Source: Candidula unifasciata
Taxonomy: Eukaryota > Mollusca > Gastropoda > Stylommatophora > Geomitridae
Direction of reading: 5' to 3'
Assembly: GCA_905116865.2 (NCBI GenBank)
Contig: CAJHNH020003135.1
Span: forward strand, 452,004 to 516,003
Length of the DNA: 64,000 bases
In this document: positions 1-64,000 of the stretch, one piece after another
Layout of the letters: every line of letters starts with the position of its first letter
Position numbering within the stretch: position 1 is the first letter of the stretch
Notes under the pieces: generated by a model
Seen by the model: the letters and a program-made list of their open reading frames with translations, nothing else
Told to the model about the DNA's origin: nothing
Databases searched by the model: none
Position numbers and translations under genes: made by a program

Positions 1-948
1 TTGTCATTTGATAGGACACTCGATGAGCGGACATTTGAACACATAAAGCTATTTTAGTAGGACTATCTGTCGGCTGACGTTTGATCCAAAGTTTATAGAG
101 TGAACCTTTAACTAAAGACGTTAGAACCAGAGTTTGTCATTTAGTAGGACTGTCTGTCGGCTGACGTTTGATCCAAAGTTTATAGTTAACCTTTAACTTA
201 AGACTTTAGAACCAGAGTTTGTCATTTAGTAGGACTGTCTGTCCGCTGACGTTTGATCCAAAGTTTATAGTTAACCTTTAACTTGAGACGTTAGAACCAG
301 AGTTTGTCATTTAGTAGGACTGTCTGTCGGCTGACGTTTGATCCAAAGTTTATAGAGTTAACCTTTAACTCAAGACATTAGAACCAGTTTGTCATTTAGT
401 AGGACTGTCTGTCGGCTGACGTTTGATCCAAAGTTTATAGTTAACCTTTAACTTAAGACGTTAGAACCAGAGTTTGTCATTTATTAGGACTGTCTGTCGG
501 CTGACGTTTGATCCAAAGTTTATAGTTAACCTTTAACTTAAGACGTTAGAACCAGAGTTTGTCATTTAGTAGGACTATCTGTTGGCTGACGTTTGATCCA
601 AAGTTTATAGAGTTAACCTTTAATTTAAGACGTTAGAACCAGAGTTTGTCATTTAGTAGGACTATCTGTTGGCAGACGTTTGATCCAAAGTTTATAGGGT
701 TAACCTTTAACTCAAGACGTTAGAACCAGAGTTTGTCATTTAGTAGGACTATCTGTTGGCAGACGTTTGATCCAAAGTTTATAGTTAACCTTTAACTTGA
801 GACGTTAGAACCAGAGTTTGTCATTTAGTAGGACTATCTGTTGGCAGACGTTTGATCCAAAGTTTAAAGTTAACCTTCAACTTGAGACGTTAGAACCAGA
901 GTTTGTCATTTAGTAGGACTATCTGTTGGCAGACGTTTGATCCAAAGT
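1..948 (+). repeat. 85-bp minisatellite
   Basis: About 11 copies of an 85-base unit: GTTTGTCATTTAGTAGGACT, CTGTCGGCTGACGTTTGATC, CAAAGTTTATAG and AACCTTTAACTTAAGACGTT. The array runs in from the left edge, so its true length is larger. GTCGGCTGAC units lie on the left and GTTGGCAGAC units on the right, showing directional turnover. Confidence 0.97.
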
Positions 949-1044
949 GTCATTTGGTTTGATCTCGGGTTGCTGACTTCATTCTGGTGAGGTTGGGATG
1001 AAAAGAGTAACGGTGAAAAAGAGAAACATATTTCAAAACTGTTT

Positions 1045-1345
1045 GTCTTCTTCTTCTTCTTCGCGTTCACCAGCTGTACACTCTGGCGGAAAGTTCTGGT
1101 TGCTCGTCCACTACTGAACTGCAGTCCTGCTCCAGAACCTGACTGTTGCGTGTGCATCAGTTTTACAGATCTCATTCTCATGAATACAGACTGTTGGTTC
1201 CTTGCTTCTCCGGCAGATGCACCCCGACTTCAAAGGAAGCTTCCCAATTAGTCGACTCTTACGACATGCTTTTGGGGAGGCAGTGGGTCTATTCTTGTTT
1301 TCCCCACAATGGGGCCCCGGAACCCACACGGGGGCAAAACTGTTT
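1045..1345 (-). repeat. Family A short retroposon, near full length
   Basis: Reverse-oriented, about 300 bp: CTTCTTCTTCTTCTTCGCG tail, GTTCTGGTTGCTCGTCCACT, GCAGTCCTGCTCCAGAACCT, GCATCAGTTTTACAGATCTC, GACATGCTTTTGGGGAGGCA, and terminal GTTTTCCCCACAATGGGGCC. Nearly identical to 50188-50490. The short open frames over it are not genes. Confidence 0.92.
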
Positions 1346-1684
1346 GTAAATTGCCTGTCCTTGGGAATTATACAATAGTTCCCATTCCTGAAAAAAAGGC
1401 GTTTAAAAGTAGACAGGGAAGACCGAGAGAAAGAGAGAGGATTGACAGTGCGAAAACAGAGAGGAGAGGAGATTATCAAGAGGGTGGGCTGGAGAGGGAG
1501 AGAGGTTGCTCCGCTGGGCCCTTGTCGTAAGGGTCCCGGCATATTTGTTTGTCCAGGGGCCCATACTGCTGCTGATACGGCTCTAGAAAAGCAACTAAAT
1601 TCTGTTAAGAGCCCTAGGGCATTACAATATGGTCTTAATCCGACCCTGGTGCACACTCGTTTCTGCAGGGCGACGCCTTTGTCA

Positions 1685-1795
1685 CTTTAAGATGGAGGTT
1701 CGATTCTCGATATGAACTATTGTTTTTGATTTTTGCGTTGTCTAGTATTTCCCCTGATCACTCTACTTCTTTCAATGCGTGCCGATAAGTTCTGG
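1685..1795 (+). repeat. Family G tRNA-like repeat, old copy
   Basis: GAGGTTCGATTCTCGATATG, then TTTTTGCGTTGTCTAGT and CTCTACTTCTTTCAATGCG. It parallels 36095-36245 in reverse. Confidence 0.5.
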
Positions 1796-2039
1796 TATAT
1801 TTGTTAACTATGCCATCCATATCAGAAACGACTGACAAAAGGTTGTGGAGAGACATGGATGATCAACTACTTCGCAAGGACTTATGGGAAGGTTGTGTTA
1901 CTATAAATAGACTTGAAGTATTATATAATGTAAACCTTTATTGCATCTATATTAATTCAATTAAGTCGCGCTTATCAGTTTAAACACACACCAAACAATG
2001 TAATTCTGGGTTCATAAATTAAAACATTTTCTAAGAGCC

Positions 2040-2131
2040 AACAAGTTCCCACGTGACGATGATGACGTCAGCCGTCTCCGCGTGTGTCGCCGCCATTTTG
2101 AAACGAATCGTCGACGAGGTCCCCCCCAGGC
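2040..2131 (+). promoter_or_regulatory. Candidate core promoter / 5'UTR of the PTBP gene
   Basis: A short CpG-containing block just before the ATG carries an E-box CACGTG (2050-2055), a perfect CRE-type palindrome TGACGTCA (2063-2070) and GCCGCCATTTTG (2089-2100), the YY1-type element often found near start sites of TATA-less genes. No TATA box is visible. The start site is inferred to lie within or just upstream of this block. The following splice donor GG|GTAAGT at 2140 supports transcription through it. Confidence 0.55.
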
Positions 2132-2139
2132 ATGGACGG
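2132..2139 (+). CDS. PTBP1: PTBP coding exon 1 (MDG start)
   Basis: Eight coding bases, ATGGACGG, followed by a consensus donor GTAAGT. Spliced to exon 2 they read [11 protein letters not shown]. The vertebrate gene likewise begins with MDG split by the first intron, which decides this start over the ATGs at 2053 and 2059, whose frame runs through the donor. Those upstream ATGs would be uORFs if transcribed. Confidence 0.85.
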
Positions 2140-5100
2140 GTAAGTTCCTGTGCTCTTGTTGTATCTTCGTGCAGCCGGTCGCATCTGTTCTCTGAACTCC
2201 GTTCTTATACAGTAGATGTATGTAATAATGCGTTTTACATATTATATCTGTTTTTTGTTGTTGTTTGCAGTTATAAACGCTGCTACTTTTGTTACAAATT
2301 ATTTGTCCAAAAAGTTGAAAGCGTGGCTCGCCATTTTGGAAGTAAAACTGAAACCAATTGCGCATTTGATTATATCTTGTAAATTTACTGCTTTTAACAT
2401 TCACGCTGCAATAGTAGATTGTTTCCAGGAATAACATGTTTGCTGTAGAATTGTTAGATACTTCAGTTTTTCGATGTTATTCATTACATTTCCACTAGAA
2501 CTAAATCAATAGTGGAGTAACGGTTTTTGAAAGCGGCTCTCCTCCGAACGGTGTCAAAATATTATGGCGGCCATAAAATATCCAGACATATCCGTACGGG
2601 GCTCAGTTCTAATAAAATTATGCCAGCTCCGTATAACGAAACAAATGCTGTAACAGGGTCTCAGCGATATGTTACTTGATGACCTGTTTCTGTGACTCAC
2701 TGACTGCCTCACCGCCGAGTTTATCCCCCGCGCCGCTACGTGCTGCGCGGATGGGGGGTGGGGGCTAATCTAGATGGCTGGGACTCACGAGCAGCAGCTA
2801 CCGCATCTCCTGCAACTTCATCCAACTAATTTGCTCGTGAGTCCCAGGCACCTAGTTTACCCCTTCCCCTATCCGCACAGCGCGTAACAGCGCAGGAATT
2901 TGCTTGGCGGTAAGTTTAATTGCGTTTTGCGTTTTACAGGTCGGCAGGTCTGACATCTACCGCTGCTAAATCCTCAATCGGACGAGCAGGGCACTCTTCC
3001 GAATAACAGTCCCTTATTATTCAAAGACAAAAAATCCCATTCAGGACCTCAAGAGGTCGTAGTTAGGGACTTGAGAGGTCATGTAGTTAAAATTAAAAAT
3101 ATGGAACAGGAACACTACGAACTATGCTTTCTTCCAGTATATAATTTAGTTTGAACGAAATTACTGAGTCTTCGCTAGTATAGTTGATAAGCAGTCTGCT
3201 TGTTATGCCGGTGATCGGGGTTCGATTCTCCGGCGGGCAAAAACGTTATTCTTTTTTTTTTCTTCAAAAGGATGGTTTGCACGTTGTGTTGTGGTTAACA
3301 ACTAGGCTGCGAAATCTGCGCCTTTCGCTCGGTCTAGGGTGGTTTGCACGCTGTGGGTGGTTTACAACCGGGCTGCGATATCTGCGCCTTTTGCTCGGTA
3401 TTGTGGTTAACAGCTAGATTGAAAGTGTGGTTTTCACGTTGTGTTGTGGTTTACAACCAGGCTGCGATATCTGCGCCTTTCGTTCGGTATTTTGGTTAAC
3501 AGCTAGGTTGCGATAGCTTGTGTTTAACAGATAGGTTGCGATAGCCGCGGCAAATTTTGTTTTTTTTTTTGCTTTTAAAAGGGTGGTTTGCACGTTGTGT
3601 TGTGGTTACAACTAGGCTGCGATAGCGGCGGCGAAATGCTCAATGGTCATGTGAGGTTATTTTAAAAATGACCTACAGTCACTACTTTTCACACAGAAAT
3701 TGTCCTTACTTTTGTACCATTTTATATTACTCCTTATTGATATGTTTTCTTTTTCTTGCAGAGATTACTATTCATCTGGAATGAAGGTATGTTTTAAATG
3801 TTCATGTTTTAATATGTTGTGGGCTGGGATATGTTTTCTTTCAGAGTGTAGCCTGTAGGCCAGATGGCTGTGTCACTCATATCTCTAAACTGTTATGGAT
3901 ATCTTGAATATTTTCTAGGTCATACATGAGATGAGAGAAAGAAACCTGCTAATTGTTTTTTTGACTACTAATGAAATACTGTCAGTGTAAAGATCAATCA
4001 CTGCTAAGAATACGCGAATTGGGAGTAAAGATCAGCATAACCAAGCATGAGAAGCACACCGGATGCACAGTCTTGTTAACCAACATAGGACTGGTACTAT
4101 TAACCGCACGACACTGATTAATATGTTGAGAGGGGAATCTGAACGCCTGTGGATGTGTCCGGAGTGATGTGAAGATGATCTAACTAACTCAAAGATCAAT
4201 TATAGTAATTATTCTGACAGATTTCCTGGTCATGTTTCTTGTTAAATACAAAGTTTTAAAAAAACACGTTATCAATTTGTCTTAATATGGAAAGGTGTCA
4301 TTAGTGTTTGTAAGACAATTCTTTGTTGTTTCCTTTGTAATTTATAGAGCCTGAAAAAAGTAAGACATAAAAAAAATACGTGGTATTGCATTATTTTGTG
4401 TGGCTGTTGGTTAAGGAAACATGCATGTTTATTGATGTACTTAACCCAATGTTTTTTTTATTTCCAGCGAGGCCCTGATGACATGATGCAAGTCAGTGAT
4501 ACTGGAGACTCCAATGATGCCAAGAAGGTATGTTGTGGGTGTTGTGTGTCAAAGAGTGTAGAAGACTGCTAGAGGGCTTAGTTTGGTGCTTTTATGAACA
4601 CATGTGCTAGCTGGCTAGTCCATTATTGGTGTCTCGGAAACTTGTCATGGATACCAAGATTTCATAGTTCAAGGTCACGTCAGTGTGAAATAAGGCTAAT
4701 AATAAGCTCTAATGGGCCAACCACAGTTCACATTAGTCCTTGTGCACTGCTTATGCACAAATAGGTTGTGAAACCATATTTAAAACAGTATATTTTTTTA
4801 AGTGCTGTATTTCTAGCAACAGGTAACTAGCAAACAACTTTCTCTTTTTAGGCAGGCTGTGATGTAAGTGAAATTCTGTAAAGCCCCTGCTACATGTCTC
4901 ATGCGACTTACATGCTGCACATAACATGTCAAGCAGCATTCAGTTAAAATATTTAATGGTATTTACCTTGCATGGGGAACACTACTTTGATAATGACCAG
5001 AGTTTGGGCCTCCCATATGTCTAGCAGTTCTCAGACAAGAACAGGTCTAGTACTGGATTTCTGTCTGATTACCTGTTGGCAGATGGCATTCACACGTTCT

Positions 5101-8100
5101 GTTAGTTTAATATTTAGACAAACACAAAAGCTTTCTCCCTTTAGTTTTAGTCTGTCTGACCTGTCCGATCTCAGATGTGAATGAGTAATCTACCGTATTT
5201 CTGCTTTCAGGCAAAGTTTGACAATGGAGGCAACCCGCCATCCAGAGTTGTACACATTCGCAGCCTTCCCAACGATGCCGCCGAGACAGATGTGGTACAA
5301 CTGGGCCTGCCTTTTGGTAAAATGACCAATGTCTTACTGCTGAAGCAGAAAAATCAGGTCAGATTTTTGTCTAATGAGAACTGGTTAAATGTCCTAGTTT
5401 GTGTTATATATTTTAAGTGCCCCTAACGGCTGAACTCGAAAAAAAGAGATAAAAGCATTGGAAATGCGATCTTTCAAAAAAAAAAATTATCGGCATGATA
5501 TAGCGACAGCATCACAAATGACGAGGTTTCACGTATAATTGCCTGGCACATTGACGACTATGAAAAGGCAGAAAGTGCAATGGTGCGAACATGTAAAACA
5601 GATCTAACAGCCCTACAAAAAGAACACTAGGCTGCTCACTAGAGGAGAAGAGGCGAAGCAAGGAATCCTTGGATACAGAACTTGGCTGACTGGACAGGTC
5701 TTTAGAAGCTCATGACAACTGACCGTCAGAAGTGGATGGTTTTCATCAGACAGCAACTACTACTGACCCAGTGAAGCTGACTAATGAGGACTTGAATTCT
5801 GAATGCATCTGCCTGAGAGGCAAAGAACTAACGTTCGGCACAGAAATAAATGTGCTTGCAGCAGTCATGTTCTGTAACAATACTTATATATATCCATGAG
5901 TAGACGAACGCACTTGTTCTTTTTCCTGCTGAGTTAAGTCAGTGACTGAATAAAAGCATGGCAAGACACAAACTGGATTAATTGGTCATGTTTGTCACAT
6001 TGTAGATTGTTAACTGATGACCTCTAGAATGGATGAGGATCTGGCAAGTCTAGATTCACATGGCCTTACATAATTCTCTCCTGGTGGCTAGTCTCATTTA
6101 ACAAGGATGATACGGTTAATTGGGAGGTGTGAGTTTATGCAATGTGAGCAAGCAGTGAATGTTGCTACTGTCTACCAGTGAGGAGTATTGAGGAGTATTT
6201 GACACATTATAACTTCATCTTTTCTCCCTTGTGGAGAATTGTGAACATCTGTTTTTGGTTCCTGTGCTGACAGAAAGGACCTTTTTCCTCTGTCATCTTG
6301 GTGTTCCAGTCTGTAAATGGCTGTCAGAGTTCACTGTCTAGCAGTTTCATATCATGTCTATTATCATGTTCTGTAGAAATGCCATATATAGGTAACAGAC
6401 TGCTAATGTCTGTTTGCCATATCCAGTTTCACAACAGAGCAGAGAGATTTGAACTACTAGATAGCTTTTATCAAGGCTGATGTAAGGTTGTATGACAGAG
6501 GAAAAAAGGGGTCAGACCCTAAAGAATTGATTTATATGGCCAGACAGGCTATCTGGGACTTATTCCTCTGGGTGGATATCAAATATATGACTTGTGGAGA
6601 AGCCTAAGAGGCTGAGGTGAATTGAATTCCTGCTTGTAATACGGACTGTTTTGCTTCTTTTGTCTTTGAACATTTAAATATATCCACGCTATATTGTTTT
6701 AATGATGGTGGCCTCAAAAAGTTGACTCTGTGTTAATATAACATGTTGATGTGTTTGCAGGCGTTCCTGGAGTTCCAAGACGAGTCGTGTGCAGTCAACA
6801 TGGTCTCTTACTTCAGATCCAACGCCGCCCAGGTCCGCCTGAAAACTTGCTATGTCCAGTTCTCCACCCACAAGGAACTCAAGACTGACAGCTCAAACTC
6901 ACTGGTAGGTTGAGTGTTTCCTGGACGTTTCATGACTGATATACAGTATAAAGCTATTGCTGATATTAAATGCTGTTTGCTGTGCAATCGGACATTTCCA
7001 AGAATTATAATTTTTTAAAAATATATATATATTTATATATTATATCAGCACTTGCACACTCATTTCCTGTATCGTTATTTTTTGTTGTGGAACATTTTTG
7101 TTATTATTTAGGGAAGACTTGTGAATGAATAAAGCAGGAAGGGGTACTGGAAAGGCAGAATCTTAGACGGGCCTGCATGATTAATTTTAAACTTTTTGTA
7201 AATAAAGTTTGTTAGTCGTTTTAATGGTTTTATATGTAATTACGGGTTATGTCTGGCATCAGCAAATGAGTCAGTGTACATGTTGTCTGAAATCTGGAGT
7301 CTAACACACTTCTTCTTGTAACAGAACACCAGTGCTCAAGCAGCTCTGCAGGCCGCACAGGGGCTTCTGGGAGCCGTTGGTGGGGGCGGTGGCGAGACCA
7401 CCATCCTGCGAGTGATTGTTGACAATGTCCTTTACCCTGTCACCCTGGAGGTCTTGCATCAGGTAACATGCTTGAACTATCATCTGTTTTTATTGATCAT
7501 AAATCTGTACATATTTTTTTTTATAACTGTGTTGCAGTTTGTTTTGTATGGTATTAAGCTGGAATAAATATCTATTATTTTGTAAAGTCTAAGTTATGTG
7601 CTGTTTTATGACTGTTTTAACCTACAACATGAAAACATCTAATATTGAACGAGATTCAGAATTGAAGCAGACTAGTTGTTAAATAACTTGGTGCATTAAT
7701 TGGCTTATGTTCTGTATAGCATACTAATGAAATTTATGTGTATATAAATATATATATAAAGTAAAGAATATAAAAATAAATGTCACTGTTTCTCATTTCA
7801 GCTGTTTTCCAGATTTGGGAAGATACTCAAGATCATTACTTTCACCAAGAACAGTAAGTTAACAGCTGGATTCTCTTCACTTAGAACAGCAATGTCCCTA
7901 CTGCAAACATCTCTATATCACATTGTCATGGTCTCCTCCAGGTTGCCCTAGCTGGCGGTCAGCTCCAGGTTGCCCTAGCTGGCGGTCAGCTCCAGGTTGC
8001 CCTAGCTGGCGGTCAGCTCCAGGTTGCCCTAGCTGGCGGTCAGCTCCAGGTTGCCCTAGCTGGCGGTCAGCTCCAGGTTGCCCTAGCTCAGCGCAACAGC

Positions 8101-11100
8101 TCTCTAGTTAAGGGTAGGCTGTCACTGTTGTACATGTTTCTTATAACAGGACACTACTTGAGTAGGATCTGTCAGAGAAATTGTGTATTTGCTTATACGT
8201 GTAGGTTTAACCAAGATTTTGTCAGTTTTAATAATTCATCTAGCACAAGCTGTCAAACTCCCGTCCTCTTGAGAAAATATTTGTCTTGTGGTCATACATT
8301 AGGTTTAGACAAGATTTCGTCTTGATTTAATCCATCTCTCCTCAAACAAAAAGTGCACAAACATAACCCAGCTGATCTCAACACCTGTGAGCGATTGCCA
8401 CTTCCACAGCCCTCTGCTGTAGGTTGTTCCTGTGAAGAAGTAATAGAAATAGACTTCTTTAATGATGATAAATCACTGTCACCATACATGTGATTATCAG
8501 ATTCAATTATGTTTTTTGTATCAGGGAAAATCGGGAAAGAAAAATGCCTAAACTGTTCCCCATTGGCATCAAAGAAAGATCATTTCTTGAATTTACAATT
8601 TAACCATGCACATGCAGACTGAAATAATATCAATATATTCCTCCTATTTCAGTTTTGCATTTTGTCATTACCATCCATGGCTGGTGCACTCCTCTAGACC
8701 TTGCTGTTGTGGTCATATACTGCTGTTATGTGGCACTCATATTCCTGTATACTGTAATTTGTCTCTCTAATCTCCACTGCTGATGCTAAGTCTTGTTTTT
8801 TTCCTATCTACAGATACGTTCCAGGCACTGATCCAGTTTTCTGACCCTATTTCTGCTGCAGCTGCTAAAGATGTGAGTACTGCACAATGTTGGTGTGTTA
8901 TTTTGTTATAAATCTGTCTGATGAGACTGATTGATTCATGTCTCCTGCCTCATTACAGTGCTTGTAAGGCTTGTAGAGGGTGATGTCAATTGACTTAAAC
9001 TTGATGGAGATTTGTGGTGTTTGTTAAGAATCGTGTGTGTTGTTAGTTTTGTAACTAAGAGGGTGTAGGAGTCAGATTAAGAAGTGGCACCAATTAAATA
9101 ATGACAATTCCTTTAACTATCTAAAATCAGCTTACAATCACAGATATCTTGTCTGTTATGTTTCCATCTTGTCTGTATTCTTCCCATCCTTCCTATGTGA
9201 GCATTTTCAAGGGTAGTCTTTTACCTCTAAGAAGAGAATTGCAACATAGAGAAGGGGAGAGACGGACTAGTTGTGTATCCATGTTTGTTTGTCAACAGTC
9301 ACTTGACAACCAGAACATCTACAACGGCTGCAACACCTTGAAGATTGATTACTCCAGACTGACCAACTTGAATGTCAAGTACAATAATGACAAGAGCAGA
9401 GACTTCACCCGGCCTGACCTACCCACTGGCGACAGTATGGATAATGGTAGGTTATCTGCATCTTTCCTTTTCTGTGTGTATGCTTTGGCCGGGGAGGTGC
9501 TACAAAGCAGATTAACCCCTTTTATACCATAATGATCTTTAACAAATATGACAGTTTTTACAGATTTGGTTAAATATTCCTAAAATTCTCTGCAATTGTA
9601 ACATAAGAAAACGCTCCTGTGTGGCTTCTAGGGTCCCCTTATGGGGAAAACAAGAATAGACCCACTGCCTCACCATGTAAGTAAGTCAAAAGAGCTTCTT
9701 TCCAACTCTTGAGTACATCTTCTGAGTGGTAATGAAGCTGCACATAAATAATAGGTTCTTAATTTATAACGTACCCCAAACACGAAATCCCCGTGGGAAA
9801 TCCACAGCTGACCTGACAGTCCATTATTTAAAGGGGCGGCAGTGTGCTTTTTTTTTTTTTTTTTTTTTTTTTTGAGTGTTCATCTAGTGTCTTCTAATGG
9901 CTGTAGATAAATCGCGAGAAACTACAACCTGAACACCCTAGAATTTATTGGGAATGTCTCCCTTGACGTTGTCGTGACGTCAGGGGTAAGTTATAAATTA
10001 AGTACTCAATAATATAGTACACGCCAAACCCATACCCTGGAACAAAGGGTTTAACTTTTAGGAGCTTACAGCTGGTGAATCAATAGTAGAAGCTACAGAA
10101 ATTTGTAGTTTAGAAATGTTTAATGTCTAAGGAATCCAATGCCTAGACCATCGAGTATACAGGAAGCTGTGACGCATTCTTCACTGATGGTGTCATGATA
10201 CTTGGACACAATTTTTGTATACAGCCACCTAGTTTTTTGTTTTAAAAAAAACAGAAAGGTTTGTTTCTATGTGAAGAAAATAATTATTAAATTCAAACAA
10301 AGCCAAGAATTAACTCACATCCTTTCCTTTCACCATCTAAATATGTTTTGTCACCTGTTAACAAAAGACATGAAACATATGTGATCGCATGGTGGTGTCA
10401 CAGAACAAAATTCTCTCTAGCCACACAAATTGTGTTGCATACCATGCTGTTGTAACTAGCACCAAATGGCCACTTCACAAAGACATTGTTCCATTTTTGC
10501 TTGTGGTTTTTAAGTCAGTTGTGCAGAAGTTGCACCGTGGAAGAGATTGTGGCCTCGCAGCACAATATTCTCAAGGCAGCAACGGAAGGCTATAGCCAGC
10601 CTTAATTCTTTAGACTGCACAGAATGGATTTCAGTCGCAACACTGAAATTTAAAATCCCAGGCTAGTACGCATTTGATTATATTAGATGCATTTAAAGCA
10701 GTTTTTTTTTTAATGTCGGGCCACGCATAATGGGGGCAGTTCAAATATGGGCCCCTCCAGAGTTTAAGTAATGTGGGGGCATAAGGATGTTAGAAAGGCT
10801 TAGTCAAATATGAGCCCCTCCAGAGTTTAAGTAATGTGGGGGCATAAGGATGTTAGAAAGGCTTAGTCAAATATGGGCCCCTCCAGAGTTTAAGTAATGT
10901 GGGGGCATAAGGATGTTAGAAAGGCTTAGTCAAATATGGGCCCCTCCAGAGTTTAAGTAATGTGGAGGCATAAGGATGTTAGAAAGGCTTAGTCAAATAT
11001 GGGCCCCTCCAGAGTTTAAGTAATGTGGGGGCATAAGGATGTTAGAAAGGCTTAGTCAAATATGGGCCCCTCCAGAGTTTAAGTAATGTGGATGCATAAG

Positions 11101-14100
11101 GATGTTAGAAAGGCTTAGTCAAATATGGGCCCCTCCAGAGTTTAAGTAATGTGGATGCATAAGGATGTTAGAAAGGCTTAGTCAAATATGGGCCCCTCCA
11201 GAGTTTAAGTAATGTGGATGCATAAGGATGTTAGAAAGGCTTAGTCAAATATGGGCCCCTCCAGAGTTTAAGTAATGTGGGGGCATAAGGATGTTAGAAA
11301 GGCTTAGTCAAATATGGGCCCCTCCAGAGTTTAAGTAATGTGGGGGCATAAGGATGTTAGAAACGCTTAGGTGGGGCCTGGCGCAGAATAGGGTTGTGAA
11401 CCACTAGCTGAAGGATGAAAGTCATGAACTGGCTTTGTTTTAATGTGTGAAATGTTATTGCAGACATGGGCTATGGAGGTGGGCTCGGAGGCTTTGGTGG
11501 CGGACTTGGAGGCTTGGGCGGTGGACTTGGGGGTGCTGGTGTCCTTGGCTCTGGTGAGTGAGTGTACAATATCAATTATGTGTGTTCTTAATTTGATGTC
11601 ATAATTTTTCCAGTGTATATTTATTTTATACATTGCATATAATTCTTGTTCTGTCTCTCTGGTATATTTTTCATTTAAACATTCGATGAAAAATGGGTTT
11701 GGAGATATAAGTCTAGTTGGTTTAACTCTTGCAGCAGGCTCCCAGAATTGACGCGACCTATTTTAGAAAGTCAAAGGTAACCTGTGACCCTATATAGTAG
11801 AAGTAATCTTTTAATAGGGAATTCCAAAATGTTTTTTTTTTTCAAAAAGCAGAATATTAACAAATGTAAATTACAACATAGGTGAGTTAGTGATTTAAAT
11901 TATAACTGATTAACAAGCTCACAAATAGCAGAGAAAACCTTTGCCACCTGTCCGTCAGAAGCAAGACTAGGTAGATGTGACACAAAGAATCAACCAAACA
12001 CAAGCTGAACAGCACCTGCAGCTAGTGAACAAATCCCTGCAGGACATGATGGCTTGCTTTTCTGTTTTTTCTTATAATTTTCCCATCTGGCCCACTGCCT
12101 GGTAACTTCACAGAAGCCGCTTTACACCCCCATTAGGGGCCGTGACCCATGGAATGAGAATCCTTGACCCTTTGGTGACTATATTCCATCATTGGTCACA
12201 GACAGTACATTTGTGCTTGAGGTCATTACTGGTGCCTCAACAGTTTTGGCTTGCTGGCTCTCTCCTCTTGAACTCTGATCAATTGTCCCTATTCTTCTGT
12301 GTGCCTTTAAGAAATGACAGTGGTGTGGTTTACAGCATCATATTCCAGCACATTTTTAATGACTTAATTCTTGCTTGTGAAAGGGCTAGGTGTTTTCTTA
12401 CCCTGCATCTAGACACATCAAGGATATCTAGTATATTTTGTTTGTTGTTGCTTGTTTTTGATACAGGGGCCAATGCAATGGCGATGGCAGGTTTAAGGGG
12501 TCTCGGGGGTGACTTCAACTTTGGTGGAAACCAGCTGGGCAACCGACTGGGCAACATGGGTAACCTTGGAGGCATGAACCAGTCATCTGGCACTCCAGTT
12601 ATCCTAGTCTCTAACCTGGATGAAGAGGTTTGTTCTACATACTTTTTCTCATTGACATTCATTATTTCAATATAAATGTTAGGTTGCGATTTAATCGCTG
12701 ACTAGCAAGTCTCGGTTATGGCAGACTATTTCATTGGAAGGCTGGTTGGAAATGTGATGTTTCACATTTGTAGATCAACTAGTACTGGTAGCAATTCTGG
12801 GGAACATTGTGTGATGTTTTACCTTGGTTTTCTGTTGCGCACAGGGCTTTGCTTTAAACATCACATGCTGCGGATGTCATGACCAGTAACTATTTAGTAA
12901 TCGGGAAAAATGGCATGTCCTGTGAAAATTTGCAGTGAATGCAGCTGTTACCTTAGGGGTATGTGCTGTTACGAGAAGGCAGTCTAGTGTTATATATAAA
13001 AATAACTAGAATATAAATGACACATAATGTTGTTGAATGTTTGCCTGCGGGATATGGCTGGTGTCTTCATTTATTTATGTGCCTATTCCCCTTCTACTGT
13101 GCACCCTGAGGTGCAAGACTACTGGTCTGCTTTTGTGGCAATCTAAGAACGTACTGAGAGCATCACCTAATGTAAGTTATTAGGTGCCGGGGAGGGGAAG
13201 GCTGTGGGTCTACAGCTCTCTCCCCCCCCACACACACACACAAATGTCATGCAAATGGCGACTAATAAGAGCTTGCTGAAATTGGACATGTCAGACCGAA
13301 GGAAGTAGATATCACAGCCAAGCTATAAACCACAAAGTCAGCCAGTTATAGAATATTGGGTGCCTGTAGAAGAGGAATGCTGAAGCATGTTTTGTTGCAT
13401 GTCACATTGTTTGACTACTTGACAAGATTTTTGAGTACAAGCCATGTTTGCATGCACGACATCAGTTGTAGCCAGATTCCATAGGTACAGACATGTAGTC
13501 TTGGTTTTTAATTCGCTCCTACAAATACTCTAGTGTGCTTCGCTTGGACTTCATTTTGGGCAGTTGTTCCTAATTGGGCTCACATGACAGTGTGCAAAAG
13601 GCTGTGCGTTGATGGACTGAACTGAAAATAATTAAAATAATGCACTGGTTTTCTTCAGTAGGCTTGATAATATGCTCTGTAGTGCCGACATGGCTTAATA
13701 ATTCATAGCTATTCATCTAAATGTAACCAGTGGTCACAAGGTTGAATTGGGGGAGGGGGGGGGGGGGTGTGTTTCCCCATGTGCTAGAGACAAATAGCCT
13801 GGTATGCTTCAGATGGAGCAGGAAACATGGTTGAATTATTACAGAAGTAGTTGTGCTTCTCAGTCTACCATACAAGTCCTACTATGAAGTAAATGCTTAA
13901 CCCTTTCTCCCTAGAATGATGACCTAGAAAAAATGTCCCATAATTTTGAAAAAATGATAATTTAATACCAGGACTCATTTTCGACCCGAACCATTGGAAA
14001 CCAGTGTGACTTAAAAAATCATGACGTAATTTCTATGAATAAAGCCAGAGTATCAAAAGAAATCACGCACACATGCTATTTAAGTAACTATTATCATCAG

Positions 14101-17100
14101 TTCACTTGTTAAAGAATTGCGCACATGGAAACTGAATCAGTGCGTTTAGGGAGTATTCTTACAAACAAGAAGCAGTTAAATGGCCTTTATGTTGGCATGT
14201 CACACCGAAAAGGGTTTAGGTGCATTCTGGGACAATCAGGACTGTAGGAGAACTTGTGAGTCAAACTCCAAACTGATATTCTCACATGTGCTGTTTTGTT
14301 TTACTTTCTGTATTTCAATCTGAAGATTAGCCATTTTAGCACAGAAATAAGCACCTCATTTATTACTTAACTGATTCTTTTTCTTGTGTTGCAGCTTTAA
14401 ATCTCAATTGTCAACTCATTTGTTTCTTTCTATTTTTTTGTCTCTCACGCTACCCTGTCTGCAACAACCAACCAAATGTAATGCCTGCCCTGTCCTGCCC
14501 CAAATCTGATGTGTTGCTGGGCCACCCTTTTGTCTGACCTGATGCTGCTGCTGTTGTTGCTGCTGCTGCTTACCCGACCTGAACTGACTCAAACCTACCT
14601 CGTTAACATCACTTTGTCTCACGCTGCTCTGCCTGTAAACAAACATAATAAAATGAATTGAATGAAATAGAAAGTGACGCCAGACGCTCTGTTTGTACTG
14701 TTTGGTAGGTAGCTCTTACTGTTGTAAGGCAGTATTGATTTCTTGTGTTGCCATGGTTTCAGTGGTTCTGTTTTTGTGCTGCCAATAACCTCCACTATTT
14801 GTGGTGTCCAAAAAATTGTTTTTAATGGGTAGACACAGGTTGACTTTGTTTCTTGAGATCACATTGAATCAATCCTGCCATCGACGTGGTGGCTTGTTTC
14901 TTCTATATCTTCCCTCATCATGGGCAATTTGTGAACACAACAATGGGACATGCAGATGTTTCTATGTCAAACTTGGTGTCATAAACAGCAGAATAGAAAG
15001 GGGTTGTGGTGAAGTGGACTTCAAGACCGTTGTTGCTGAAATACTGTCTAGAATATTGGACCCACACTTGATGTTGTACATGAGCATTGGACATGGGGCG
15101 TTGTTTTTAGAGCAGATTGTGTGCCTGACAACATTGCCTTAGATGCTGAAATACTCAAATTATCTAGGTAGATTCTATTACATGTTTATTGTTTTATTTG
15201 GCCAGTTTGTTCTTTGGTGTCTGCAGCCATACATATAGATCATTCCCCTATTCAACAGTGAGGTTCTTTCATCAGTGTTAACCTTTGTCATAGTTGACAT
15301 TGTCTGCTTTCCTGTCACTACCATCGGTTCTAATTTGTCAGCCTCCCTCTTGTCAGGGCAGTTTGCTAAGTCCTAGCTGAATTGTTCTTGTTATTGGCAG
15401 CACTTTTGGGGGAAGGAGGAGGCTTGAAGGCGTTGAGAGTTCTAATTGGGGAGATCTGTGTGCGTGCTATATTTGTCATACATTTTATAGTGTACATGTT
15501 ATACACATTTTGTATGAAGGAATTGTCTTTCACATGGCTAGTGATCTATTTATTGAACTGAATTTTTTGTTTTTCATATTTAATTACAAAATATTATGTT
15601 CTCAAATTGCTTCGTTTCCTTCTTACCCTGATACATGTTTTTTTTTTTTTAATGCTAAAAGTATTTTTGTCCCAAACTTATAATGGAGTAAATGTTTGTG
15701 TGTGGCAATTGTACATTTTTAATGGTTATGGAGAAAATTTTTGTGTTTTGTTTTGCAATTGTACATTTTCTAATGGTTTAGTATTGTGTTGTTTGGATAT
15801 GTGTGTATATTTATATATAACAAGTTGTATTTGTACTGCACAGTATATTTTTTTCTCTTGTAAATGTACATTTGTATGTTTTTACCAAATGTAGAATATG
15901 TGAGAAGTTAATATTTTTAGATTGTCCGTGTATGCTTTTGTTACAATTTAGTTTTGTCTAGGTATTTAATGTTTTTCATCATCTGTCCAGGTAAGCCTTT
16001 TCTTTCTCTGTTATAGAATCTAGTAGTAGTGAATATATTTACTGTGAACTACTGGCAGTAGAAATCTGGTCTTGTGGAGAGTGTGTGGTAGACACATTAG
16101 AGATCCGAACCTTGTTCTGTATGCCAGATTTAAAGCAGGGATGAGGAAGTTATTCCGTGAGTGAGTACATGTCAATGCTCAGGGTAAGAATAGTCGTGCA
16201 CCACCGAAGTTGTGCAGCATGAAGTGCCTATGTCACCCTGGTCCATTAACTAGAACAAGACTGTTCTAGGATCCATATTTTGACTGGCAACATCTGGTGT
16301 GAGTTCTGCCGACATTGCGGAACAGTTGATATGCTCCAGGCTGGCGATACAGAGATCCTACCACAAGTGACATGTATCATGTCTCAGCAAAAGAACATCG
16401 TTGGTCTAGCTCACTGCTGACACAGTTTCTTGTAAGACCAGATAGTGATGGATAACGGACTGTAATCTGATCTGGTCTAAATGATGGGGCGGAGGATCAG
16501 AGCTGTCCACAAAGCACACGCTGCTCGCTAAATGGGTAAAAGAGTTCACTATGGTGGAGTGGCGGTAGTATACATGTGTGGTTTGGTCTAGTTTTGTGGG
16601 TCGAGTGTACTAGTACCAGATTATCACCACAATGATGCTGGTGCTCTTCTGTGTTAAGGGACAGTGACTAGAGTAGTGCTGGTGGGGACAACAAAGTATT
16701 TAATTTGGTTTTATTTAGTTCATCTTCATAATATAGCAGGGCTCTCACTATGTCTGACTGAAACTAGCTCGGTCTCTCGCTAGTGCTCACGCACTTTCAT
16801 AACCAAGGAGTTTCTTGTATCATGTGCCTAACTTTGTGCTTATCAGTCAGTCCCTGCCCCTCCCTTCTGCCATATGATGTTTTGTACGATCCACTGTAGT
16901 GCCTGACATAGCCAAACTATTTAAGATGAATGTTCCTTGATGTTCAGATCTTCTGTGATTTGGTTTTTCTTTTCTTATCCATGGTATTCTGAGAATCTTT
17001 CTATAGCATTTCAGCTTTTAAAAGCCTCTTTTTTTCTCCCTTAAGGACTGCAAGATCACCCCTAACTCACATCCTGCTGTTTAACCATAAACTTTGTCAC

Positions 17101-20100
17101 TCATTGTAATTTTTGCTTGACATGCAGTTTTATCGGGGGTTTTTTCTGCCTAAATTATTTAATCACCAGCAGTACTTCTAGTTTGTTCACAAGCTAATTT
17201 ACTCGAAAATATGATTTTTATTCCAAAATAGTTGATGTGTTGATTTTATGTCAGTACATAAATGAATTTGTGTGATTGTACAGGTGTGTATGGTAATGTG
17301 CACCGTGTGAAGATTCTCTTCAACAAGAAGGACAATGCTCTCATCCAGATGGCAGACCCAACACAGGCCCAGCAAGGTCAGTTGACAGCTCTATTGTCTG
17401 GGTGGTTGTTGTTGTTTTTTTTTCATTATTATACACATGCAGTGATCACATTGTTAGACAGGGCAGACTGGAGTGACATATGTGTTGTGCTGGGTGTGTG
17501 TTAGAGGCTGTGCTATCCTAATGTTACAGGTGGGTGTGTGTGTTAGAAGCTGTGGTATCCTAATGTTACAGGTGGGTGTGTGTTAGAGGCTGTGGTATCC
17601 TAATGTTACAGGTGGGTGTGTGTTAGAGGCTGTGCTATCCTAATGTTACAGGTGGGTGTCTGTGTTAGAGGCTGTGGTATCCTAATGTTACAGGTGGGTG
17701 TCTGTGTTAGGGGCTGTGGTATCCTAATGTTACAGGTGGGTGTGTGTTAGAGGCTGTGCTATCCTAATGTTACAGGTGGGTGTCTGTGTTAGAGGCTGTG
17801 GTATCCTAATGTTACAGGTGGGTGTCTGTGTTAGAGGCTGTGGTATCCTAATGTTACAGGTGGGTGTGTGTTAGAGGCTGTGGTATCCTAATGTTACAGG
17901 TGGGTGTGTGTTAGAGGCTGTGGTATCCTAATGTTACAGGTGGGTGTTAGAGGCTGTGGTATCCTAATGTTACAGGTGGGTGTCTGTGTTAGAGGCTGTG
18001 GTATCCTAATGTTACAGGTGGGTGTGTGTTAGAGGCTGTGCTATCCTAATGTTACAGGTGGGTGTGTGTGTTAGAGGCTGTGGTATCCTAATGTTACAGG
18101 TGGGTGTGTGTTAGAGGCTGTGGTATCCTAATGTTACAGGTGGGTGTCTGTTAGAGGCTGTGCTATCCTAATGTTACAGGTGGGTGTCTTAGAGGCTGTG
18201 GTATCCTAATGTTACAGGTGGGTGTCTGTGTTAGAGGCTGTGGTATCCTAATGTTACAGGTGGGTGTGTGTTAGAGGCTGTGCTATCCTAATGTTACAGG
18301 TGGGTGTCTGTGTTAGAGGCTGTGGTATCCTAATGTTACAGGTGGGTGTGTGTTAGAGGCTGTGCTATCCTAATGTTTAAGGTGGGTGTCTGTTAGAGGC
18401 TGTGCTATCCTAATGTTTAAGGTGGGTGTCTGTTAGAGGCTGTGCTATCCTAATGTTACAGGTGGGTGTCTGTTAGAGGCTGTGCTATCCTAATGTTACA
18501 GGTGGGTGTCTGTTAGAGGCTGTGCTATCCTAATGTTACAGGTGGGTGTCTGTGTTAGAGGCTGTGCTATCCTAATGTTACAGGTGGGTGTCTGTGTTAG
18601 AGGCTGTGCTATCCTAATGTTACAGGTGGGTGTCTGTGTTAGAGGCTGTGCTATCCTAATGTTACAGGTGGGTGTCTGTGTTAGAGGCTGTGCTATCCTA
18701 ATGTTACAGGTGGGTGTCTGTGTTAGAGGCTGTGGTATCCTAATGTTACAGGTGGGTGTCTGTGTTAGAGGCTGTGCTATCCTAATGTTTAAGGTGGGTG
18801 TCTGTGTTAGAGGCTGTGCTGTCCTAATGTTTAAGGTGGGTGTCTGTGTTAGAGGCTGTGCTATCCTAATGTTACAGGTGGGTGTCTGTGTTAGAGGCTG
18901 TGCTATCCTAATGTTTTAGGTGGGTGTCTGTGTTAGAGGCTGTGCTGTCCTAATGTTACATACAGGTCGGTGGCTGTGGTATCCTAATGTTACAGATGGG
19001 TGTATGTTAGAGGCTGTGGTATCCTGTTACATACAGGTGGGTGTATGTTAGAGGCTGTGCTATCCTAATGTTACAGGTGGGTCTGTGGTACAGGCTGTGT
19101 TGTCCTAATGTTAAAGGTGGTTTTGTGGGTGTTTGGCTGGATCGTTAGAGACTATCGTAATGTTAGAAGTGGTTCTATGAGTGTTTAGCTGGATAGTTAG
19201 AGGCTGTGTGTGTCCTAATGTGGAAGGTGGTTGCATGTCTTGCTGTAGTAACATTATGTTTAACATGTGAAAGTTCACTCCCAGCTGGAGCAGTTTCTTC
19301 TGTTTGCAGCCCTGCTGTATGTATTTCAGCCGTTGTGTGTGTGAGCTTGTTGCTGATATATGCATGTACTCTTTGCAGCCATCACTTATTTGGACAAGGC
19401 CCGTTTGTGGGGTAAACAGCTTCGCGTGGCTCCATCCAAACACCAGATGATCCAAATGCCTAAAGATGGACAGTCTGTGAGTTATGTTTGTTGCAACATT
19501 AATTTATGACCTAGAGAAATAGCCAGTCAGTCAGTTTAGTTGTAAATGAGTTTATCCCCGTGTGAGTTCTGGGGCCCTGTTGTAGGGAAACACAAGAAAC
19601 AGACTCCCTGCCCCCCCTGACGAGCATGATGTAAGAGCTTCTTCAAAGTTGAAGTATGTCTGCCGGAGAGGCAAGGAAACAAGAGTCTGCATACAAATAT
19701 GTGCATGCAACACCCAACGGTTCCAGCTGACAGGCTGTGCTGCTGTCACTGGCTCGAGCCAACGATGCAACATTAAAGCAGCGGTTCTCAAACTGGGTGG
19801 GGTGCTGCGGCAATAACCAGGTAAACAGCAACAGTCTAGAGACCATTAGTATCGGAACTCTTTGCTGGCTGCTGAAGATGGGGGACGTAGCCCTTTGGGA
19901 TGTCCCCGAGTGCTGTGATGACGGTTCTTGAATCAAATACAATCAAACAACAGTCCAGAGGTGGACGAACACCCAGAACAGTAGAAATACTGGAGTTCAG
20001 GTGAATGCGAAGAAGAAGAAAGAGTTAATTTTCATCGCACGATTTCACCCACTTCCTAATTCACAAACACCATGTGTAAATTACAGGGTTCGTAGTGGAC

Positions 20101-23100
20101 CGGGAAATCGGGAAATTACCGGGATTTTTTTCGTTGACCTTGAACCGGGAATTTAAGCTTATAAAAGACATTCCGACCTTAAAAACCCGTGAATTTTGAC
20201 CGCGGCAATGAAATCGTCAGAAATCCTGTGTTTTTCAGCACAGGCAATTTTGAGGGAGCCATTTGGCTTTTTTGGCCATTTGGCTAGTTTTTGGCTACTT
20301 TCGTTGTATGGTCGTTTCAGGTGTGAGGGCAGCTGATTATTGGCTATTTTCAGCCGAAATGGCTTGTTAAAGGCCAGGGGAGGGCGGGCTTTGTTGCTGA
20401 TCATGAAAACATGCAGACAGCAGCGGTGTGGCATGGGGCGGGAAGTAGCAGATTCCGTCTCGCGCGCGTGTGTGTGTGCCTTTGTTTCTAGCGAGTCCGG
20501 CAGAATGAACAGTTTAAATCGTTTATGGCCGTGGTTTCTAGAAAGGATTACATTGGGAGATGGTGGGGCTCGGTGCAGTTGTATTTATAAATAGAGTCGC
20601 CGTGGTGGGGGCTAAGCACGGCCTTCTCTATTAATTAGAGACGGCATTGGGGCTAAGCAAAGTGACTGCAGCTGGATTTCCCAGTTCTATTTTTGGCCTG
20701 GATTTATCTTTACAGTGTGTTTGGCGATCAGTATTGTAATTCCCCGAGATTCCCTCTTCTGTTGTCTCACCCCTCTCTCTCTCTCTTCCCTCCCTCTTTC
20801 ACTCTTCTACCTATTGCTCCTTCCTTCCCGTCTCCTGCATTGTCTCTAACCCTCCCTTCTGATCTTCATCTTTTTCTCTTTCTCTCTATCTTTCCTTTTA
20901 CTCTCTCATTTCCTGTCCCCCTCCCCGTTTTTCCTATTTTATTTCTTGTTTAAATGTTTAGTAAATGTGCGGCTCCATAACTCTTCCTAGCAACTCAAGT
21001 ACACAGGAAGTTGTATTGGGAGGGGGGGGGGGTGCATTCTGTGGGAACATGGTGGATATTTTCTTTTGATGTGTTTGTTTTCCTAGCGGCCTTAATCTCT
21101 GTCCATCTCCCTTCGCGCCCCCTCACATTTTGTCCTACCTGTTCCTCACTCTCTGACTGTCTGTGTCACTGCTTTCCTCTCTCTCTCTTTGTATTTGCCG
21201 CTCTCCCTCACTCCCTCCCTCTCTTTCTCTCTCTCTCTCTCTTTCTTTCTTTCTCCATACCTTCAGTTGGTGTATAAGGTTATGTGTTGCCTAGTGCAGA
21301 ACATTTCATGTCCATCATTCCCCCCTCCCACACATTAAATATATGTGTACTTTTAAAAACACATTTGCTGTCACCTCCCCCCCCCCCCCCCCCCCCCCCT
21401 TTTCTCCTCCCACATTGATGACACCTAGGGGAGGAAGTGCACCCCTTCCTGCTATCTTCTTCCCTCTATATCTCATCTTATTTCTTACTCCCTTCTTTCT
21501 CTCCCTGTCTCATTCCCACTTTATTTTCTTAAACTTTATTCTCTCACCTCCTCTGTCTCACCCTTACCACCTCAGCCTTCTACACCACTTTCCACCACCT
21601 CCTCTCTCCCCTCCTTTCTGTAATTGGAAAACCAGAAATAAAATGAAGTCCACTGCTGCCCTGACCTATTTATGTGTCTGACCTATTTATGTGTGTGGGT
21701 AAACTTCTCTATTTTCCACCAGTGGTGGGTTGGGATCCCCTGGACTTTTTTTTTCTTCATAAAATGACCTTGGCTCTCAGGTCACCAGCCTTAAGTGTAA
21801 GAAATTGAATTATTGTTGTCACACACAGATAGGACAAGCAAGGGGCAGTAGGGGTTAGCACTGTTGTTTTTGGACCACGGCCACATTCACATTGGGAGAG
21901 GGTAGGAACCGGAAAAGTGGCCTCACTTAGAGATTTCCTAATTCTATTTTGGGCACTCATTGTTCTTACACCCCCCACCCCCACAACCGTGTCTTACCTT
22001 TCTTCTCTCACCCCTTCTCTTTCCTTTGATCTTCTACTATTCTCCTTTCTCTCTCCATTCTTCCTCTCTTCCTTTCCTTGCCCTTTCTCCTGTCCCATCT
22101 CTTCTTTGTCTCCTCTCCATCCTGTCTTTTCATTTTCTCTAGATTTCCTTACCCGCTCCCCTCTCTCATTCTCTTTCCCCCCCCCCCCCCCCCCCCCCAT
22201 TTTTTTTTACCTGGTTCATCTACATATTTGTTTGCCCCATAACTATCTTTTCCTTGTGGTTGTGTCCACTACACTTGAAATTGTGTGAGGGGGGGGGGGG
22301 GGGGGGGGGGGTGGCTGTTTTTTTTTCTTTGAGGTATCTTGTCTCCCTTCCCTCCCCCCTCTCTTAATCTGTGTTTGTCACTGCCTTCCTTACCCACCTT
22401 TCTCTCTCTCTCTTGCTTTATGTCTGTTTGCCTCCCTTCATCACTTCCTCTTTGTATACCTCCCTCCCATTCTCCTGCTCTGCCTTTTTTCTCTTTCTTT
22501 GGTTCTCTCCCTCTGTCTGCTTGCCTCTCTGTGCTGTCCCTTTGTCTCTCTCTCCTTTATGTCTACATCTCTCTCTGCTTGCATCTGCTTCTCACCCTGT
22601 CCGTTCTCTCTCCCTCTGTCTCCCTTCTTTCAACTCTTTGTCATATTTTCCTCCTTCCATATCTCTGTTTCGTTCCCTTTTTCCTTCTCTTTTCATCTGC
22701 CCATCTCTGTATCTGCATTCCCTCTTTCTGTATTTGTCTCCCTCTCTGTCTTTCGCTGTCCCTTCCCCACTTTTCTTCATCATGTCTCCATCCCTCCCTC
22801 TCATTTTTTCCTCCTTCCCCAGACTTCTTTTCCTTCTTTTCTCTACCTTCATCTGTCCATCTTTACACTGTCTCTTCCAGCCTACCTCAGCATGTGTCTT
22901 CCTCTCTCTTCATGACTCTCTCTCTCTCCCCTAACCCTCTCAGGTACCAGGTCCAGAACAGACAGGACTTCAGTTTGCTGCCCTCTACCACCAAGCCCTA
23001 AAAAAAAATTTCAAACACTATATCAAGCTCAGGGGCCGACCAACACGAAGATGGACACAGGATATAAGTGACTCCTTGAGTATAAAAAAGTACATGAGGC

Positions 23101-26100
23101 GGGAGAGCTGGTGAGAGACCGAGTTTTTTTTTTTGTCAGGACAAAGGAAATGCTACATGATGATGATATCTGTGCTGGTATACCAACACATGTGGCACAA
23201 ATGAAGTACCTTGTGTGCTCAGTACACCCTTGAACAAGGCAAAAATCTTGTATTAGTATTACACCGAGACAACCTTGAAAAAAACTAAGGAGACCTTGAA
23301 AAAGACCTTAAAAAGCCTTGAAATTGATTGGTAAATTTGGCTATGAACCCTGAAATTATTTGTCCACTCACTTGTGGACCATTGTATGTCATCAGTAAGC
23401 TCTGATTGATATGAGAATGGCATCCACACATTTCTGTGATTACCTGTATATCTCAGGAGCTGCAGCTAGACTCACTTACCCAGCAGCTGCTGGTGGTGTT
23501 GATTGACTTGGTTTCCTCTGCCTGCCTGCCCTACATTGGGGAACCAGGTGATGTCCTGGCAAGTGAAGTGAGCTGGCCTGTGTTTAGAGCATCATCACCT
23601 GTTGAGTGGCGATTGGTCTGGAAAGCTGTAGCTTTGTGGCTAAATGGCCAATGCCTTTACTGTATTTATCTGTATATTTGTTTGAAAATTGTCTGGTCTT
23701 CACTAAACAGAAATGCATGTTTATTACTGAGTTGCCAATTGCTGCTATCTGTTCTACAGGATGCTGGGCTCACCAAAGACTATGTGAACTCGCCACATCA
23801 CAGGTTTAAGAGAGCTAGCACCAAGAACTACATCTTCCCACCCACGGCTGTGCTGCACTTGTACAATGTGTAAGTGTCTGTCCCGTGAACAACCTATTCT
23901 TATCTTGTTAGTTGAGATGCAGTGGGGCTGGAGCCACATACTGTAGCGCCTCAAACCCGCACTTATACTGGCATACATGGGACACCTCTCTCTGGTCGAC
24001 ACAGACTCCTGAGCAGGGGACCTGGCGAATGTAGGTATCATTAAGAGTTGAGGAACCAACTGTCTGCACACACACACTTGCCAGATTTGTAAAATGGATG
24101 TGCACCAGAAGTGGATGAATAAACATAACTTTCCACAGTTTACAGTCGGTGAATGTGAAGAATAATGCCTATAGTGGATACAGCAGTTGGCCCCAGGAGT
24201 CCAAGCTGCTTTGTGGCAAGAGCTCTGAAAACAGAGCAAAGTTGACAGTATCCTTTTGTTGATTAGGTGCACACACTGAGGGTTGTATTTAAAGTACACT
24301 GAAACCAGCAGTTGGATAGTAATCTTCTGGGTCAGAATCTGGTACATTAACATAAGCCATAGCTCACCTCTTCATCATAGTAATCACATGTGATATTAGG
24401 TAGGACAGGCACTGCGGCACATGAACATCGTGTTTGTTTGTTTCACCAAACAGGGCCACACTGGAGGAAGATGATATCCGCAGCATGTTCTCTCAGTACG
24501 GGACCGTGAAGGCATTCAAGTTTTTCAAGTGAGTACCTCGTGTTTTCTCTGTTACAAAATGATATTTCCCTGACAGGGTCAGTTGCGTGTGGTATGTTCA
24601 GTCACGACCATTTCCAGCTGACAGGCTGTGCTGCTGTCACCGGCTTGAACTAACAATGGGACATTAAAGCAGCGGTTCTCAAACTGGGTGGGGTGCTGCG
24701 GCAATAACCAAGTAAAGTCGGCTAAAAATTGTTAAATTATTAAAGAAGGCTTGTAGATACTTAAAAATTTGAAATTTAATTTTTCTTCACTCATCACTGT
24801 CAAAAAAGTTTATTTCTTGTTTAAGAACCACTGTGTTTACACATCGTTGGCCCAACCTGGGGAGGTCAGCTCGTCGGCTGAAGCCGGTCGTGGTTCAGTT
24901 GTATTGGGTACTAGAGTTTACTTTGCTCACTGGCGGGGGACTGAAATGACTGCAGAATTTGATCATTGACCAGAGATGCAGTTTACTGTAAACATGGTGC
25001 CACCGTAGAAGTCTCAGATGATGCTACACGTTATAGACTGCGACACAGGGCTGCTGTAAGGTGTCTGATTCAAAGCCGTTCCTGATTGTGTCGGTTACTC
25101 ATGGATAGATTGGGAGCAGAAACATCTGCTTGTTTATAAAACCACTTTACATTGAAATCTTATTGCTGGGTTTAATTATTCTTTAATATACTTGTAGGAT
25201 GTTTTAGATATACTATATATATAAATATTAATTTATATTTTTTTTTTTTACTATTGTTTACTTACGTGTGTATGATTTTGTATAGGTGTAAATGAATGTG
25301 TGTGTGTGGTATGACTTACATGTATGATTGTGTGTGTGTGTGTGTGACGTGACTTACATATATGATATTGCCCACAGCAATGACAGAAAAATGGCTCTCA
25401 TCGAGATGTCTACGGTGGAAGAAGCTACTCTGGCCCTTATTGTGAGTACAATCTCTCCTTTATTAGTTTTGTTAGTGTCGGTGTGCAGGAGTACTTAGAT
25501 ATTTAGTGCTGTTGCACAGCTGGTAACTGCAACAGTTCTCCCTGACCCGTGTGGTACTTCCACTTTTTGTCGCGTTTTTCTGAAAAAGATGATGCAGCAG
25601 AGGAAGAAGCTGTTTTGCTTTTAGAGTAATTAAGAAAGCAGACATCAAAGGACGTGGTGGGGGTTATGGATTAGAGGTATGGTCAGTCTCTGTCATAAGT
25701 CACAATGTTTGGTTCAGGTCACAGATCAACATCATGGCACAAGGGCAGTAACCCACAAGTGCTCCGTTCTACTTCTGACTCAAGCCTGAGTCCAGAGAAT
25801 CTCAGCACAGTGCACAAACTCTGTAGCACCGGCGAGATGATGATCTTGTTTGCACATCTAGAAATCAAGGGTTAAGGCAGTCCACTGACACGGTGGAATG
25901 ATTCTTTGATTACACCTGCATATGGGCTTCTAGGGGTCTGTGATACATACACCTGCATATGGGCTTCTTGCTGTCTGTGATACATACACCTGCATATGGG
26001 CTTCTTGCTGTCTGTGATACATACACCTGCATATGGGCTTCTTGCTGTCTGTGATACATACACCTGCATATGGGCTTCTTGCTGTCTGTGATACATACAC

Positions 26101-28174
26101 CTGCATATGGGCTTCTTGCTGTCTGTGATACATACACCTGCATATCGGCTTCTAAAGGCCTGTGATACGTAATCCTGCATATGGGCTTCTAAAGGCATGT
26201 GATACGTAATCCTGCATATGGGCTTCTTGTCGTCTGTTTAACATACACCTGCATATAGGCTTCTTGCTGTCTGTGTTACGTAATCCTGCATATGGGCTTC
26301 TAAAGGCCTGTGATACGTAATCCTGCACATGGGCTTCTTGCTGTCTGTTTAACATACACCTGCATATGGGCTTCTTGCTGTCTGTGATACGTAATCCTGC
26401 ATATGGGCTTCTGAAGGCCTGTGATACGTAATCCTGCATATGGGCTTCTTGCTGTCTGTTTTACATACACCTGCATATGGGCTTCTTGCTGTCTGTGATA
26501 CACACACTTGCATATCGGCTTCTAAAGGCATGTGATACGTAAACCTGCATATGGGCTTCTAAAGGCCTGTGATACGTAAACCTGCATATATTGGACTTCC
26601 GGCGGGTAAAGAAGGAACAGAAAATGTCGCCTCGTGTGGGGCTGACATTTCTTTACAATTAGTCTTGTTGAATATATTGTAAAATACTGTGTGGTCTGAT
26701 CTAATTGTGTAAACATGACTACATCTGAAATGATCAAAAATGCTACACACAAAAAATGCATCAGGGCAGAAGTTAAGTATTAGTGTGTCAGAATGTTGGG
26801 GATTGAGAATCCAGAACTGACTAGGATTGTATGTGGTGACATGAGGGTGTCAACAGATTTTAACACCTGTCTGTATTTCATCAGGGCCCATTGAGCAGTT
26901 TCTTTAGTGGCCCTCAAGGCTAGCGTAAAATGACTATATAATCTTGTGTGGGTGAGTGTGTCTGGCTACAGGCACAGCAAGGAATTCTAATTTTAGATAT
27001 CCTACAAAAGTATATTTGTTCTCTGGCCCGTGACCAGGCTGGTGATTCCAAATTTTGCACACAGGCTAGAAAAAATGTTGCCCACTCCTGTTATAGCCTA
27101 GTGGGAGAGGGACTGGAGCAAGTGATAGGATGACTGAAATAATGTGTGTGGGGTTGCTTGTCTTTCTGTTCTTGTGTCCATGATGTGTGGGGTTGCTTGT
27201 TTTTCTGTTCTTATGTCCATGATGTGTGGGTTTGCTTGTCTTTATGTTCTTATGTCCATGATGTGTGGGGTTGCTTGTCTTTGTGATCTTATGTCCATGA
27301 TGTGTGGGGTGGCTTGTCTTTGTGATCTTGTGTCCATGATGTGTGGGGTTTCTTGTCTTTATGTTCTTATGTCCATGATGTGTGGGGTGGCTTGTCTTTC
27401 TGTTCTTATGTCCATGATGTGTGGGGTTGCTTGTCTTTATGTTCTTATGTCCATGATGAGTGGGGTTGCTTGTCTTTATGTTCTTATGTCCATGATGTGT
27501 GGGGTGGCTTGTCTTTGTGATCTTATGTCCATGATGTGTGGGGTTGCTTGTCTTTATGATCTTATGTCCATGATGTGTGGGGTTGCTCATCTTTGTTATC
27601 TTATGTCCATGATGTGTGGGGTGGCTTGTCTTTGTGATCTTGTGTCCATGATGTGTGGGGTTGCTTGTCTTTCTGTTCTTATGTCCATGATGTGTGGGGT
27701 TGCTTGTCTTTCTGTTCTTATGTCCATGATGTGTGGGGTTGCTTGTCTTTCTGTTCTTATGTCCATGATGTGTGGGGTTGCTTGTCTTTATGTTCTTATG
27801 TCCATGATGTGTGGGGTTGCTTGTCTTTCTGTTCTTATGTCCATGATGTGTGGGGTGGCTTGTCTTTATGATCTTAATTCCATGATGTGTGGGTTTGCTT
27901 GTCTTTCTGTTCTTATGTCCATGATGTGTGGGGTTGCTTGTCTTTGTGATCTTATGTCCATGATGTGTGGGGTTGCTTGTCTTTGTGATCTTATGTCCAT
28001 GATGTGTGGGGTTGCTTGTCTTTCTGACCTTATGTCCATGATGTGTGGGGTTGCTTGTCTTTGTGATCTTGTGTCACTTTTTGTAACATCTATTTTTGTC
28101 TGCAGCATCTGCACAACTACCAGGTTGGAGACAACTTGCACATGAGGGTGTCCTTCTCTCGATCAACCATCTAA
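2132..28174 (+). CDS. PTBP1: Polypyrimidine tract-binding protein (PTBP/hnRNP I), whole gene, 18 coding exons
   Basis: Nuclear/cytoplasmic RNA-binding protein that binds CU-rich RNA and mainly represses exons. Joined in phase, the exons give 524 residues starting [16 protein letters not shown] and ending FSRSTI. Seen: MDG start as in vertebrate PTBP1; bipartite-NLS-like basic pair KR (11-12) and KKAK (30-33); RRM1 about 43-122 ([16 protein letters not shown]); RRM2 about 155-240 ([32 protein letters not shown]); Gly/Asn-rich linker about 257-332; RRM3 about 334-410 ([23 protein letters not shown]); RRM4 about 437-524 ([22 protein letters not shown]). Family RRMs read pyrimidine motifs such as UCUU. 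Nearly every intron is GT-AG with a recognisable pyrimidine tract. Vertebrates have three paralogues; this copy cannot be assigned to one, so the symbol means orthologue of the PTBP1/2/3 group. Untranslated first exons upstream of 2045 cannot be excluded. Confidence 0.97.
2711..2911. repeat. Long imperfect inverted repeat (hairpin) in intron 1
   Basis: The left arm (2711-2793) and the right arm (2832-2911) are largely complementary over about 80 bases, with the core GCTGGGACTCACGAGCA opposite TGCTCGTGAGTCCCAGGC and outer ends ACCGCC/GGCGGT. A spacer of about 38 bases separates them. It could be a foldback/MITE relic; no clear target duplication was found. In RNA it would form a strong stem in intron 1. 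Confidence 0.75.
3169..3239 (+). repeat. tRNA-Asp-like pseudogene or SINE head
   Basis: About 71 bases fold like a tRNA: A-box-like TAGTATAGTTGATAAG, anticodon-loop-like CTTGTTATG, and B-box GGTTCGATTCTCC. The arrangement resembles eukaryotic tRNA-Asp, but the anticodon position reads GTT and the acceptor stem has a mismatch, so a functional tRNA is unlikely. It lies in intron 1 directly upstream of a degenerate tandem repeat. Confidence 0.6.
3268..3640. repeat. Degenerate tandem repeat, intron 1
   Basis: Five or six diverged copies of a unit of about 60 bases with the recurring phrases GGTTTGCACGTTGTGTTGTG, AACTAGGCTGCGA and TCTGCGCCTTTCGCTCGGT. Spacing is irregular. No coding potential is seen. 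Confidence 0.7.
3762..3786 (+). CDS. PTBP1: PTBP coding exon 2 (25 nt)
   Basis: A 25-nt microexon between TTTTTCTTGCAG and GTATGT. With exon 1 it completes 11 codons ([11 protein letters not shown]). It encodes the short N-terminal leader before the basic pair of the nuclear localisation signal. Confidence 0.85.
4468..4527 (+). CDS. PTBP1: PTBP coding exon 3
   Basis: A 60-nt phase-0 exon between TTTATTTCCAG and GTATGT, encoding [20 protein letters not shown]. It follows K11, so the junction reads KRGPDD, comparable to KRGSDE of vertebrate PTBP1. The terminal KK plus AK of exon 4 forms the second basic cluster. Confidence 0.92.
4528..5210 (+). other. Intron 3, no other feature
   Basis: Ordinary AT-rich intron sequence ending in TTTCTGCTTTCAG. 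No gene, RNA or clear repeat was recognised. Confidence 0.7.
5211..5357 (+). CDS. PTBP1: PTBP coding exon 4 (RRM1, first half)
   Basis: A 147-nt, phase-0 exon after TTTCTGCTTTCAG and before GTCAGA. It encodes the start of RRM1: [16 protein letters not shown] through the helix and beta2, [26 protein letters not shown] is the RNP2-like strand. The same exon boundary after KNQ is used in vertebrates. Confidence 0.97.
5500..5880 (+). repeat. Decayed retroelement remnant in intron 4
   Basis: The stretch around 5650-5760 gives broken reading (frames with stops) resembling the LDWTGLSLEEA..DR.KW end of reverse-transcriptase ORFs. It is followed at 5803-5880 by a piece of the family A retroposon (GCATCTGCCTGAGAGGCAA). 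Heavily mutated; the assignment is tentative. Confidence 0.35.
6761..6904 (+). CDS. PTBP1: PTBP coding exon 5 (RRM1, second half)
   Basis: A 144-nt phase-0 exon after TGTGTTTGCAG, before GTAGGT. It encodes [18 protein letters not shown] (RNP1-like strand and helix 2) to [16 protein letters not shown], matching [13 protein letters not shown] of vertebrate PTBP1. Confidence 0.97.
7325..7462 (+). CDS. PTBP1: PTBP coding exon 6 (linker and RRM2 start)
   Basis: A 138-nt phase-0 exon between TTCTTGTAACAG and GTAACA. It encodes the short Ala/Gly linker ([10 protein letters not shown], then five Gly) and the RRM2 first strand and helix [20 protein letters not shown], nearly identical to the vertebrate strand. 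Confidence 0.97.
7802..7853 (+). CDS. PTBP1: PTBP coding exon 7 (RRM2)
   Basis: A 52-nt exon between CTCATTTCAG and GTAAGT, encoding [17 protein letters not shown] (RRM2 helix 1/strand 2). It ends in phase 1 inside an Asn codon completed by exon 8. Confidence 0.97.
7939..8095 (+). repeat. 27-bp minisatellite in intron 7
   Basis: Almost perfect head-to-tail copies (about 5.7) of a 27-base unit, GGTTGCCCTAGCTGGCGG plus TCAGCTCCA, starting 85 nt after the exon 7 donor. High identity implies a young array. The unit is a multiple of three, which alone explains the small open frame through it. Confidence 0.95.
8096..8813 (+). other. Rest of intron 7
   Basis: Unremarkable intron sequence ending in TTTTTTCCTATCTACAG. 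No other gene or repeat was recognised. Confidence 0.65.
8814..8872 (+). CDS. PTBP1: PTBP coding exon 8 (RRM2 RNP1)
   Basis: A 59-nt exon between CTATCTACAG and GTGAGT. It reads [20 protein letters not shown], the RNP1-like strand and helix 2 of RRM2 (vertebrate NQFQALLQYADPVSAQHAK). Phase 1 in, phase 0 out. Confidence 0.97.
9299..9446 (+). CDS. PTBP1: PTBP coding exon 9 (RRM2 end)
   Basis: A 148-nt exon between TTTGTCAACAG and GTAGGT. It encodes [18 protein letters not shown] then [18 protein letters not shown] and [13 protein letters not shown], the most conserved part of the family. Ends phase 1. Confidence 0.97.
9620..9740 (+). repeat. Family A short retroposon, fragment, intron 9
   Basis: The segment GGGGAAAACAAGAATAGACC followed by CACTGCCTCACCATG matches the 5' part of the retroposon found in full at 63355-63660. 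Truncated here. A poly-T run of about 28 lies at 9847-9874. Confidence 0.7.
9875..10735 (+). other. Intron 9, middle part
   Basis: Intron sequence without a recognised gene or repeat. The small open frames at 10202-10595 have no family resemblance. Confidence 0.55.
10738..11370 (+). repeat. 63-bp minisatellite in intron 9
   Basis: About ten copies of a 63-base unit containing GGGCCCCTCCAGAGTTTAAG and GGCATAAGGATGTTAGAAAG. Copies differ mainly in one block (GTGGGGGCAT, GTGGAGGCAT, GTGGATGCAT), and variant types cluster, as expected from local expansion. The array ends about 95 nt before exon 10. Confidence 0.96.
11464..11553 (+). CDS. PTBP1: PTBP coding exon 10 (Gly-rich linker, in-frame cassette candidate)
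   Basis: A 90-nt exon between TGTTATTGCAG and GTGAGT, phase 1 at both ends. It encodes a glycine-rich repeat ([20 protein letters not shown], then [10 protein letters not shown]) in the linker between RRM2 and RRM3. Being symmetric, it can be skipped without frame change. In vertebrates the same linker holds the alternatively spliced exon 9. Confidence 0.92.
12467..12627 (+). CDS. PTBP1: PTBP coding exon 11 (linker and RRM3 first strand)
   Basis: A 161-nt exon after TTTTTGATACAG. It encodes [15 protein letters not shown], an Asn/Gly stretch ([16 protein letters not shown]) and the RRM3 RNP2-like strand [12 protein letters not shown]. It ends phase 0 with donor GAG|GTTTGT, weak at position +3, which may favour regulated joining to the next exon. 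Confidence 0.95.
12628..14394 (+). other. Intron 11, upstream part
   Basis: About 1.8 kb of intron. It contains a C/CA run near 13225-13245 and a G run near 13750-13767 but no recognised gene. It ends with TTACTTAAC, a pyrimidine tract and TTGCAG at 14391-14394, a plausible alternative 3' splice site. Confidence 0.6.
14395..14670 (+). promoter_or_regulatory. AG-exclusion zone upstream of the 34-nt exon (distant branch point region)
   Basis: From 14395 to 14668 there is not a single AG dinucleotide; the next is the acceptor ATAG at 14669-14670. The 40 bases before the exon are A/purine-rich with no pyrimidine tract. Branch-point-like sequences and pyrimidine tracts lie far upstream: CTCAT (about 14416) followed by TTTCTTTCTATTTTTTTG and TCTCTC, and CTGAC at about 14534 and 14585. 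Two related blocks, TTTGTCTCTCACGCTACCCT (14437) and TTTGTCTCACGCTGCTCTGC (14613), are CU-rich. This is the architecture of regulated exons with remote branch points, a class in which PTB is a known regulator. Confidence 0.8.
14671..14704 (+). CDS. PTBP1: PTBP coding exon 12, the conserved 34-nt autoregulatory exon
   Basis: Exactly 34 nt between GAATGAAATAG and GTAGGT, encoding [11 protein letters not shown] plus the first base of a Gly codon. It completes RRM3 between NLDEE and VYGNVHRVK. It is equivalent to the 34-nt exon 11 of vertebrate PTBP1 (RVTPQSLFILFG) and exon 10 of PTBP2. Skipping shifts frame so that exon 13 reads VCMVMCTV then TGA at 17308-17310, a premature stop followed by many junctions. 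Inclusion is required for full-length protein. Confidence 0.96.
14705..16740 (+). other. Intron 12, first part
   Basis: AT- and GT-rich intron, very T-rich at 15550-15990. No gene or firm repeat was recognised. Confidence 0.6.
16740..17075 (-). repeat. LINE 3' end, old antisense copy in intron 12
   Basis: It resembles the better-preserved copies at 34190-34500 and 52755-53150 (shared phrases CGGTCTCTCGCTAGT, CCTTGATGTTCAGATCTT, ATTCTGAGAATCTTTCTATA, GCATTTCAGCT). It is a decayed C-terminal/3' end of a non-LTR reverse-transcriptase element, inserted antisense to PTBP. Confidence 0.65.
17284..17376 (+). CDS. PTBP1: PTBP coding exon 13 (RRM3)
   Basis: A 93-nt exon between GTGATTGTACAG and GTCAGT. 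It reads [20 protein letters not shown] then [10 protein letters not shown], the RNP1-like strand of RRM3. It starts with two bases completing the Gly codon begun in exon 12, and ends phase 1. Confidence 0.97.
17500..19110 (+). repeat. About 38-42-bp minisatellite in intron 13 (around 40 copies)
   Basis: A unit of about 42 bases (shorter variants 34-40) built from GTGTTAGAGGCTGTG, CTATCCTAATGTTACAG and GTGGGTGTCT. Variants differ by GTGT length, C/G in GCTATCC or GGTATCC, and TTACAG or TTTAAG. Diverged half-copies continue to about 19215. Most copies contain CCTAATG followed by TTACAG|GTGGGT. The array begins about 125 nt after exon 13. Confidence 0.97.
19379..19476 (+). CDS. PTBP1: PTBP coding exon 14 (RRM3 end)
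   Basis: A 98-nt exon between GTACTCTTTGCAG and GTGAGT. It encodes [18 protein letters not shown] then [15 protein letters not shown], matching the GK.IR...SKHQ..LP.EGQ end of RRM3 in the family. Ends phase 0. Confidence 0.97.
19556..20022 (+). repeat. Family A retroposon interrupted by a MITE
   Basis: The 5' part (19556-19712, TTCTGGGGCCCTGTTG to CATGCAACACCCA) and 3' part (about 19952-20022, CAGTCCAGAGGTGGACGAAC to GAAGAAGAAG) belong to the same retroposon. Between them lies MITE-like sequence sharing CAGCGGTTCTCAAACTGGGT (19780) with the copy at 24636-24868. It is a nested insertion in intron 14. Confidence 0.7.
20745..22943 (+). repeat. CU-rich tracts in intron 14 (about 2.2 kb span)
   Basis: Five long blocks dominated by C and T on the sense strand: 20751-20950, 21099-21262, 21367-21620, 21968-22212 and 22331-22943. 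They are full of TCTCTC, TTCTTT, CCTCCCTC and TCTGTC, broken by C runs (about 21377-21400, 22180-22198) and a G run (22288-22310). The pre-mRNA here would be an unusually dense array of PTB-type motifs. The open frames in it are by-products of low complexity. Confidence 0.93.
22944..23170 (+). repeat. LINE 3' end with a strong cryptic acceptor, intron 14
   Basis: The CU tract ends in CCCCTAACCCTCTCAG, an ideal branch point plus 3' splice site at 22943. From about 23025 the frame reads [18 protein letters not shown] then [10 protein letters not shown] and stop, the C-terminus of a non-LTR reverse-transcriptase ORF, with an ATGATGATGAT tail near 23157. Related ends lie at 30885 and, antisense, at 34190 and 52755. 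Confidence 0.6.
23760..23869 (+). CDS. PTBP1: PTBP coding exon 15 (RRM4 start)
   Basis: A 110-nt exon between TCTGTTCTACAG and GTAAGT. It encodes [20 protein letters not shown] then [17 protein letters not shown]. It is the counterpart of [21 protein letters not shown] and the RNP2-like strand of RRM4 (LHLSNI). Ends phase 2. Confidence 0.97.
23870..24453 (+). other. Intron 15
   Basis: Unique-looking intron sequence with no recognised gene or repeat, ending GTTTCACCAAACAG. Confidence 0.65.
24454..24528 (+). CDS. PTBP1: PTBP coding exon 16 (RRM4)
   Basis: A 75-nt exon, phase 2 to phase 2, between CACCAAACAG and GTGAGT. It encodes [19 protein letters not shown] then AFKFF, RRM4 helix 1 and strand 2 (vertebrate SVSEEDLKVLFSSNGGVVKGFKFF). 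Confidence 0.96.
24636..24868. mobile_element. hAT-like MITE with long terminal inverted repeats, intron 16
   Basis: Outer ends GTCACCGGCTTGAACTAAC... and ...GTTGGCCCAACCTGGGGAGGTC are partly complementary, and inside them CAGCGGTTCTCAAACT faces TTTAAGAACCACTG. The same plan is seen at 55730-55991. The element is about 233 bp with no coding capacity. CAG(C/T)GGTTCTCAA ends are typical of hAT superfamily MITEs. Confidence 0.65.
25378..25441 (+). CDS. PTBP1: PTBP coding exon 17 (RRM4 RNP1)
   Basis: A 64-nt exon between GATATTGCCCACAG and GTGAGT. It reads [20 protein letters not shown] then LI, the RNP1-like strand and helix 2 of RRM4 (vertebrate DRKMALIQMGSVEEAVQALI). Confidence 0.97.
25910..26590 (+). 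repeat. 37-bp minisatellite in intron 17
   Basis: About 18 copies of a unit of about 37 bases: CACCTGCATATGGGCTTC, then TTGCTGTCTGTGATACATA or the variant TAAAGGCCTGTGATACGTAA. The first part is homogeneous and the second alternates two unit types (higher-order pattern). The open frames on the minus strand are repeat artefacts. Confidence 0.96.
27140..28078 (+). repeat. 39-bp minisatellite ending just before the last exon
   Basis: About 24 copies of a 39-base unit, TGTCCATGATGTGTGGGG then TTGCTTGTCTTTATGTTCTTA. Thirteen codons per unit and no stop give a 333-codon open frame ([13 protein letters not shown] repeated) that is out of frame with exon 18. The array ends about 27 nt before the last acceptor, so it sits where branch point and pyrimidine tract are expected. 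Confidence 0.97.
28106..28174 (+). CDS. PTBP1: PTBP coding exon 18 (C-terminus)
   Basis: After TTTTTGTCTGCAG the exon encodes [18 protein letters not shown] then RSTI and TAA (28172-28174). Vertebrate PTBP1 ends LRVSFSKSTI, fixing this as the true C-terminus. Confidence 0.98.
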   Translation, partial: HLHNYQVGDNLHMRVSFSRSTI

Positions 28175-28830
28175 GCTGTTGAGAGACAGCACCGGCACAA
28201 CAGCTGTTGTGTGTTTTTTTTTTGGGTTCAATTTATCATTTTGCAGTTCCATTAAAAGTTTCATATTTGCTATTTTACAATTTAATGTGACATCATCACC
28301 TTCATTGTCATTTAAAGGCTAACTTTGTCATCAGTTACGTCTGTACTCATCATCACCAGTCTGCCGTCTACACCACACAAATTTTGTCATTTGTATATCG
28401 GTGGGCAGCAGCCAAATTTGTTAGGGGAATTTTTAAAAACATTTTCCATCTGGAGCCTTAAAGAATTGTTTGGCATCAGTCTGCTAGATCTCTCTTTCTC
28501 ATGCTATACTACTGGCCACCTCATGGTTGCCAACTACATCATCTTGTGTACTATAATCCTCCGTGTTTTTTTTACATTTGTCCGGTCATTTGTGCGCGGG
28601 GCGTGTTCGATGTCAGCTCTGTATTTGAAATGCCGAGACACATTAAAATTGTTGTGCTTTTATTTCTGGTCAGCTTCCATCATTTCTTGTGTTTTGTTCT
28701 ATTGTACAGCTGTGCTAGTAGTTTTGTTTTATTGTACAGCTGTGCTAGTAAATGTTGTGATGATGTGACTTTAACAGAAGGGGCCATATTTTATAGTTTG
28801 TATGCTAAGAAATTAAAGTCGTTTGGATGA
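28175..28830 (+). other. PTBP 3'UTR with ATTAAA polyadenylation signals
   Basis: No AATAAA follows the stop, but ATTAAA occurs at 28251, 28642 and 28812. A 30-base direct duplication (TTGTACAGCTGTGCTAGTA) lies at about 28692-28752. The 3' end is probably soon after 28270 or after 28830; the sequence does not decide. Confidence 0.6.
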
Positions 28831-29634
28831 GCAGCAGAGCCTTAAATGTCATGAAAAGCACTTTCAGAACTTGTGTAAAAATGGCAGTGCCTGATGTAAA
28901 TTGAGAAATGAACCTAGTACAGCCTTTGAATGACAGACAAGACAGCATGGCTAGAGATCCCTGACGGGCGAGAAACCTCCATGAACCGATGTGTTAGTCA
29001 TAAGTCTCTCCGCTTTTTATAATCTGAAGGTTGGCAAATATGAACAGGAGGAATGCTTATCCTCACAAGATTTTGGGGTTGTGACTTTGGTCCTTATCGG
29101 TTCTACAGAGGTGATTGTACACTGTGACCTGCCTCGGTTTTGATCTACATTCCCCGCTTGGTTTTAGAAGCTCTATTTTAGGGTTCAGAAAAAATGCATC
29201 CTCTAACAAACAGGTCTTGAAAAGCAACTGATTAGGGTTGTTTGCTGCAAATTAGGAGTGCTTCTGCCTTGAGAGCTGAGGAACTAAACATCTGCATACA
29301 GATAAGCTAGATGTGCTTGCACAATTCAAGTTCTGTGAGAATCAGAGACAGATATACATTTCTTTGTGGGGAAATATTGCATCATATATATTAAGAGAAA
29401 AACAACAACAAAATCATTTGGCCATCTCGCTAGAATGTAAGAACTACAGACATATAAGTGCTACATCTTTTTACAAAAAATGTGATTGGAGAGCCTTATG
29501 ATGGATTTGTATTTAGGTTACATTGTATGCCCGTTCTGAATGAGAATGGCCAGGAATACTTGTAACAAAAGTGCAAGCTGGCAATGATTGGATTATAAAA
29601 GTCTTTCTGCAGTTACAATGTGTGTGTAGCAATA

Positions 29635-29853
29635 CACAATTTCGTCCTTTTTAGGACGAATTTTTTGTCATTTGGAGCCCTACTCTGGCTTTTGCCAGGG
29701 GCCGCAATATAGGCAGGCCATATGTCTGAACGCGGTTTCTGGGACCTCTCCACGGCGATCCTCATCCGCATGGTGGCACTTTGTGTCATCGGGTGTTTAT
29801 CGCTTGTGTGATGTCCTAGTGGGGTAGAAATTCATTCATTCATTCATACCATT
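29635..29853 (+). repeat. Family B short retroposon
   Basis: It starts with a small hairpin (TTTCGTCCTTTTTAGGACGAA), contains GGCTTTTGCCAGGGGCCGCA and GATCCTCATCCGCATGGTGG, and ends in an ATTC tandem tail. Near-identical to 49565-49795; partial copies at 42675, 43440 (-) and 60783 (-). Confidence 0.85.
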
Positions 29854-30091
29854 GTCGAACTTGGACCCTGACTAACACTAATGACTGCAACATAAAAGAG
29901 ATAAAATATCTTAGACGAGCATTCAGTGTACTAACCTGGTGCATGGCTCGTCCGCCATTCACAGCAGCTTTACCAGCAAGACAAATCAGCTGGCTCATTT
30001 CCTTACATTGTGAAGCTCTATCTTGTCATTTTCATGTCATTGCACTTCTTTGTGCCATGTCAGGAATATGAAACTTGATGTGTCGGCCCCT

Positions 30092-30360
30092 ATCGCTTCA
30101 GGGGAGTGGCCGAGCAGCTAGACGCTCGCCGCGGATCGGAAGGTCGTGGGTCCGCTACCTGGCGGAGCCAGACTTTTTTCAAAAACGACATTGGCTCCCA
30201 GGTCGACCCAGTCTTGAGTGGGTACCGGGTGCAGTCCCGGGAAAGTGAAGGCGGCCGGCATGAGACTGACCACATCACCCATCTTGTGCCGATTGGTCTA
30301 TAAAAAATATAGGTCTAGCCCTATATGCCTTAAGGCGTTGAAAAGGGTCCTTTACTTTAA
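30092..30360 (+). repeat. Family C tRNA-derived SINE
   Basis: tRNA-like head (GGAGTGGCCGAGCAGCTAGA, B-box-like GTGGGTCCGCTACC), then a body with CCAGGTCGACCCAG, TGGGTACCGGGTGCAGTC and TATAGGTCTAGCCCTATATG. The body is shared with 48703-48965 and 40085-40290 (-). Confidence 0.8.
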
Positions 30361-30589
30361 TTTTTTACCATCGCTTCAGAGACTGCAACCACTGTCTTCA
30401 GACCTAGCCCATCTCTTTATCTTCCTCATCATCATTGAGTCACTAAGAACAGCCCTGCATGTATAGCTAAATAATGCTTCTGGATCAACTGAGGGAAGGG
30501 AGATGAGAGATGTCTTGACAGCCTTTTACCATGCCGTGAAGGGGTGTTGGTACATAATTATGACACATTGTTTGGGGATGACCAGCTGT

Positions 30590-30812
30590 TTGCATTCATT
30601 GCCTGTAAACTCTGGGAAAGTCCTGGTTGTTCATAGTTTTGTTCAAGGACCTGAGTTTTACGTGCGCGCCAGCTTTACAGAGCTAGCCTAATTATATGCA
30701 GACTGCTGGTTCCTTGCTTCTTGGGCAGACGCACTCAGACTTCCAAGGGATGACTTTGTCGACTCCTTCCACATACTTGTTGGGGCGGCAGTGGGTCATT
30801 TATTCTTCTTCC
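30590..30812 (-). repeat. Family A retroposon, diverged
   Basis: Reverse-oriented copy recognised by GCAGACTGCTGGTTCCTTGC, GGGCAGACGCACTCAGACTT and GGGGCGGCAGTGGGTC. Its GAA tail is missing. Confidence 0.75.
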
Positions 30813-30884
30813 CCCTCCCCGCATGGAAGGGGTGGTCCTGCTGAAATGCGGGGCCTTTTATGATGATGATACATTGAGACCTAG

Positions 30885-31150
30885 ATAACATGAACTCTCG
30901 TTACGACGAACAGTTGGTTAACGTAATGTTAGCTACAGCAAGGATGTTTATCATTCGTAGAGTGCGTTTCATTGGTGGCTTGGAAAATATGGTGACAGAA
31001 GTGCAGTTTGTGGAAGGCGAAGCAGGGGTCGACCACCGCGAAGATGGATACAAGACATTGAAGATGCATTGGCATTAAAAGCACATGGGGGTGGCTAGGG
31101 AAAGGGATATTTCAGGCGTGTCGTGAAGAGAGCGACGTTCTGTAAAGGAC
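30885..31150 (+). repeat. LINE 3' end (reverse-transcriptase C-terminus relic)
   Basis: Broken frames read RRVRFIGGLENMVTEVQF then GRPPRRWIQDIEDALAL, the C-terminal pattern of non-LTR reverse-transcriptase ORFs. No catalytic domain is present. Confidence 0.6.
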
Positions 31151-31960
31151 TTGCTGATTGATGAGCGTTTTAAAAACTAATGCCGACACATTTTAACGAA
31201 TATCGAAAACTTATGTACGGATCAACACCAACGTTTGCATGTGATCTTGGATTTCATATGTCGTTATGATTCTATAATTTACAACGCACCGATGCTGCTG
31301 TTTTCTGAAAGCGTCGAATATGGTTGATTTTTGTTTGTTTAATCATTTCTGTATCTCTGGAAAAAAGACAATAAAGTAACTTAAACGTGTAGAGACTGAA
31401 AATCAGTTGACATGGGCAGCGATGCGAGGTGACTATTTTGATAGCCTATTCCCCACTCAATGAAAAATCTGCAACTCACGGGATACTCATGTTGAAGATG
31501 ACTAGCCGAGAATGAAACGTCGCGCAACATGATGATGTGAAAAGTTCACCTTGCTCAAGTTACTGTATGCATGCCGTTTGTTTGCCTTGAAAGGGTGTCT
31601 GTTTTTCTCATATATCACAAACAAGATAAATATAACCATATTTTTTTTCTAAACATAATAAAACAATCCTATCATGTCTGCATGCCATGTCGTATTCTGC
31701 ATCAGCGAGTGTGCGGTGACTACAGAACCGATGCTGTGGATCGGGCCTTTTAACAGTTTACTTAGTGACCACAACGGGGATTGTCATGTCGGACTTCATC
31801 ATAGAAAGATCATTAATACGTTACAAGTTGCAGATGCTGGGGGGAGGGGATTGCACTTGCTAGGCCTCTGCAGGCCCAATTTGACTGCCGGCCGCCAGTA
31901 CAATAGCCCTGTTGTAGATCTAGATATGACGGTGATTCGTCCATTCGTCTAAACCAGCAC
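31151..31960. other. Intergenic, nothing recognised
   Basis: About 0.8 kb with no recognised gene or repeat, apart from an ACAATAAAGT motif at about 31368. Confidence 0.5.
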
Positions 31961-31965
31961 GGTTC

Positions 31966-32062
31966 TGGCACTAGTGCCCTACCACAACCAGTGCCCTACC
32001 ACAACCAGTGCCCTACCACAACCAGTGCCGTACCATAACCAGTGCTGGACCACAACCAGTAC
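31966..32062 (+). repeat. 20-bp tandem repeat
   Basis: Five copies of a 20-base unit, AGTGCCCTACCACAACC plus three bases, the last ones diverged. Confidence 0.85.
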
Positions 32063-32257
32063 CTTTGTGCTGTTTATTCAGCGCTGACATGACAGACCGA
32101 AGGTCACAACGTTTATTGTAAAGTTCACGTCTGCACCAGAATCCATGTCATGGAACGAGATTCGGCTGGTCCGTACATCTGTTCCATTTGATTGATCTCA
32201 ATTGTTTTCCCCCTCCTCAGTGCTCACTCCATTTTCTCCCGATTTCAGCACATCAGT

Positions 32258-32410
32258 AGTCTTCTTCTTCGCATTCACCAGCTGTTCACTCTGGCGGTGA
32301 GTTCTGGTTGTTCGTCCACTTCTGAACTGCAGTCCTGCTCCAGAACTTGAGTGTTGCGTGTGCATCAGTTTTACAGATCTGATTCACTTGAACCAGACTG
32401 TTGGTTCTTT
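32258..32410 (-). repeat. Family A retroposon, 3' part
   Basis: CTTCTTCTTCGCATTCACC through GTTCGTCCACTTCTGAACTG to GCATCAGTTTTACAGATCTG; in reverse this is the tailed 3' half of family A. It is cut off at TTGGTTCTTTGCC. Confidence 0.85.
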
Positions 32411-32439
32411 GCCTTTAATTAAAGTGGTACGATTGACAA

Positions 32440-32650
32440 GCTATACGATTGTATCCATAGCGAGGCGCAGACGCCATTTGGAGGTGACAGGTTCAATTTT
32501 CGGCACGGTAACTATAGCTCTCGTTTGTTATGTTGCTTAGTGTGTCCTTCTATCTCTCTACTTCTTTCTATGAGTGCCTATCAATACATTGTCTCTTTGT
32601 GAATGTTATTTATACTATTTCTATGGCTTCAAGGGTTCTGTCTGTTTTTT
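32440..32650 (+). repeat. Family G tRNA-like repeat
   Basis: B-box-like CAGGTTCAATTTTCGGC followed by a body with CTCTACTTCTTTCTATGAGT and CAATACATTGTCTCTTTGTG. The body recurs at 49280-49400 and, in older form, at 1690-1795 and 36095-36245 (-). Ends in poly-T. Confidence 0.6.
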
Positions 32651-32890
32651 TTTTTTTTTTTTTTATTGTGGGATAAAGCGCAGAAGAGGTCACTGCAGTC
32701 TAACGGGCATGGGTGTGTAGATTGAAGACAAATTCACCTCAAATTCACTCCCAAATAGGATTTTTTTTTTAAATTTTAAAACCAAGCTAAGCTTAACAAA
32801 AACCCAAGCAAAAAAAAAAAAAAAAAAGGTTGTTAACAAGTACAAATTTTATAGTTACGAAATGTAACATTAACCCACTTTAATGCAAAG

Positions 32891-32975
<85 letters not shown>

Positions 32976-33070
32976 AAACCACACAGATTTCAAAATTGCA
33001 ACCCAAGGCGCCATTTAAAAACCCATATCTGAAAAGGAGGGCGGGGGGGGGGGGGGGGGGGGGGGAGAGA
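32640..33070. repeat. Simple-sequence cluster (T)n, (A)n, (AT)n, (G)n
   Basis: T run at 32646-32664, A run near 32811-32827, (TA)n of about 80 bases at 32892-32972, and G run at 33041-33065. Such runs are also where assembly errors are likely. Confidence 0.95.
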
Positions 33071-33332
33071 CCCAGTATTGGTAGCCCTGCGCCTGGGTGG
33101 GTAGTTTATCCCCCGTGGGATTAAAACCTACCAGATAAAAATCAAAGCAGGTAGAAATCCCGGAAACTCCATTAAACAGGTATCGTGGGTCCCCCGCCGG
33201 CTAGGACTTACGTCCCAACAGGGTTGGGAATTATCCTCAAAGAAGTATTCACCTCTAGCTTACCTGTGTTGTTCGTTCACACCAGTGGCTCTCAACTTGC
33301 AACCCCACTGGCCTCGTCAGGATGGTGTAGAA

Positions 33333-33517
33333 CAGGGCTATTTGACTGGCGGCCCGCGGGCCACATCTGGCCCGCGGAGGCCTAGCAAGTGGCCCGCGGA
33401 TCATTGCCAATTGTATTATATTAAAGATCTATCTATGCTTGGGATCATAGCTCTGGCCAATGACGATCCCCAGTAAAATAAATTTGGCCCTTCAACAAAG
33501 TTAGTTGAATAGCCCTG
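33333..33517. mobile_element. hAT-type MITE with perfect 8-bp target duplication
   Basis: 185 bp from CAGGGCTATTTGACTGGCGG to TTGAATAGCCCTG, with the ends inverted (CAGGGCTATT/AATAGCCCTG). It is flanked by GTGTAGAA at 33325-33332 and GTGTAGAA at 33518-33525. The internal GGCCCGCGG palindromes are typical of hAT non-autonomous elements. Confidence 0.93.
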
Positions 33518-34184
33518 GTGTAGAAGCAAGGTCAGTGATTATTATATCAACAGCACCCATTGGCTCGCCAGTAGACGAGTTTGTCGCCGGTCGGAAAGTA
33601 TTGGGGTTTGTCTCCTTTGATCGCATCAGCCCTGCAGGAATCCTTTTCAGGGCTCTTGATGGCGTGCAGTGCTTAGTCATTTTTGTACGGCGCACATAAC
33701 CTAACCACAATTATAACTATTCAGGATGCTGGTAGAAACGTGACGATTTTTGTTACCGAGGCAACGGAACGGAACAGATTATGTCAACACTGTACAGACT
33801 AGACCAGTTGATACTGAGGACTTTCTGACGCTTAACTGACTACGTGACTTGTGAGTAAAGCATGCCCTTCTCAAGGTTAAAATATACATGAAAAATTAAC
33901 AAGGGAACAGTCACAGAATGTGCCTTTGGATGGTTGCTGCATGACCATATCCTATTTTTTTTGTTTATTAGATTGTTATAAAATAACGAAACATAATATG
34001 GAGGTATATTCGTGGGTAGTTTGCCTTGCTATAAGAATTGAAATAAACAGGGAACCACTGAGACCATACAAACAGTGTATCCAAACAGTGTATCCAAATA
34101 GTGTATACGGTATCTCGATGAAAGCGCTTAAAGAGAAGGGAATAAATTCTTGGTTGGTGAAATGGCTAGCAGCTGTTTTGAGTA

Positions 34185-34505
34185 CGGTGTGTGTGTGTCA
34201 TCATCATCATTTAGCAGGTCCTTTGCAGAACGTCGCTCTTATCACGGCCTGCCTGAAAGAAACTCGGTCTCTCGCCAGTTCCCCCGCCTCATGTACTTTC
34301 ACACTCAAGGAGTCACTTATATCATGTGCCCATCTTCATGTCGGTCGGCCCCTGCCCCTCCTTCCTGGTACTATGCCTTCTGCTATAATTTTTTCTAATC
34401 CATCGTGGCGCTTGATATGACCAAAATATTTCAGCTTCCGAGAAAGGATGCTGTTTATTTGCCAATCTTCCTTGATGTTCAGATCTTTTAAGATGTCAAA
34501 ACCAG
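34185..34505 (-). repeat. LINE 3' end (RT ORF C-terminus)
   Basis: On the minus strand the frame reads ILKDLNIKEDWQINSILSRK then LKYFGHIKRHDGLEKIIAEG and VPGRRGRGRPT, a standard non-LTR ORF C-terminus. A frameshift and stops follow. The element ends at a CATCATCATCAT tail (34200). Confidence 0.85.
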
Positions 34506-34745
34506 AACAGACCCATTGCCTCACCAACAAGCATGTCGTACGAGTCGACTATTTGGGAGCTTTCTTCGATGTCTCAGTGCGTCTGCTTAAGAGCAAGGAA
34601 CCAACAATCTCAGATCAAAGTCAGATCAGGAAAATGGATCTTCATGCAATACTCAGATTCTGGAGAAGACTAAAGTCCAGAGGTGGACGAACACACTAGA
34701 ATTTTCCGCCGGAGTTTACAGCCGATAAACGCGAAGAAGAAGAAG
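34500..34745 (+). repeat. Family A retroposon, sense
   Basis: CAGACCCATTGCCTCACCAA, GCATGTCGTACGAGTCGACT and CCAGAGGTGGACGAACAC, ending AAACGCGAAGAAGAAGAAG. It abuts the LINE end, and its first bases replace the LINE sequence. Confidence 0.88.
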
Positions 34746-34849
34746 TCCTAAGTGCAGTGATGATAATTGAAACTGGTATGAACATCTTTCCTGTGTGCCG
34801 TTAGTGGCCTGTTTTCCCATTGTAAAAGGGGGGGGGGGCAATAACAGAC

Positions 34850-35008
34850 CCTGCCTCCCAAATAAACAGATCGTAATAGTCGACTAGTTGTGGACCTCCT
34901 TCCAGTTCAGGAGCGAGACTAAAGTCCATGGGGGACGAACACCCAGAACTTTCCGCACGAGTCAGCAGCATGTGAACAAGAAGAAAAAGAAGAAGAAGAA
35001 GAAGATAT
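34850..35008 (+). repeat. Family A retroposon, internally deleted
   Basis: Short copy: GACTAAAGTCCATGGGGGAC, GAACACCCAGAACTTTCCGC, then a long GAA-type tail (34981-35006). Confidence 0.8.
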
Positions 35009-35009
35009 A

Positions 35010-35720
35010 ATCTGAACGGACTCTAACCTAGCTGACTGAACAAATCCCCGCTAACCCAACAGTTTTAGAACCGCCATAGTTCTCGACCCTTATTGTACAC
35101 CCACCCGACCCCTGTTATGTCCACTCGGCTCCCACCCCACCTCGCCATGCCCTCGTTTGTGAGACTAAAGTACGAGGAACAAGGGTAGACAACTCGCTAA
35201 TCAACAGTGAATCTCACAAGATAGTCAAGGGAAATCAGCAGAACCACCTTCGCCAACCTGTGTTGTGTTGCTGCCTTCGCTACTCGTGGCTCTACCTCTG
35301 CGACCCGTGTCTTATCTGTGAGCGTACTAGAACTGTGTTTATCTATCATAATAAGAAAAAGAAATCACCGAGACTAATTACTTCATGACGCAAATTATTT
35401 CGTTGACGATTACAAAAGTGGATTAGTTCGGAAGTTCTTTCGTGGCTTATCTACTGCTCAAGTGTTCACAGCGCTTCATTTCGTGTGGTTTATTATTTTA
35501 TTGTAATTGCGTTGTGGTTCGTGTGTGGTGCCCAGTTCTTTTCCTTGATGAAAGTTAATTCGTGTGGAGTGTCAAATTACAGGTAGGCATTATTTAATTA
35601 AATTGTTGTTTTTAAATATTGGTTATCAGTGCCTCTGTTAAGGCGTTGTTACTTTTATATTAATTGATGGGAGAGTTTTAAATTACGGATAAATTCTTTC
35701 TCATAAAATCGTGTAAATTC
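35010..35720. other. Intergenic, nothing recognised
   Basis: About 0.7 kb with no family match or convincing open frame. Confidence 0.5.
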
Positions 35721-35726
35721 AAGCAA

Positions 35727-35997
35727 ATGCTCTTTTCTCTTTTTCACTCGCTGTGTCCATCAGTCTCTCTCTGTCTCTCTCTCTCTCTTTCGATTTCTGT
35801 GTGCTACTTTGCAACCTACAAAATGGGTAAGGGAGTATGTGTGTATTTAATAATTATTATCAACAATACACTCCACTGCTCTTGTGTGTGGTGTGTGTGT
35901 GTGAGTGTGTGCATGAAAGTGTGTGTGGTGTCTGTAAGTGTGTGTGCGTGTCCACTGTCGGTCTGTGTGTTATCTTTACTTCCTTTGTCTAGTTGAT

Positions 35998-36035
<38 letters not shown>

Positions 36036-36085
36036 CACACAGAGAGACACGCAGACACAGACACACACACAGAGATGGCGCTCCC
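35727..36085. repeat. CT / GT / GA / CA simple-sequence block
   Basis: TCTCTC tract (35762-35790), GTGTGT stretches (35882-35950), (GA)n (36003-36030) and ACAC stretches (36032-36070). Confidence 0.9.
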
Positions 36086-36094
36086 ATACCAGTA

Positions 36095-36250
36095 TATTTA
36101 ATAAACCAATATATATCGATAAATACTCCTTGAAGAAATACGAACAAAGGTAGAAAGACACTTGACAACATAAAAATCGAAAGCGATAGGTATCATGCCG
36201 GGAATCGAACTTGTTACCTCCAAATGACGACAGTGCCTCGCTGCAGAAAC
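36095..36250 (-). repeat. Family G tRNA-like repeat
   Basis: In reverse it reads GTTCGATTCCCGGCATGATA, TTTCGATTTTTATGTTGTC and TCTTTCTACC, preceded by TGCAGCGAGGCACTGTCG. Confidence 0.6.
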
Positions 36251-36509
36251 AAGTATACTAAGATGTATAAGCAGCTAGACACCCCCACCCCCATCCTGCC
36301 CTTCCCAAACTACATCCCCTAAAAATGTTGCTCTGTTTACTATGTCTCTCGTACAGCTTGAATCCACAACCATGAATACTGACATAATTCGTCTCGAGCC
36401 TTTGAAATGGCATTATAGATTTTAGAAATGTATATTAACCAACCGTAGTGTTTATTTATGTTTATTTCTATGCCTGATGGATTCATCCCACAACGAAGAA
36501 GCACATCTA

Positions 36510-37100
36510 GGTGTGGTGACACTGCTAGATGTGTGTGTGTGTGTGTGTGTGTGGGGGGGGGGGTGGCACAACTGGATGTGGTGGCGTTGTCAGATATGTT
36601 GTGTGGTAGTTTGCACACCTAGTTGTAATGGTACTAATGGTACAACTAGATGTGTAATGGCATTGCTAGGTGTGGTGGGTAGCCGGTGGCACTGCTAGGT
36701 GTGGTGGGTAGCCGGAGGCACTGCTAGGTGTGGTGGGGAGCTAGTTGCACTGCTAGGTGTGGTGGGGAGCTGGTAGCACTGCTAGGTGTGGTGGGGACCT
36801 GGTAGCACTGCTATGTGTGGTGGGGAGCTGGTAGCACTGCTAGGTGTGGTGAGGACCTGGTAGCACTGCTAGGTGTGGTGGGGAGCTGGTAGCACTGCTA
36901 GGTGTGGTGGGGAGCTGGTAGCACTGCTAGGTGTGGTGGGTAGCCGGTGGCACTGCTAGGTGTGGTGGGGAGCTGGTTGCACTGCTAGGTGTGGTGGGTA
37001 GCCGGTGGCAATGCTAGGTGTGGTGAGAAGCTAGTGACAGTGCTAGGTATAAGGTAGCCAACGGCACTGCGAGATGTGATGGCTAGCCGTTGGCACTACT
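36510..37100 (+). repeat. 29-bp minisatellite
   Basis: About 15 copies of a 29-base unit, GGTGTGGTGGGGAGCTGG then TAGCACTGCTA, with GTAGCCGG and GGACCTGG variants, preceded by a (GT)n-(G)n stretch at 36531-36562. Confidence 0.95.
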
Positions 37101-37109
37101 AGGTGCGGT

Positions 37110-38340
37110 GTAACCATGATTGCGTGACCTGGGAAGCTTGTCTATGCCGAATTTTGGACCAAGATAGAAAACACTACTATAAGCAACGCCTTGTGGGAAC
37201 AATCTGAAGTGGTTTTTACTACTTCGGAGGACTAAGCACGCGTGGGAATGACTGGTGTGTAGTCGACTGTGATTACATAAAGTAACATTGGTGTAACCGT
37301 TTCAGGCGCCAGAGGTATAACGGATTAAGAGGTTGAAGCGGTATCTGGAATTGCCTTTTTGGATTGTTACCCAAGATACCACTCTTTGAATAACAGCGGT
37401 GTTAAACCTTTAGGAAGTAACAGGGTTGTTAAACCTTTAGGAAGTAACAGGGCTGTTAAACCTTTAGGAAGCAGGGAAAACAGTCAGTCGATTATTCAGT
37501 CAGTCAATAAATTAGTCAGTCAGTCAATAAGTTAGCCAATAAATCAGGCAGAGTAGTCAATAAACCAACCAATCTGCTAATAAATCAGCAGGTCATCAGT
37601 AATATACATAATGTTATCATCCACAAACAATGAGACCCCGACATAAATGCAAGGAAACATCAGCCAAAATATGCGTCTATTTCTTTATTCCATGCCGTGT
37701 GGCGTTGGTAGTCATATCTATCCATAACCTTCTGTCTCGTACTTACAATCAGTTCAGGACTCCATGTCTTGATGTCAAACTGCCCTTCCTCACCGTCCAA
37801 CTTTCCACCTTTCGTCATATTGGCCTACGAAACTTGAATAGCTAAATTTTCTAGGAAGGCCACCTGATCACCAATAATATGGGAACCGTCGAAACTCATG
37901 CATCAGTGACTTCGCCAACTAGCCGACAGTTAGTTACCCGAAGCATTCTGAAGGCAGCTGCCATTCTGCTTCCTCACGTCCTGTCCGGCCAGGCTTCCCT
38001 TGACCTACTTCCAGCCCCTTGTTTCCCGTGTACCCAAGCTGCAGGACCGGGTCGTAACCTTCTGAATCTCTCAAAACCTATTCATTTCCGCGCGGTGTTT
38101 TTGATCTCTCGGAGAGATTCAGACAATGCACCGACTAGCCCATTGTCGAGGGGTAGCCGCAAGGGTGACTATTATTTCCGCTGGAGAATTGTTGCCCTTT
38201 GTAGCTGCCACCGTCCTGTATCCCACCATGTTAGTGCTGAAGAAAATGTCACAGGACATGTCAAAGAACTGGCATTTGTCCTATACGCTGAGATAAGTGC
38301 CATACATCTATATAATATGTCAACCAGTCAGCAGTAGGGT
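37110..38340. other. Intergenic, small tandem repeats only
   Basis: Three copies of TTAAACCTTTAGGAAGTAAC lie at 37402-37475, followed by degenerate CAGTCAGTCAAT/AATAAATC motifs at 37483-37600. The remainder is unremarkable; the open frame at 37879-38337 has no recognised family. Confidence 0.55.
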
Positions 38341-38400
38341 TAGTAAAATACATACGCTTTAATACTATTTGATGTTCATCGTCGCTTAGTATCAAAATAA

Positions 38401-38401
<1 letters not shown>

Positions 38402-38443
<42 letters not shown>

Positions 38444-38925
38444 AGAGAGAGAGATGGAGAGAGAAAGAGGAAGGCTGAGGAGGGAGAGAAACAAATGCTG
38501 AAGAGGAAGGGAGGGAGGGAGAGAAAGAAAGAGAGAGAGAGAGAGAAACGCTGAGGAGGGAGAGAGCGAGCAATGGAGGTGATCCTTTTTAATATAGATG
38601 ATGCTATTCTCACGGCAAAATAATGAGAGAAGGATAGAGAGACAGATTAGAGAGATAAACGGTGTGTGTGTGTGTGAGAGAGAGAGGGAGAGACAGTGAA
38701 ACAGGAAGAGACAGTCTAAAGAGGCAGAGAAAATGACAGAGAGAATCTCTTTAGATAGTGATAAATGAAGAAAAACAGAGATAAAACAGTGAGGTGGAAA
38801 ATAAACCGGAGAAGATAGAGAAACGGATAAAGAGAGACAGACAGAGAGAAAAAGATTAGAAAGATACATTTTGTGTGTATGTGTGAGAAACAGAAAGAGA
38901 CAAAGAAAGACACACACACACACAC

Positions 38926-39011
<86 letters not shown>

Positions 39012-39045
39012 TATATATATAGAGAGAGAGAGAGAAAGAGAACAA
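38402..39045. repeat. (GA)n-rich block and (TA)n
   Basis: Purine-rich GAGAGA stretch from 38405 to 38870 with CA and TG inserts, then (TA)n at 38928-39020 and (GA)n at 39021-39035. The long open frame rich in Ser/Leu/Tyr-Ile is low complexity. Confidence 0.95.
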
Positions 39046-39199
39046 ACGAACGAACGAACAAACTTTATTTTCAAAGGGTTACAAATTGGGCACGCAGGCC
39101 CGTCTGACATTCGGCCCTTCTAAGTACTCATTTTTCAGAGGACCAATACCTGTTATCAATAATGCATGTTATGGATTTAAAAAAAGAAATATAAATTAT

Positions 39200-39723
39200 A
39201 GTATAATGCATACACACATCATGTGTACACAATCGTACACACTCACACACACGTATACATACTCCTATGTTCTCATACACGCGAACTCATATATAGACAT
39301 ACGTGATACATACACACATGCATCTAAATACATATACAAGCATACACATACATAGACATAAATGCACAAACAGAAAACACACACACATACAGTTATGGAT
39401 ATACATGCACACACACATTCCATACATACACATCTATACATGCACCCATGCATACACACATTTACCATCACATGTACAGACACCAACATATGCCCAAAAC
39501 CACACATTTACACTTACATAAATACATTCACCCACATACATGCATACATACATGTATACATATATTCACACATACATACATACACATACATGCATACATA
39601 CATACATTTATACATAAACTCACATCTTTACACACATACATACAAACCTAAATATACTTTCATATATCCACATGCATACACACACAATCACACACACATG
39701 CATACTTGGATGCTTTTCCAGAA

Positions 39724-39785
<62 letters not shown>

Positions 39786-39795
39786 AAGGGGGAGG
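39200..39795 (+). repeat. (CATA/CACA)n block, (GA)n, (CAGA)n
   Basis: Some 480 bases of imperfect ACATACACACATAC motifs, then (GA)n at 39727-39756, (CAGA)n at 39757-39785 and a G run at 39789-39803. Confidence 0.93.
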
Positions 39796-40084
39796 GGGGG
39801 GGGGAACAGAAAAGAACCATCCCATATAGCATTTCTCTTTCTTCTTCATGTTCACCTGTAGACTGATTGATGTTTACGCGCCTCTTAGATAGATTCACAT
39901 CGACTTCGAGGGAAACGTCCTAATTAGTCGCCTTTACGACATGCTTGTTAGGATCAGAGGATCTATAAGCTGGGCTCCGGACCACACACGGAGAGTCTGT
40001 AAAGCATATGATGCTGGACTCGTGGTTCTATAGATCTATGGGGGGCCCTGAATGCAAGACTCGTAGTTCTATAGATCTATGAGG

Positions 40085-40290
40085 CCCGGAATGGATGATT
40101 TAGTCAATATTACGACCACCGCATTTACTTCCCAGGATTTTACCTGGTACCCATTTAAGGCTGGGTCGACCTGGGAGTCAATGTCATTTTTTAAATGATC
40201 CGACTGGCTGTTGAATCAAACCCATGACATTCGAACCGGCAGGCGGAGCATCTAAGAGCTACACCAAGGCTAGCGACCCCTCTCCTAGCA
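40085..40290 (-). repeat. Family C tRNA-derived SINE
   Basis: Reverse of family C: CCTGGTACCCATTTAAGGCT, GGGTCGACCTGGGAGTCAA and the B-box region GACATTCGAACCGG. 3' truncated relative to 30092. Confidence 0.8.
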
Positions 40291-40462
40291 ACAAAAAACT
40301 AATGTTTTGTGTGTGTCGGCCCCCAGCTGTAGGTTTAATGGCAAGGATGTGTTGGGAAAGAAGAAAGCACCACCGTCTATCTGGGACCACAAAAAGACTG
40401 AATCATACAACCTAGTATATGTGGATTCCGATCACTTCACACCCCCTCAGCTAGGTCTAGTG

Positions 40463-40663
40463 CAGCGGTTTCAGACCTTCCTAATGCCGCGACCCACTAA
40501 TACAGTTCCTCATGTCGTGGCGACCCCCTAACCATACAATTATTTTTGTTGCTTCTTTATAGCTTCAGTAAATATGTGTTTTCCGACGAGCTTAGGCGAC
40601 CCCTGTGAAAGGGTCGTTCGAGCTCCCAAAAAAGGGTCGCGACTCACAGGTTAAGAACCGCTG
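40463..40663. mobile_element. hAT-type MITE, 201 bp
   Basis: Begins CAGCGGTTTCAGACC and ends GGTTAAGAACCGCTG (inverted), with GCGACCC and GGGTCGC subterminal repeats. Flanks GTCTAGTG (40455-40462) and GTCTACAG (40664-40671) agree at 6 of 8 positions, a decayed 8-bp duplication. Confidence 0.85.
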
Positions 40664-41194
40664 GTCTACAGTGACGTGACCTTTCCCTTGCAACACCCCG
40701 CCTTTAGTGCTCTCGGTCGAAAGCACCGCTTTAAGCCGTCCCCCCCCCCCCCCCCACACACACACAGAACACCGCACGCGTGTTGCCAGTATGTGTGGGA
40801 GCTACCAGTGGTACTCACACACATCTCTTCTGCTGTATGTGTGTGAACTAGATGGCAGAGACCCATAGCTGCTCGTCGACTTCGTCAAATTGTTTGCCCT
40901 TTCACAGCCTCCATGTTGGGAGCTGCCTTTTACATCCGCTTAGTGTTGCCAGATTTTGACGAACCTGTCGGCCAAATAGTTGTCAATATTTGTGTTACTG
41001 AGTGACTAACTGACTGTCTCACTAACTAAATGACTGATTAACTAGCTGATTGATTAATGGCTGACTGATTGGCATACGACGGGCTGTATGATTGATTGAC
41101 CAACTTACTTACTTACTGACTTGACTTACTAGCTAGCTGCCTGACTGTCTATCTGCCTGTCTGTTTGCCACATTTTCCAGGAAAGCGTTGGAAC

Positions 41195-41920
41195 AAATGG
41201 CTCTGTGTCAATGTTTCATCATCTCTAGAGCAAATTGCGTGTTTATCAATGTTCAGTCTTCTGGTCACAGAACAAACTGCATATTTGTCAATGTTTTATC
41301 TTCTGGTCGTAGAACAAATTGCGTGTTTATCAATGTTCCGTCTTCTGTTCATAGAACAAATTGCGTGCGTGTCAGTGTTCCATCTTCTTGTCGTAGAACA
41401 AACTGCGTATTTATCAGCGTTCCATCCTCTGTTCATAGAAAACAATTTCATTATTGTCAGTGTTCCATCTTCTGGTCATAGAACAATGTGCATGTTCACG
41501 ATTTTTTCATCTTCTGGTCATAGAAGAAATGATGTGTATAAAAATGTTCTATCTTCTGGTCATAGAAGAAATGATGTGTATAAAAATTTTCCATCTTCTG
41601 GTCATAGAACAAATTGCATGTTTACGAATTTTTCATCTTCTGGTCGTAGAAGAAATGATGTGTATAAAAATGTTCCATCTTCTGGAGATAGCAGAAATGA
41701 TGTGTATAAAAATGTTCCATCTTCTGGTCAAAGAACAAATTGCATGTTTCCCAATTTTCCATCTTCTGGTCATAGAAGAAATGATGTGTATAAAAATGTT
41801 CCATCTTCTGGTCATGGAACAAATTGCATGTTTACAAATTTTCCATCTTCTGGTCATAGAAGAAATGATGTGTATAAAAATGTTCCATCTTCTGGTCATA
41901 GAACAAATTACCTGGATATT
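41195..41920 (+). repeat. 42-bp minisatellite
   Basis: About 17 copies: TGTTCCATCTTCTGGTCATA, GAAGAAATGATGTGTATAAA; earlier copies carry GAACAAATTGCGTGTTTATC. The unit is a multiple of three, so long frames stay open on both strands. Confidence 0.95.
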
Positions 41921-42674
41921 ATTATCCCAGACAGGAATGCCAACACACAAAAAACGGGAGCCGGGGAGGGGGGGGGGGGGGGGGAGAACAGCTGACTTTC
42001 CGTACAAATTGTCTAAGAATGAGGGTGTGGTGTTCTGAACGGGCAAAATCCGTGTTTATGTGCCTAATAAGTGAGCCTAACTAATTAGTATATTTTAAGA
42101 AGGGTGGACGGCAATTATCTGAAAATATGTTACGTTAGAGCAGAAAAACACACAGATAATGCACGCACTGAAGGACACATTCACCGAGGGGTTAGTAAGT
42201 TCTGGAAGATATTCAAAACTGACAGGGAAAACATAGGCATACTTTAAGTTAGGTTGCAACTAGTACTATAGCATGTCGAATCTTAGTTGGCGACCCAGGA
42301 AAGAGAGGAAGCACGCGTGGGAATGTCCCAAGTGCAGGAATGTAAATTCTTGATTCATCCATTCGCGCATTTTTGAAGAGGGGGGTGGAGGGGTTCAAGG
42401 GGTCGAATACCCAGCTACCACCACTTCTGGTACCATTTTTCAGGCATAGAACAACGGTCCTGAAATCCCATGCTATAGTTGTGGTAGACTTCTCTCAACA
42501 CGGGCGGGTCTTGCTAGTCACACTCGCCATCGCCATGGGTTATGATTCCCATTCCTCCCCTTGTCAGAAGAACACTTTCGTCTGGTTTTATCCGTCTTCA
42601 ATACAGGACGCGATTTTTTTGTTTTTAAAGTCCCCCCCCCCCCTTACCTCTCCCATCCTTCCCCCCGCCCCCGT

Positions 42675-42815
42675 TCCTTAAATATACCCTAACGGTTGAA
42701 CAGGGTTTCTGTGGCTTGCGCACGGGGGATTCTTATCCGAATGGTGGCACTTTGTGTCACTGGATGTTTTTATCGCTCGTTGTGGGGTTGAACGTTAGTC
42801 AGTCAGACAGACAGA
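42675..42815 (+). repeat. Family B retroposon, 3' half
   Basis: GATTCTTATCCGAATGGTGG, CACTTTGTGTCACTGG and GTTTTTATCGCTCGTTGTGG, ending in CAGTCAGACAGACAGA. Confidence 0.75.
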
Positions 42816-43109
42816 AGCGTGTCAACTAAAACAAATATCAGCTTCATTCGCACATTTACATGAGGACCCGCACAACTCAAATCAACCGACAGCTCATCCG
42901 TTACAACAACATTGCTACTATCCAAGAAGAAAATCATTATTTAATTTTCTACGAAGTAAAAATGCGCATCCCGTAAATAACGATCCCTGTCAGACTAGTC
43001 GATATCGTGTTAGGAGCAGGGGAGATTAGGCAGTAACGTCAGACAAGATTAGGCCTAAGTTGAGAGACAAACCGAAGACATCTATCGGTAATATACAAAA
43101 GAATACATT

Positions 43110-43140
<31 letters not shown>

Positions 43141-43185
43141 GCCTTCGGGGAAGAAACAGTGCTTACCCTAACAACAAAAATTTAA

Positions 43186-43420
43186 ACGCATGAACAACAA
43201 CCCCATGACCAGAGTGGCAAACAACTTAACTAAAAAGCTTTCACCATCTATCAAAACTGTACTACACACAAATGGTGGCATCCTTTCTAAAGATCCTTCA
43301 ACGTGGGAAATGATCCAGGCATACAGCATAGATTTACAGCCGAACTATACACTCACAACGACAATTCCAGGCATAGACAGAAAGGCTGAAGAATGTGACC
43401 CAGTACTGCATGCCTGAACA
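43186..43420 (+). other. Short open frame of unknown nature
   Basis: A 75-codon frame (MNNNPMTRVANNLTKKLSPS...) is not low complexity and lacks obvious repeat structure. No family was recognised. It could be a piece of a retroelement ORF or chance. Confidence 0.2.
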
Positions 43421-43439
43421 TGTCTGCAACTCTTATCCC

Positions 43440-43575
43440 AGAGGTCCCAGAAACCCCTTTCAGCCGTTATGGCCACATTTGTGGCCCAGCTTTATTCAGG
43501 GCCCCCGGCAAAAGCCAGGGTAGGGCTTCAAAAAACGAAAAATTGCATCCCACAAGGGGACGACTTGGACTATTG
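43440..43575 (-). repeat. Family B retroposon, 5' half
   Basis: In reverse it carries the GCCCTACCCTGGCTTTTGCC and GGGGGCCCTGAATAAAGC motifs of family B. The 3' half is absent. Confidence 0.6.
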
Positions 43576-43949
43576 GCAAGGGTCAACGCAGCTAAAGAAA
43601 GCTTAAATGTCAAGGTCGCATGGTGTCATCAGCCATCTTGGATGACGTCACGCCCATCATGCTGCATTTAACCGTTACTAGGTGTCTCGTGGTGTGGATA
43701 GCCTCAAACAAAAGCTAATTACCTGAAGGTCATCAAAGTGTTTAATGCGGCAGAAGTCAGACATGCTTCGATAAATCCTAGCCCTGAGTACGCTACCTGG
43801 TTAATCAAACATGACATTTTTCTTTAAAAAAAAACCAACAGTAAAAGGATTCCCTTTCCTACTTCTGGACACAGTGGAAAGCTTGCTTTATTTTTTTTAA
43901 CCGATCGGTTCTTAATGAGTATCATAAATGCGATTCTTGCGAGAGGCCT

Positions 43950-44165
43950 CTTGATATAACAGGAAAAGATAACTTTAGAATCTATGAAATCCAAAGGAAG
44001 ATATGGGTTGCGGCACCTCTGGATTTTTTTAAAAAAGGAAATGGTTTGGCCATGTAACGCGGATGCGAGCAAATAGTATACCACAGCTAGCAATAATGTA
44101 CAGACCAACCGGGAAGTGAAGAAGATCCTCCCACCTTCTCCAACTTTTCACTGAGGTTGCTGAAG
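43950..44165 (+). repeat. Retroelement ORF relic
   Basis: One frame reads KWFGHVTRMRANSIPQLAIM then YRPTGK, the WFGHVxRM signature near the C-terminus of many non-LTR reverse-transcriptase ORFs. Frames before and after are broken. Confidence 0.65.
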
Positions 44166-44189
44166 AAAGCAGAGAAGTCATAAGTCTGC

Positions 44190-44345
44190 TTGACCAAGTG
44201 GTGCAATTATTTGCCTCTCACACCGAAGGTCGTGGGTTCTGTTTCAGACTTCAAGGGGGTCGTCACTGGAAATATCCCGAGCTGCGAGCGTTGCACTACA
44301 GTCTTAGTAGGAAAACCACCTATTTGAGTAGAGGGACGAAATGAA
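44190..44345 (+). repeat. tRNA-like SINE fragment
   Basis: GACCAAGTGGTGCAATTATT (A-box-like) and GGTCGTGGGTTCTGTTTC (degenerate B-box) spaced as in a tRNA, followed by a body without a second copy in this window. Confidence 0.4.
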
Positions 44346-44407
44346 TTGAGAAAGAAATCGATCTTCTTCCTTGTAAATGTTTAAGAGTGATAGCCAGCGG
44401 TGTTCAA

Positions 44408-45130
44408 GAGAGCTCCTAAACCAACCCACTATCTTTTAGAGAATTCACTAACAAGTCAACTTATTGTGTTATAGAGAGCTCCTAAACCAACCCACTATCT
44501 TTTAGAGAATTCACTAACAAGTCAACTTATTGTGTTTATAGAGAGCTCCTAAACCAACCCACTATCTTTTAGAGAATTCACTAACAAGTCAACTTATTGT
44601 GTTATAGAGAGCTCCTAAACCAACCCACTATCTTTTAGAGAATTCACTAACAAGTCAACTTATTGTGTTATAGAGAGCTCCTAAACCAACCCACTATCTT
44701 TTAGAGAATTCACTAACAAGTCAACTTATTGTGTTATAGAGAGCTCCTAAACCAACCCACTATCTTTTAGAGAATTCACTAACAAGTCAACTTATTGTGT
44801 TATAGAGAGCTCCTAAAACCAACCCACTATCTTTTAGAGAATTCACTAACAAGTCAACTTATTGTGTTATAGAGAGCTCCTAAACCAACCCACTATCTTT
44901 TAGAGAATTCACTAACAAGTCAACTTATTGTGTTATAGAGAGCTCCTAAACCAACCCACTATCTTTTAGAGAATTCACTACAGGTCAACTTATTATGTTA
45001 TAGAGAGCTCCCAAACCGACCAATCATAGAAGATGATTGGTCGGTCTATAACATAATAAGTTGACTTGTTAGTGAATTCTCTAGTAGACGGTTGATTCGT
45101 TAGTGAATTCTCTAAAAGATAGTGGGTTGG
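44408..45130. repeat. 66-bp tandem array ending in an inverted copy
   Basis: Nine or so nearly identical 66-base units (GAGAGCTCCTAAACCAACCC, ACTATCTTTTAGAGAATTCA, CTAACAAGTCAACTTATTGT) run to about 45005. The sequence then turns back at a palindrome, GACCGACCAATCA.../...TGATTGGTCGGTC (about 45016-45042), and the same unit continues on the opposite strand to 45130. Diverged pieces extend to about 45270. Confidence 0.93.
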
Positions 45131-45484
45131 GTTGGGAGGTCTCTAGAACACTGGCCAATCAACTACTTTTTTGATCTAGAGAGCTCCCAAACCAACCAAC
45201 CGTCTTCCAAAGAGTTCTCTAACCAATCAACTAATTGTTTTCTAGACAATTCCCCAATCAACCAACCAACTCTGTCCTGTGTCGCAGGATGTGGATTGGG
45301 GTAGTCGTTTCCCATACGCGTAACCATTTTCGTTTCTAGCTTATATGTCACTATTTAAACTCCTCTGGCTGTTTCCATGAACACGCCTTTAAAAAAAGCC
45401 CCCCCCCCCCCCCCCATGCTTTCAGTTTGTAGTATTAACATCTCAAGATCAGAATTAAACAGGTTCCAATCTGAGAAACCCCCT

Positions 45485-45905
45485 TCAACAGTATAACCAT
45501 ATAGCACAGTTATACTGGGGCACCACATAACCATATAGCACAGTTATACTGGGACACCACATAACCATATAGCACAGTTATACTGGGGCACCACATAACC
45601 ATATAGCACAGTTATACTGGAGCACCACATAACCATATAGCACAGTTATACTGGAGCACCACATAACCATATAGCACAGTTATACTGGAGCACCACATAA
45701 CCATATAGCACAGTTATACTGGGGCACCACATAACCATATAGCACAGTTATATTGGGGCACAAGATAACCATATAGCACGGTTATACTGAGACGACTGAT
45801 AACCATAGAGCACAGTTATATTGGGGCACCACATAACCATATAGCACAGTTATACTGGACAACCACATAATCATATAGCACAGTTATACTGAAACACCAC
45901 AAAAC
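45485..45905 (+). repeat. 34-bp minisatellite
   Basis: About 12 copies of ATAACCATATAGCACAGTTA then TACTGGGGCACCAC, with GGGGCA, GGAGCA and GGACA variants. Confidence 0.96.
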
Positions 45906-46469
45906 CGTTACGAAGTCATGAGTAGTCTAATGTGGGGAGCTCTGATAAATTCTTGATTTATGATCAGACGATTTGTCCACACATGACTGTAGAATCAAAC
46001 ATGCTGGGGTCGCCGTCATGGGTGTCTAAATATGGGCTTCCCTGGAAGTTGAGAAGGATATATATGATTTACCTTTTTGATTTGCTGTCCGCGAAAACTT
46101 CAGTGAAGCCTGGGTTGGAGTGAGAGAAAAAAGGAGGGGGGAGGGAGAGGGAGCAACAACTACAACAACCACCTGGACTAGTTCGCAAGCCAGGGCCTGA
46201 ACATCTAATGATTGGGCTGACAGAGCCCCAATGTAGACTTTGGTACAGATAAGAAAGATCAACAATGTTTGGTTGGCCAATCGCTGCAGGTTTTACTGTT
46301 TTACCGTAGAGCTCTGCGCCAATACGATCTGTCGCTCTATTTACGCGCTCTGTGTTCTATGTACACTGTTCATGGACCGCCATTGTCATGTACACCAGGT
46401 TGTCATGGAAATTGTTCGCTGTTTGTGATATGTGTTCTGTTGGATCTTGGTTGTTGTGTTAATATATCG

Positions 46470-46705
46470 ACTTAGTAGTAGTAGTAGTCGTAGCAGTGGT
46501 AATAGTGGTAGTAGTAGTTGTGGTGGTGGTAGTAGTAGTTATAGTAGTAGTAGTAGTAGTCGTAGCAGTGGTAATAGTGGTAGTAGTAATTGTGGTGGTG
46601 GTAGTAGTAGTTGTGGTGGTGGTAGTAGTAGTTATAGTAGTAGTAGTATTAGTAGTTATAGTGGTAGTAGTAGCAGCAGCAGTAGTTGTAGCAGCTGTAA
46701 TGGTG
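46470..46705 (+). repeat. (GTA/GTG) trinucleotide repeat
   Basis: Imperfect GTAGTAGTAG with GTGGTG and CAG interruptions, all kept in one triplet register over about 230 bases, giving open poly-Val and poly-Ser frames without a gene. Confidence 0.93.
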
Positions 46706-46706
46706 G

Positions 46707-46925
46707 CGAGGAGTGGCTGGCCAAACGGTTAGAAGCTGGACTCTCATGGTGAGAGCCGGGTTCGAATCCTCGGTAAAGGTTGTGGAATTTGTGTGTGCCG
46801 GGTGCAGAAAAAAAAATGCCAACCTGCACACTTCGTGCGGACAACACTAGCCATGTGGCCCTAAATCATCAGGCTCAAAGACATTCCTTTTGTCTGCACC
46901 GCAACAGTTTTTTGGGGTTGAAAAA
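46707..46925 (+). repeat. Family D tRNA-derived SINE
   Basis: Head GAGTGGCTGGCCAAACGGTT then AGAAGCTGGACT and B-box GCCGGGTTCGAATCCTC, like a type II (Leu/Ser) tRNA. Body with GGGTGCAGAAAAAAAA and ACACTAGCCATGTGGCC. A second copy lies at 56300-56482 in reverse. Confidence 0.85.
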
Positions 46926-46954
46926 AAAAAGGGGTGGGGGGGGGAGGCGGGTGG

Positions 46955-47545
46955 GTGATATTAGTAGCGGAGATAGTACTAGTAGTAACAGTAGTAGCAG
47001 AAGTGGTATTAGTTGCAGTAAAATTGAATAGTAGCAGTAGTGCTCGTTGTGGTGGCAGTAGTGGTTAAGGAGCAGTAGTGGGTGCTGTGGTGGTGGTAGT
47101 AGTAGAAGCAGCAGTAGTGGTTGCTATGGTGGTGGTGGCAGTAGTAGTATAAGCAGCAGTAGTGGTTGCTGTGGTGGTGGTGGCAGTAGTAGTAGAAGCA
47201 GCAGTGGTGGTTGCTGTGGTGGTGGCAATAGTAGTAGAAGCAGCAGTAGTGGTTGCTGTGGTGGTGGTAGTAGTAGAAGCAGCAGTGCTGGTTGCTGTGG
47301 TGGTGGCAGTAGTAGTAGAAGCAGCAGTAGTGGTTGCTGTGGTGGTGGCAGTAGTAGTAGAAGCAGCAGTAGTAGTTGCTGTGGTGGTGGCCGTAGTAGT
47401 AGAAGCAGCAGAAGTGGTTGTGGTAGTAGTAGTAGAAGCAGCAGAAGTGGTTGTGGTGGTGGTAGTAGTAGAAGCAGCCGTAGTGGTTGTATGGTGGTGG
47501 TGGCAGTAGTAGTAGAAGCAGCAGTAATAATAATAATAGTGGTTG
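46955..47545 (-). repeat. Higher-order trinucleotide array
   Basis: About 14 units of about 36-39 bases, GTAGTAGAAGCAGCAGTAGT then GGTTGCTGTGGTGGTGGCA, in triplet register. On the minus strand it translates as repeating CCFYYYCHHHSNHY. A repeat, not a credible protein. Confidence 0.93.
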
Positions 47546-47636
47546 TGGTGACAGTAGCAGAGGTGAGGAGGGCATTCGGTGAGCAAACGATAGGAATTGG
47601 TTTGAATTGACTATACTTCCTTTAGGGGATAAAATG

Positions 47637-47725
47637 AGGAAGAAGGAGAAGAAGAAGAAGAAGAAGAAGAAGAAGAAGAAGAAGAAGAAGAAGAAGAAGA
47701 AGAAGAAGAAGAAGAAGAAGATGAA
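47637..47725 (+). repeat. (GAA)n microsatellite
   Basis: About 85 bases of AAGAAGAAG, close to the tail composition of family A retroposons, but no family A body is recognisable beside it. Confidence 0.95.
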
Positions 47726-47938
47726 GAAGGGATTACTCCCAGGTATAATTACATATTCGTTCAATAATCAATATTTACTTGCAATTCCTCCCCAGAACTG
47801 TGTTTCCTGTTGAAAGTTCTGGAGATAAGATTTTTTGCAAAGCTTTCCTGATTGGCTCACGGAAACGAAGTGAATATAGCCTTTGAACTTTGACCTTATG
47901 ACGATCTTGAATCTGTCAAGAACCCGGTCTAGCACAGC

Positions 47939-48238
47939 ATGTACGTAAGCCTCTACCCGTACGGATACCCTACGGCAGGTCTACCACCACCACAAGCAAC
48001 AGCACCACCGCCAACAGCAACTGTGCCTTCGGAGTTTACAACACCGTCCACGTTCTTCACCACAACTGGACAACATTTTGCGGGTTTGAACCCCCAAGAT
48101 CTGTTTCTGCCCTATTTTGGAGCCTTTCCTGGTCTGAACGGGGTCCCGTCTGCAGGTATACCCCAGCAACAGATCCAGCAACCCCACTACCTCACCAGCA
48201 CTCAGTCATCAGTCTCCCCACTTGTGGTCTGTAGAAAG
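47939..48238 (+). CDS. Candidate first coding exon of an unidentified gene
   Basis: One hundred codons from ATG (preceded by TAGCACAGC) to GTAGAAAG|GTGAGT, a consensus donor at 48239. The product starts MYVSLYPYGYPTAGLPPPQA and is rich in Pro, Thr, Gln and aromatic residues (TTPSTFFTTTGQHFAGLN, LFLPYFGAFPGLNGVPSAG, IPQQQIQQPHYLTSTQSS). It is non-repetitive and unlike the surrounding low-complexity frames. The composition suits a disordered N-terminal region of a regulatory or RNA-binding protein, but I recognise no family. The next exon was not found; an internal exon beginning at TAGCACAG is the alternative reading. Confidence 0.5.
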
Positions 48239-48702
48239 GTGAGTGTCGCAGGGCTGTTGATTCGTGAAAGTGTGTATCTTAACTAAAACCCTTATTATTA
48301 TGTTGTCGTTACAAATTGTTGCCCTAACCTGACAAATATTGCACTGTTATCACCCTATTGTGAAGAAGATGGACCGCAGAAATATCAGAAACAATGAAAA
48401 ATACTTTATACGAAGCGAACAGAAAGGCACGTTCCAGAGATCTCTTCCTGTCCTGACGCAGCGAGGCATTCTACCAGTAGTGGAACGAAGAAGAAGAAGA
48501 AGATCACCATATTGTTACACAATTTGTCACTTCAGTGCTGGCAAATGTTACCCCATTACACGCTATTGTTACCAATTGTTGCCATAACCAAGACCGTCTC
48601 CAGTACCAAAAAATAAACCCCCGCCGTAACCTCGATTTTTATCAAACTCAGCTCTATTGTTACATTTTTTCTCACGAATCGTTGCCCCAACATTAACCAC
48701 AG

Positions 48703-48965
48703 CCGGTGTGGTGTAGAGACTAGACTCTCGCCTGCGAATCGGAAGGTGGTGGGTTCAGGTCCCGATGAAGCCGTTCATTTTTTCAAAAATGACTTTGTCT
48801 TCCAGGTCGACCCTGCCTTAAATGGGTACCAGGTATAGTCATGGGAGTAAAGGCGGCCGGCGTGATGTTGACTATATCACCCACCGAGTACCGATATGTC
48901 TATAAAATATTGGTCTAGCCCTATATGCCCCAAAGGAGTGGAAAAAGGCTTCCTTAATTTGCTAA
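48703..48965 (+). repeat. Family C tRNA-derived SINE
   Basis: Head CCGGTGTGGTGTAGAGACTA with B-box GGTGGGTTCAGGTCCC. Body CCAGGTCGACCCTGCC, TGGGTACCAGGTATAGTC and TGGTCTAGCCCTATATGCCC. Confidence 0.88.
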
Positions 48966-49254
48966 CCCTAACCAATTCCAATTCCAATTTGTCCAACAAA
49001 AATTCAAATTTTGATCCTCTTTCAGCCGCCCGGAGGCCTGCTATATCGAAGAAGGTTCCTTAGCTGTCTTATATGGTTTCCTTTTATTTGTGGTGTGTAG
49101 TCACACCTGATATTACGGTTAACCATGAAAAATGTTATCAAGGATATGTAATTCTTATAAATGTTACTCTATGGCACTCTTTGTTACTCTGTGTTTGCCT
49201 AATTTCAACTCTAACGGATGATATTCAAATGCACAATAGATGAAACTAACAAAT

Positions 49255-49410
49255 GGTAATATATGGTACTCAGACTGTGTTCTTCTACATTTCTACTTCT
49301 TTCTATAAGTGCCAATCAATACATTGTCTGTTTGTTTATTATGTGTATACAATATTTCTACGGTCTCAAGAGTGTCTCCTCTGTTTGTTTATAAACAATG
49401 TATCTATGGT
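49255..49410 (+). repeat. Family G repeat, 3' body only
   Basis: CTACTTCTTTCTATAAGTGC, CAATCAATACATTGTCTG and ATATTTCTACGGTCTCAAG match 32565-32650. Confidence 0.7.
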
Positions 49411-49564
49411 CATAATAATTTATCAGCGGATGTAAAGGGGTTTTAGTTAGTTATCTGACAGATTATCCTTACTTCCCATTTAACCATTCAGTCCATACGT
49501 GCTTGCGTCCCATTCTTGGTTCAGATTTAGGTTAAAGTTCAAACAACAGATCAACAATTATTAT

Positions 49565-49795
49565 GTCCAGTTTCGTCCTTTTTGGGACGAAATTTTTTGT
49601 TATTTGAAGCCCCACCCTGGCCTTTGCCCGGGGGCACAATATAGGCAGGCCATAAATATGGCCAATTGTCTGAACGCGGTTTCCGGGACCTCTCCACGGC
49701 GATCCTCATGCACATGGTGGCACTTTGTGTCACTGGGTGTTTATCGCTTGTGTGATGTCCTAGTGGGGTAGAAAGTCAGTCAGTCAGTCAACGGA
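49565..49795 (+). repeat. Family B retroposon, full length
   Basis: TTTCGTCCTTTTTGGGACGA hairpin, GGCCTTTGCCCGGGGGCAC, GATCCTCATGCACATGGTGG and a CAGT tandem tail (49776-49791). Confidence 0.88.
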
Positions 49796-50187
49796 TCAAC
49801 ATCGTGGTACACGAGAGTAACCCATAAGTACTCTATTCTACTTCTAACTCACGTCTGAAGAATCCCAGTGCAGTGCATGAACTCCATAGCACCGGCGAGG
49901 ATCCTGAAATACTTTGGGTAGATTTCCAAAATTTTCGTGTAGCGGCTGAAGACACTAGTTCTGTGTTGGTTTTTGAAATTCTTCTCTTGCTCCCTGCACA
50001 GTGCTCTTGTCTGGCTTCCCGCTTTTTAACATGTTACTCTTGCAGTCAGGTCATGGCTGCAGATTCACAGTCATCACTTGGTTCTCGCAAACGTCTCACA
50101 TTTCGCAGAGCATTCAGATAATCAGCATGGTCCATAGTTCGTCAGCCTGCTCATTTTCTTGTATCCCTGCGTGCCGCGGCACGAATA

Positions 50188-50490
50188 TCTTCTTCTTCTT
50201 CTTCTTCTTCTTCGCGTTCACCAGCTGTACAATCTGGCGGAAAGTTCTGGTTGTTCGTCTACTTCTGGACTGCAGTCCTGCTCCAGAACCTGAGTGTTGC
50301 GTGTGCATCAGTTTTACAGATCTGATTCACTTGAATGCAGACTGTTGGTTCCTTGCCTCTCAGGCAGATGCACTCCGACTTCAAAGGAAGCTCCCAATTA
50401 GTCGACTCTTACGACATGCTTTTGGGGAGGCAGTGGGTCTATTCTTGTTTTCCCCACAATGGGGCCCCGGAACCCGCATGGGGGGTCACG
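50188..50490 (-). repeat. Family A retroposon, full length
   Basis: Reverse-oriented, with a tail of eight or more CTT units, running to CCCCACAATGGGGCCCCGGA. The best pair partner of 1045-1345, so both are young. Confidence 0.95.
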
Positions 50491-50645
50491 AATATGAAAC
50501 CGATATGTGTCAGTCTCGACCGCACCAGAGACTCCAGCCGCCACCTTCGGACCCAGCCCATCTCTGTCTTTCTGGGCAGACTCATTGAGACACTGGAGGG
50601 GCATTGGTGTACGCCAATGATATCGTTTGATGTGTTGGGATATCC

Positions 50646-50647
<2 letters not shown>

Positions 50648-50729
<82 letters not shown>

Positions 50730-51600
50730 CATCATTGGAAATAAGGGATACCAGTGGATATAGGACATTGCTTTGTATGATAGGATATTGGTGGATATTA
50801 TTGGATAATCGTGGATAAAGAACATCACTGGATATTGGTGGATATAGAACAGAAATGCGTATGTTAGGATATTAGTGGATCTATAAAATTACTAAATATA
50901 ATTGGATATCAGTGGAGATTATGGGATATTATGGATAGATAATATTACTGGATGTGAAGCGATATCAGTGGAAATAAAACCATTACAGAATACTAGAGTA
51001 TACAGAGCATTACTTAATATGATATGAGTAGACATACAACATCAGTGGACAGGGTGAGATTTTAGTGGATATACAGCATCAATGGATATTATGAGATTGT
51101 AGTGGATATGCAACACCAGTGGACATGATGAGATTGTAGTGGATATGCAGCACCAGTGGATATGATGAGATTGTAGTGGATATACAACATCAGTGGATAT
51201 GATGAGATTGTAGTGGATATACAACATCAGTGGACATGATGAGATAGTAGTGGATATACAACACCAGTGGACACGGTGAGATTGTAGTGGATATACAACA
51301 TCAGTGGATATGATGAGATTGTAGTGGATATACAGCATCAGTGGACATGATGAGATTGTAGTGGATATACAGCATCAGTGGACATGATGAGATTGTAGTG
51401 GATATACAACATCCGTTGATAGGATGATATATTAGTGGATATACAACATCCGTGGATAGGATGACATATTAGTAGATATACAACATCCGTGGATAGGATG
51501 ATATATTAGTGGATATACAACATCCGTGGATAGGATGCGATATTATTGGATATACATCAGTGGACATGATGAGATTTTAGTGGATAAGGACATTACTGAA
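50648..51600 (+). repeat. (TA)n followed by 37-bp minisatellite
   Basis: (TA)n at 50648-50726, then diverged GGATATTAGTGGATAT motifs, then from about 51030 a regular unit of about 37 bases: ATATACAACATCAGTGGATA, TGATGAGATTGTAGTGG. Divergence falls from left to centre, as if the array grew from a GGATAT motif. Confidence 0.92.
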
Positions 51601-51649
51601 TATTGTAGGTATCGCTGGGCACGCATGGTATCACTGAATCAATCAGTCA

Positions 51650-51743
51650 TTCAGACAATCAGTCAGTCATCACAGAGACAGAAAAGTCACACAGATCTGC
51701 AAAGAGACACAGAGACACACACAGTGTGTGTGTGTAGGTTTGC

Positions 51744-51775
<32 letters not shown>

Positions 51776-51870
51776 TAAAGAGCGAGAAGGAAAGAGAGAG
51801 AAAAGGAGAGAGAGAGAGAAAAGGAGAGAGAGAGAGAAGGAGAGAGAAAATGAGAAGGAGAGAGATAGAT
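51650..51870. repeat. CA/GT and GA simple-sequence block
   Basis: ACACAGAGACACACACAGTG then GTGTGTGTGTGTG (51742-51759) and GAGA/GAAGGAG motifs to 51865. Confidence 0.9.
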
Positions 51871-52219
51871 CTACCACATCCCGTTGATGCGTGTAGATGT
51901 GAAAAATGATATTCTGTGTGTGGCGACGAACCCCGACCTTCTCCGCAGGTTATGTGCATAAAATCTCCAGGACCTATCGATTGCCTGGGATTGTAGATCG
52001 TGCCTATTTGCAGTAGATAACATTCAACAGTAGGGAGTACTTTTTCTCCGCGCCGTGTGAAAACCGCAGCACTTATATCCACCACACAGGGGCTGTGGGA
52101 ATTACTGCACCTGACGTAGCTAGGTACTTTGCTCAGGTAAATTTTCACTATGTAAAGAAATGTTTGTTAGTCGTTCTAGTTAAAAGCACTATATACCTGC
52201 GCACGTGTTACCTTCCTGC

Positions 52220-52268
<49 letters not shown>
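52220..52268 (+). repeat. (GT)n microsatellite
   Basis: About 24 GT units, followed by CT- and GT-rich sequence to 52620. Confidence 0.96.
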
Positions 52269-52754
52269 GAGATACTCGTGTATTATGGTAGCTCTCACTT
52301 GCACGTGTGTTCGGCATTACACACAATCTCATTGCTTACTCATAGTTTGTGGAAGCGTCTCTCTCTCTCTCTCTTTTCTTTACTCCTCCCCGTATCTCTT
52401 TTATGTGCCCCTTCTCTGGTGTGTGTTCATATGTGTCTTCTTCATCTATATGTGTGGTGTGTGACCCCCCATCCCCCATCCCCCAACCCTTTCCGTGTGT
52501 ATTGTGTGTCTCCCCAGTACGACTGTTTGCCTGGCCTCCGAATATGTATGTCATTTCTCTCTATCTCTCTCTATATGTGTGTGCGTATTTATGTGTCTCT
52601 CCTTTTATGTGTATGTGAGTTTGTCTGCACCACTTGTTGTGTGGACGGACGTGCATACCTGCATATATGACTATATTACATACAGAACAAGACAGTAAAA
52701 AAAGGCGCAGTCAAACATTATGGCACTTCTAGACTAACCCACAGCCCACTTGGC

Positions 52755-53160
52755 TGATGATGATGATTATCATCATGTAGCAGGTCCTTTGCAGAACGTC
52801 GCTCTCATCACAGTCTGCCTGAAAGAAACTCGGTCTCTTTGCCAGTTCTCCCGCCTCATGAACTTTCACACTCAAGGAGTCACTTATATCCTGTGTCCAT
52901 CTTCGTGTCGGTCAGCCCCTGGCCTCCTTCCTAGTACCATGCCTTCTACTATAATTTTTTCCAATCCGTCGTGGCGCTTGATATGACCAAAATATTTCAG
53001 CTTTCGAGAAAGGATGCTGTTTATTAGCCAATCTTCCTTAATGTTCAGATCTTTCAAGATGTCAGTATTTCTCCTCTTTTTCGTCCAAGATATTCTGAGA
53101 ATCTTTCTATAGCATTTCAGCTCGAAAGCCCCTATTCTCTTTCTTAAGGACTATATTTTC
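52755..53160 (-). repeat. LINE 3' end (RT ORF C-terminus)
   Basis: About 90% like 34190-34500 (CAGGTCCTTTGCAGAACGTC, CACTCAAGGAGTCACTTATA, GCGCTTGATATGACCAAAAT) and extends further, to GAATCTTTCTATAGCATTTC. Starts at a GATGATGATGATTATCATC tail. Confidence 0.88.
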
Positions 53161-53287
53161 TAATAGCACACTAATTTATCTTCAAAATAATAATTAATTT
53201 ATAATAAGTCTACCTTACTCCACCTGAGGTCAGATTCTAAGACCGCGTGACTGAATGAATAAATAAGTCAACAAATTAACATGACTG

Positions 53288-53545
53288 CACCTCTTCTTCG
53301 CGTTCGCCGGCTATAAACTATAAACAACATTTCTGGTTGTCCGTCCACTTCTGAACTTTTTGTCTTATCCCATATCTAGATTTGTGTGTGCACATCTGTT
53401 TTTACAGATTTGGCTTCTTTGCATGCAGACTGTTGGTTCATTACCTCTCAGACAAATGCACTCCTACTTCAAAGTAAACACCCCTAATTAATCGACTGTT
53501 ACGAAATGCTTGTTAGAAGCGTTGGATCCCTTCTCTGCCCCCCCC
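53288..53545 (-). repeat. Family A retroposon, diverged
   Basis: CTTCTTCGCGTTCGCCGGCT, GTTGTCCGTCCACTTCTGAA and GCAGACTGTTGGTTCATTAC in reverse orientation. 5' end lost after a C run at 53540. Confidence 0.85.
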
Positions 53546-53775
53546 CCCCCAATGTATAGCCGTTATCCACACGGCGAACGTCAATGAACTCATGACATTT
53601 CCTACACGAGCTGCCACCTCCTCGTCGCCAGCAACCACCCCGTTCTCTGATGGGAAGTTCTCTTATCTGCTCCTACCTCCCCTTTCCGGTGTCGTGGTTC
53701 TCTGCCCCTGTTTTATTGTTAAATCTCTTGACAAAATTGGAGCATGATGCTTCACCTATCATGTCTCCGATGCCC

Positions 53776-53985
53776 GGCTCTCTAGCGTAGTTGGCTAAAC
53801 CGGATTGCGCGGAGACCGGGTGACGAACTCCCTGTGGTCCGGGTTCAATCCCGGGGGTAGGCAGAAAAGCCACATATCTCCCAGATTTACGGTATGTACA
53901 ATGGAATCAAGGCCGAAAGGTTGCGATATCCATAATACCGAGCCTAAAGGTTAGCAACTCATGGCTTCTGGATACTAAAACAATC
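53776..53985 (+). repeat. Family E tRNA-derived SINE
   Basis: Head CTCTCTAGCGTAGTTGGCTA, variable arm, and B-box GGTCCGGGTTCAATCCCGG; body GCAGAAAAGCCACATATCTC. Only one copy in the window. Confidence 0.65.
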
Positions 53986-54228
53986 ATGTCTCCGATACCG
54001 TGTTGTCAATATTCTCTTCTGGGAGCCTAGGCATTTTGACCCCCACACCCCTTTTCGTTCTCCAATTTTAGATAGGCTCATGCCCGACCCCACCCCGTCC
54101 CCCTTTTTTCATTCCCCAAAACACGTGTAAGAGGCTATGTGTGTTCCAACTAACCACGTTCAGATGTACTTTTTAAAAGTTTTCAGTTAAATATACGATT
54201 TTATTTATTTGCTTTTCAGCACATTATA

Positions 54229-54258
54229 AAAGTAATTAATATTACTATTAATTACTTT
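54229..54258. repeat. Perfect 13-bp inverted repeat
   Basis: AAAGTAATTAATA, loop TTAC, TATTAATTACTTT. AT-only arms; may be chance or a MITE core. Confidence 0.85.
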
Positions 54259-54259
54259 A

Positions 54260-55725
54260 ACAAGGCCTAAGGCCTCTAAGCCCCCACCTCTACCGCAGCA
54301 CGTGTTCGTTGTGCCGGCGGGGTTCTGTTATGTGGCAACCTCTGATCTAGTTCGACCCCCGAGCGCCCTCATATTGTGCCACCCTCTCCCACGTTGCCAC
54401 CTCCTGTTACGTGAACTTATTATTCAGCCGGGTGGTATTAAGTGTAATACACCAGAGACCTGCGACTGTTGGCGCTCCTTGTTACAACCTGTAACATATC
54501 ACTTAATGGGCACCGTAAACTTGTCACAACACAGCTGTTACATTTCTTCTGTCGATGGAAACGCTCAGATTTGGGGAAGAGGGGGGGGGGGGGGGGGGGG
54601 GGGTCGCTGCACGAGGCTTGCTTCATTTTTATGAGCCAAGATGGTGTAGTAAGTAGTGTGCTGGCATACTTTCACGGGTCCAGATGGGATAATTGAGAAT
54701 TGGTTAAAAGGGAAGGCATACATTGAACCAGAATCTCCGGTGCTTTATTAATATCCTACCCCAAACAAGAGAAATCCACAGGTCACTGTGCAGTCTAATA
54801 TTTCAGGGGGTGGTAGATAGGCTGCATGCAGTCGTGGGACCTAGGCTGCACTCTCTCGTGCGACGTAGGTGGGTTAGGGTTCGGACCAGTTCTAGATGTT
54901 TTGGGGTCGTTAAAAGCATCAGAAAGCCGGTCTTACTACCCTCTACAATGCTGGACTGTCCTGTGACGTCTTCTGGGGTAGGATTTTAATAAAGAACCGA
55001 ATCCCCTTTAGTCTTCTTCTTCAAATCATTCTCTCAAATCCAGTTGCGACTCGCTGCAGCCCACTGTCGGTGTTCGAAACCAGGCAGTTCCCTAAGTTCA
55101 CCCAGCCTCTAAGAAATGGGTACCAGAGTAAACACTCTGGGGTTAAATGGAGGAACGTCGCTGTAGCTACAGAGTTATGTGCGAACGGCGACACAGGCGG
55201 ACAATTCTTATCAGCTGTCCGTACTGGTGGCAGAGCACTTATGGTTTATAACCGTGTGCAACGACGCTGGTTCACATCTCCCGACTTTACCTTTACCTTT
55301 TATCTCAGAAGAACATCAGGACGCCAGTAGCCTTGATGACAGCTATCATTTAAGCTACATTTACCCTCTGATACACCGTTGTAGTTTGACTGAGTTTTTA
55401 TAAGGAGTAGAAAATTAAAGGGAAGAGAAAAAGTTTTTAAGAAACAACAATTAGTTTATGTTAGCTTTACAAAATCGATCACAGTAAACAAACAAAGGAC
55501 GTTGCGGCGATTAGCCTTCATCAGCACATAAAGGACAACTCAGTACACATACACAAATAGGCTCTAACTGTGAAGTGACTACATAGGACTCTAATGTATA
55601 GAATAAATGATTCTCATCTGTGTCCCTGGCGAAAAAACTTCGTTCAGAGGTGGGAACAGGTCATTTGCCACCCAGCAGCATACAGTGTACAGTCACCACC
55701 GGCTCCAATAGACGGGACATGCTAC
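54260..55725. other. Intergenic; G run, possible old SINE
   Basis: It holds a G run of about 23 (54581-54603). GGGTACCAGAGTAAACACTC and GAACGTCGCTGTAGCTACAG at 55117-55175 resemble a SINE body (compare GAACGTCGTCGGAACTACTG at 60100). No credible gene. Confidence 0.45.
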
Positions 55726-55729
55726 TGAG

Positions 55730-55991
55730 GTCACCGGATCGGGCTAACGACGCGTTCAGGCAGAGGTTCTCAAACAAAAATAAACTATTTTCGAAAGTAG
55801 CGAGGGGGAAAAAAACTTAAATTTTAACTCTTAAGTATCTACTTGCTTTCTTTAATAATTTCACAGTTTTTAGTCGACGTTTCTTGATTATTGCCGCGGT
55901 ATCCCTGGCATACGCTCACATCACCCTGGTGTACCTCGGCAACCAGTTTGAGAACCGTTGCGTTAACGCGTCGTTAGCCCGACCCGGTGAC
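55730..55991. mobile_element. hAT-like MITE with about 45-bp terminal inverted repeats
   Basis: GTCACCGGATCGGGCTAACG, ACGCGTTCAGGCAGAGGTTC and TCAAAC mirror the right end GTTTGAGAACC...GTTAACGCGTCGTTAGCCCG...CCGGTGAC. About 262 bp, non-coding. Same plan as 24636-24868 and the fragment near 19735. Confidence 0.85.
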
Positions 55992-56299
55992 GTCAACAGC
56001 ACCCCCCCCCCCCCTTCCCGTCATCTGAAGCCGGTGGTGGTACAATGCTGGAGTGCTCGGGATTTGCACCTATCAAGTTGCAGGAAACATCTCGGTTTCT
56101 CCGATAGCGAAATAATTGAACATTTGTTAGCAAAGTCCCGGTCCTTAGTTCTCCTTTAGTAAGAAATACGTACAACTGTTGCACCTTCCCCTTTATATCA
56201 AATTTATACAACTGCTCAAAAACTGACAATTGCTGCCTTTACTTTAACCACGTTTGCGGTGTAGGCAGGCAACTGGGGGGGGGGGTGGGGGGGAGGGGG

Positions 56300-56482
56300 G
56301 GTCTTTGAGCTTGATAATTTACGGCCGCACAGCTAGTGCTGTCGCCACGACTGTGCAAGTGAGGATTTTATTTTGCACCCGACAGAAAAAAAATCCCCAG
56401 CCATACCAAGGATTCGAACCCGTGTCTCCCACTTGAAAGTCCAGCTTCTAACCGTTCGGCCAGCCGCTCCTCGATGTATACA
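56300..56482 (-). repeat. Family D tRNA-derived SINE
   Basis: In reverse: GGAGCGGCTGGCCGAACGGT, TAGAAGCTGGACTTTC and CACGGGTTCGAATCCTTGG, then GGGTGCAAAATAAAATCC. Confidence 0.85.
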
Positions 56483-56526
56483 ACAAATGTGGAAATGAAC
56501 TGTTGCCTAAACTCTAGTGCTACTAA

Positions 56527-56655
56527 CAATCCCAGAGAAGAGAAAACTGTCACAGAGAAGAGAAAATGGTCATAGAGAAGAGAAAACAATCACAGAGAAG
56601 AGAAAACGATCAGAGAGAAGAGAAAACAATCACAGAGAAGAGAAAACAGACACGG
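56527..56655 (+). repeat. 20-bp tandem repeat
   Basis: Six copies of CACAGAGAAGAGAAAAC plus three variable bases. Confidence 0.92.
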
Positions 56656-56889
56656 AAAACAACCACGAGTTAATAATGTGTGCACACAAATGACAGCAGA
56701 GCGTCAACAAAAGATAAAATGACCTATAGTGTTGCAACACGAACGCTTCCAATTCAGTCAATATTCTCGTTTCTCGGGTTCATGTACTACAGAGGTTCTC
56801 ATCTTTGTGGATTCAGGACTTCTCTGGCCAAATTCAGTTTCGCAGTGTACGTGGGGGATTCTGTGGAATTACCGTTTGAACTCTGTAGA

Positions 56890-57425
56890 AATGTTGATAT
56901 ACTTTCTGCACTGTAAATCGTGGAAGTACCTTGGAGTGTATTTTAATATTTCTCTACTCTATTGTGTGGAAGTACCACAGAGTTAAGTTTAATCGTTCTC
57001 TATTCAAGTGTGTGGAAGTATCCTAGAGTTTAATTTAATCTTTCTTAACTCTAGTGTGTGGAAGTACCCCAGAGTTTAGTTTAATCTTTCTCAACTCTAG
57101 TGTGTCGAAGTACTCTAGAGTTTTAGTTTATATTTCGCCATTCTGGTGTGAGGAAGTACTCTAGAATTTAATTTAATCCCTCTCAACCCTAGTGTGGGAA
57201 AGTACCCTGGAGTTTATTTAGTGTAATTTTTCTCAACTCTAGTGTGTGGAATTACCCTCCAGTTCAGTTTAATTTGTAATACTCTAATTAAGTATGTGAA
57301 CGTGATTCAGAGTTTAGTTTAATCTTTATCAACTCCAAAGTGGTAGAAGTACCTCAGATTTTAATTTAATTTTTACATACTCCATTATTTTTAATTACCC
57401 CAGTGTGTGGTTTAATAATTCTCTA
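56890..57425 (+). repeat. About 47-bp degenerate minisatellite
   Basis: About 11 diverged copies of GTGTGGAAGTACCCCAGAGT, TTAGTTTAATCTTTCTCAAC and TCTA; fragments continue after a family A insertion (57560-57760), which therefore split the array. Confidence 0.88.
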
Positions 57426-57439
57426 TTCAGAGCTGTAAA

Positions 57440-57556
57440 ACTGATGCACACGCAACACCCATGTTCTGGAGCATGACTGCAGTCCAGAAGTGGACGAACA
57501 ATCAGAACTTTACGCCAGAGTGTACAGCTGGTGAAGAAGAAGAAGAAGTTTGTGTA
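57440..57556 (+). repeat. Family A retroposon, 3' half
   Basis: GCTGTAAAACTGATGCACAC, GCAACACCCATGTTCTGGA, CAGTCCAGAAGTGGACGAAC and a GAAGAAGAAG tail, inserted inside the 47-bp array. Confidence 0.9.
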
Positions 57557-57994
57557 CGTACCTTAGAGTAGCTTAATCTTCCTCTTCTTTAGGGTGTAGA
57601 GGAACCTTAAAGTTGATTGACGGACCTTAGAGTTCAGTCTTTCTCTACTCTAGTATGTGAACGTACTTTAGAGTTTTGTTTAATCTTTCTCTACTGTAAG
57701 GTGTGGAAATACTTTAGAGCGTAGTTGTGTTCCCTATTCTAGTGTGTAGTTTAGAGTTAAGCTTACTACATTCCAACAGCAGTCTGTTTGTTTGTACTGA
57801 TACATCCCATAATATCCGCGTACGCCACCACCCTGTTTTTGAGATGCTCATTGCTCGCAGACCTAGGCATATTTACGAGGAGCCAATGTCTCTCAGACAC
57901 CGTCAGCGGATCTGACATTTTACTGCCTGGCTATGTGCTGTCTGTGAGCGATTCCTGGTCTCGCTTGGTCGGCTTATATTTGTTGCTACGGGGG

Positions 57995-58065
57995 AGTTAA
58001 AAGCGTACCTGGGGAGTTGAGAGAGCATACCTGGGGAGTTGAGAGAGCATACCTGGGAAGCCGAG
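57995..58065 (+). repeat. 22-24-bp tandem repeat
   Basis: Three copies of CATACCTGGGGAGTTGAGAG. Confidence 0.85.
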
Positions 58066-58974
58066 AAAGTACACAGAGGTAGAGAACTCGCAGCTGAATG
58101 TCTGCCTTTTGTCAGTACTGCTGCATTAGTTTCTGCTTTAAGAGGGGGAGGGGGTGTTGAATGGTGGGAGGGGGGTGTGGGGGGTATCTGGGATCTTCCA
58201 TCTTGGGCTGCCCTCCAGATTGAGGATGCTTAAATTCTCAGGGTGGCAAACCTTCAATTAGCATCTGGAAAGGGATAAACCGATTAATCGATCGAACGGA
58301 GCTTGTTGTTTGACGGAGTTGTAAGCATTCGTAAATCAGGTTGCTGGACAGCAGCGTGACTTCTATCGGGAATACGTCAGCCAAGTGATTTTATGTATAT
58401 TTTTTTTTCTACTTGTGCTATTGTTGATTTATGTTACGTGCTGATGTAGGCTGTTTAGCTGCAACGTTGACTTTTTGTGTTTGTGATATTGTGAAGCTTA
58501 CTTGTTCTACTTTTCGTTTGCTTTATATCTTTTCAAGATGTGAATATTTATACAGACATGTCTGCGTGTTGTCTGACGGTGCCGGGAGTTTTCAGATTAT
58601 ATCTGCCCTCTGTATGGTAATGCTGGGAGTATTTTTGTAGTAATGTCTTTCTGTTATGTGACGATGTCGGGAATTTTGTTATAACGTCTTATTCAGTGCC
58701 AGCGTCTTTTTCTCACCTTGATTCACTAGAATTTATGTTATTCTGTTGCAGAGCACAGCATTCGTTTTAGTGTCCTTTCATTCTATTTCTTCCACTGGAT
58801 ACACACACCACCTAATGAATGTTTGTAGTTTATCAGAACTTCTTTAGTTTTTCCTCTATATTTGCATACATCAGACTTCTCTGACATTTGAACGACATAT
58901 TCTAAGTTCAGTACTAAATTTAATTGCTTTTTGAGTCCCATTTATCTCCTAGTGCTACGCAAGCTTTCCATTGT

Positions 58975-59024
58975 TCTTCTTGTTCTTGTTCTTCTTTGTC
59001 TTCTTCTTCTTCTTCTTCTTCTTC

Positions 59025-59060
<36 letters not shown>

Positions 59061-59217
59061 TTCTTCTTCTTCTTCTTCTTCTTCTTCTTCTTCTTCTTCT
59101 TCTTCTTCTTCTTCTTCTTCTTCTTCTTCTTCTTCTTCTTCTTCTTCTTCTTCTTCTTCTTCTTCTTCTTCTTCTTCTTCTTCTTCTTCTTCTTCTTCTT
59201 CTTCTGCTTCTTCTTTC
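58975..59217 (+). repeat. (CTT)n microsatellite, about 240 bp
   Basis: Nearly pure CTT from 58997 to 59207 with a few interruptions. Gives poly-Ser, poly-Leu, poly-Phe and, in reverse, poly-Arg frames; none is a gene. Confidence 0.97.
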
Positions 59218-59479
59218 ATCTGTTTGAAATAGATTACGCAACAATATTATATGTTCTGCAATGTTATCTTTTATAATAACTTCACTCTGTTTAAAAAGAA
59301 AATGGCTCAGCGGCCCGTCAAGTTGATATGTTGTACTTGGGACGGTCTTGGAGGACGTGAACACACAAATCTGTTACACGTCTTTCTCTACACTGCTGCC
59401 AAATACGTGGTCGAGTCCAAATCTCGAAGGGAAGGTTCATCGAGTCACCAGATTTTCCTTTCACTATGACTGTCGTTGA

Positions 59480-59695
59480 CTTTGCATGTCGTGAAGAGTC
59501 GACTAATTTGGAGCTTCTTTCGGGGCCAGAGTGAATCTGCCCGAGCGTCAAGCAAAAACTATTTGTACACAAATAAGCCAGTGAAACGGATGTGCACGCA
59601 AAACTCAGACCCTGGCACAAAGCTAAAATACAAATGACGAACAACCAGGACTTTCCCGCTGTAGTTTACAGCCAGTGAACAAGGAACAAGAAACA
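59480..59695 (+). repeat. Family A retroposon, diverged
   Basis: GCATGTCGTGAAGAGTCGAC, GGATGTGCACGCAAAACTC, GACGAACAACCAGGACTTTC; tail decayed to GAACAAGGAACAAGAAAC. Confidence 0.82.
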
Positions 59696-59998
59696 GGTGG
59701 AATCAGACAAACACATACACACACACAAATCATGTGAAGCAGAAGTGAAAGTATCCAAAGCTTATCTCGCCAGTAACACACTAGCAAGCGAAACCTTTCC
59801 TGCGACACAGCACTTACACTTTTATTGACTCTGTCACATTTACGCAGTTATGGTTTTATTGACTGAGAGTCTTTCACGGTGTTCCGGTTTTCCGACTGGA
59901 GCCGTAATGGTATCTGGCACTACCGGTACAACAAAACATGAAAGAATTCGCCCTGGTATGTTAATCTTATCTGCAAGGAGCCATTGAGAAGTTTCTTT

Positions 59999-60190
59999 GG
60001 CAAGTGGCTAAATCGCTTGCTTTTGCGTTTAGGAGGTCGTGAGTTCGATTCCAGAATATGATCTTCGGGTCACGAGAGCATGCGTTTTGGTGTCTCACGG
60101 AGAACGTCGTCGGAACTACTGAGTTATGTGCTTTGTGCAGTGTGGAGAGTCGCTCTGCAAAAACAGATTCAGTCATGTGGGATAAAACAG
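59999..60190 (+). repeat. tRNA-derived SINE
   Basis: GGCAAGTGGCTAAATCGCTT head and B-box GTCGTGAGTTCGATTCC; body CTCACGGAGAACGTCGTCGG and TGTGGAGAGTCGCTCTGC. Confidence 0.65.
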
Positions 60191-60274
60191 TGTGCGATGA
60201 AGCGGAAATCTACCTGACTTCAAATATCTTGTTTGTTGTTCTTCTTCTTTACTTCTTTTTTTTTACCGCTGTGG

Positions 60275-60440
60275 GTGTCGAGGCACCCATGTGGACCCCG
60301 GGACCCTATTTTGGGAAACACAAAAATAGACCCACTACCTCTGATACAAGCATGTCGTAGCAGTCAACTTATTGGTGGCATTCTTCGACGTCGGAGAGTC
60401 AAGGAACCAGCAGTCTGCATAATAAATAAGCAAGAGCTGT
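60275..60440 (+). repeat. Family A retroposon, 5' half
   Basis: GGGACCCTATTTTGGGAAAC, AAAAATAGACCCACTACCTC and GAGAGTCAAGGAACCAGCAG, truncated in the middle. Confidence 0.85.
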
Positions 60441-60782
60441 TAACAATGTTGGAACGCGTGTTTCGCATTTTCTGGTGCCAGGTCGCAGGAACACGCCCCC
60501 ATTTTCTGGTTTTGCCAGTTACCCAAAGGAAAGCAGTGGGAGAGGTGGAGGTGTAGAGTGGTGCACGTAGGGCTGGACTGAGACTTTATGAAGCCCTCAG
60601 ATATATACAGCCATGGGGTCCCCACCGATCTTAATTACACCAGCTATTTTGATAAAACCGTAAAATACATACGCCTTTTAAAATATGTGGATAAAAGATA
60701 TATATTGTCGTTTAATTTGCAGTAAAAGAAACAATAAAGAAATGTTTGCAAAATCGAAGAAATTCTGAAATATCATCTAAAA

Positions 60783-60995
60783 CGGTTTATTGATGACGAT
60801 GTTTTATCTCATCATGACATCACATCGAGCGATTAACTCCCGGTGACACAAAGTGCCACTATTCGGATAAGGATTACCCAGGGACAGGTCCCACAAAACC
60901 CGTTCAACTCATAGGTTGGGTTATAATTAGGTCCCCGGCAATAGCCAGGGCGGGGCATAAAAAAAAAATGGCGTCCCACATGGGGGCTGTTGAAA
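60783..60995 (-). repeat. Family B retroposon
   Basis: In reverse: CACATGTGGGACGCCA-type start, GCCCCGCCCTGGCTATTGCC, CCTTATCCGAATAGTGGCAC and GGGAGTTAATCGCTCGATG. Confidence 0.75.
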
Positions 60996-61592
60996 AATGA
61001 AATGGTTTATTAAAAGAACATTGCAATTTAAATATACTAAACAGTTGCCTCTGTAAGACAAAAATAGGAATTTGTTGAGGCCTCCTCAGATTATGAGGCC
61101 CTAATCTTAACCTATGCCTAAAGCCAGTACTGAGTGTATGGATATTCTGCGTACGTGAGTACTGCCAATGGCCTATTGATAGAGCAAACGCCAAAACACC
61201 ATCATAATTTTAATATTTATTTTAAAAGTTCAAAGGTTATTGTGGCATATTGAAGAGTAGTCGCCCCTGTTATAGTGGTTCTCCCAGAAAGTGAGGTTGA
61301 AATGTTTGCACAGTTCTCCTGTATCGGAGTTTACTTAGCCGATATTTCAGGAAGATAGCAGCTTGCAACGATTCTCAAAGTTTCACCCGGGGGGTCCTTT
61401 AGCCTCGGCACGATGTTAAGGTTGTCACATAGTTGCTGTATTTATCTCGCTGACCAAGCTTTGATGTTATGTCAACATTGTTAGGTTCACGATAATTGAA
61501 GGGATATCTGCTGTCAAGTGGTTAAAACGTTTATATAACATGAACTCCCAAATTGTAAACGAAATCCCCCCCCCCCCCCCAACTATTTAGGT

Positions 61593-61800
61593 CAGTGGTC
61601 ACAATCGCTTTAGTCGAAAGAGCTAAAAATCAGCAGCCGGACAAATAAAATTTTTTGAGAGCCAAATTTCTTTTCAAAAACCTGTCGATAACCATGTTTT
61701 TCGGAGTTAAATTTTACCGATTTGTGACCGACTGGCCGAGCCACACTCAGGTCGCTTAAGAGCCGCATGCGGCTCGCGAGCTGCGATTTGCCGACCACTG
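61593..61800. mobile_element. hAT-type MITE, 208 bp
   Basis: CAGTGGTCACAATCG...GATTTGCCGACCACTG inverted ends, inner GAGCCGCATGCGGCTC palindrome characteristic of hAT relics. Flanks ATTTAGGT and ACCTAGGT agree at 6 of 8 positions. Confidence 0.85.
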
Positions 61801-62149
61801 ACCTAGGTCATCAGTGCACACGAGGGTATTGCTCGATGCAGCCGTTAGAGCTGCTGTACTTGTAACTTACTGGGAGGGTGACGGAGTATGTAAGTTCTGA
61901 CCTATTGGAGCGAGCTGCACCACGGCCAACTCCAGATATAAATATACAGTCGGACGTGGCTGCAACATGCAGCAGCGGCAGGTCACCAGGTGTTAACCCT
62001 GTAAGTACAAACCCGTGGGGGGGGGGGGAGAGGGGATGTCAATAATTAAATACAACCCACCTATGACAGTAGGATACATCTTAATCATGTTTGATGATGG
62101 CAGACATACTAAAATAAGAAGGAAAAGAATTTAAAAAAAAGATGAAGAA

Positions 62150-62650
62150 TAGAGATAGCCAGAAGAAGAAGACAACAAGCCACCACAACAGCAACAGCAA
62201 TCACAAAAAGGAGTAGACGTGAGAGAGAAGACGAATAAGAAGAAATGCTCAAAAAAAAAAAGACGAATAAGAAAGCATTCACAGCCAAAGTTTCACGAGA
62301 TCGCCCGCAAATGTGCTTTCCTTAAAGGACTTAATTTGTGTTTTCCGAAGTATGGTGGCACGCACACCTACAGAAACATGGCATATTCTAGCAGACACAT
62401 TGTGACATTCAATTGCCCATATGGAGTTGATTTAACTCTTAGCCGCAAAGTTATGAACACGGCTGTCGAAAAACTGCGCTTACCTCTATGCCACCTGTTT
62501 CTCACATCCGTGTCATATGTTGCTTCTACCACTTTCACAGAAAGTCCCTGCACAGACAGAAAGGATCGAGTTTTTCCCACGCGACACACCACCGTGTAAC
62601 GATTTCTCGAAACACAGATTGGACATTTTGGGCCACTAGCGTGCAGCATG
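62150..62650. other. Unrecognised open region
   Basis: A + frame (126 codons, basic N-terminus, later HIVTFNCPYGVDLTLSRK) and a - frame (93 codons, GPKCPICVSRNRYTVVCRVG) overlap here. Neither has a recognised domain; the CPIC motif alone is weak. Possibly an exon or decayed element. Confidence 0.2.
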
Positions 62651-63354
62651 TGAGTTAGCGAACATTCGACAACTTAGCATATTACCAGAAATGGGAACAC
62701 AAGAAAGACGCATACCTTCGGGTTTTGGGGGGATTCTTTAAAGTTTTTCTTGCTGTATAGTAAATAATTTTCAGTATCATATATCTGACATACAGAAGAT
62801 ATTTCATCTGCTGTAATCAAATAAAATACTCTAAGCACACTTATGTATCTTCAGAATAAAATATCATTTAAAAACATAGGTTGCAAATTAACTAAACTGA
62901 AGTTCAATGTGTGTATAAATCTACTGGATAAAATAAGTGAACACTCAAACTTCACAAGGACGGGAATTTCCGTTGACCTCATTGGCCTATTAAAAGCTGC
63001 AGGAGGTCGTGCTGACAGATAAACAAGAAACGTAACCATCTTACCCGTCAGGTTGCGCAACCATTCGGTGCCCTAATGTAACCATTTGGCCCGGTTGGAC
63101 AAGGTTTGCGGAATTTCTGCCTATTTGATTCTCATCACTGAGGTGTTAATCCCACAGACTCCAACGTTGGTAGTGAGAAACTATCTAAATTACCCTGTTA
63201 CATAATTAGGTAAACAATTTTTGGCGTCCCTCTCCCCTTTAACACTTTTCCACGGCCTTCTGGTGGAAGAACACAAGATTAGAGTACAAACTCTGCGAAC
63301 GCCCACCCTCCTCTTCCTCTACCAGTCGCAGAAACAAGCACTGAGACAGAACAT

Positions 63355-63662
63355 GTCAGTCGTGTGGGTTCTGGACCCTGTTATAGGGAACACAAGAATA
63401 GACCCAGTGCCTACCCAAAAGCATGTCGTAAAAGTCGAATAATTAGGAACTTCCTTCAAAGTCAAAGTGCATTTGCCTGAGAGGCAAGGAACCAACAGTC
63501 TGCATACAAATTAGTCAGATCTGTCAAACGGATGCACACGCAACACTGAAGTTCTGGAACAGGACTGGAGTCCAGAAGTGGAATAACAACCAAAACTTTC
63601 CACCAGAGTTTAGAGCTAGTGAATGCGAAGAAGAAGAAAAAGAAGACGAGCAAAAAAAAAAA
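63355..63662 (+). repeat. Family A retroposon, full length
   Basis: Sense copy from GTGTGGGTTCTGGACCCTGT through ATAGGGAACACAAGAATAGA, GCATGTCGTAAAAGTCGAAT, GAGAGGCAAGGAACCAACAG, GTCCAGAAGTGGAATAACAA to GCGAAGAAGAAGAAAAAG, followed by an A run. Confidence 0.92.
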
Positions 63663-64000
63663 AAAAAAAAGGAAAGAGATATGTAGAGGAAGTGCTCAGG
63701 AGACACCGATTAAGAAACAGACAGATGGATAGACAGACAGACATAGTTTGCAGTGTGCTTTTCTTAGCTACTCTTATCTGAAGGAGCTTAAATCTACTTC
63801 GTTAGCAGAAAGTCGAACGATTCAAATTAAGTTAAAAAAAAAAGTATGGACCCTTTTCCACACCTTTAGGCGTATAGGGCATAAAAGGGGGAGACCATAT
63901 TTTTACGACCAAATCGCACAAAATGGGGGAGTGGGCACACACCCGGGGCCCCCTTTACTTCCCGGACTGCACCCCTACCCCCTCAAGCTGGGGCTATCTT

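Follow-up and report, generated by a model that had tools for sequence, protein, structure and literature searches.

Exon 11 of vertebrate PTBP1 and exon 10 of PTBP2 are both 34 nt long. PTB represses its own exon 11, which leads to nonsense-mediated decay (NMD), and this is the textbook feedback loop known from vertebrates. Exons with distant branch points are marked by AG exclusion zones. For human PTBP1 exon 11, the paper by Gooding (2006, PMC1431707) gives a zone of 381 nt and a branch point, UACUGAC at -351, that was verified by mutagenesis, and it lists AG exclusion zones of 438 nt for nPTB and 590 nt for Fugu. According to the same paper, PTB regulated each of the few distant-branch-point exons that had been studied experimentally by then, and human exons with such a layout have a raised probability of alternative splicing. 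Exon 10 of human ROD1 (PTBP3) apparently has a conventional branch point at -21, and Spellman (2007, PMC1940037) reports no EST evidence of its skipping. As this equivalent exon seems conventional, a length of 34 nt alone is weak evidence. In the literature on non-vertebrate PTBP, with subscription papers mostly outside our reach, we found no report of an AG-free zone or of skipping of this 34-nt exon. Here, the known PTBP1/PTBP2 device is extended to a mollusc, the snail Candidula unifasciata.

The whole stretch of C. unifasciata DNA that we analysed (the window; 64,000 nucleotides) contains a PTBP gene, whose translation of 493 residues is 100% identical to residues 32 to 524 of the annotated C. 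unifasciata PTBP, P0001; the N-terminal 31 residues lie outside the mapped part. Pfam finds the RRM domains of PTB in the protein, which is thus a PTBP relative. The gene and the exons that matter most here are as follows.

5211-28174, forward strand: PTBP gene, 15 coding exons found, GT-AG introns
5211-5357, 6761-6904, 7325-7462, 7802-7853, 8814-8872, 9299-9446, 11464-11553 and 12467-12627, forward strand: coding exons 1 to 8
14671-14704, 17284-17376, 19379-19476, 23760-23869, 24454-24528, 25378-25441 and 28106-28174, forward strand: coding exons 9 to 15
12467-12627, forward strand: coding exon preceding the 34-nt exon, ending in ..VSNLDEE, phase 0, donor GTTTGT
14671-14704, forward strand: 34-nt exon in RRM3, reading AAA..TTT G, 11 residues plus one base
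17284-17376, forward strand: following exon, skip frame VCMVMCTV and then TGA at 17308-17310

Since the 34-nt exon is present in the annotated protein, its inclusion junctions belong to the published gene model; according to PMC8496239, the Candidula annotation combined RNA-seq, homology and ab initio prediction. Rfam gave zero matches at gathering score across the window, and ten longer open reading frames picked from the window's list had no Pfam match over the cut-off. Two introns hold unusual sequence. Within intron 19477-23759, about 2.2 kb (window positions 20680-22880) is pyrimidine-rich on the sense strand, with 53 to 85% C+T per 200 nt and 10 of 11 bins at or above 62%. Such a tract in a PTB gene is possibly a PTB sink, or merely repeat-derived. 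Positions 17491-19127 are a minisatellite of about 40 copies of a 40- to 42-nt unit, and its consensus across the unit junction, CCTAATGTTACAG/GTGGGT, has a branch-like site, a 3' splice site and a 5' splice site head to tail.

The placement of the 34-nt exon in RRM3, proposed by an earlier sequence-only reading of this DNA, is confirmed. Its acceptor AG is at 14669-14670, its donor is GTAGGT, and its residues align with RVTPQSLFILF of human PTBP1 RRM3 (PDB 1qm9 and 2adc). From -5 to -24, the acceptor side is 25% pyrimidine, the lowest value among the 14 acceptors measured, the other 13 having 45 to 85% (14 of the 15 coding-exon acceptors of the gene were surveyed, that at 11464 being left out). 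The A-rich acceptor side that had been described is not common to the three paralogs introduced below, which have 55 to 65% pyrimidine at the same acceptor. Joining 12627 directly to 17284 places the TGA 66 nt before the end of the following exon, and translation confirms the stop after eight codons that had been predicted. A frame shift upon skipping is not special in this gene, because 8 of its 13 internal coding exons have lengths not divisible by three.

What sets the exon apart lies upstream of it, in the following features.

14355-14394, forward strand: candidate competing 3' splice site, complete-looking, with AACTGAT, an 11-nt pyrimidine run and GCAG
14395-14668, forward strand: AG exclusion zone of 274 nt, closed by the AG at 14393-14394
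14413-14446, forward strand: predicted distant branch point (AACTCAT, A14418, -253) and adjoining U-rich tract
14582-14588, forward strand: alternative branch-point candidate AACTGAC (A14587, -84), matching 6 of 7 consensus positions, with a weaker U tract

There is indeed no AG between 14395 and 14668, and the coordinates given earlier hold. From the composition of this zone (A63, C77, G42, T92), 9.7 AG would be expected; GA, with the same expectation of 9.7, occurs nine times. None of 200,000 composition shuffles was free of AG, and the absence is thus beyond chance. The flanks are different, with 18 AG (15.9 expected) in the 275 nt before the zone and 9 (13.4 expected) in the 274 nt after the exon. 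At the other 14 acceptors of the gene, the AG-free zones measure 23, 37, 23, 33, 21, 26, 40, 33, 27, 31, 26, 43, 90 and 643 nt. The last of these precedes the last coding exon, whose acceptor is normal and pyrimidine-rich, and consists of a 39-bp tandem array (27145-28075) that ends 30 nt before this exon; the AG-free runs of 330 and 643 nt are a product of its repetition. The AG-free runs in the window that are longer than the zone (643, 487 and 330 nt) come from tandem repeats or purine-poor tracts, so AG-free length alone is not evidence.

Stronger evidence comes from the other PTBP genes of the snail. A search of the Candidula genome, in which counts are lower bounds, gave PTBP matches at at least four loci: the window gene, C2887, C1147 and C3132b. 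C2887 encodes P0009, with 7 of 12 matched stretches at 100%, and C1147 encodes P0122. The further gene C3132b (G000:C3132, about 551000-573000; L011, L015, L016) lies on the window's own contig, with the first of its exons that was found about 71 kb past the window gene's end; its nearest relatives in our tree are two Bradybaena proteins, and no matching Candidula protein was among the matches listed in the PTBP protein searches. In all four copies found, exon 14671-14704 or its counterpart has exactly 34 nt, which together with the RRM3 alignment supports the proposed correspondence to PTBP1 exon 11 and PTBP2 exon 10. In the window gene, C2887, C1147 and C3132b, this exon is preceded by AG-free zones of 274, 239, 309 and 265 nt, where 9.7, 8.1, 10.0 and 9.0 AG are expected and none is seen, as against 9, 12, 7 and 8 GA; AG is the sole dinucleotide absent from each. 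For comparison, the zones at 19 further acceptors of the three paralogs span 16 to 80 nt; this set leaves out the exon preceding the 34-nt exon in C1147 and C3132b and exons beyond the fetched stretches. In C1147, a repetitive AG-free run of 376 nt stops 36 nt short of the matched part of this preceding exon, whose acceptor may therefore also have a long zone made by repeats. Over the window and the paralog loci (both strands, 131 kb), there are 16,774 gaps between AGs, and 23 of them reach 200 nt. Only four gaps combine at least 200 nt with at least 6 expected AG and at most 5% repeated 12-mers, all of them the PTBP zones; of the three limits, that of 200 nt was written into the script, and the others were picked once the table had been seen. 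Next in line come a non-repetitive gap of 200 nt with 5.0 expected AG and, on the minus strand, a partly repetitive gap of 312 nt with 5.3.

These copies are old. In a tree of 32 proteins, whose root serves for drawing only, one clade (a; 11 rows, 100/100) holds the window copy and C2887, and another (b; 11 rows, 100/100) holds C1147 and C3132b. Each clade contains both pulmonates and sacoglossan sea slugs, and the two PTBP lineages therefore separated before the pulmonate/sea-slug split. Alignment of the zones gave scores of 41.5 and 11.0 within clades and of -3.5, -13.5, -16.0 and -16.0 between them, compared to shuffle maxima of -2.0 to -6.0. Some similarity between clades remains, since all four scores exceed their shuffle means and that of the window and C1147, as the only one, its maximum. 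Zones that have largely diverged between clades and still lack AG would be expected if selection acts on scanning from a remote branch point. Because the AG-free zones occur in four copies, stand out among the non-repetitive gaps and belong to clades that predate the pulmonate/sea-slug split, it is very likely that the remote-branch-point exon is real and maintained. The anatomy proposed by the sequence-only reading, an AG exclusion zone with a remote branch point, is thus supported by retention of the zone across an old duplication. Among the fetched proteins, two from Bradybaena similaris (P0044 and P0046; 19593 and 19594) are distinguished by a single lysine where the 34-nt exon begins (EEATPD versus EEKATPD); they are perhaps isoforms made through a NAGNAG-type alternative acceptor.

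The branch-like motifs CTCAT and CTGAC that had been noted 80 to 255 nt upstream were found again, CTCAT at -253 and CTGAC at -134 and -84. In the window gene, there is no YTNAY closer than -50 to this acceptor. Upstream of the -84 candidate 5.3 AG are expected, downstream 3.7, and none is observed on either side. A branch point at -84 alone would therefore not explain the absence of AG over the upstream 187 nt. All four copies have a branch-like site with a U-rich tract near the 5' end of the zone, namely ATCTAAC at -238 in C1147, CTCTAAC at -237 in C3132b and, as a weak match of 4 of 7 consensus positions, CAATCAT at about -236 (counted by hand) in C2887. The first 80 nt of each zone are also richer in T than the remainder (0.41 to 0.46 versus 0.29 to 0.33). 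An RNA structure bridging the branch point to the acceptor was not supported in the four zones (z of 0.67, -0.34, 0.74 and 1.59, with 60 shuffles each).

In three of the four copies, skipping of the exon leads to a stop after eight codons, the tails being VFMVTCTG before TAA in C2887 and ESMEMYRE before TGA in C3132b. The modelled product of C1147 runs for 47 residues before its stop because its valine codon is GTC. The tail has eight residues because a GTG or GTA valine codon precedes AAR, and by itself this length is no regulatory signal. When part of the window skip product was used to search a protein collection, 454 matches were obtained. Among the best 120, which were listed, there are 53 without a recognisable start of RRM3, 26 inclusion forms, 15 whose end is precisely the eight-residue skip tail, 3 in the skip frame with another length and 23 with other ends. 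All 15 eight-residue tails fit the codon pattern imposed by the frame. Eleven of these proteins are vertebrate by name or by nearest fetched relative, and four are arthropod or arthropod-like: P0183 of Chironomus riparius, P0201 of Diaphorina citri, P0149 of Menopon gallinae (a record marked UNVERIFIED_CONTAM) and P0214, which is 80% identical to P0224 of Anopheles farauti. P0214 comes from a contig of 2,043 bases that we read as assembled cDNA; in the skip forms P0183, P0201 and P0149, a small exon may have been overlooked by gene prediction. The best 120 of the 454 matches contain no mollusc skip product. A search aimed specifically at skip tails of molluscs gave no match at E<=10 either, and its power was low, as it scored a 98-residue artificial region. 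In viral_contigs and genome_contigs, no match encoded a PTBP outside the snail (single protein, alignment A1).

The motif counts do not point to PTB inside the zone. UUCU, UCUU and CUCUCU occur 12 times in the four zones, compared to 22.5 in dinucleotide shuffles (P<=0.003), so that enrichment of PTB motifs within the zone was rejected. Given these counts, PTB as a direct repressor inside the zone is not supported. Over the 300 nt that follow the exons, the same motifs show a mild excess (36 versus 24.8, P 0.022), and they number 18 versus 13.6 in the 300 nt before the zones (P 0.14); these P values are uncorrected, and six regions were tested. Over-represented in the four zones are GCUG (23 versus 7.9), partly as a CTG run in two of them, and UUUU (24 versus 11.5).

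Taken together, the snail 34-nt exon is in our judgment probably a frame-critical cassette exon with a remote branch point that acts as an unproductive-skipping switch, as in vertebrates. The branch point would lie near the 5' end of the zone, with A14418 at -253 as the best candidate and the U-rich tract after it, and the spliceosome would have to bridge about 250 nt to the acceptor at 14669-14670. Because any intervening AG would serve as acceptor, purifying selection would keep AG out. A weak, remote 3' splice site would make inclusion of the exon adjustable. Inclusion would give PTBP, and skipping from 12627 to 17284 would shift the frame to the early stop, with NMD as the expected outcome. 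The exon would then work like PTBP1 exon 11 and PTBP2 exon 10, and we infer control by PTB proteins, either the product itself or its paralogs. For the autoregulatory switch put forward earlier, the anatomy and the frame shift with its early stop speak in favour, and the depletion of PTB tetramers inside the zones speaks against. We consider unproductive skipping likely in snail PTBP, and PTB feedback on this exon plausible, with about even chances.

It is also conceivable that the branch point is remote and the exon nevertheless constitutive, the zone being kept since an ancestral distant branch point forbids upstream AGs. The snail evidence concerns avoidance of AG, for which distant branching alone suffices; the mollusc proteins reaching RRM3, among the matches listed, are only inclusion forms; and the PTB tetramers are depleted in the zones. 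We still think this unlikely, as human exons of this kind are more likely to be alternatively spliced (PMC1431707), the vertebrate counterparts are regulated, exactly skipped products occur in four arthropod proteins, and the acceptor side in the window gene is unusually weak, though not in the paralogs. Another unproductive route could start at the boundary of the zone, where the AG that closes it belongs to the candidate 3' splice site at 14394. This site looks strong, with 80% pyrimidine, a pyrimidine run of 11 nt and AACTGAT at -21. Its use would create a 310-nt exon with an immediate stop (predicted product LDEEL and then a stop), and in competition with the remote site this could be the main route, skipping being secondary. 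The close paralog C2887 has a similar site at the same boundary (TCCTAAT, TTTTCTTCCATTACAG). C1147 and C3132b have no comparably strong boundary site, judged by eye, so the site is not the shared element, and no protein with an LDEEL end was noticed among those fetched. It seems quite unlikely that this is the main route; the 14394 site may serve as a decoy or offer a further unproductive route. That the AG-free stretch is the result of chance or low complexity is extremely improbable. The window does contain longer AG-free runs, one of them before another exon of the PTBP gene itself, but these are tandem arrays or, for the run of 487 nt, a tract with only 2.8 expected AG, whereas the four PTBP zones are non-repetitive and have 8.1 to 10.0 expected AG each. 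This explanation was rejected, as no other gap in the survey shares their combination of length, expected AG and low repetition.

The age of the arrangement is a separate matter. The arthropod and vertebrate skip products favour, without proving, a bilaterian ancestry of the switch, and the AG-free zone itself may descend from the common ancestor of molluscs and vertebrates. We tentatively suggest, at slightly less than even confidence, that the bilaterian ancestor already had a PTB exon switch with a remote branch point, which selection has since kept for the absence of AG and not for sequence. With four snail paralogs carrying it through duplication and a large turnover of intron sequence, and with few canonical PTB sites inside, its conserved core would be the geometry of the branch point, and the factors or sites that control it may differ from those of vertebrates. 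Alternatively, vertebrates and gastropods may have gained distant branch points independently at an old 34-nt exon, because a PTB-sensitive 3' splice site would be favoured in a gene of the PTB type. Human ROD1 exon 10 shows that the exon may lack this layout (PMC1940037). However, the exon is the corresponding one in both groups, its junctions agree (as read from the skip tails), the branch region lies at a similar position, the arthropod skip products are there as well, and a single origin is simpler; we regard convergence as somewhat unlikely.

As splice-site geometry is kept in the four mollusc PTB copies found, the age and generality of the PTB loop become testable, and an AG-free zone before a 34-nt exon offers a simple comparative test for any animal genome. 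The locus is also a clean case in which function seems to be conserved as the absence of one dinucleotide while the surrounding sequence changes.

Compared to the known systems, the snail exon most resembles PTBP1 exon 11. Both are 34-nt RRM3 exons with similar residues and an AG exclusion zone, both have a branch point (in the snail a predicted one) with a U-rich tract near the zone's 5' end, and in both skipping shifts the frame to a stop in the next exon after a tail of eight residues, which in orangutan P0195 reads ASTATCSA. The snail differs in having a zone of 274 instead of 381 nt, a branch point that is predicted only, zones depleted in PTB tetramers and an extra candidate 3' splice site at the boundary. 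Human PTBP3 (ROD1) exon 10, the equivalent exon, apparently lacks this layout, whereas the four snail copies found keep it. ROD1 exon 2 is a different 34-nt exon, with a zone of 168 nt, and is skipped in many ESTs (PMC1940037). Like the snail exon, human PTBP2 (nPTB) exon 10 has 34 nt, and PMC1431707 and PMC1940037 give it a zone of 438 nt and a predicted branch point at -389. In mammals, it is associated with an ultraconserved region (PMC1940037), whereas the snail zones have largely turned over between clades. PTBP2 exon 10 is cross-regulated by a paralog, and by analogy the snail paralogs might regulate one another in the same way.
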